30,961 nt of DNA from a virus, in IMG/VR virus record IMGVR_UViG_3300025133_006670, positions 1 through 30,961 of that record; one strand, given 5' to 3'. The translations under genes and the position numbers were made by a program. Position 1 is the first letter of the stretch. Every line of letters starts with the position of its first letter. Below, piece by piece: positions 1-30,961 of the stretch. The notes beneath the pieces are model-generated. The model saw only the letters and a program-made list of their open reading frames with translations. It made no database searches and had not been told where the DNA came from.

Positions 1-181
1 TGAATGTGTTAAGAGTTTTATCTTTACTTGTGGAGTTTTCATTAAGTAGTGATACCTTTACTGCGAAGGATGCCAAGTTTATAGAATAGATGAGGGCCAT
101 GAAGATGTAATCCACATACGTCACCTCATAGCCAAGCTTCTCCATCGTCAGGAGCCAAATTGTGAATATGAGTGCTATCAT
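1..181 (-). CDS. Partial membrane protein, truncated at the window edge
   Basis: An open frame starts at ATG 181 and runs off the window with no stop, giving 60 visible residues. The start overlaps the stop of the upstream GDP-mannose epimerase gene as ATGA, the junction type used through this operon. The visible part has two hydrophobic stretches, about residues 1-12 and 26-45, the first beginning MIALIFTIWLL, so it is probably an integral membrane protein. No Shine-Dalgarno is visible; translational coupling is likely. A TATAATA sequence lies 5 bases before the ATG but falls inside the upstream coding sequence, so it may be chance. By position it could be a flippase, polymerase or membrane-anchored transferase for the glycan, but the fragment is too short to name. 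Confidence 0.6.
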   Translation of the reverse strand, partial: MIALIFTIWLLTMEKLGYEVTYVDYIFMALIYSINLASFAVKVSLLNENSTSKDKTLNTF

Positions 182-1161
182 GGTTTATTATAGGACAAAG
201 AAGCTTGTTTTCCAATCCATTTATAAGTTTTTTCCATGCCCTCACGCAAGGGCATGGAAGGCTTCCAACCTAAAAGCTCTTCAATCAAAGTATTGTCACT
301 ATTTCTACCATTAACTCCAACTGGTCCGTCTATATTATTAATAGTGATGTCCTTGCCACTGATGTCAGCAGCCATGTAAGCGAGATCATTAATACTAATC
401 ATCTCATCAGATCCTATATTAATTATTTCCTCTACATCTGAATCCATTAGTCTTCTAACTGCCTCTAAACACTCATCAATGTATAGGAAGGATCTTGTTT
501 GATTCCCTGGTCCCCATACTTCCACTACGCCGTCAGATTGTATTACTTTTCTACACATGGCAGCAGGAGCCTTTTCTTTACCTCCGTCCCATGTTCCTTC
601 AGGTCCAAAAATATTATGAAATCTTGCAATACGAACATATAGCCCGTAGTTCCTTGCAAATGCTCTCCACATCCTTTCGGAAAATAATTTCTCCCAACCG
701 TAATCAGAGTCTGGGTTAGCAGGATATGCAGAATCCTCTTTGCAATTAGGATTATCTGGGTCTGTTTGATTCTCCGCTGGGTAGATGCAAGCTGATGATG
801 AGTAGAATACTTTTGTTTCGGGGCTAAATTTAGCAACAACATGAGCTATATTAAGATTTATAGTAGCTGAGTTGTGCATAATATCAGCGTCATTGTCCCC
901 TGTAAATACATATCCAGCTCCTCCCATGTCGGCAGCAAGCTGGTAAAGTTCATCTGGTTTCTCCCTGTGGATAAGATTGTATACTTCCCTCGGGTTCCTG
1001 AGATCAAAAAATTCAAGACAAGTAGCTCCCCCTGGAATTTGATACCAATCATTAAAATCTTTTATATCCACGGCTATAACTTCATAGCCCTCGCTAAGAA
1101 GTCTCTTGGTTAAATGCCCACCAATAAAACCTCCTGCTCCACATACTATTGCTTTTTTCAT
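178..1161 (-). CDS. GDP-mannose 3,5-epimerase-like SDR enzyme
   Basis: 327 aa extended short-chain dehydrogenase. The family converts GDP-D-mannose to GDP-L-galactose (and GDP-L-gulose) with bound NAD+. The Rossmann motif GAGGFIGG is at residues 8-15. Family blocks visible in order are LAADMGGAG (75-83), SSSACIYP (121-128, with the S and C expected in catalysis), YGWEK (154-158, catalytic Tyr and Lys), RFHNIFGPEGTW (180-191), EKAPAA (196-201) and QTRSFLYIDEC. Later come NIGSDEM and GRNSDN. This combination is the GME signature known from plants and some bacteria, and separates it from UDP-glucose 4-epimerases. Start ATG 1161 overlaps the NadE stop as ATGA. It is probably the sugar-donor supplier for the fucosyltransferase-like genes upstream. 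The family call is firm; the product is inferred from family knowledge. Confidence 0.9.
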   Translation of the reverse strand: MKKAIVCGAGGFIGGHLTKRLLSEGYEVIAVDIKDFNDWYQIPGGATCLEFFDLRNPREVYNLIHREKPDELYQLAADMGGAGYVFTGDNDADIMHNSATINLNIAHVVAKFSPETKVFYSSSACIYPAENQTDPDNPNCKEDSAYPANPDSDYGWEKLFSERMWRAFARNYGLYVRIARFHNIFGPEGTWDGGKEKAPAAMCRKVIQSDGVVEVWGPGNQTRSFLYIDECLEAVRRLMDSDVEEIINIGSDEMISINDLAYMAADISGKDITINNIDGPVGVNGRNSDNTLIEELLGWKPSMPLREGMEKTYKWIGKQASLSYNKP

Positions 1162-1892
1162 TTTATTTTACACACTGGGATGGGAAGCATCTTATGCTTG
1201 TTAACTTCATGATGTTTTCTATAAATTTCTAACACTTCACGTTGTCTATCAGTTAGCGAGGATGTTCCATCATACTCCATAGCCGACTCAAGCTCTGGGT
1301 AAGTTGCACCTAGTTGGTCTTCATCTTGTCTACCATCATCCCACAAGCCATCTGTAGGAGGAGCGTCTTGAATTTGTTGTGGAATACTAAGTTCCTTGGC
1401 TAGTTGGTACACTCCAGTCTTAGTAAGGTCTCCAATTGGAGAAAGGTCTATACCTCCGTCACCATACTTAGTGAAGAAACCAACTCCGAAGTCTTCTACC
1501 TTGTTGCCAGTACCAGCCACTAAAAAGCCGTGAGCAGCCGCTAAACCGTACAAAGTGGTCATGCGGAGTCGAGCCTTGCTGTTGGCGTATCCAAGCTCAG
1601 AGGAAGGAACAACTTCCTTAAAAGCATCGTAAGTTTTTGATAAATCAACATTCTCAGTAGCCACATCTGCATACTTTTGGAACAACCAATCCTTTTGTAG
1701 CTCGGAACGACTATGTAAAATAGGATCTTGGTGGATCGGCATGGACACGGCAAGAACTGGGTATCCAGTCTCTGCACACAGAGTTGAGGTTACTGCTGAG
1801 TCGATACCTCCTGAGATACCAACCACAAAGCCCTTCATCCCAGACTGCTCAAGGTAATCTTTAAGCCATTGAATTATTTTTTCACGAACCAT
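1158..1892 (-). CDS. nadE: NH3-dependent NAD+ synthetase (NadE)
   Basis: 244 aa, a usual size for the ammonia-dependent single-domain form. It amidates nicotinic acid adenine dinucleotide to NAD+ using ATP. The PP-loop motif SGGIDSA is at residues 27-33. The NadE-specific block follows (GTGNKVED, then GFFTKYGDGG and DLSPIGDLTKT), and near the end is the APPTDGLWDDGRQDED segment. These rule out the related PP-loop amidotransferases of sugar pathways. A very good Shine-Dalgarno, AGGAGGG, precedes ATG 1892, which lies inside the end of the upstream FkbM gene (19-base overlap). It lies between a methyltransferase and an NAD-requiring epimerase inside a glycan island. It may supply cofactor to the island's dehydrogenases or restore NAD+ depleted by host defences; the sequence cannot decide. 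Confidence 0.93.
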   Translation of the reverse strand: MVREKIIQWLKDYLEQSGMKGFVVGISGGIDSAVTSTLCAETGYPVLAVSMPIHQDPILHSRSELQKDWLFQKYADVATENVDLSKTYDAFKEVVPSSELGYANSKARLRMTTLYGLAAAHGFLVAGTGNKVEDFGVGFFTKYGDGGIDLSPIGDLTKTGVYQLAKELSIPQQIQDAPPTDGLWDDGRQDEDQLGATYPELESAMEYDGTSSLTDRQREVLEIYRKHHEVNKHKMLPIPVCKIK

Positions 1893-2473
1893 GCATTCCC
1901 TCCTATGTTAGCAGTTTCATTCATATGTTCATCTAACAAACTTTTTACTACAGAATGGTCTGATGAGTTATCATAGTAGCCCCAAGTGGTGCTTTCTATT
2001 TGTAAATTTCTAATCTTATTAATATAAGGACCTAACCCCCTAATTACTTTATCTTCATATCCTTGAGTGTCAGACTTTAAATCAAATAAACCGCCAACTA
2101 CTAAGTCCCAAGGAACTTGATTTAAAATACTCTCTAAAGTAATAGTTTTTACTGTTATCGTTTCTGATATATCATATCCCCGTCTCCTAAAGGAATCATT
2201 AATGTCTAAAAAGCTAGAGGTCCCCTCGTCTGGTCCTACCTCCCTTATTATATTGAAGCTGCGTTGTTCTTCTGTATCACTAGCCCCAGCCTCGATTAGA
2301 TGAAACCTTTCTCCAAGATTTAGTCTTTTAACAAAATAACACGAATTAGGGTTTGGCTCTATGCCAATGACAAATATGTTTGGGTTTTGTCTTAATATTT
2401 CCTGTGAATGTGGAGCATTATATGACAACCCCACATCCACAAATAAATCAAAAGGTTTATCGGGAAAAATCAC
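1874..2473 (-). CDS. FkbM-family SAM methyltransferase (island copy 1)
   Basis: 199 aa, compact Rossmann-type methyltransferase. FkbM enzymes put methyl groups on hydroxyls of sugars and other small acceptors. Visible are the SAM-binding start FVDVGLSYNAPHS (about residues 11-23), the acidic strand end IGIEPNP, a GASD segment, and the LFDLKSDTQGYEDKVIRGL block, which corresponds to the family's D-x-E/QG-E core. The start codon is GTG 2473, supported by a GTGA overlap with the stop of the next FkbM-like gene. The 3' end overlaps nadE. Two FkbM-like genes lie in tandem here but are not near-identical copies. The acceptor sugar is unknown. Confidence 0.82.
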   Translation of the reverse strand: MIFPDKPFDLFVDVGLSYNAPHSQEILRQNPNIFVIGIEPNPNSCYFVKRLNLGERFHLIEAGASDTEEQRSFNIIREVGPDEGTSSFLDINDSFRRRGYDISETITVKTITLESILNQVPWDLVVGGLFDLKSDTQGYEDKVIRGLGPYINKIRNLQIESTTWGYYDNSSDHSVVKSLLDEHMNETANIGGNAWFVKK

Positions 2474-3030
2474 TCAAACGCTCCTGTGTCCACATAGTCA
2501 GGATGAACATACCAGTCCTCGGATGCTGCTACATTTGGAAAATACGCATTTGAGAACGCATCAGGAATTTTATGATAACCCCTAGATTCTAAAAACTTTC
2601 GGGAGTCTTCTCTTAAATTATAGTGTAAATACTCTTGCCTCCAATGATCATGCTCAAAAGTAATAGTTTTAAATTTATATTTGTCAAAGGGAATTTTCTG
2701 AAGGGCAGTAAATGTGCTGGGAGGAGGCTCTAAATCTAAACTTAAATAATCTACTACCTCTGGTACATCATGCTCCTTAAATAACTTTTCATAATCTAAG
2801 GAGAGAGCATCACCACATACAAGGTGGTCTGTACTCCTAACTCCCTCCCACAAATTAATATGCGGTTGGCTAATATCTATGGAAAGACCTCTCCACCCAT
2901 GATCCATCTCTAATATATGCGTATTACTTGACTGGATAGGTCCTTGACAACCTAACTCTACCCAATAACCATTTTTATGTTGGTTGAGGGCGTTTACTAC
3001 AAATCTATCTTGTGAACAATCAGACGGCAT
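2470..3030 (-). CDS. FkbM-like methyltransferase (island copy 2)
   Basis: About 186 aa from ATG 3030. A longer form from ATG 3048 adds six residues. I prefer 3030 because GGAGG lies upstream of it (spacing about 11) and because family proteins usually start close to a SQDxF segment; here SQDRFVVNAL is near the N-terminus. Motifs visible are GYWVELGCQGP (SAM loop), a GWRGLSIDIS strand and VDYLSLDLEPP, equivalent to the family's Y-x-S-x-D-x-E-G core but with PP after the glutamate. A FKTITFEHD strand follows. The start lies inside the end of the sugar dehydrogenase gene. Probably a sugar O-methyltransferase. The altered core motif makes the exact chemistry less certain than for the 7481-8101 copy. 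Confidence 0.72.
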   Translation of the reverse strand: MPSDCSQDRFVVNALNQHKNGYWVELGCQGPIQSSNTHILEMDHGWRGLSIDISQPHINLWEGVRSTDHLVCGDALSLDYEKLFKEHDVPEVVDYLSLDLEPPPSTFTALQKIPFDKYKFKTITFEHDHWRQEYLHYNLREDSRKFLESRGYHKIPDAFSNAYFPNVAASEDWYVHPDYVDTGAFE

Positions 3031-4105
3031 AATTAAATAATCCTCCATACAATTTCTTAAGTTCTTTCATAACTTCTGGCCTTTCATAAATAGTAACCTT
3101 AACTCCCCTCTTAGCTAGAGCCACAGCATAAGCTAACTGTTGGGATTCTTCTAAGATAGTGGATTCTGGCTTATAAGTGACACAACTGAACTCAGCTTCA
3201 TCTCCTACAAAGTTATCCACCATAAACTTAAGATGCTCGGCATTACATTCATCAGTAGCATCGCTAATACGGATAGAACAATCTTGTTCCTTTGCGTAGA
3301 CTCCCAGCGCACGGTTGTCTCTAGGGAAGCACGGACCTCCATAGCCATAACCATACCGAGTACACTTACTCCCCACTCGTTGATCGGCTCCAATAGCGTC
3401 TAGAATACTTTGAGGCTCTCCTCCCACTTTAGTTGCTAAGTCCCCTACCATGTTAGTGAAAGCAATCTTAGTGGTAATAAAACAGTTTAGTGCAATCTTA
3501 CATATCTCTGCGCTGATAGGGGACATGACAGCGTAGGCAGGGGAGTTCTCAACTAAGCCCTCATACACACTCTTAATCTTATCTGCACTCTCCTCATTTC
3601 TGGAGCCTATAAGAACCATGTCTGGGTAAAGCTGATCCCTAATTACTGTACCCTGTGCAATAAACTCTGGGTTATAGGAGACATTATAGTTATATCCCTC
3701 TAACTCGGTTTGCATTTGGTCGCAAAACTCAGGCATTACCGTACAGCCGATGATTAGTTCTTTAGTCTCCTCTTGTCTTCCATAAGACTTTAACTCCTCC
3801 ACTAACCTTACTAATTGAGTGTGATCATATTTTCCATTTGGAAGGGAGGGTGTAGCTACCAAGGCAAAAAGAAGGTTAGAGTGCTTCAGTCCTGCAAGGC
3901 AGTTAGTGGTTGCTTTAAACTTTGTGCAACTGGAGAGAAGTTCGTTTACTCCCTCTTCCGAGGAAGTAAGAGTTTTGGTGTTAAGAAGTTCAACATAGTC
4001 TTCCGAGATGTCTACACCTAGAACATCGAAGCCTTTACTTTCAAGGTTTAGAGCAAAGCATAGCCCCAGCTTGCCTACACCAAAAATACTAATATTATTG
4101 CTCAT
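3020..4105 (-). CDS. UDP-glucose/GDP-mannose 6-dehydrogenase family protein
   Basis: 361 aa, somewhat short for the family (usually about 390-450). These enzymes oxidise C6 of a nucleotide sugar to a uronic acid with two NAD+. Visible are the dinucleotide loop GVGKLG (residues 9-14), NPEF (145-148), the helix with K203 and N207, and the catalytic-cysteine block GYGGPCFPRDN with C259. The C-terminal domain is trimmed: VTYKPESTILEES stands where family members have a YK-x-x-T-x-D-x-R-x-S segment, and the usual arginine is absent. It may therefore use an unusual donor or assemble differently. ATG 4105 overlaps the upstream glycosyltransferase stop by 11 bases. The base of the nucleotide sugar cannot be read from the sequence. 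Confidence 0.85.
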   Translation of the reverse strand: MSNNISIFGVGKLGLCFALNLESKGFDVLGVDISEDYVELLNTKTLTSSEEGVNELLSSCTKFKATTNCLAGLKHSNLLFALVATPSLPNGKYDHTQLVRLVEELKSYGRQEETKELIIGCTVMPEFCDQMQTELEGYNYNVSYNPEFIAQGTVIRDQLYPDMVLIGSRNEESADKIKSVYEGLVENSPAYAVMSPISAEICKIALNCFITTKIAFTNMVGDLATKVGGEPQSILDAIGADQRVGSKCTRYGYGYGGPCFPRDNRALGVYAKEQDCSIRISDATDECNAEHLKFMVDNFVGDEAEFSCVTYKPESTILEESQQLAYAVALAKRGVKVTIYERPEVMKELKKLYGGLFNYAV

Positions 4106-4913
4106 AGTGTTTTAATTTCTCTATGTCGAAAGCCCCCATCACATCCGCTCTAACAGAGGTTGTCTCGTATAGTTTATGATAGAAAGAATCTCTAGCGATT
4201 GTAAAACATTTCCCGTATAAATGGGCGATATAGCTTAGAGAACTGTTTGCCATTACAAGAACATCAGCATTAGCCATGTGATAAACAGAGATTGTAGGAT
4301 ACTCTTCTATATGGAGGAATACATTAGAATCAAGTTCAAAGAAAAATTTAAAATCATCAGGAGATCCTTGGGAATAAATATGATAAGCAATCTTCTTATC
4401 ACCATAAGCTTTTTTTATAGAAGAGATAATATTAGCATAGTAAGCTTTATGGTCTACTAACCCTGGAAGATTAAAAAGCTCTCTGGAAGATGCAGGGTCA
4501 CAATCAGTTTCAGTAAAAACTCTAACATGAATTGCGACATTTATTTCGTCTTCATTAAAATACTTTTTATCCTCATCTAAAAATAATACCTGCTCTCGTA
4601 GGAATGGGAATAAGCTTTCAAGGCGGTTTTGGCCTTCCTGCATAACCATAGGAATGGTCCACATTTCAGAATCTTCCAACGGAGGTTGGGCTTTATCAAA
4701 TCGAAATAATTTATTTATATCTTTGCAAAACTCTTCTTGTGTTACCCCTGCGTGTTGATAGTGTTCAATATTTTTAAAAGGAGCAAAGGTATACTCTCTA
4801 CCCTCCAAATGGGCCAAGGCTCTAGAAAATATTTGATACTGGGCTTCGGCCCCTATACCCTCCCTCCCATCTGATAAAGTATAAACTGTTTCTACCGTAT
4901 TAAAATATTTCAT
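4095..4913 (-). CDS. Fucosyltransferase-fold glycosyltransferase (HxR type)
   Basis: 272 aa from ATG 4913, chosen because it overlaps the upstream stop as ATGA; an in-frame TTG at 4943 has no such support. An N-terminal GREGIGAEAQYQI segment resembles the acceptor/donor loop of the alpha-1,2/alpha-1,6-fucosyltransferase fold. INVAIHVRVFTETD carries the H-x-R signature (about 129-131) used to bind GDP-sugar phosphates, and a further arginine follows at about 144. The C-terminal HIYSQGSPDDF and NSSLSYIAHLYG segments match the nucleotide-binding half of the same superfamily. It is not a clear GT11 member, unlike the gene at 5680-6474. Donor and acceptor are unknown; given the neighbouring epimerase, GDP-L-galactose or GDP-L-fucose is plausible. 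Confidence 0.65.
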   Translation of the reverse strand: MKYFNTVETVYTLSDGREGIGAEAQYQIFSRALAHLEGREYTFAPFKNIEHYQHAGVTQEEFCKDINKLFRFDKAQPPLEDSEMWTIPMVMQEGQNRLESLFPFLREQVLFLDEDKKYFNEDEINVAIHVRVFTETDCDPASSRELFNLPGLVDHKAYYANIISSIKKAYGDKKIAYHIYSQGSPDDFKFFFELDSNVFLHIEEYPTISVYHMANADVLVMANSSLSYIAHLYGKCFTIARDSFYHKLYETTSVRADVMGAFDIEKLKHYEQ

Positions 4914-5683
4914 TTTAAACGAGCTTCGATAAGAAGATGCCAACCCAAATTCTTTTCTAAGGTGGAAAACATCTTAGGGGGCATACATTTAAACCACTCT
5001 TGTAAATTATATTGTTGTTTTTTGTAACTGCTAATCTCATAAGGAAAAATATGATCTTGGTCAATGTTGGTAACAGTGTATCCCTCTAATAATTCATGCA
5101 CCTCTGAATTGGTATAAGTACGGGCAATGGGACAGCCCCTCTGGGCTTCTGGTCGATCCAATCCTGCCTCAATCATAAAATCTTTCCATGAAGTAGAAGC
5201 ATACAGCATTAAACGGAATACAGTACCCTTTCCCATGTACTTTTTAATCTCCGACAAAAGTTTATGAGGATCAGGCGTATGATGAATCACTCCGAAAGAG
5301 TAAATTAAATCATACTCTTCGATAGGAACCACAGAACTAATATCTTCCCCGTATACTTGATAGAAAGATCCCTCTAAATTAAAAATCTCAAACCTTTTAC
5401 GGGCTAACTCCAAAGCTTTTTCTGAAAGATCTACCCCTGTATAGGTAGCTCCCGCTTCTGCGAAAGACTGTGCCGCTGTTCCGAGTCCACATCCAATCTC
5501 TAAAACTTTTTTTCCCCTCCACTCTTCAAAATTTGCAAACGGTAGAATATGAGACTCTACTTTATACTTCTTCTCAGAAACTTCTTTAAAATATCTTTTT
5601 GTTCCTATCTGTGAATTAGAGTGATTAAGATTACATGGGATATTATCCCAAAAAGAAATAACATCTTTTAAATTACTACTCAT
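4910..5683 (-). CDS. Class I SAM-dependent methyltransferase
   Basis: 257 aa from ATG 5683, which has GGAG seven bases upstream and overlaps the upstream stop as ATGA; an in-frame TTG at 5695 is not needed. Motif I VLEIGCGLG is at about residues 60-68, followed by the ribose-binding acid in TGVDLSEKAL and motif III/post-I YDLIYSFGVIHHTPDP, the usual methyltransferase-11/25 pattern. The C-terminal half (TYTNSEVHELLEGY onward) is a substrate-side extension seen in methyltransferases of polysaccharide clusters. It lies between two fucosyltransferase-like genes, so a sugar or glycan-tip acceptor is likely. The exact substrate is not readable. Confidence 0.85.
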   Translation of the reverse strand: MSSNLKDVISFWDNIPCNLNHSNSQIGTKRYFKEVSEKKYKVESHILPFANFEEWRGKKVLEIGCGLGTAAQSFAEAGATYTGVDLSEKALELARKRFEIFNLEGSFYQVYGEDISSVVPIEEYDLIYSFGVIHHTPDPHKLLSEIKKYMGKGTVFRLMLYASTSWKDFMIEAGLDRPEAQRGCPIARTYTNSEVHELLEGYTVTNIDQDHIFPYEISSYKKQQYNLQEWFKCMPPKMFSTLEKNLGWHLLIEARLK

Positions 5684-6474
5684 ATAATTCTCCAATTTTG
5701 TGTATACAAGTACAACGGAAGTTTCTGATATTTTGTATTACAGTACACCGTGCCACCACCTTCATTGAGGTAAGATGCCCACCAGCTAAAGGTGCTGTCC
5801 CACGCAGTAATATTATGCGTACACTTTTTTATTAATTCAAAATCTAACAACTCTGAGTTACCTTCCATAAAATGGAAGTTATCTCCCCTTAAATTTTCTT
5901 TACACCATAAAAAATCACTATCACGATCTTCATTTCCTTTTCTGCTTCCCCCAGTAAAAACTAAGAAATCAGTATCTTTACCTACATCTTCTACCGCATG
6001 ATTTATATATTCTAAAACCAATCTATGGTAGTCAGGGTGGGCGTAATCAAGATAGTCCCCTTGACGTATATGAATGCTAGTTGGGTTTGTATAGTTAGAT
6101 AAAATACTTGTAGCTTGATCCTGAACGGATTGAGAAGCCGAAAACTCTTTTATGAAGACATTTCTATATTTATCAAAATAACTCGGGTGTTGAAAAAATC
6201 CCATAAAATTAGTCCCGTCCTCTACAGAAAAAACCCCGTCATCAAATTGATGAGGAGTTCTCTCGTAATATATGTGCGAGGGAGGAGACATTAGGGGTTC
6301 GTAGGAAAGCTGTAACTGTGGGAGAAGGCAGTTTTGTCCATGCCAAGTCCTATCGGAGAGATCTGGTAATTGTAATGGTAGTCCTCGCTCTAATGAGACG
6401 GATTTAACTACTGCATATTGGAAAAGCTGATTTCCTAATCTACCGTATTGTCCTAAATTAGTAAAGGTAATCAT
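5680..6474 (-). CDS. GT11-family alpha-1,2-fucosyltransferase-like enzyme
   Basis: 264 aa from ATG 6474, which overlaps the upstream stop as ATGA; the GTG at 6483 is less likely. GT11 enzymes transfer L-fucose from GDP-fucose in alpha-1,2 linkage. Visible are the N-terminal GRLGNQLFQYA signature (residues 11-21), the donor motif HIRQGDY (about 135-141), and STFSWWASYLN near the C-terminus, all characteristic. Length fits bacterial GT11 enzymes. No signal peptide or membrane segment is seen, so it should act in the cytoplasm on a lipid-linked glycan or a protein. No GDP-fucose synthesis gene is in the window. The nearby GDP-mannose 3,5-epimerase suggests the donor may be GDP-L-galactose (inference). 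Confidence 0.88.
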   Translation of the reverse strand: MITFTNLGQYGRLGNQLFQYAVVKSVSLERGLPLQLPDLSDRTWHGQNCLLPQLQLSYEPLMSPPSHIYYERTPHQFDDGVFSVEDGTNFMGFFQHPSYFDKYRNVFIKEFSASQSVQDQATSILSNYTNPTSIHIRQGDYLDYAHPDYHRLVLEYINHAVEDVGKDTDFLVFTGGSRKGNEDRDSDFLWCKENLRGDNFHFMEGNSELLDFELIKKCTHNITAWDSTFSWWASYLNEGGGTVYCNTKYQKLPLYLYTQNWRII

Positions 6475-7484
6475 AGGAAGCACTCCATAAGTTTATCAAA
6501 GGAGTATTCTCGCTTCCACTCAGGATACTTGGATTCAAACTTAGACATGTCTGTAATATACCAGATATGATCCCCTACTCTATTCTTATCACTAATAGTG
6601 TAGTTTAGTTTTTTTCCGTAAGCATTCTCAAAATAGGTAATCGCTTCCAGCATTGATATATTATTTTCAAATGAACCTCCAATATTAAAGACTTCTCCAT
6701 AACAATCACCATCATTATAAATTGTCTCTATACAAGATGCTATATCGTTAGAATGAATGTTATCCCTCACTTGCTTCCCCTTGTATCCGAATACAGTATA
6801 CGGCTTTCCCTCTTTAACGCACTTGGAGAGGTAAGACAGAAACCCATGAAGCTCTGCTCCTTTATGCTGCCGCCCTGTCAAGCATCCACAGCGTAACACA
6901 GCACTCTTCATCCCCAAGTTCCTTCCATATTCCTGAACCATCAAATCAGCAGACAACTTACTAACTCCAAATATACTATGTGTACATTGATCCACAGAGA
7001 AATCCTCTGCTACCCCAAAAGATTTATCCTTAGCGGAGTATCGTGTCTCCTCTTCAACCAAGTTTATACGATTGGGGCCATCTCCATACACCTTGTTAGT
7101 GGATAGGTAAACGAACATAGCCTTTGGAGACATGGCACGAGTCGCTTCTAATAAATTAAGAGTTCCTCTTGCATTAATATCAAAATCTAATACAGGATCA
7201 TTGTATGACCAATCGTGAGAAGGTTGGGCAGCGCAGTGGATAACTAAGTCTACTCCATCTAATAAGCTTTGCATACTATCGCTACGAATGTCCTCCCACT
7301 TGTGGGAGTAATTTGAGTACGCTTTAAGCCCGTCTAACTCGCTCCTTACGGAAGCAGAATCGCCAAAAAACTCCTTACGCATATCATTGTCAACACCAAC
7401 TACCTCAAACCCTTGTCTAAGAAATCTAAGGCAGCAAGATTGACCAATAAGTCCTAAAGACCCTGTTACAACTACTTTATTCAT
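6471..7484 (-). CDS. CDP-paratose/tyvelose 2-epimerase-like SDR
   Basis: 337 aa NAD-dependent extended SDR. The nucleotide loop is VTGSLGLIGQ (6-15), followed by DNDMRKEFFGD, AAQPSHDW, STNKVYGD (128-135), EETRY, GGCLTG-like CGCLTGRQHKGAELHGFL, GKQVRDNIHS and FNIGG. The STNKVYGD, ETRY, GKQVRD and FNIGG blocks recall RfbE-type CDP-tyvelose epimerase. The expected catalytic YxxxK reads FGVSK (172-176), with TTT for residue 172, so the hydroxyl-bearing Tyr is a Phe. From memory some relatives share this Phe, so it is probably a subfamily trait rather than damage. Both ends overlap neighbours as ATGA. It likely makes a modified nucleotide sugar. The CDP-sugar supply genes are not in the window, so the substrate is uncertain. 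Confidence 0.8.
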   Translation of the reverse strand: MNKVVVTGSLGLIGQSCCLRFLRQGFEVVGVDNDMRKEFFGDSASVRSELDGLKAYSNYSHKWEDIRSDSMQSLLDGVDLVIHCAAQPSHDWSYNDPVLDFDINARGTLNLLEATRAMSPKAMFVYLSTNKVYGDGPNRINLVEEETRYSAKDKSFGVAEDFSVDQCTHSIFGVSKLSADLMVQEYGRNLGMKSAVLRCGCLTGRQHKGAELHGFLSYLSKCVKEGKPYTVFGYKGKQVRDNIHSNDIASCIETIYNDGDCYGEVFNIGGSFENNISMLEAITYFENAYGKKLNYTISDKNRVGDHIWYITDMSKFESKYPEWKREYSFDKLMECFL

Positions 7485-8101
7485 ACCTTATGATAGATCT
7501 CGTCAACATCTAACTCTGTGAGTTTCACATAATTTTTGCTAGTCAAGAACTCATTAATTCCTGGGTCCCTATAGTTATTTTCTACAGAAATACTACGGAT
7601 GTCCACAGCGTCAAAATCTATAGTTTTTAATATGTCTAACTCTTTCCCCTCTACATCAAGGCTCATATAATCTATAGACTCCACATTATGCTTTTCCATA
7701 AGAAACTTTAGAGTAACACAATTCATATCTACAATATTTACATCTCCCCCCTGTTGACGTAGCTCATCAACAATTCTAAATAAATGACGAATGTGATAAC
7801 CCTCTAAGAGACCACTCAAACCCTGAGCGGGACCTAAAATCTGCAAGAACTTTCTAATCTCATTCTTATCAGAGATCGCTGTGTTTTCGCATATACAGTT
7901 TCGTTCTTTAACTAAGTTATCATAAACTTCCTTCACAGGTTCAATTACAATACCTTTCCACCCCAAACGCTCAAAAAATATTGTGTTATTTTGTCTAACT
8001 GGTTCTGATGCTCCTATATCAACAAAAAAGCCTTTCTCTTGTTTGTTTAAAACTTCTTCATATATAAATTTATCTTGTCCAAATTGGCTATAGTAACTCA
8101 T
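7481..8101 (-). CDS. FkbM-family SAM methyltransferase (island copy 3)
   Basis: 206 aa with the textbook FkbM layout: SQFGQDKFIYEE at the N-terminus, GFFVDIGASEP (SAM loop, about 24-34), NTIFFERLGWKGIVIEP, NTAISD, and the IDYMSLDVEGKELDIL core near residue 145. This is the most canonical of the FkbM genes here. Start ATG 8101 lies 14 bases inside the end of the GT10-like gene; the stop overlaps the next start as ATGA. The likely role is O-methylation of a sugar hydroxyl in the island's glycan. The position of methylation is not predictable. Confidence 0.92.
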   Translation of the reverse strand: MSYYSQFGQDKFIYEEVLNKQEKGFFVDIGASEPVRQNNTIFFERLGWKGIVIEPVKEVYDNLVKERNCICENTAISDKNEIRKFLQILGPAQGLSGLLEGYHIRHLFRIVDELRQQGGDVNIVDMNCVTLKFLMEKHNVESIDYMSLDVEGKELDILKTIDFDAVDIRSISVENNYRDPGINEFLTSKNYVKLTELDVDEIYHKV

Positions 8102-8942
8102 TTATTCCATTCTCCCACACATGCTTCCAAGGATATAAAAACTGTTCGGCCTTCTCAAAGTTGTTCCTTACAGAATTAAATTTTTGTTCATACAAATCTT
8201 TATTTAGAGTAGGTAATATACTTTCTAATTCGGATACATTAGAAAAAGTAATTATTCCCCCTGAATCAAAATTATCAAATATAGAGGGGTCTCCACAATA
8301 AACAGGTATAGTTCCAGTCCTAAAACAATCTAAAATCTTTTCAGTAAAATACCCATCAATAGAAGCATTCTCTATTTCAACAGAAAATCTATAGTCTTTA
8401 ATAAAATTAAGTTTATACTCGTCCCCAGTATTCTGGTACTTACTATGATCTGTGCCCCCCTTACGAACATAATCAAATAAGTTCTCATACCTTTGAATAA
8501 CCTCATGCCTCATCCTGTGTCCTGGGGCAAAAGACTTTGAAGAGGCAATTATGGTGGTGTTCTTACTCTTATCGTATATCTTATGGTCTTCTACCTTAAT
8601 AAAATAAGATCCCCACGGGCAATAGCGAGAATTATCAGGGAACTGTCTAATAAAATCTTTTGTATGCGTAAAGATTAAAGCTGCCTCGTCCTTAAAGTAA
8701 TGTGCTTGCTGGTAGAGATGTGGGTGGATAGAAGGAGGTTCAATAATCCAAATAATCTTCTTCTGAGCATTTACCTCGGGAAAATAGGGAAGAGCTTGAT
8801 CTGTGATAACCACAAGATCATGATATTTTTTAGTAGCATCATTTAAACTAATATTTTCAAAAACTACATCACTACCAATCTTGTTGGCTTCTTTAACATA
8901 TTGGCCTGTGGGGACAGTAAAATCTAAAAAAGGAATGTTCAT
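8088..8942 (-). CDS. GT10-like (alpha-1,3-fucosyltransferase fold) glycosyltransferase
   Basis: 284 aa. The C-terminal half carries the family's donor-binding block: YRFSVEIENASIDGYFTEKI (about 184-203), then CFRTGTIPVYCGDPSIFD, matching the FxxxxENSxxxxYxTEK and GxVPVxxG pattern of GT10 enzymes such as Helicobacter alpha-1,3-fucosyltransferases. The N-terminal half (IIWIIEPPSIHP, then FTHTKDF and PWGSYF) is the more variable acceptor domain. No membrane segment is evident. ATG 8942 overlaps the upstream stop as ATGA. GT10 enzymes normally use GDP-L-fucose. In this island GDP-L-galactose is the only GDP-deoxy/L-sugar for which a synthesis enzyme is visible. Confidence 0.85.
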   Translation of the reverse strand: MNIPFLDFTVPTGQYVKEANKIGSDVVFENISLNDATKKYHDLVVITDQALPYFPEVNAQKKIIWIIEPPSIHPHLYQQAHYFKDEAALIFTHTKDFIRQFPDNSRYCPWGSYFIKVEDHKIYDKSKNTTIIASSKSFAPGHRMRHEVIQRYENLFDYVRKGGTDHSKYQNTGDEYKLNFIKDYRFSVEIENASIDGYFTEKILDCFRTGTIPVYCGDPSIFDNFDSGGIITFSNVSELESILPTLNKDLYEQKFNSVRNNFEKAEQFLYPWKHVWENGINELL

Positions 8943-10420
8943 AGTTGGGTTCTCCTTAAAATACTGCTCGGGAGATCTCCTTGACCCATACTATGCTCAA
9001 AAGCTACTGACCCCCCAGCAGGATTAAAAGGTATGTTTAGTGTACTCCGTACCTCATCTTCTAACTTCTCCCTTTCTATTACTAAATCATTAGCAGAAAT
9101 ATGATCAGTCCAAACATAGGATTTATATCCCCCATCGGGATCTCCTTTATAATAGTCGGGCTCTTCTAAGTAATTTAGATCTTTCTGATATAATCTAACA
9201 CCAGTTCTGGGTTGAGTGTATACATAATAATCTTTCTCTTTAACAGCCTCATCAAAGTAAGGAGAACCTGGGTAAGTAGTTATAATGGTGCAATCAAAAT
9301 CTTCTGGTTTGGTTTCAAGTAACCAATTCTTCGTATTCTCTATAGTTTCCTTACTTTCTCCCGCATGGCCGATGGACATGAGAGCTTTCACTTTTAATCC
9401 AGCATTCTTAGCGTACTGTACACACTTAGTGTTGGCAGCTACATCAGCATTCTTCTCTATGTTGGTCAGGATACTCTCGTCACCAGACTCAAATCCAGTT
9501 AAAAGCCATCGGAATCCTGCTGCATACATTAGGTCCGCTTGTCTCTGGGTGAATAATTCAGCCTTTACAAATCCTCTAAACATGAACTGTTCATTAACTT
9601 CTTTTTGTAAGGCAATCAACCTCTCTAAAAGAGATTCCCACTCTTTATTTACATTCAACTCATCATCATAAAACATAAAACCAGTAAATCCATAAGTATC
9701 ATATAGATGACGAACTTCATCCACCACAGAATCAGATGATCGAGTACGAATTTTTCTTAAGAAAGGAGAATTTCTACCACCACAAAAGGTACACTTAAAA
9801 GGACATCCTAATTGACAAATTAAACTCGTAGCTTTAGCTCCCTCGATACTGTAATGATAAGAGTCCATATCCACTAAATGCCGTGCAGGAAGAGGAAGAT
9901 CCTCTAACTCATCATTAGTAAGAAATAACCCGCCCTTGGGAACATCAGCATCCACTATACCCCTATCAGTGTCAAGAGCTTCAAAAATAGCTTTCTCCCC
10001 ATCCCCAGCAACCAGAACATCGAAAGTATCTAACAACGCTCCAATATCCCGTGTGGCTCTTCCAGAAAACTTTTCTTTCTTTGCAGCAGAGTTCATAAGG
10101 GAGGGATGGGGACCTCCTAAGATAATTTTAGACTCTGGGGAAAGTTCTCGTATATTATTAGCTATCTTAAAAGCAAAAGGTACTTGGGGAGTGGTTGCTG
10201 TTAAACCAAAAGTTTTAACAAATGGATTTTTATTTATATAAGTATCCAATACTTCCTCACAATTCTCTACCCCAGCTAAATCTAGAAAATCAACAAAATA
10301 TCCCCTCTCCTCTAAAGCAGAAGCTACTTTTAAAATACCTATATGAAGAAAAACTCGTTCATCCAGTAAAAAGGGAGAAGGTGGAGTAATCAAACAAATA
10401 GTTTTATTTACTGATAACAT
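8939..10420 (-). CDS. B12-binding-domain radical SAM protein
   Basis: 493 aa. The N-terminal about 150 residues form a cobalamin-binding-like Rossmann domain (ICLITPPSP, GLTATTPQ, KIILGGPHPS, LVAGDGE) without the DxHxxG histidine motif, as in many members of this class. The radical SAM core follows with C206, C210 and C213 in GCPFKCTFCGG, which bind the 4Fe-4S cluster, then MFYDDELNV and LLTGFESGDESIL. The C-terminal about 120 residues are substrate-specific. Such enzymes methylate unactivated carbons or rearrange sugars and lipids. Position between GT2 and GT10 genes suggests a glycan or nucleotide-sugar substrate. ATG 10420 lies inside the upstream gene's end (17-base overlap). The reaction cannot be assigned. 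Confidence 0.88.
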   Translation of the reverse strand: MLSVNKTICLITPPSPFLLDERVFLHIGILKVASALEERGYFVDFLDLAGVENCEEVLDTYINKNPFVKTFGLTATTPQVPFAFKIANNIRELSPESKIILGGPHPSLMNSAAKKEKFSGRATRDIGALLDTFDVLVAGDGEKAIFEALDTDRGIVDADVPKGGLFLTNDELEDLPLPARHLVDMDSYHYSIEGAKATSLICQLGCPFKCTFCGGRNSPFLRKIRTRSSDSVVDEVRHLYDTYGFTGFMFYDDELNVNKEWESLLERLIALQKEVNEQFMFRGFVKAELFTQRQADLMYAAGFRWLLTGFESGDESILTNIEKNADVAANTKCVQYAKNAGLKVKALMSIGHAGESKETIENTKNWLLETKPEDFDCTIITTYPGSPYFDEAVKEKDYYVYTQPRTGVRLYQKDLNYLEEPDYYKGDPDGGYKSYVWTDHISANDLVIEREKLEDEVRSTLNIPFNPAGGSVAFEHSMGQGDLPSSILRRTQL

Positions 10421-11117
10421 CTAAAGCCGTCCTCACTTGTTCACTTAAATTTTGTTTGTGCTCGTTATTCATGTGAGATAAATTATAAACTAAAAGAATA
10501 TCTTCAATAAACTCTACTTTAGAATACCCAATTTTTTCTAATATAGGAACAAAAATAACCACATCTGCTGCTGCTGTATAAAAAGTTCCTTCCTTATCCC
10601 TAAAATTGTGATCTTCTAGCAAGTCCCACAAATGTCTTTTAAAGGTTCTTAGGTGAGAGAAGGGCCATCCATCTATAACCGCTTGGCGGGGGCTACCCAT
10701 GTACTCTCGGGCTACGCATTTATCTCCTGTAGTAGAAATATAACTACCATAGGTTAACCAGCACCCTGTATCTTCGTAAACCTTAGCTACTTTGGATAGT
10801 GCATGCTCATTTATAAGCCAATCATCCCCATCCAACTGTACAATTATATCATTCACGCCTGTCTCTGAATTTTCTACTCCCTTTTTATGATTTAAAGGGA
10901 CCCCTATTCTTTTATCATTTTTAATTATCTTAAATCGTTCGTCACCGCAAATAGCCTCCTCGGCCTTTTCAACTGTGGAATCCATAGAGCAATCATCTAC
11001 TATAACCTGAGTAAAGTTAGTATGGGTTTGATCTTTAACTGATTGAATGCACTTGCCTATCCACTTCTCAGCGTTATAGACAGGAGTTATAACTCTAAAA
11101 GTGGGTTCCATGCTCAT
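10404..11117 (-). CDS. GT2-family glycosyltransferase
   Basis: 237 aa from ATG 11117, which overlaps the upstream stop as ATGA; the TTG at 11138 is unsupported. GT-A fold: FRVITPVYNAEKWIGKCIQS at the N-terminus, VIVDDCSMDST (about 39-49) and the metal-binding QLDGDDW with DxD at about 96-99. A WPFSHLRTFKRHLW acceptor-side segment and a KIGYSKVEFIEDILLVYN block close the catalytic domain. No membrane helices, so a soluble inverting transferase. The sugar donor cannot be told from sequence. It is the third transferase gene after the lysis terminator in the direction of transcription. Confidence 0.9.
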   Translation of the reverse strand: MSMEPTFRVITPVYNAEKWIGKCIQSVKDQTHTNFTQVIVDDCSMDSTVEKAEEAICGDERFKIIKNDKRIGVPLNHKKGVENSETGVNDIIVQLDGDDWLINEHALSKVAKVYEDTGCWLTYGSYISTTGDKCVAREYMGSPRQAVIDGWPFSHLRTFKRHLWDLLEDHNFRDKEGTFYTAAADVVIFVPILEKIGYSKVEFIEDILLVYNLSHMNNEHKQNLSEQVRTALDVISK

Positions 11118-11920
11118 AACTCTAACGCCTCTTCCCAAAGCTCGTACACACTTTCTGAGGTCAAGTAATCTACATCAGCATTAGCGTCAGTAACCCCAAA
11201 ATATGGAATACCTACTAAGCTGCATTCTGCTTTAATATAGTTAAATGTTTCTCTTTTTGAAGCATGAAATACTGCATCTATTTTATCATACATCTTTTGC
11301 TTATCATCCTCATGCCCCATCATCTCCACACAAGGGTGTTTATCTAATAAAGGCTGCATAGCCATATTGAAGTAAGGCTGGTCTGTGACGGTTCCGAAGA
11401 CCTTTACCTTGGTTCCTATAGGATTTTGCTTTAACGCCTGTCTGACGGCAACGTCAGTCCTCTTATGGGCATCTATACTCCCTATCACGCCCACAGCATT
11501 ACGAGGTGAATCAAAAACACGCCTTGATAGCTTGCTAAGGACATTAGGAATAACTACTGATGGATGATCAATACCGTGCCATTCTTTTTGGGAGTTACTC
11601 ACAAAGTGTACGAAATCTATGCCTTGCAGGTTCATCTCTTTGAGAGGGAAAAGGTTTGTCTCATGGCAGCTTAAGATTATCTTCTTTGCTATAAAAGGTG
11701 CGCCATCTTCAAAGTTCATAAAGTGAATTATTACGGTGTCAGTCTCTTCAGGTTCAAAGTCTTCAGGACCTCCTGATTTACATTGATCTAAGTGCCAGCT
11801 GTGGGGACCATAAAAAGTGCAGTCATGCCCCTTCTCATTTAGCAAATTAGTTAGATTAATAAACGCTACCGTGCTCCCGCCAGGATTGCTCCATCCACTA
11901 AATATCTTTATCTTAGACAT
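11114..11920 (-). CDS. GT-B fold glycosyltransferase (GT4-like)
   Basis: 268 aa from ATG 11920, preceded by GGAG about nine bases upstream; a longer in-frame start at 11989 would bury 77 bases in the upstream gene. The N-terminus KIKIFSGWSNPGGSTVAFIN has the GGS-type loop of GT4 enzymes. The second domain starts at VGVIGSIDAHKRTDVAVRQA, where the K-R pair usually contacts the donor phosphate, and ends with DAVFHASKRETFNYIKAE, matching the E-x7-E region of GT4 proteins. It is short for the family, with a reduced N-terminal domain. Donor and acceptor unknown. Confidence 0.75.
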   Translation of the reverse strand: MSKIKIFSGWSNPGGSTVAFINLTNLLNEKGHDCTFYGPHSWHLDQCKSGGPEDFEPEETDTVIIHFMNFEDGAPFIAKKIILSCHETNLFPLKEMNLQGIDFVHFVSNSQKEWHGIDHPSVVIPNVLSKLSRRVFDSPRNAVGVIGSIDAHKRTDVAVRQALKQNPIGTKVKVFGTVTDQPYFNMAMQPLLDKHPCVEMMGHEDDKQKMYDKIDAVFHASKRETFNYIKAECSLVGIPYFGVTDANADVDYLTSESVYELWEEALEL

Positions 11921-13139
11921 TTGCTTGCCACTCCTTGTTGTAGGTTTCCTTCTCATTTCTATCAGAGAGGAGCCCGAAGCTTTGCTCATACAACTCCAGA
12001 CGGTGTTTAACTACAGTATTTATATTAAAGTATTCCTCTGTGACCTTGTGAAGGTTCTCACCCATCTCACGCACATGCTTTGGATTCTTAATACATTTAG
12101 TTAACACCTTGACCCAATCACTTTTAGTAGCGTTAGGAGGGAGTAAATATCCAGTCTCCCCATTTATGATAGTCTCATCATAACACCCCACATTAGAAGC
12201 TATAAGAGGAACTTTATATCTTCCGCACTCCGCTACTTTAATCTCAGACTTACTATCATTAAAAGCATTCATCTGGAGAGGAGCTATAGCAATATCCATG
12301 TTCGCAAACATGGTTCCATATTCGTTAGGGTTCTTAGCATAATGAATATTCCAGTTCTTAGCCCCCTTAAACCCCTTAAGTAGAATCCTCTTGTAATTCA
12401 ACCATACCTCGTGCTGCCACCCAACCGCACCTTCAGGGTCAGGTAGTGGGCATCCATAGAAATCCCAAAAAACATTCTCTCTGCCCACTCTACCGTTTAC
12501 AAAGTGAGGAACACCTGCGAATTCTTTAACATCCTCCTCGTGATGAATACCTCCTGCCCATCCTACCCTAAGAAGCTTCTTTCTTAAGGAGCGTGTCTTT
12601 GGAGCATTCCAGCAAGGGAGGTTATAATCAATAGAATTTTTAACGACTGCGAGAACCCCTCCACACATTTTTCTAATTCTATCAGCAAACTTTCTTTGTG
12701 TCACTGTTACAAGATCGGAGTTAGCATAGATAAACTTAGTAACCTCACCAAGCTTCCTATCCTTATAAACCCCATGTAACCTATGTCCCTTATACAAGTC
12801 TGTTAAAAGGTCATCCGTGTCGTAATGAACAAACTTACCAAACTCCTTGCCTTTGCCCACTACTCTAGCGGTGTACTGTCCCCCAAAGTTAGATATGTTT
12901 TGAGTCCATACAATATCAGCCCACTCAAACTCAGACCAGTCATGATCCTCGTCGGATGGCATCTTACCTGTTTCAGTATCTAACCCAAGAGGATTCAGGT
13001 TAAACTTAATCTCAACCTGATCGGGATAAAGCTCCGCTAACTTTTGAGCGGGTAGTATCAGCCTATAATAGGCACATCCCCCCTCATTTGCAGGTACTAC
13101 TAAAATCTTAAGCTTACTTTTTTTCTGGTCTTCCATCAT
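11913..13139 (-). CDS. GT-B fold glycosyltransferase (GT1/GT4-like), first gene of the island
   Basis: 408 aa from ATG 13139; the next codon is also ATG. An upstream in-frame GTG at 13172 lies inside the terminator hairpin and would put polylysine-like vector-free coding across it, so I reject it. N-terminus LKILVVPANEGGCAYYRLILP, then a DADxV-like WADIVWTQN strand, HYDTDDLL, and in the second domain LLRVGWAGGIHHEEDV, IAIAPLQMNAFNDSKSEIKVAE, VPLIASNVGCYDE and NGETGYLLPP. The SEIKVAE-to-GETGYL region is the usual GT4 donor-binding end. Proteins of this type are common in phage and polysaccharide loci. Being first in the island it may act on the primary acceptor, but that is inference. Confidence 0.82.
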   Translation of the reverse strand: MMEDQKKSKLKILVVPANEGGCAYYRLILPAQKLAELYPDQVEIKFNLNPLGLDTETGKMPSDEDHDWSEFEWADIVWTQNISNFGGQYTARVVGKGKEFGKFVHYDTDDLLTDLYKGHRLHGVYKDRKLGEVTKFIYANSDLVTVTQRKFADRIRKMCGGVLAVVKNSIDYNLPCWNAPKTRSLRKKLLRVGWAGGIHHEEDVKEFAGVPHFVNGRVGRENVFWDFYGCPLPDPEGAVGWQHEVWLNYKRILLKGFKGAKNWNIHYAKNPNEYGTMFANMDIAIAPLQMNAFNDSKSEIKVAECGRYKVPLIASNVGCYDETIINGETGYLLPPNATKSDWVKVLTKCIKNPKHVREMGENLHKVTEEYFNINTVVKHRLELYEQSFGLLSDRNEKETYNKEWQANV

Positions 13140-13149
13140 GTCTTTCTTT

Positions 13150-13190
13150 AAAAAAAGGGGAGTGAGAGACACTGAGTATCCCTCACCCCC
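13150..13190 (-). terminator. Strong intrinsic terminator after the lysis cassette
   Basis: Read on the minus strand, a GC-rich hairpin is followed by seven Ts (13156-13150). The stem pairs GGGG with CCCC, GTGAG with CTCAC (one T bulged between the two), and GATAC with GTGTC around a TCA loop. It lies 20-60 bases after the stop of the embedded lipoprotein gene and before ATG 13139. The opposite strand has no T-run, so it acts on minus-strand transcripts only. No clear promoter is seen between it and the glycan island, so partial read-through or antitermination may set island expression. Confidence 0.88.
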
Positions 13191-13209
13191 AGAACCCTAG
13201 AAAGTATTA

Positions 13210-13434
13210 CTAGTTCCTATCTTCAATGACAGGTTGAGTTGGTGGAACTATATAGTACCCTTCGGGTATTCCTACCTTTTTATCAGTCAGCACCCACTGA
13301 CCGTCTACCTTAACATAAACCCTACCTTCAACGTCTGGTCCAATCCTTGCGATTGATCCCGACTCCACGAATACCGCTCTCGTAGTCCCGCACCCTATCA
13401 TGCAAAGACTTGCTGAGAATAGGATCAACAGCAT
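13210..13434 (-). CDS. Small lipoprotein, possible outer-membrane spanin
   Basis: 74 aa from ATG 13434, preceded by GGGGAAGAAGG. An earlier in-frame ATG at 13533 would add a leucine/serine-rich leader that looks like an out-of-frame shadow of the neighbour. The N-terminus MLLILFSASLCMIGC is a lipoprotein signal with the modified Cys at 15. The mature part (GRVYVKVDGQWVLTDKKV, then IPEGYYIVPP) is a compact beta-rich domain that I recall in small lipoproteins of marine phage lysis regions. Its first 107 bases overlap the preceding small gene in the +1 frame, the arrangement of lambda Rz1 inside Rz. The spanin role rests on that layout. Confidence 0.68.
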   Translation of the reverse strand: MLLILFSASLCMIGCGTTRAVFVESGSIARIGPDVEGRVYVKVDGQWVLTDKKVGIPEGYYIVPPTQPVIEDRN

Positions 13435-13531
13435 CAGCCTTCTTCCCCGTGTCAGGAGCTTCGATTTGAGCGACGACAGTAGGTATGATAGCTTTAAATA
13501 GAGATGAGATAAGATCAATGAGCCACGCCAC
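13328..13531 (-). CDS. Small protein with hydrophobic N-terminus, spanin/lysis candidate
   Basis: 67 aa from GTG 13531, two bases inside a GAGGATTAGAATGTG context; the overlapping ATG 13533 belongs to another frame. Residues 2-22 are hydrophobic to amphipathic (AWLIDLISSLFKAIIPTVVA), and the rest is polar and charged (EAPDTGKKADAVDP, then HDRVRDYESGIRG). The real-protein character of this frame is judged from composition. A lipoprotein gene starts inside it in another frame, so it could be the inner-membrane partner of a spanin pair, though no coiled coil is evident. It follows the first lipoprotein stop by three bases. Confidence 0.5.
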   Translation of the reverse strand: MAWLIDLISSLFKAIIPTVVAQIEAPDTGKKADAVDPILSKSLHDRVRDYESGIRGVGINRKDWTRR

Positions 13532-13534
13532 ATT

Positions 13535-13795
13535 CTAATCCTCGCTGCTGTCTGCTATAGCAGGTCCAACATTAAACCAAGTCCAAGGCAAGACAATATT
13601 AAAGTCTGCCCATGACCATTCATGTGTATGGAGATCCCCTAAAAAGGGCATATTAAACTGGGGAGCTGCGTCTCCAGGAATAATATCTACAACCATATCA
13701 TCTACGGCTTCTACAACCACAATGGGTCCAATACCTGCACACGCTCCAAGACTGAGCATAGTAAACATAAGACTAACAATCAAAAACTTCTTCAT
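13535..13795 (-). CDS. Small lipoprotein in the lysis cassette
   Basis: 86 aa with a classical lipoprotein signal: MKKFLIVSLMFTMLSLGAC, lipobox L-G-A-C and modified Cys 19. The mature part has acidic and tryptophan-rich stretches (THEWSWADFNIVLPWTWFN) and no family I recognise. ATG 13795 overlaps the holin-like stop as ATGA and has AAGGAG just upstream. Located between a holin-like gene and a spanin-like pair, it is plausibly a second envelope component of lysis. Unknown function beyond membrane anchoring. Confidence 0.75.
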   Translation of the reverse strand: MKKFLIVSLMFTMLSLGACAGIGPIVVVEAVDDMVVDIIPGDAAPQFNMPFLGDLHTHEWSWADFNIVLPWTWFNVGPAIADSSED

Positions 13796-14157
13796 TTCTT
13801 ATCTCCTTGAACTATTCGAGCCACGAGACCTTGAAGCTTGGGCATACCCCAACTCACCAAAAGCTTATACGCTGGTCCCTTTGCCATTGCAAGGGCGTTA
13901 CTAATAGCAAGCTGCTTTGCTTCTTCTCGTTCTTCTTCAGTGAGCTTACCATCTGCGGCTGCTCTTTTACGGAAAGCTACAAACTCGTCACCAGTCTGGG
14001 CAATCCCATCCCGAAGAGCGTCGATAGCCTCATTCTCAATTCCTTGTTTTCGTAACCAATTATATACATGTCCGATAAGCCATGTTAGGGCTAGTCCTAC
14101 TAAACCCCAAACCGTCTCACTCATCGCTACATTTTCGATTAATGCTCCCCAGTCCAT
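13792..14157 (-). CDS. Holin-like membrane protein
   Basis: 121 aa. One predicted membrane helix near the N-terminus (about residues 14-35, ETVWGLVGLALTWLIGHVYN) followed by a long charged helical tail with ADGKLTEEEREEAKQLA and a hydrophobic helix SWGMPKLQGLVARIV. This layout resembles phage holins of the LL-H/holin-6 type. GGAG precedes ATG 14157 by eight bases. It lies directly after the SSB gene and before lipoprotein genes, which fits a lysis cassette. No endolysin was recognised in the window, so an enzyme partner must be elsewhere. An inner-membrane protein of another role remains possible. Confidence 0.68.
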   Translation of the reverse strand: MDWGALIENVAMSETVWGLVGLALTWLIGHVYNWLRKQGIENEAIDALRDGIAQTGDEFVAFRKRAAADGKLTEEEREEAKQLAISNALAMAKGPAYKLLVSWGMPKLQGLVARIVQGDKK

Positions 14158-14167
14158 TTATTAACTC

Positions 14168-14908
14168 CTAATTACTTTTCATCTTCTGAATATAGTCATC
14201 ATCAGCAACATTTTCTGTGGGTTGCGGAGTAGAACTACTTCCTTCATATGAGGGGACAACGCTTTGTGCGAAAGTCTTAACAACCTCATACTCTTCCAAC
14301 TTAACTAAACCGTGAATATCGTGGAGGGAATCCATCCATGATGCAATTTCTGCCCGACTACCTGCTTCTGAAGCTTTGGGTCGAGGTTGGGACTGATCAT
14401 ACTTAGGCCACTGACCTTCCATAATTTTTACAATCTTAAAATCATGTCCTGATTCCAAGTCAGTAATGTCCCCAAAATCTTCATCCAACATTGCAGCAAT
14501 AACCTTTTTGAAAAGGATCACCCCAATAGATAGAATCTTAACATCTCCCGTTTCTCGATCTACAACATTAAGGTAGTACCGAGATCGAGGTTTAATCTGC
14601 CTAGCGAGATCCTCATCCTTATTAGGCTCCTTCCAAAGAGAGTAATAAGTATCGCAGAGAGGACACGGTTCCCCGTGAATCTTTCGGCAATGTACGTTCT
14701 TTACTTGTCCGTCCCCAGTAGGGATTCGATGAATACTTGTTTCTGCGTAGAACATAGTGTCCTCATCCTTACCAGGAAGGATTCGCACTGCATTAGTTCC
14801 ATCTTGAATCCGCAAGAACTTATCCAAAAAATCAGTATTTGCATTCCCAGAACCTTTGTTACTAAGTTCACTGTGTTTTGCTCGAAGAGCGTCCAAATCA
14901 ATAGCCAT
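14168..14908 (-). CDS. gp32-type single-stranded DNA-binding protein
   Basis: 246 aa. It binds ssDNA at the replication fork and in recombination. The core has a zinc-binding pattern close to T4 gp32: H60, C74, C82 and C85 (spacing H-x13-C-x7-C-x2-C). Aromatic and basic residues follow (RSRYYLNVVDRETGDVK). The C-terminal tail is acidic (ENVADDDYIQKM), the usual contact for helicase and recombination partners. The N-terminal 20 residues are short, as in distant gp32 relatives. AAGGAG (14921-14916) and a TATAATA box (14951) precede ATG 14908. It heads the transcription unit that continues into the lysis genes and ends at the terminator near 13150. Confidence 0.9.
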   Translation of the reverse strand: MAIDLDALRAKHSELSNKGSGNANTDFLDKFLRIQDGTNAVRILPGKDEDTMFYAETSIHRIPTGDGQVKNVHCRKIHGEPCPLCDTYYSLWKEPNKDEDLARQIKPRSRYYLNVVDRETGDVKILSIGVILFKKVIAAMLDEDFGDITDLESGHDFKIVKIMEGQWPKYDQSQPRPKASEAGSRAEIASWMDSLHDIHGLVKLEEYEVVKTFAQSVVPSYEGSSSTPQPTENVADDDYIQKMKSN

Positions 14909-14944
14909 GTTAAAACTCCTTATAGTTAGTAGGGCCAGTTACCG

Positions 14945-14951
14945 TATTATA
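14945..14951 (-). promoter_or_regulatory. Probable promoter -10 box for the SSB/lysis unit
   Basis: The minus strand reads GACTATAATACGG in the 53-base gap between the FkbM stop and the SSB start. TATAAT is a perfect -10 hexamer (14951-14946), followed by a leader of about 37 bases with an AAGGAG ribosome site. No TTGACA-like -35 sits 16-18 bases upstream, so recognition may depend on a phage factor or an extended -10. The same TATAATA core occurs at the two divergent junctions near 25980 and 27010. Confidence 0.6.
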
Positions 14952-14961
14952 GTCTATACAA

Positions 14962-15660
14962 TCAGTTTTTTTTGGAGGAACTTTGTTTAATAAAAAGAAG
15001 TTCTTCACTAGGTTCAGTAATCCAAGCAGGATCTACATCGTGTAGATCAATGGTATCATATCCCATATTTTTAATTTTTTCTATAGCCGCTAAGGTATCC
15101 TCCATAGAGTATTCATCACAACAGCGATGATGGAAAGAAACTGCTACTTGAGCAATATCTAAAGTATTGAGAGAATTGATAATATCGTATTCAAAACCCT
15201 CAATATTCATTTTTAAAACATCAAAACCCCCATAGAGTTTAACAAGGGTTTCCACGGAAACCGCTTCTACTTCTTTGTAGGTCTCTTTATCAAATTGCTT
15301 GAAATCATCATGAGTGGTATGAGCCGCCATTTCAAAATCTTGGTTTTTTTCATATCTGATCTTAATAATGCCATCTTCCCCACATACTGCCTTTGCCATA
15401 AAGCTAAAATTGGGGAAAAGAGACCCTAATTTCCATGCAGTATAACAGGAGGGGACACTGGGATCGCATCCTACCACTTTATGCCCAGCACTTAACATAC
15501 CTGCCTCAAAGCCTACCTGAGTAATCCACGAAAGACCTAAGGATAGAACCCTTGCTTTCGTTGGCAGCATGTCTAAGCATAGGTACTTAGGATCACTACT
15601 TTTATCTTCAGCACTGCCCCCGACTAGATGTAAGTTATATTTATTTTCTACTTCTTGCAT
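14962..15660 (-). CDS. FkbM-family SAM methyltransferase (fourth copy, in replication module)
   Basis: 232 aa. The SAM loop region is unusual (VLSLGLSWITQVGFEAGM), followed by GCDPSVPS at the ribose strand, and a canonical core FDVLKMNIEGFEYDIINSL. The C-terminal half has VSFHHRCCDEYS and IDLHDVDPAW. Unlike the other FkbM genes it lies among recombination and replication genes, 1.8 kb from the island and on the far side of the lysis cassette. No clear Shine-Dalgarno precedes ATG 15660; the leader is AT-rich (TATAGAAATTTTATAAA). Probably an O-methyltransferase; a target outside the glycan, such as a protein or nucleotide, cannot be excluded. Confidence 0.8.
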   Translation of the reverse strand: MQEVENKYNLHLVGGSAEDKSSDPKYLCLDMLPTKARVLSLGLSWITQVGFEAGMLSAGHKVVGCDPSVPSCYTAWKLGSLFPNFSFMAKAVCGEDGIIKIRYEKNQDFEMAAHTTHDDFKQFDKETYKEVEAVSVETLVKLYGGFDVLKMNIEGFEYDIINSLNTLDIAQVAVSFHHRCCDEYSMEDTLAAIEKIKNMGYDTIDLHDVDPAWITEPSEELLFIKQSSSKKN

Positions 15661-15677
15661 TTTATAAAATTTCTATA

Positions 15678-16118
15678 TTATCTGTACAAATTTGTTTCGG
15701 ATCTGCGGTTAGACGAGAGCTGTACGAGCATGTCCTTCTTGTGGTCCAAAGAGGACACCAAGCCCTTGAGCAGGGTGTACTTAAAAGACGCATCATTGAC
15801 GCAGGAGGCTAACGTGGAGAACTCCTCTGAGGACTCAACAAAATCATCTAGATCTTTAGCGGTCTGCTTAGTGGACGAAGTTGATTTTCTCTCCTTTCTC
15901 GTTTGAGCTACATATTTTGTTAATTCCAAATTAGCATCATCAAGTCTCTTTTTTGCTACAGACAAAAGACCTTGATAATACGAGTATATTGAAGATTGAC
16001 GAGTAATCTCATCATCAATCTCATGTTTACTAAATTTTGTAATTTCGTCTGCGATGTCCACATAGTTTTCCCATGTAAGATCATCAAGTGCTTCTAACAA
16101 GTGTAATGATTTACTCAT
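15678..16118 (-). CDS. UvsY-like helical protein (putative recombination mediator)
   Basis: 146 aa from ATG 16118, which has AGGAG at seven bases; ATG 16121 is also possible, and a TTG at 16133 overlaps the ribosome site. The sequence is almost all helical and charged: LLSVAKKRLDDANLELTKYV, then KQTAKDLDDFV, and FKYTLLKGLVSSLDHKKDM with a following LVQLSSNRRSE. This pattern, including the basic C-terminal helix, recalls UvsY, which loads a RecA-like recombinase on gp32-coated DNA. No UvsX is in the window. Neighbouring gp46/gp47, SSB and helicase genes support a recombination role. The family call rests on pattern and context, not on an exact motif. Confidence 0.58.
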   Translation of the reverse strand: MSKSLHLLEALDDLTWENYVDIADEITKFSKHEIDDEITRQSSIYSYYQGLLSVAKKRLDDANLELTKYVAQTRKERKSTSSTKQTAKDLDDFVESSEEFSTLASCVNDASFKYTLLKGLVSSLDHKKDMLVQLSSNRRSETNLYR

Positions 16119-16470
16119 CATAATTCTCCTCAAAAAGTAAATACCAAAGCTTAGGATTTTCGTTTTTAAACATCAAAAAACTCCTACATACTGCTTCGGT
16201 TATAAATTCGTTATCCGATACCACTGAGCCATTCTCTTCCGAACCTCCCAGTCCAAAAGTTTCCATAAGTACATGACAAACCTCATGTATTATAGAGTGT
16301 ATGGTGGTCCTTTCATCCATTGATTCTTCTAACAATATTTCATGATTGTTAAAATCTGTGACCCCATAACATTTATCCCCCTCTTCTTTTAAGTTTTTCT
16401 TAATCTTAAAAGTAAACTTTGCCCAGCCCACATCAAAGCCTTTGGGGAGATTTTTAAGAACTCTATTCAC
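16111..16470 (-). CDS. HExxH zinc-metallopeptidase-like protein
   Basis: 119 aa. The helix SIIHEVCHVLMETFG holds H62-E63-x2-H66, the zinc-binding pair and general base of zincin peptidases, and ITEAVCRSF supplies a possible third ligand at E92. Small size and absence of a signal peptide suggest a cytoplasmic enzyme of the ImmA/SprT-like or phage zinc-peptidase kind. Start is GTG 16470, eight bases inside the helicase gene, since no ATG exists before the motif; GAGG lies about six bases upstream. Target unknown. It sits between helicase and UvsY-like genes. Confidence 0.75.
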   Translation of the reverse strand: MNRVLKNLPKGFDVGWAKFTFKIKKNLKEEGDKCYGVTDFNNHEILLEESMDERTTIHSIIHEVCHVLMETFGLGGSEENGSVVSDNEFITEAVCRSFLMFKNENPKLWYLLFEENYDE

Positions 16471-17767
16471 CCTCTACCTCAATATCCTCCCCCTCTGCCA
16501 TTCTCAATATATTATAATCTATAGTCATAGGCACGGTAAAGCGCGGTCTGCCGTTTCTAGATTTTACAACATACGCTCTCATTCTTCCTTCGTCAAATTC
16601 CTGCTCACTTTGGTTCAAAGATACCGCAAAGTCGCAAGTTCTAATTTTACCATAGGAGTCCCCTAGCTCCGCATCTGTAATAATCTTAACAGCACGACCT
16701 TGCCTGTTGGTCTGGGTTGCTGTCCACAATAGTACGTTTGTCTCCATCGCTAACCCTCTAAGCTCCTCCGCAATTCTCTGCTGTGCTTGATACTCATGTT
16801 GATTCTCTCGTACAGGTCTCAGAAGCTCTAAGTAATCAACAATGATTACATCAGGAGTAAAATCTTCATAGTTATGGAGCTGTACCATCAAGGCTCTTAA
16901 AGAGTTTACGTTCGCTGTTCCAGTAGGAAACTCTTTAATAACAAGCTTACTATCAGGAAAATTGTTTTGGAAAATACTTAGGCGTTCTCCAACTTTTAGC
17001 TGCGAGGATGCATTCTTAAGTTGGCCTTGTGGTATTAAGGTAGCCACCGAATCGAATCGTTGGGCGATCTTGTCTTCAGACATCTCTAACGACACATAAA
17101 GAACCTTACGCCCCTCCATCATACTTTGGATAGCCTGATTCACTAACCAAAGGGATTTACCAACTCCAGGAGGTGCTATAACCATAGCCAGTTCCTTATT
17201 TCCCAAACCCCCCTCCAAAGAGCGGTTAAGAGCGGGTAACAAAGTCTTATATTTATCCTGCTCCTCTGAATTGTAGGTTCTGTCCCACCTTTCTCCAAAA
17301 TCGGAGAAATACGTCTGACCTACATCCACACTCCTACTAACCGTCAAGGCTTTTCTAACAAGCTGCTCGGTTTCTTCCATCCTATCTTCTTTAATAAGAA
17401 TCAAAGACTCTTTAATTGCCTCCTTCATAGCCTCACGCTTGGCAAAAGTCTCAATTAAATCTAAATAGTATTCCTGTCCGTCTAATGCAGACGTATCAAG
17501 TTTATTAATGTACTGAAGTTCGTCAGTATAATCATGTAGGGACTCCCTCTCAGCTTTGGTTTCCCTGATTTCTTGTTCAATGAAATCATCAGTAGGTAAT
17601 TTCTTATACTTCTCGTAATAATCCCGCACCACAGAAAAGATTCTTCCGTGTACTGGAAACTCAAAGTAACTTGGTTGTACTAAATTAACAATTTGCAGGT
17701 AAAAATCTTTATCTGATTTGAGGAGATACAAAACTCCTCTTTGAATATTTTCGCTAAATTGATACAT
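16463..17767 (-). CDS. DnaB/gp41-type replicative helicase
   Basis: 434 aa, RecA-fold hexameric helicase that would unwind DNA ahead of the fork. N-terminal helical domain about 1-110 (VLYLLKSDKDFYLQIV, then HGRIFSVVRDYYEKY), a linker, then the ATPase: Walker A APPGVGKS (198-205), YVSLEMSED (224-232), Walker B VIIVDYLELL (307-316), WTATQTNR (348-355, sensor glutamine) and VKSRNGRPR near the C-terminus with the likely arginine finger. No primase domain is fused and none is found in the window. AGAGGA precedes ATG 17767. It follows the zinc-ribbon gene in the same direction. Confidence 0.93.
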   Translation of the reverse strand: MYQFSENIQRGVLYLLKSDKDFYLQIVNLVQPSYFEFPVHGRIFSVVRDYYEKYKKLPTDDFIEQEIRETKAERESLHDYTDELQYINKLDTSALDGQEYYLDLIETFAKREAMKEAIKESLILIKEDRMEETEQLVRKALTVSRSVDVGQTYFSDFGERWDRTYNSEEQDKYKTLLPALNRSLEGGLGNKELAMVIAPPGVGKSLWLVNQAIQSMMEGRKVLYVSLEMSEDKIAQRFDSVATLIPQGQLKNASSQLKVGERLSIFQNNFPDSKLVIKEFPTGTANVNSLRALMVQLHNYEDFTPDVIIVDYLELLRPVRENQHEYQAQQRIAEELRGLAMETNVLLWTATQTNRQGRAVKIITDAELGDSYGKIRTCDFAVSLNQSEQEFDEGRMRAYVVKSRNGRPRFTVPMTIDYNILRMAEGEDIEVEGE

Positions 17768-17779
17768 GTCGTCCTCTAT

Positions 17780-18205
17780 TTATTGTGGTTTGTATTTTTT
17801 GTGTGGGTCAATCCCTGCCTTATCATAGTGATTGGCCGAGAGTTTTCGGGAAGCATCTAATTTATCAGCAAGTTCTCCTTCAGTTAGCCGTCTACCACCA
17901 TTATCCTTGATCCATTGATCAGAGGGGGTGTACTTCGCATAAGCTTTCCATCCATTATCCATTCTCTCCTTACTCTCTTCTTGAAGTTTAGCATTAATCT
18001 CATCCGACCCCCCAGTTTTCTGCACCCCTACAGCGCAAGTCCAACCCGCACCTTTAAAATGTACAGCAGGGGCACCTCCACCCCAATATCTCTCTGATAG
18101 CTTCTTGCACTCAGGACATTTAGTCTTTTTGGGGTTTGTTCCTATAGAGTAGTCTCTTTCCCAATAAATATTACAATCATCACAAACCCATTCGTATACT
18201 GCCAT
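17780..18205 (-). CDS. FmdB-like zinc-ribbon protein
   Basis: 141 aa. The N-terminal about 40 residues form a zinc ribbon with two CxxC knuckles: C8-x2-C11 and C30-x2-C33, in the FmdB/PF09723-like pattern starting VYEWVCDDC. After a glycine-rich stretch (WGGGAP), the rest is charged and ends in basic residues. FmdB-like ribbons occur widely in phages; a nucleic-acid or protein-binding role is usual but unproved. AGAGGA precedes ATG 18205. It lies between the RNR and helicase genes. Confidence 0.82.
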   Translation of the reverse strand: MAVYEWVCDDCNIYWERDYSIGTNPKKTKCPECKKLSERYWGGGAPAVHFKGAGWTCAVGVQKTGGSDEINAKLQEESKERMDNGWKAYAKYTPSDQWIKDNGGRRLTEGELADKLDASRKLSANHYDKAGIDPHKKYKPQ

Positions 18206-18227
18206 GTTTAATCCTCTTTAATTCTTA

Positions 18228-20144
18228 TCATGCTCCACACTCCCCACCTGCAAGAGAACAGGCTTCTCCTGTTTCGGTCCCTTGCTCCCTCTCGCCACTC
18301 TCTCCCATATATTTAGTTATATTCTCGTCCGAAAGAGTAATTGCTTCTAAAGGCTCATTACCTTTTGACCCCGCTCGATACACAGTTAGCCCCTTTAAGT
18401 AGGGTGCATAATCTAGTGCTGTTTGGGAGAAATCCTTAGGAGTAGCAGTTGAGGGTAGATTTATAGTTTTCGATATGCAGGAATCAATATATTTCTGAAT
18501 GGTAGCCTGAACTCTGATGTGATCCTCTGGGGTAATATCATACGCCCCCACAAAGTTTTCAATGCTCTTATTATTCTTATAGTATTCCTCAAAAAGGGGA
18601 TCAACTACAAGCTTTTGCTTCCAAATATTATTTTGTCGGTATCTACGGTGGTACATTGCGGAGAAAATAGGCTCAATGCCTGAACTAACCCCATGAAGCA
18701 TTGAGATAGTTCCACAAGGAGGAATAGTAAGCATCACAGCGTTACGAATCCCATATCTCTTAATTAACATTCGGATTCTAGCAGGTAAAGTTTTTGCAAA
18801 ATCCTCACTAAGGTACTTCTTGTAATCAAACTCTGGGAACGGACTTTTGTCCCTCGCCAGATAAATTGACATCTTGTAAGACTCGTCCCTAATCGTAGTA
18901 AATAGCCTATCCAAAAACTCTAAACACTTCTCACTCCCATACTTAATCCCAAGTTTGATTAGCATGTAGTGCATACCTATTACCCCTAGTCCAATCCTGC
19001 GGGAACGGTTTGCCACAGTCTTACACTCCTCAGTGGGGAACGCATTAATAGTAAGAACATTATCTAGAAATCTAACACCCGTACGAACCGCTTTAGCTAA
19101 TCTCTTCCAATCCACATTACTACCATCCTCCAAGACCATATTGTTTAGGTTAATATTACCCAGACAACAGTTACCGTAAGAAGGTAGTGAGATTTCCCCA
19201 CAAGGATTAGTGGAATCTAGCCTCTCAAAATAAGAAACATTGGTATATTTATTAGCAAAATCAATATTAAAAATTCCAGGATCACCAGACTCAACAGAAT
19301 TCTTCCAGATAAGATCCCAAAGTTCTTTTGCCTTCATATCATTCAGCCTAATAACCTCAAAAGTATCTCTCCAATCTTCCCTGTGGAAGTTCTCCGCTCT
19401 AACCCTAACATCTTCTTCATCAAGACCGATGACCCTTACTACTTCTGAGTCGTCCACATCCCCCTTCTTACACCGAAGAAGGTCATACATGTGGTATTCT
19501 TTGTTATTAAACGAAAAAAACCAGTCCTCATTTAGTTCAACTGCTTCGAGAAATCTGTCCGTTATGGCTACAGAGATATTAAAGTTATTTAGCTGGCCTT
19601 GGTCCAACTTAACAGAAAGAAACTCAAGAAGGTCAGGGTGGGTGATATTGAGGATCCCCATGAGGGCAGTCCTGCGGTTCTTACCCGCTCGTACATGCTC
19701 TCCCACCTCATTGATCATCTTCAGGACCGAAACGGCTCCTGGGGCTGAATTAGCCACACTACCTATGTGATCGCCTTTGGGACGGAGCTTGGACACGTTA
19801 AACCCAACTCCACCACCAGCACAGGAAATCTTATACATATCCTGTACGGTTCTCCCTATGGAGTCCACACTATCTTCTGGGATAATTACATAGCAGTTAA
19901 GTAGGTTGTGATGTCCACTATTTCTACCTGCTCCAAAGATAATTCTGCCTCCAGGAATAAAATCCCCAGACCCCACTACATCGTAAACAGCTTTTTCTAC
20001 TTTTTCCTTGTCTTCATCCCTCTCAGCAGAAGAAACGGTTTTAGAAATAACCTTAGCTCTTTCTGCCCATTTTGTCTCTCCAGGATATGCATATCGTGAT
20101 TCAAAGATTTCTTGACCAAGAGTGGTCAACGATGTAATTGCCAT
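18228..20144 (-). CDS. nrdJ: Class II (adenosylcobalamin) ribonucleotide reductase
   Basis: 638 aa, single-chain reductase that makes deoxynucleotides for phage replication using B12. The fingerprint is present: C84 in NLLNCYVI, the active-site NPCGE (313-317, C315 and E317), and C326/C327 in GNCCLGNINLN, the C84 and C326/327 pair being the reducible cysteines. Further blocks are AGGGVGFNVS, RRIGLGVIGMHY and PPCGTISM-like TIPPCGTISMLHG. The C-terminus carries a C629-x6-C636 pair for shuttle reduction. No ATP-cone precedes the core and no beta-subunit gene is nearby, as expected for class II. AAGGAA lies upstream of ATG 20144. Needs cobalamin from the host. Confidence 0.9.
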   Translation of the reverse strand: MAITSLTTLGQEIFESRYAYPGETKWAERAKVISKTVSSAERDEDKEKVEKAVYDVVGSGDFIPGGRIIFGAGRNSGHHNLLNCYVIIPEDSVDSIGRTVQDMYKISCAGGGVGFNVSKLRPKGDHIGSVANSAPGAVSVLKMINEVGEHVRAGKNRRTALMGILNITHPDLLEFLSVKLDQGQLNNFNISVAITDRFLEAVELNEDWFFSFNNKEYHMYDLLRCKKGDVDDSEVVRVIGLDEEDVRVRAENFHREDWRDTFEVIRLNDMKAKELWDLIWKNSVESGDPGIFNIDFANKYTNVSYFERLDSTNPCGEISLPSYGNCCLGNINLNNMVLEDGSNVDWKRLAKAVRTGVRFLDNVLTINAFPTEECKTVANRSRRIGLGVIGMHYMLIKLGIKYGSEKCLEFLDRLFTTIRDESYKMSIYLARDKSPFPEFDYKKYLSEDFAKTLPARIRMLIKRYGIRNAVMLTIPPCGTISMLHGVSSGIEPIFSAMYHRRYRQNNIWKQKLVVDPLFEEYYKNNKSIENFVGAYDITPEDHIRVQATIQKYIDSCISKTINLPSTATPKDFSQTALDYAPYLKGLTVYRAGSKGNEPLEAITLSDENITKYMGESGEREQGTETGEACSLAGGECGA

Positions 20145-20148
20145 TTAT

Positions 20149-21738
20149 TTATTCCTTTATGTACGAAATACCTTTGTCTTTTATGATAGACAATCGGGGC
20201 GAAGAATCGAGAAGAGTCTTCAAATATTTATTATGAGTTATAACGAAGATAGTCTTGGTCTTCTTAAGTTCCATCAATAGTTGATGAAGACCTTGTATGC
20301 CTTCTTCATCAATATTTTCAGCCACTTCGTCGAAGAAGATTAAATCAACATGAGACTTGTCCGTTAGAAGAAGTAAGTCTTTTAGCCCAAGCATGATTGC
20401 CAAGTTTACCTTACGTTTCTCACCACCAGACAGAGATATATACTGAATCAATCTTCCATCGGTCTCTATTTTTTCGTTTAATTCTCTATCAAATTCTACA
20501 AAATACTTAGAGTTTGTTAAGTATGATAAGTAAAAATTACACCTATCATTAAAATGCTCTAATATATTATTAATAATATGTTTTATAATCCCCTGCTCGG
20601 AGAACGCTTTCTCCCAGAAGCGCATAACCTCATACCAAATCTTATTAAAGTCCTGCTCCTTCCTTGCCTCTTCAATTGAATCTGATAGTTCCTTTTTTAT
20701 GTCTTCGTAGTTTGTCTCATCCCTGCACAAGTTCTTATACTCTAAAATAGAAGAGAACTCTTTTGAAGATACTTCAGGACGCTTTAAATTACTCAGCAGA
20801 GAATTAAGCTCGTCATTGTAACTGTCTCTATCCTCCTTCATAAGAGTTAGATTTCTAATTCCCCTATCTTTATCGAATGAAATAACCACAGTCTGTCCAC
20901 ACTCACCGCACGGCTCTTCTTTCCCAAAACTCTCAAGCTTATTAGAAAGCTTATTTATCTTATTAGAAAGAGCAGCCACCTCCCCCTTAATATCCCTAAT
21001 CTTTATGTTGTTTTGGGAAAAGGTATTCTCCTCTTCTAAAATATCATCTAAAGACAGAGACAGTATGTGGTCATTATAAGACTTAAATTCTTTTTTTGCT
21101 TCTTCTACCTTATCAATTTTTTTATTAAGGATATCTATATTCTTACTGTTCTCTGTTATTACCGCTTCTTTTTCTTTTATACCTTGATAGAAGGCTGATT
21201 TATTAGAGCGTATCTTATCCCGCATCAAGAAAATATCATCAAGATTTAGAAAGGTTCTGATGATTGTCCTCTTATCGTCCGCTGAAGAGTCTAAGAAGTT
21301 AACATCATTAGATTGCCCAAAAAACATGGAGGCTAATAAGACTTTGTGATTAATATTTAGAAATGAATTAATGTCTGCCTGTGTAGCTATTACAGAATCT
21401 TTGGTCCTGTTTTCTTTACCTACAAGGAACTCAAGCTTAGTTGGTTTCTTTTGTCGGGTAATCACTATGTCTTCATCGTTGTGCGTTATATGCACCTCTA
21501 CCCTACACTTCTTCTTAGCCTGATTATTAACAAGGCTACTCTCCGTGCTTTTTCTAATAGTCTTACCCGTTAGCCCAAAGAACAACGCCTCAATTAGGGC
21601 ACTCTTCCCTGAACCATTTGAGCCACCCGTATCATTATTCTTACCCTTTATTAAGGTAAGGTTACTATAGTTTGAGAAGTCTAAAGAAACCTCTTTAAAC
21701 GAATAAAAATTTTGTGCCCTTACTTTTTCAATTTTCAT
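20149..21738 (-). CDS. gp46/Rad50/SbcC-like recombination ATPase
   Basis: 529 aa SMC-type ATPase that with gp47 processes DNA ends for recombination-dependent replication. Walker A is GSNGSGKS (39-46), the zinc hook is CGEC (277-280) at the middle of two coiled-coil arms, the ABC signature LSGGE is at 436-440, and Walker B IFFDE at 467-471, followed by a TH H-loop (501-502). Length is close to T4 gp46 (about 560), much shorter than SbcC. Start ATG 21738 overlaps the gp47 stop by 11 bases, so the two subunits are coupled. Four bases separate it from the RNR gene. Confidence 0.93.
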   Translation of the reverse strand: MKIEKVRAQNFYSFKEVSLDFSNYSNLTLIKGKNNDTGGSNGSGKSALIEALFFGLTGKTIRKSTESSLVNNQAKKKCRVEVHITHNDEDIVITRQKKPTKLEFLVGKENRTKDSVIATQADINSFLNINHKVLLASMFFGQSNDVNFLDSSADDKRTIIRTFLNLDDIFLMRDKIRSNKSAFYQGIKEKEAVITENSKNIDILNKKIDKVEEAKKEFKSYNDHILSLSLDDILEEENTFSQNNIKIRDIKGEVAALSNKINKLSNKLESFGKEEPCGECGQTVVISFDKDRGIRNLTLMKEDRDSYNDELNSLLSNLKRPEVSSKEFSSILEYKNLCRDETNYEDIKKELSDSIEEARKEQDFNKIWYEVMRFWEKAFSEQGIIKHIINNILEHFNDRCNFYLSYLTNSKYFVEFDRELNEKIETDGRLIQYISLSGGEKRKVNLAIMLGLKDLLLLTDKSHVDLIFFDEVAENIDEEGIQGLHQLLMELKKTKTIFVITHNKYLKTLLDSSPRLSIIKDKGISYIKE

Positions 21739-22720
21739 CCTTCAATAACCTATACCCCTCCATCAAAACTTCAGTAGAAATTGTAGAATTAGCGGCCTCT
21801 ACATAGTCTGATATGATTATATCATTTAAAGAAAACAAATCCCTGTCGGGATCGTATGACGAGATGTCCTCTTCGTTGAACACAGGTGAGTACTTTATAT
21901 CCACATACTTAGCCTTTAACTTATCATAAGGTATGGGACAATGATCTGAGTCTACCAGAATCCTAAGAAAGGTAAAGTAGTTAGGGTCATTGATAGCCTC
22001 TAAATTTCTCTCAAGATCATGAACTGGGTACAGGAGATGTCTTGGCCCTGAGTCCACCAACTTATACTCTACGCTGCCATCATCTAAAATAGCATAGAAG
22101 TTATCCTTAAAACACTCTCCGTAATTAGTAGTGTAGGGTGTTCCCAAGCAAACTACCTTTGAATGAGGCTCCCGTAATCCTCCTCGTCGCTCACAAAAAC
22201 CATGAATATGGCCCAAATAAGTAGTAGAGTTAAAATTAGAAAGAGTAAGGCTAAAGTCAGCATCACCAGCGGAATTAAGACAACCGATATAACCAAAATG
22301 GCCGAATACCGTATAGCCCGAAGGAACCATTTCCAAGGCATCAATAATAGTTTTTTCATTTTCATAATGAGGTATAAATACCCTTCTGTTCTCGTCATCA
22401 ACGTAAGTATGTTCAATTATCTTCACACCTTCGTCTTCAAAAAGACTTAATGCAGTTATACCATCGTCTGCTTTGGTCTCGCTATCATGATTTCCTCTAA
22501 TCACATAGATATTTTTAGAGTCAGACATACCATCTAAGATAGCCTTAAAGGTTAGAAGCTCTTTTGGAGAGGGCTTCCTGTACATGAAGACATCACCCAT
22601 TATAATAACGTCATCTGGAGTCTCTTTTGAATATATTCCAGAAATACATTTGAGCTGTGCGTCTAGTAGTCCCCCTATTCTGGAGTTAAGATGAAGATCC
22701 GTTATAACAAGTGTTCGCAA
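21728..22720 (-). CDS. gp47/Mre11/SbcD-like nuclease
   Basis: 330 aa metallophosphoesterase, nuclease partner of the gp46-like ATPase. Metal and catalytic residues are all in place: D8 and H10 (ITDLHL), D43 (MGDVF), N77-H78 (RGNHD), H141 (GHFG) and H171/H173 (GHIHG). The start is TTG 22720; in that frame the previous stop is only about eight codons upstream and no ATG or GTG is available, so TTG is the only standard choice. A GGGGTG stretch precedes it. It overlaps the thyX 3' end by 19 bases. Confidence 0.92.
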   Translation of the reverse strand: MRTLVITDLHLNSRIGGLLDAQLKCISGIYSKETPDDVIIMGDVFMYRKPSPKELLTFKAILDGMSDSKNIYVIRGNHDSETKADDGITALSLFEDEGVKIIEHTYVDDENRRVFIPHYENEKTIIDALEMVPSGYTVFGHFGYIGCLNSAGDADFSLTLSNFNSTTYLGHIHGFCERRGGLREPHSKVVCLGTPYTTNYGECFKDNFYAILDDGSVEYKLVDSGPRHLLYPVHDLERNLEAINDPNYFTFLRILVDSDHCPIPYDKLKAKYVDIKYSPVFNEEDISSYDPDRDLFSLNDIIISDYVEAANSTISTEVLMEGYRLLKDEN

Positions 22721-23361
22721 AGCGCACCCCAGCTCTCAGGAAACAAAGAGAATAATATATTACTAATAGCCTCCGCATACTCTCTCGTCTCTAGTTGTGT
22801 ATGAGAATCAATTCTAAGCTTGTATAAATGAAACCATGCCAAGAGAGTCCCAGTCCAAACAATCGTCGTGTACATAGACTGTGGCAGAACCATACGGGCC
22901 ATCTCAGGAGCAACATCCATTTTCAGCAAATTATTATACTGATCTATGCAAGAATTACAAAAAGATTTATATTCAATATCTTTTTCGGGTATTAGACCAT
23001 CGCCACTACCTTGTTTTATGGAATCTTTTGGCTTAGATCTCCATGTCTCAGGGGTATAGAATGTAGGTTTTTGAGTAATATACCTCCTACTTACTTCAGA
23101 CATAGACATTCCAACCTGATGCTTCCCTAATTGTCTTAATACAAATATAGGAACTTTAAGCCTGAGGGTTACTGAAGGGTGTCTAAAGGGGAGTAAGTGT
23201 TTATTCTTTGCCAAATAATTTATAAGACCCACATCCCTCTTTGAATTAAATACATCGTGATGATTACTAAAGGATGCCCTTGCTGCATTAACCACAAGAA
23301 GATCATCTCCCCCGTGAGACAGGTAATGGGTCCAGCCCTTATCCAAACAAGAAATTTTCAT
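22702..23361 (-). CDS. thyX: Flavin-dependent thymidylate synthase (ThyX)
   Basis: 219 aa. It makes dTMP from dUMP with FAD and methylene-tetrahydrofolate. N-terminal LLVVNAARASF, then LPFRHPSVTLRLKVPIFV (FAD/folate side), the ThyX motif region KHQVGMSMSEVSRRY (80-94), and the C-terminal block EMARMVLPQSMYTTIVWTGTL with HTQLETREYA. The motif differs from the textbook RHR-x-x-S-x-N-E-x-S-x-R-Y by K and Q for the first and third residues, one extra residue, and S for N. ATG 23361 overlaps the polymerase C-terminal gene as ATGA. Confidence 0.9.
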   Translation of the reverse strand: MKISCLDKGWTHYLSHGGDDLLVVNAARASFSNHHDVFNSKRDVGLINYLAKNKHLLPFRHPSVTLRLKVPIFVLRQLGKHQVGMSMSEVSRRYITQKPTFYTPETWRSKPKDSIKQGSGDGLIPEKDIEYKSFCNSCIDQYNNLLKMDVAPEMARMVLPQSMYTTIVWTGTLLAWFHLYKLRIDSHTQLETREYAEAISNILFSLFPESWGALCEHLL

Positions 23362-24479
23362 TTACTATCCATATATTTCATTACATCCCCTATGTTCTGG
23401 GGTACTCCCTCTTTATTAAAGTCTACCTCGACCCCATCCCCAAAAGAAAAGCCAACCTCTGCATCAATTTTTAGAGGTACATCAAAATTAATGTTAAAAG
23501 TATCCTTGATAAAAGGGTAGTTAACCATCTCATCATAAATAATTTCTAAACAATCGGACAAACTATCTTTGTGACAAATAACCTCTAAACTATCGTGAAC
23601 CGTAGCTACGAGATGAGCATTTATATTCTCTTCGTTAAACCGTCTATAGGTGCCTAGAAGCCCACATAAAAGAATATCAGAGGCAGTAGATTGGATAGTA
23701 AAATTAAGACCTTGACGTAGGGATCTGTTCTGTACTGAAAAATCTTTTGATCTAATGTCAGGTAGGTTCCTTCTCCTATGAAATATGGTATAGGCATACT
23801 CATTTGTTTTGATAAAATTATTAACGAAATCCATGTAAGAAAAGATCCCAGGATATACGTTCTTAAAGTTATTAATAATTTTCTTAGCTCTAGATAAGGA
23901 TATGCCCGTTACCTCTGCCAAATTAAAAGCACCACCCCCGTAGACAATAAGGAAGGATACAGTTTTTGCAATTTGTCTCTCATCTTTAGTAATATTCTCT
24001 TTGTTAAATAGGAGTTTGGCAGTATATGTGTGCAGATCTACGCCCTCATTAAAAGCTTTCTGCATGTTACCTTCTTTGGCAATGTGGGCTAGAACACGAA
24101 GCTCCATAGCAGAGTAATCCACAGTAACAAAGCAATGGTCCTTGGGACATGTGAACAGGCTTCTAATGTTATTGTCTTTATCTCTGGGTAACGTATGAAA
24201 AGACACCCCCATAGGCTTCTGAGCAGTGTAGGCAGCGCATGACAAGCGACCTGTGGATGTTCCATCAAACCTGTAGTCCACATACACTCTTGGCGTTTCG
24301 TTGTACTCAATAGCCTTCTTCGTACCTACCACATAAGTCTTCTCTAACTTTTGCGATTTACGGAGGGATAGTAACCCCTTCAAAAACCCTTGAAGATTCC
24401 TAAGTTCCCCCGTACTCTTCTCCTTCAACACTGATAAGCTTATCTTCTTACCTTCATCCCTGTAGTTCCATTTACCCAC
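23358..24479 (-). CDS. polA: DNA polymerase family A, polymerase domain (C-terminal piece)
   Basis: 373 aa, the palm and fingers of a Pol I-type replicase. DGTSTGRLS (72-80), motif A VDYSAMELRVL (120-130, D121), O-helix R168-x3-K172-x3-F176-x3-Y180-G181, QSTASDI (263-269) and motif C VHDSLEV (294-300) are in order. Motif C has HDS for the usual HDE. Position 176, equal to E. coli F762, is Phe. The annotated start is GTG 24479, eight bases inside the middle piece and about ten bases after AGAGGAG; +1 frameshifting at GGG-TAA would join it to the middle piece. The polymerase domain is complete only with the thumb in that piece. Confidence 0.9.
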   Translation of the reverse strand: MGKWNYRDEGKKISLSVLKEKSTGELRNLQGFLKGLLSLRKSQKLEKTYVVGTKKAIEYNETPRVYVDYRFDGTSTGRLSCAAYTAQKPMGVSFHTLPRDKDNNIRSLFTCPKDHCFVTVDYSAMELRVLAHIAKEGNMQKAFNEGVDLHTYTAKLLFNKENITKDERQIAKTVSFLIVYGGGAFNLAEVTGISLSRAKKIINNFKNVYPGIFSYMDFVNNFIKTNEYAYTIFHRRRNLPDIRSKDFSVQNRSLRQGLNFTIQSTASDILLCGLLGTYRRFNEENINAHLVATVHDSLEVICHKDSLSDCLEIIYDEMVNYPFIKDTFNINFDVPLKIDAEVGFSFGDGVEVDFNKEGVPQNIGDVMKYMDSK

Positions 24480-24480
24480 G
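24472..24480 (-). other. Possible +1 recoding or GTG reinitiation site in polA
   Basis: Middle piece ends CGT GGG TAA; the next piece reads GTG GGT AAA in the +1 frame. A glycyl-tRNA on GGG could re-pair on the overlapping GGT when the stop stalls. AGAGGAG lies about ten bases upstream of GTG and could serve reinitiation or stimulate recoding. Confidence 0.45.
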
Positions 24481-24951
24481 GCTTTCTAGCTCCTCTTCTA
24501 CTTGGGACAATAATAATTTAAGAGTGGGTGCGGACACAGAAGGCTTACCCTTCGGAGTTCTATCAGGGGGGTACACCTCAAAAGACCCCTCCCTTGTGTA
24601 TAGTATATCAATAAGATCTTTATTAGATGCCATATTATCGGACGTACTAACTTGGTCAAAGGTATAAAGGTTATCCTCCTCTTCTATATTTGAAGAGGAT
24701 AGTTGCCTTGCCACAGATCCTAACCTGCCCTCGCTTACATGCATCCCATTAAACTCCATCTCAGAAAACGGAGTCAGTGCTGGCATTATTAATTCGGACG
24801 TAATCTTACCCATCCCTAGGTCCTTAATCTTATCTTCAATAAGATTAAAAAGTTTCAAAGTAAAGTAAGTATCCATAGCGTTACCTTCGCAACAATCAGA
24901 GAGTGACATCTCCGACCATTTGAAAGTTTTCGGGTTACTTATAGTAAGCAT
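24472..24951 (-). CDS. polA: DNA polymerase family A, middle piece (Exo III and thumb region)
   Basis: 159 aa. It holds the end of the 3'-5' exonuclease domain: the segment GNAMDTYFTLKLF with D27 matches Exo III, though the tyrosine usually four residues before the aspartate is a glycine. Then comes the domain boundary LIMPALTPFSEMEFNGMHV, familiar from Pol I (E/R-x-x-G-x-x-I/V), and thumb-like sequence ending TPKGKPSVSAPTLKLLLSQV. ATG 24951 overlaps the first piece's stop as TAATG. Its frame is shifted by -1 from the first piece and the third piece returns to the first frame. With the neighbours it makes one normal-length polymerase. Confidence 0.85.
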   Translation of the reverse strand: MLTISNPKTFKWSEMSLSDCCEGNAMDTYFTLKLFNLIEDKIKDLGMGKITSELIMPALTPFSEMEFNGMHVSEGRLGSVARQLSSSNIEEEDNLYTFDQVSTSDNMASNKDLIDILYTREGSFEVYPPDRTPKGKPSVSAPTLKLLLSQVEEELESRG

Positions 24952-24953
24952 TA
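24951..24953 (-). other. TAATG stop-start junction inside the split exonuclease domain
   Basis: TAA (24953-24951) and ATG (24951-24949) share one base. The downstream frame is closed by TGA only five codons before the ATG, so any frameshift would have to occur within about 15 bases, where no X-XXY-YYZ slippery heptamer fits. Termination-reinitiation is the simplest reading. Confidence 0.6.
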
Positions 24954-25973
24954 AAGGTTTTCCAATTCATTCGAGAAATAAAGCTTAACCAAGTCCATCA
25001 AGGACTTTGGTGCCGTCTCATTGATAAAGTGGTGCATAATCTTAGTGTCCCACACACACTCTACATTTATCCCATGATTCAGCAAAAACTTAAGATCAAA
25101 CTTGGCGTTGTGGAATACTTTTTTATTATAGGGGTTCTCTAAAATTATTTTAACCCACTTCCGCATTGTTTTAGAATCTTCCTCGCCCTCCTTGAAGGGA
25201 CTGTCCTTGTGATCCCAAGGGATTACCCAAGTACCATCCTCAGAGGATATGGATATGCTCATTATCTTATCTCGAAGAAAATTAAGACCTGTAGTTTCTA
25301 AGTCCACGGCCAAAGTTTCCTTACACTGTTTAAGCTTCTCTCCCAAGGAGACTACTTCTTCAGGAGTTGTAAGTACCTCATAAGAGAAATCACCTGAACC
25401 TGTGTTGCCTAGAATATACTTATCATACGCATTTTTAATATCCGTCTCAAACAAATATGAGTGTCTGGGTTCTTTTATCACAGCGTATGGGTGAAAGATG
25501 GGGACAACGGTACACTCATGCCCAGAATTGGTGGAGTATGGGAAAGAGCTACCTCGCTTACTTGTTATTCCACTTTTCTTAATGAGCATTTTCATTGACA
25601 AATTCCCACAAGTAAAAACTAACTTGGGTTTAACCTTATCAATAGTAGCGTCTAAATGCTCACGACACAACTTCATGTTTACTGGTGTCATATCGCCCTC
25701 TTTGACGGAGGGACATTTAACAGATGCAGCAAACTGAGCGTCTTCTGGGTAGTGCTTTAGAAGTAGATTCATTTCCTTTTTAGAAAAGGGTATAAGCTTC
25801 CCAAACTTATACTTCAGGGAATCAGATAGAAATAGGACTGGTCCTTCTCTAAGTTTTTCGTAATCTAAGTAAGAATGTTCAGGCTTGCTTTCCTTTAGGA
25901 TGGAACATCCTTCACAAAGAGAATTGGAGCAGGAGGGATTTAAGCCGCTATACAGGTTTTCTAGTTCTTGCAT
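24951..25973 (-). CDS. polA: DNA polymerase family A, N-terminal piece: UDG-like domain plus Exo I/II
   Basis: 340 aa. Residues 1-185 resemble a family 4/5 uracil-DNA glycosylase: likely 4Fe-4S ligands C20, C23, C87 and C103 (the last two in VKCPSVKEG and KLCREHL), TCGNLSMKML, and HP in IFHPYAV (H161). The catalytic GE-x-P-G motif is absent (GPVLFLSDSLKY instead), so the domain may be inactive and act as a clamp or DNA reader. Residues 218-340 are a 3'-5' exonuclease: Exo I VDLETTGL (D224, E226) and Exo II HNAKFDLKFL (D293). Exo III lies in the next gene. ATG 25973 has no Shine-Dalgarno and TATAATA six bases before it. Confidence 0.88.
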   Translation of the reverse strand: MQELENLYSGLNPSCSNSLCEGCSILKESKPEHSYLDYEKLREGPVLFLSDSLKYKFGKLIPFSKKEMNLLLKHYPEDAQFAASVKCPSVKEGDMTPVNMKLCREHLDATIDKVKPKLVFTCGNLSMKMLIKKSGITSKRGSSFPYSTNSGHECTVVPIFHPYAVIKEPRHSYLFETDIKNAYDKYILGNTGSGDFSYEVLTTPEEVVSLGEKLKQCKETLAVDLETTGLNFLRDKIMSISISSEDGTWVIPWDHKDSPFKEGEEDSKTMRKWVKIILENPYNKKVFHNAKFDLKFLLNHGINVECVWDTKIMHHFINETAPKSLMDLVKLYFSNELENL

Positions 25974-25975
25974 TA

Positions 25976-25985
25976 GTCTATTATA
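25976..25985. promoter_or_regulatory. Divergent promoter element between polA and the sigma gene
   Basis: The 16-base gap between the two divergent ATGs holds GTCTATTATA. Read leftward it gives TATAATAGAC, a perfect -10 hexamer six bases before the polA ATG. Read rightward TATTAT lies five bases before the sigma ATG. Neither start has a Shine-Dalgarno, so leaderless transcripts both ways are possible. No -35 is obvious. Confidence 0.55.
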
Positions 25986-25989
25986 AGTT

Positions 25990-26343
25990 ATGGTTAAGAA
26001 GGTTTATTACATAGATAACGACAGGTTTGAAGAAATCATTCCCCTCTATCTTCAAAATACTAAAGAGTATGAAGATGAGTTAATGGAACTTTTCGATCTA
26101 CTCATCACTAATATTATAGAGAGCTTTAAGTTTAATATAAATAAAGAAGATGCAAAGCAAGAATGTTTTTTGCTGATCTTGAAGACCTTGAAAAATTTCC
26201 AACCCTCCAAAGGCAGCGCGTTTAATTACTTCACAACCGTTATCGTAAATAACCTAAAGCTTCTGTACACTAAAAACAAAAAGTACGAAAAAAAGATAAG
26301 TGACTATCAAGAGCTAAAAGGTTCTCACAAACCAAGCTCTTGA
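25990..26343 (+). CDS. gp55-like late sigma factor (region 2)
   Basis: 117 aa on the opposite strand from most genes. After a helical N-terminus, the stretch DAKQECFLLILKTLKNFQPS with the following AFNYFTTVIVNNLKLLYTKN matches sigma region 2 as reduced in T4 gp55: the F-x-P-x-K-x-x-x-AF-Y-T pattern with a basic helix for -10 recognition. No regions 3 or 4 are present, as in gp55, which works with a sliding clamp and coactivator. It starts at ATG 25990 without Shine-Dalgarno and converges with the thioredoxin-like gene (19-base overlap). It would direct the host RNA polymerase to phage promoters. Confidence 0.72.
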   Translation: MVKKVYYIDNDRFEEIIPLYLQNTKEYEDELMELFDLLITNIIESFKFNINKEDAKQECFLLILKTLKNFQPSKGSAFNYFTTVIVNNLKLLYTKNKKYEKKISDYQELKGSHKPSS

Positions 26344-26642
26344 TACACGCAGGATAAATAATCCTCCGACTCAATCCCTGATCTTTTAAACTGCACCAAG
26401 TGAGGCACTTGGGTTGTCTTAAAAATAACAAATGCATGAGGCATTTTAAAGCTATCCACAATATAAAGGGGAACGCTCTTTTCGGAGGGGGTACTATTTT
26501 TAATTGCCTTGAGAAGAGTTTTAGATCCTTCGTCCCAAGTAGATAAAAACAAGATACCCAACCGCTGCCTATGCTTCCTCTGTTTTCTTAAGATCTTATT
26601 GAGTTCATTCTCTGTCTTAAGAAAAATTGGAGTAAAGTTCAT
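26325..26642 (-). CDS. Thioredoxin-fold protein lacking the CxxC active site
   Basis: 105 aa. Pattern fits a thioredoxin fold: strand LGILFLST, then DEGSKTLLKAIKN helix, strand VPLYIVDSFK, helix, and TTQVPHLVQFKRSG, where P80 would be the cis-proline before strand 4. The CxxC expected after the first central strand is replaced by STWDEGS (34-40), and the protein has only one cysteine, near the C-terminus. So it is unlikely to be a redox enzyme. T7 polymerase uses thioredoxin for processivity without its redox activity, so a polymerase accessory role is a guess. ATG 26642 overlaps the upstream stop as TAATG. Confidence 0.55.
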   Translation of the reverse strand: MNFTPIFLKTENELNKILRKQRKHRQRLGILFLSTWDEGSKTLLKAIKNSTPSEKSVPLYIVDSFKMPHAFVIFKTTQVPHLVQFKRSGIESEDYLSCVYQELGL

Positions 26643-27001
26643 TACTCTACAATCTCAATGTTTTCTTTCGCGGCCTCTTCGTCCACCCCAATAAGCTTAC
26701 CTTCTTCGTCGAAGTTAAACCCTGAGGCTTCGTAGTCATCCCTGTTCTCCTCCATATGCTGGACGAGATTTGAGGTTAGCTGCTCTTCTAAGGCTCGAAT
26801 CCCATTAAAAAATATAGACCTCACGAACTCATTCATACCGAGGTCAGTGGGTTTTACCGTGTTGGCGAAGTTGCGAAAGGCTTCTGCTTCTTCTTGGTTT
26901 AATTTTAACTGAAATTTCATCCTGTTCTTACTCCTATACTCTGTTTTTATGTTCCAACCTTCGGGACGGAACTCATAATTTAAGGTCTGTGGTTTTTCCA
27001 T
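26642..27001 (-). CDS. Uncharacterised helix-rich protein, possibly RHH-like
   Basis: 119 aa. The segment MKFQLKLNQEEAEAFRNFAN (28-47) followed by GMNEFVRSIFFNGIRALEEQL has a strand-helix-helix look like ribbon-helix-helix regulators, but no exact match is recognised. The C-terminus is acidic. ATG 27001 has no Shine-Dalgarno; TATAATA lies six bases upstream, sharing the divergent element with the nuclease gene. The stop overlaps the thioredoxin-like start as TAATG. Could be a regulator of the nearby divergent promoters. Confidence 0.5.
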   Translation of the reverse strand: MEKPQTLNYEFRPEGWNIKTEYRSKNRMKFQLKLNQEEAEAFRNFANTVKPTDLGMNEFVRSIFFNGIRALEEQLTSNLVQHMEENRDDYEASGFNFDEEGKLIGVDEEAAKENIEIVE

Positions 27002-27003
27002 TT

Positions 27004-27013
27004 GTCTATTATA
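27004..27013. promoter_or_regulatory. Divergent promoter element, second copy
   Basis: GTCTATTATA, identical to the 10-mer at 25976-25985. Leftward it gives TATAATAGAC six bases before ATG 27001. Rightward TATTAT is followed by a 20-base leader with CAGGAG before ATG 27033. The 31-base gap holds nothing else. Confidence 0.55.
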
Positions 27014-27032
27014 GCTCAGGAGACGAAAAAAA

Positions 27033-27551
27033 ATGAAGGATAATTACGATTTAACTAATCTTCGCAAGAAGCCAAAAAGAAAGAACAGCCGTACCAAAGG
27101 CAGCACCTTCGAGAGGCAGATAGCGAAGACATTCAATGATAGATTCAAGACCAAGGAATTTTCAAGAAGTCCTGGATCTGGGGCTTTTGCCACAACCCAC
27201 TCACTACCTGAATACTTAAAAATATATGGTGATCTAATAACACCTAAGAACTTTAAATACTGCATTGAATGTAAAAAAGGATACAATAATATAAACCTTT
27301 ATAGCTTATACAATTATAGTTCAGACATCTGGAAATTTATAGAACAATGTGAGAAAGATTCTAAGAAATGTGACAAAATACCGATGGTGATTTTTAAGCA
27401 AGACAGGCAACCAACGCTAGCTATCGTACCCCAAGAGGTGATATTCACTGAGGCAGAAAAGTACATAGAAATACACAAAAATAAAACATATAAAGTTTAT
27501 TTATTTGAAGAAATTCTAAAAGATTGGGACTCTATGTGGTTTTATCCATGA
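27033..27551 (+). CDS. PD-(D/E)XK nuclease-like protein
   Basis: 172 aa. A basic N-terminus (KKPKRKNSRTKG) precedes the nuclease core: E27 in GSTFERQIAKTF, RSPGSGAF, D67 in YGDLITP and E79-x-K81 in YCIECKKGY, the order and spacing of Holliday-junction-resolvase and restriction-like folds. After it come helices and QPTLAIVP. It could be a resolvase or repair nuclease. AGGAG precedes ATG 27033. It is on the plus strand and converges on the large coiled-coil gene with a 20-base overlap. Confidence 0.75.
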   Translation: MKDNYDLTNLRKKPKRKNSRTKGSTFERQIAKTFNDRFKTKEFSRSPGSGAFATTHSLPEYLKIYGDLITPKNFKYCIECKKGYNNINLYSLYNYSSDIWKFIEQCEKDSKKCDKIPMVIFKQDRQPTLAIVPQEVIFTEAEKYIEIHKNKTYKVYLFEEILKDWDSMWFYP

Positions 27552-30500
27552 GTTTCTCTAAGAGGATTTGTTGTCCTCGTAAGAAAGCAATCAGCAAGCT
27601 TTCTTCCTTAGGTTCTCCCCACTTCTTTCCCAGCGCTTTAGCAGCTGCCCTAACTTGATAAAGGTCTTTATCTTTCTCTTCCTGAGACAGTTCAGCGTAA
27701 GGTACAAACAATTCAGGGTTCTTCTTTTTCTTCCTCCTGTTTCTCTTCATCCAAGCCTCATGAACAGCTTCAGCAGCCTCCTCCTCGGTTCCTGCGACTT
27801 CGACGCTGTCCACAGCCGCTTTTGCAGCATTTGTGTTTTCCTTTTGAGCATCCTTGGGCAGATCCTTAAAATTAGTATTTAAAATATCTACCTGTGGACC
27901 CTCATCTCCCCAGCCGTCCTCGGGTTCATTTTCCTTAGCCCATTTCTTATCTGTAGTTGGTTTGAAACGGTCCTCATCATTGGGATTTTCTTCTCTAAAC
28001 TTCTCTGCCCATTTTTCATGAAAAGATGGACCCAGAGTTTTAATAGCCTCCTCCCTCGCTTTCTTAGCTTTCCTATCCGCTGCCGCTTTTTCCTTCAACT
28101 GTTCTGGAGTCAATTCCCTCACTTTCTTCAGTTCAGCTGCCGCTGCGTCCCTCTCTGCCTCCGCTTTCTTCACTCGCTCCTCCTTAGCGGCCTCCGCCCT
28201 TTCCACCCGCTTTTTCTCAGTGGCCTTCGCCCTATCCGCTACTGCCCTATACTTAACTGCCTTAGCCTCAGCTGCCTTAACTGCCTCCTCAGCCTTAGTC
28301 GCTGCTGCCCTAGCCATCTCCGCTGCATTCTTCGCTACCTCTTTATTCTTTTTAGTTGCTTGCTTTGCCTCAGTTTCCGCATTCGTAGCCCTAGTCCTAG
28401 CTGCCGTCCTTGCCTTCTTTGCCTTCTTTACCTCCTCTTCAGCTCTCGTAGCCTTAGCTGCCTCCTTATCTGCCTTAGCTGCCTCTGTCTCAACCCTAGC
28501 TTCCTCTTTCTTCACTTTCTCCTCCGCTTTCTTATTCTTCGAAAAGGCAGCTCTTAGGGGTTCCCTATCCTCTTTCTCCTGCGCCACAAGCTCCTTTCTC
28601 CTCGCCGCTTCCTCCTTCGCTCTCTTCTCCAGATCAGCGTACTTCTTTGTAAATTCGGCAGGAGTAAGATTCTTCTTATCCTCTTTCTTTTGCGCTTCCG
28701 CCCTTTTCTTAGCTTCTCCCTGTCTCCCCTCTTCGGCGGTATCTCTATCAGAAATTAGTTTGTATAGAGTTTCTGAAGAACCAGTCTGGACTTTAGTGTT
28801 ACCACGATCCCTCTTTATCAATGCTCTTTGGTCATCCCCCTGATTCACATAAATAGCGCTTCCTCCTTGGTGTACAAATGTTGCTGTTTGAACATTGCGT
28901 ATAACTTCTGCATTTCTAGCTCCCGCATAGTGTCTGTTGTGCGTCAAGTCTCTTTTTTCATTAATAACATCCTGATGTGCCAGTGCCCCTAGTGCATACA
29001 TTACTTGGGCATAGCTTTTAGCATCACCAGTAAGAGTACCGTCTTGGCTGTTCCTCTCCTTGCTTGCCATAAGTACTTGTTTCACACCGCTGTCACGAAT
29101 GGCGGTCCTGATCTTTTCTAAGTGCTCTGCATCGGATTCTATTGTCGCGGGAGGAATTGGGTCTTCTCCTTTTAACGCTCTAATAGCCCCTGCTCTTCGT
29201 TCCTGGTGTTCGTTAAGACTCGACCCCGCCCCCTCACGCTTCAACCGCTCTTTCTTCGCGCCTGAAATTGCATCCTCCCACAGGTCAATTGTCGCTAACC
29301 CTGCTTCAATCATCTGCCCGTCAGGACCCTTTGCCAGTGTTCCAGGTGTTAAAGTCTCTATCAAGGGCTTCGTAGATTTAATTATCTTTTTGTAAATTTT
29401 ACACGCTCCCGAAAAAGCTTCTTTCCCAAGCGATTCCCCACTATCAGCACATTCACCAAATAGCTTTTTAATATTATCTATATGTTCAGTCTCCGTCTCA
29501 CTCAGAGTACCAACATACTCTTTATCCTCATCGCGACATATATATTCCATTACCGCAGGTAATTTTGTGGACCCAATGTCCCCCATTGTGCTGGATTGAA
29601 CTCTCTCTCCTTGCGCGGGAGAATGAACCTTAGGCTCCCTAGAAATAGCAAAAGCAGTTGCATTTTCACCACAATCAGCACCATATCCTTGCAAAGTTTC
29701 ATTATCTATCTCTCTGATAAGGTTGTCATCAATATACTTATCTAAGTATGTATCGGGACCCGTGAACCCATCGTCATCCTCTGATGGATACTTCCCGCAC
29801 TCTTTCCTTAGAAAATCTGTTTGCTCATCATTCATTAACCCTTTAGCATACTCTCTAAGTTTTATCCTTTTTTCCTCTCCTACGCCTTCCTCTTTAACAT
29901 CTCCCTCCACACAATAAATATCTAACAAGTCCTGTTTAGCCCCCAACACATTAGATGCCCCTAGTTGGCCCTGTCCCGCCCCTATTGTAAAATCAGGGGG
30001 CATACCCGTAGGCGCAATGCCTTCGGCAAAGTGTCTATTACCTATAATAACAGCGAGAATGGCTTTTAATCTATCAGCATTTACTGGATTACCGTTATCA
30101 TCTGTTTTTATCTTCCCGTCATCACCAATACCCGCAGCCTTTTTAAGAAATGCTTCAGCATCTTCGGGCTTTGCTCCTTCGGCCACCAAACGCTCCATTA
30201 AAAAGTTATAAATTGCAACGGCCTGTATTTCCCCTTCTTGTGTAAGGATAGCAGAATCCATAGCTAAATAGCCAACAGCAAGAGACCTAAGAAGGGCATC
30301 AGCAGACCATAGCCCCGATTCCCAGTCTTCCAAAACCCCGTCACCAAATTCATCAAGACAACCCCAATCCTCCTTCTCCGCCGCACCCTCTATACAATCA
30401 TCAAGTCTACGAGAATAAGTATCTAAATTTTCTACTGCTGTTCCTCGACGATCCTCTCCTGCCATGGTATAAACTGGACCCTCTTCATCAATAGATATTT

Positions 30501-30961
30501 CAGGTATCGCGATGGACTCACTCCCAATACCTCTTTCCGCCCTATCCGAGTCTATAGTTGTTCTAATTGCCAGTAAATGATCTCTCATCTTAGTTTGTAT
30601 TAGAGATTCTGAGGCGGTACATGCACCTATTGCGGTGCCTCCGAATCTAATACATCCGTACTGATCAACGGAAATATCATATTTTTGTATTAGGTTGTTG
30701 ATATCATGTGTATAGTCTCCATTAGCAGCCTTTTCTGGGTGATTTTGGATATCCATCCCTAATTTTAGGAACTCTGTAACTCCTTCCAGAGTCACAACTA
30801 TGGTTCGCTCATCTATATCAGTAACTTCTGCCGTTAGCTCTGCCAGATCTCTCATTTTTTCAAGCTCTGTGTCTATATCCTGTTCTGATATTTTTCGATG
30901 CGCGCTATCAGCAGTTGCAAGTGCCCGTTGATTATCATCTTCCAAAGCCTTAGATAGTACT
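27532..30961 (-). CDS. Large coiled-coil protein with RyR-like C-terminus, 5' end missing
   Basis: At least 1137 aa from TTG 30945, but the frame stays open to the window edge, so the true start is probably outside. The N-terminal about 700 residues are acidic, globular-looking and unrecognised. Residues about 735-965 are Ala/Lys/Glu-rich coiled coil (for example AEAQKKEDKKNLTPAEFTKK and many AEAAK repeats). The C-terminal about 170 residues contain FHEKWAEKF and KPTTDKKW, then NTNFKDLP, and finally HEAWMKRN and VPYAELSQEEKDKD, which resemble RyR-domain repeats seen in some phage and bacterial proteins. Possibly a structural or injected protein, but this is a guess. Composition is uneven and differs from neighbours. 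Confidence 0.75.
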   Translation of the reverse strand, partial: VLSKALEDDNQRALATADSAHRKISEQDIDTELEKMRDLAELTAEVTDIDERTIVVTLEGVTEFLKLGMDIQNHPEKAANGDYTHDINNLIQKYDISVDQYGCIRFGGTAIGACTASESLIQTKMRDHLLAIRTTIDSDRAERGIGSESIAIPEISIDEEGPVYTMAGEDRRGTAVENLDTYSRRLDDCIEGAAEKEDWGCLDEFGDGVLEDWESGLWSADALLRSLAVGYLAMDSAILTQEGEIQAVAIYNFLMERLVAEGAKPEDAEAFLKKAAGIGDDGKIKTDDNGNPVNADRLKAILAVIIGNRHFAEGIAPTGMPPDFTIGAGQGQLGASNVLGAKQDLLDIYCVEGDVKEEGVGEEKRIKLREYAKGLMNDEQTDFLRKECGKYPSEDDDGFTGPDTYLDKYIDDNLIREIDNETLQGYGADCGENATAFAISREPKVHSPAQGERVQSSTMGDIGSTKLPAVMEYICRDEDKEYVGTLSETETEHIDNIKKLFGECADSGESLGKEAFSGACKIYKKIIKSTKPLIETLTPGTLAKGPDGQMIEAGLATIDLWEDAISGAKKERLKREGAGSSLNEHQERRAGAIRALKGEDPIPPATIESDAEHLEKIRTAIRDSGVKQVLMASKERNSQDGTLTGDAKSYAQVMYALGALAHQDVINEKRDLTHNRHYAGARNAEVIRNVQTATFVHQGGSAIYVNQGDDQRALIKRDRGNTKVQTGSSETLYKLISDRDTAEEGRQGEAKKRAEAQKKEDKKNLTPAEFTKKYADLEKRAKEEAARRKELVAQEKEDREPLRAAFSKNKKAEEKVKKEEARVETEAAKADKEAAKATRAEEEVKKAKKARTAARTRATNAETEAKQATKKNKEVAKNAAEMARAAATKAEEAVKAAEAKAVKYRAVADRAKATEKKRVERAEAAKEERVKKAEAERDAAAAELKKVRELTPEQLKEKAAADRKAKKAREEAIKTLGPSFHEKWAEKFREENPNDEDRFKPTTDKKWAKENEPEDGWGDEGPQVDILNTNFKDLPKDAQKENTNAAKAAVDSVEVAGTEEEAAEAVHEAWMKRNRRKKKKNPELFVPYAELSQEEKDKDLYQVRAAAKALGKKWGEPKEESLLIAFLRGQQILLEKLMDKTT

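Follow-up and report, generated by a model that had tools for sequence, protein, structure and literature searches.

A family A DNA polymerase gene in three pieces, cut within the exonuclease domain and the thumb, in a lineage of related viruses

Phage enzymes encoded in pieces

Phage enzymes encoded by genes in pieces commonly, although not universally, have a homing endonuclease in the break or close to it. The family B polymerase of Aeromonas phages 25 and 44RR is specified by two genes, whose products gp43A and gp43B co-purify, with polymerase activity, in the case of phage 25 (Petrov et al. 2010, in PMC2988022). According to PMC2988022, the break is occupied by an intercistronic sequence in one relative and by a homing endonuclease in another. 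This is a phage replicative polymerase in separate genes, as we propose for the locus described here, but it belongs to family B instead of A, is in two pieces instead of three and has the homing endonuclease at the phage 25 break. Likewise, the same paper reports that an important enzyme of phage Aeh1, the ribonucleotide reductase (nrdA/mobE; Friedrich et al. 2007, in PMC2988022), is broken inside a functional region and that the split NrdA is fully active as separate polypeptides; in that other enzyme, unlike here, a homing endonuclease caused and occupies the break.

As here, a family A polymerase of marine phages, the PolA of the OM43 phages MEP401 and MEP402, is divided among separate ORFs, which have a small gene between them and for which the authors suspected an intron (PMC10580990). 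In contrast to the present case, it is in two pieces, has its break immediately ahead of motif A (about Klenow residue 700), keeps its exonuclease uncut and has no UDG-like domain. Intact PolA enzymes with a fused UDG-like domain are already known (PMC7412058), and the nearest unsplit architecture that we found is that of Lysinibacillus phage LysYB1, Pseudomonas phage PaBG and MW202455, in which the domain order is shared and the total length is similar. These enzymes are nevertheless single uninterrupted proteins, about 30% identical to ours, with an Exo III Tyr in those aligned. Rhodothermus phage RM378 was rejected as a precedent, because its annotated polymerase pieces have no sequence match to the three pieces described below. 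The splitting of phage polymerases, including family A polymerases in two pieces, is therefore already known; what appears new is the three-piece, in-domain, lineage-wide form, since no report of such a family A polymerase with gene cargo was found in the literature searched, which omits most subscription journals.

Three reading frames for one UDG-like/exonuclease/polymerase

The window, by which we mean the whole stretch of DNA analysed, is a 30,961-bp IMG/VR virus fragment, for which blastn gave no match among known phages. A sequence-only reading of it had described a family A polymerase with UDG-like and exonuclease domains (window 25973-23358, minus strand) as three ORFs of 340, 159 and 373 aa, with the first and third in a common frame, the second offset and tight TAATG and GTG overlaps between them; a genuine split, recoding and two compensating indels had been offered as explanations. 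The three ORFs proved to be exactly as described, the frames are those seen in the window and both overlaps can be read directly (Table 1). The sequence runs ...GAAAACCTTTAATGCTTACT at junction 1 and ...AGCCGTGGGTAA at junction 2, where p3 begins, at a GTG, 8 bp before the end of p2, with a GAGGAG purine run upstream.

Table 1. Features of the split polymerase locus (window coordinates; residue numbers are those of each piece)
Feature	Position	Strand	Description
p1	24951..25973	-	340 aa; UDG-like + Exo I/II
junction 1	24949..24953	-	TAATG stop/start overlap, TAA and ATG sharing one base
p2	24472..24951	-	159 aa; exonuclease C-terminal part (Exo III D27, Gly23 at Tyr position), connector, first half of thumb
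junction 2	24472..24479	-	GTGGGTAA, p3 start and p2 stop overlapping by 8 bp
p3	23358..24479	-	373 aa, GTG start; thumb second half, palm, fingers
p3 motif A			D121/E126
p3 motif B			R168/K172/F176/Y180
p3 motif C			H295/D296
divergent gap p1 / sigma-like gene	25974..25989	.	16 bp, holds TATAATAG element

Profile searches place a UDG (Pfam E 9e-6) and a 3'-5' exonuclease (E 2e-19) in p1, whose fold matches are to family 4 UDG and to the exonuclease of the Klenow/Rrp6 type, and DNA_pol_A (Pfam E 1.8e-76) in p3, where the family A motifs A, B and C are present with the two catalytic Asp. The middle piece matches the phage DNA polymerase profile phrog_17, and its family profile aligns with Klenow chain positions 160-294 (E 1.8e-9). 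When the pieces are aligned with the intact LysYB1, MW202455, JacoRen57 and Klenow enzymes, none is complete, and one coding region is spread over separate genes. Junction 1 maps to about Klenow residue 474, inside the exonuclease domain, and junction 2 to the thumb tip, at about residue 618, a mapping that agrees with the profile matches. The thumb tip is also where T7 polymerase has its thioredoxin-binding insertion, and changes are thus tolerated there. Because both cuts fall inside domains, p1 cannot complete the exonuclease, p3 cannot complete the thumb, and p2 supplies half of each.

The DEDD residues of the 3'-5' exonuclease are complete only when p1 (D224, E226, D293) and p2 (D27) are taken together. 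Exo I D224/E226, Exo II D293 and the motif residues of p3, among them D121, R168, K172, Y180 and D296, are invariant in all relatives covering them. The placing of Exo III in the middle piece holds for the catalytic Asp, D27 being kept in 103/103 relatives among the matches listed, and fails for the Tyr: p2 residue 23 (window about 24883-24885, minus) is Gly where Klenow has Tyr497, again in 103/103 of the matches listed, whereas the aligned intact homologues retain the Tyr. As the Exo III Tyr is missing, proofreading may be weak or altered in the split lineage.

At the other end of p1, C20, C23, C87 and C103 are invariant in the 96/96 relatives covered among the matches listed, and C87 and C103 align with Cys of 4zbx. 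These four Cys (residues 20-103, window about 25916-25665, minus) are kept as in [4Fe-4S] family 4 UDGs and may hold a putative cluster, which would be unusual in a replicase subunit. The UDG-like domain may be without catalytic motif A (GEAPGxxE in family 4), as the stretch likely to correspond to it reads FLSDSxK in alignment A1.

The two breaks across the lineage

Relatives, mostly metagenomic viruses, were gathered from IMG/VR scans listing up to 80 loci each, and counts are of distinct loci among the matches listed. At least 103 distinct loci have p1, p2 and p3, all in order, and the comparison with homologues that had been suggested as a check thus finds related virus sequences cut at the same two places. 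Fusion at junction 1 or 2 was seen in 0/103 distinct relatives among the matches listed, beyond which a fused close relative could exist. The most distant of them (e.g. L013) are about 42-50% identical to the window pieces. One contig (L017) was rejected as a fused relative, being error-ridden with many frameshifts, and another (L071) has a frameshift within p2 that is possibly an error.

An artefact, in which sequencing or assembly had given a single normal gene two indels that compensate each other, would fit the frame shared by p1 and p3 in the window, and the error-ridden contig just mentioned shows that such sequences exist in this family. We nevertheless regard it as almost inconceivable, for the same breaks occur in at least 103 distinct relatives, as well as in a separate assembly, a near-identical contig (L003) that differs by 29 mismatches and a single gap in 9,091 bp and whose junction bases are identical to those of the window at both junctions. 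Whole genes stand at the break in 47 relatives among the matches listed. Moreover, p1, p2 and p3 are each under purifying selection in their own frame, with pairwise dN/dS of about 0.01-0.1 in nearly all pairs; the exceptions are a pair that has hardly any changes and a p3 pair at 0.2.

Junction 1 is a one-base overlap (TAATG, TGATG or TAGTG) in 54/103 of the matches listed, a seven-base overlap (ATGCTAA) in 2/103 and an insert in 47/103. In these 47 relatives the inserts span 151-2403 bp, are bounded exactly by the p1 stop and the p2 start, and are filled with unrelated, ordinary genes, often antisense. The 486-bp inserts hold an antisense lipoprotein-like ORF; further cargo consists of antisense basic proteins with an N-terminus in common and, on the same strand, of a glycosyltransferase, a 2OG-Fe(II) oxygenase and a 91-aa membrane-like ORF. 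On a quick tree with many poorly supported forks, parsimony requires at least 14 switches between overlap and insert, which makes junction 1 a recurrent insertion or deletion site; the tree was left unrooted, as adding intact polymerases as root put branches at the length limit. The break point therefore doubles as a gene-insertion site. The antisense basic proteins (L040, L056, L059, L063, L071, L072) begin with ESIWxTYxxM, also MNSYDRIYxLL, occur up to three in tandem and may be proteins of the head interior, or injected ones, that carry a targeting sequence.

At junction 2, the commonest form among the matches listed is that of the window (8 bp), besides which there are the 4-bp overlap ATGA and overlaps of 1, 7, about 20-26 and about 46 bp. 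Two relatives that also have a gene at junction 1 carry small genes here, a 75-aa ORF (L013) and a 200-aa DUF6445 ORF (L286). In L286 the DUF6445 gene lies at 3396-3998, and the 2OG-Fe(II) oxygenase is at junction 1 of the same locus. Most lineages have a p2-to-p3 frame offset of +1 and others one of +2, a variation in keeping with independent starts rather than with a single recoding signal.

Recoding, that is programmed frameshifts at both junctions giving one fused polypeptide, is what tight stop/start overlaps with frame offsets would bring to mind. It is very improbable, since junction 1 offers no constant slippery site (CTNTAATG, TTCTAATG, CTCTGATG, ATGCTAA), the direction required at junction 2 varies by lineage, and a frameshift is unable to cross inserts of up to 2403 bp. 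The inserts, which cannot be bridged, and the varying offset refute recoding and indels alike among the explanations first offered; the genuine split is supported by two breaks shared by at least 103 relatives and L003.

Splicing deserves the same scrutiny, as phage polA often has group I introns and a polB split intein with a homing endonuclease is known (PMC6892783). That a group I intron or a split intein rejoins the pieces is, in our view, extremely improbable: no Rfam intron was detected at gathering score in the window or in five insert-bearing loci (L062, L050, L013, L040, L064), the insert genes are ordinary and often antisense, and overlap-type genomes have nothing between the pieces to splice. 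Furthermore, p1 ends in ...YFxxELExL and its stop, p2 starts with MLTI, no intein sequence is found at either end, and the piece lengths agree with those of intact homologues. The breaks possibly arose by ancient invasion, the invader being lost later; no remnant of it was seen at the breaks, and no homing endonuclease or nuclease family was found among the scanned junction insert proteins.

A proposed three-part replicase and its genomic setting

We consider it highly probable, from comparative sequence evidence, that the locus encodes a genuine three-subunit family A DNA polymerase, whose separately translated pieces assemble into one replicase. According to this proposal, a gene for a UDG-like/exonuclease/polymerase of about 870 aa would have been broken twice, long ago, into p1, p2 and p3. 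Each piece would have its own start, and in the window translation would be coupled by the stop/start overlaps, TAATG and GTGGGTAA; in loci whose genes are parted by inserts, ribosome-binding sites are not clear-cut. The products would then assemble non-covalently, with the exonuclease site built from p1 and p2 and the thumb from p2 and p3. We infer this assembly, the activity, the translational coupling and the replicative use; assembly has a precedent in gp43A/43B, which co-purify with activity, and in the fully active split NrdA. Structure models point the same way, although they are only suggestive. Modelled alone, p2 reaches a pLDDT of 57 and a pTM of 0.27 from a shallow alignment (18 rows), which may itself explain the low confidence rather than dependence on partners, and the confidence of the p1 model, also from a shallow alignment, falls at the broken end. 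A fold search with the low-confidence p2 model gave nothing significant.

The pieces might instead have parted in function, p1 being a free repair/exonuclease factor and p3 an exo-less polymerase, no longer one enzyme. Indeed, p1 can lie up to 2.4 kb from p2-p3 with antisense genes between, and the Exo III Tyr is lost. This we find improbable, because the cuts through domains leave p1 without Exo III and p3 without half of the thumb, and because p2, although without a recognisable function of its own, is under purifying selection and keeps the exonuclease Asp in 103/103 of the matches listed.

To return to the three-subunit enzyme, the inserted and antisense genes that part p1 from p2 would uncouple the supply of p1 in roughly half the relatives among the matches listed. 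One could imagine, though we think it unlikely, that the split is a maintained regulatory design, in which p2 + p3 would form a polymerase without proofreading, the supply of p1 would set proofreading and so the mutation rate of the infection, and junction 1 would be a standing gene-cargo site. As to replicative use, a profile search of five long records (71-131 kb) found PolA in 5/5, PolB in 0/5 and Pol III alpha in 0/5; one PolA, with neither of the others, supports the split enzyme as the replicative polymerase without proving it.

If this is correct, a natural three-part replicative DNA polymerase, with exonuclease active site and thumb each made from two chains, has been kept across a broad lineage. 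It would show where a family A polymerase tolerates fission, would be a potential ready-made split polymerase for enzymology, and makes testable how a replicase cut within domains stays under strong selection. Annotation pipelines will label such genes as fragments or errors.

The five long records were searched for psbA, which would point to a cyanobacterial host, and it was not found in them. A 130,604-bp relative (L179, QCKN01000003.1; L064) has also been deposited within the Prochlorococcus single-cell assembly AG-409-P03, as one of its contigs, possibly through a host link or a co-sorted virus.

The TATAATAG element in the gap upstream of p1 is also present there in most relatives among the matches listed, and in every locus with an antisense insert a related element, TAATATATAG, lies ahead of p2. 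In the window TATWATAG occurs at 12 sites against 4.5 expected, often as the palindrome CTATWATAG, and stands close to divergent genes, only a few bases from their start codons, for example at 25974-25989 and 27002-27032. It is possibly a compact phage promoter or operator. The gene divergent from p1, 16 bp away (25990-26343), encodes a 117-aa sigma-70 region 2-like protein, a possible phage sigma factor. Further along, a 1142-aa minus-strand ORF without Pfam or PHROG match (27532-30960) runs off the contig end. Among the other window genes are thyX, an SbcCD-like nuclease pair, RNR, DnaB helicase and SSB, and a minus-strand block of nucleotide-sugar epimerases, UDP-glucose dehydrogenase and glycosyltransferases (178-13172) suggests a glycan island in the phage.
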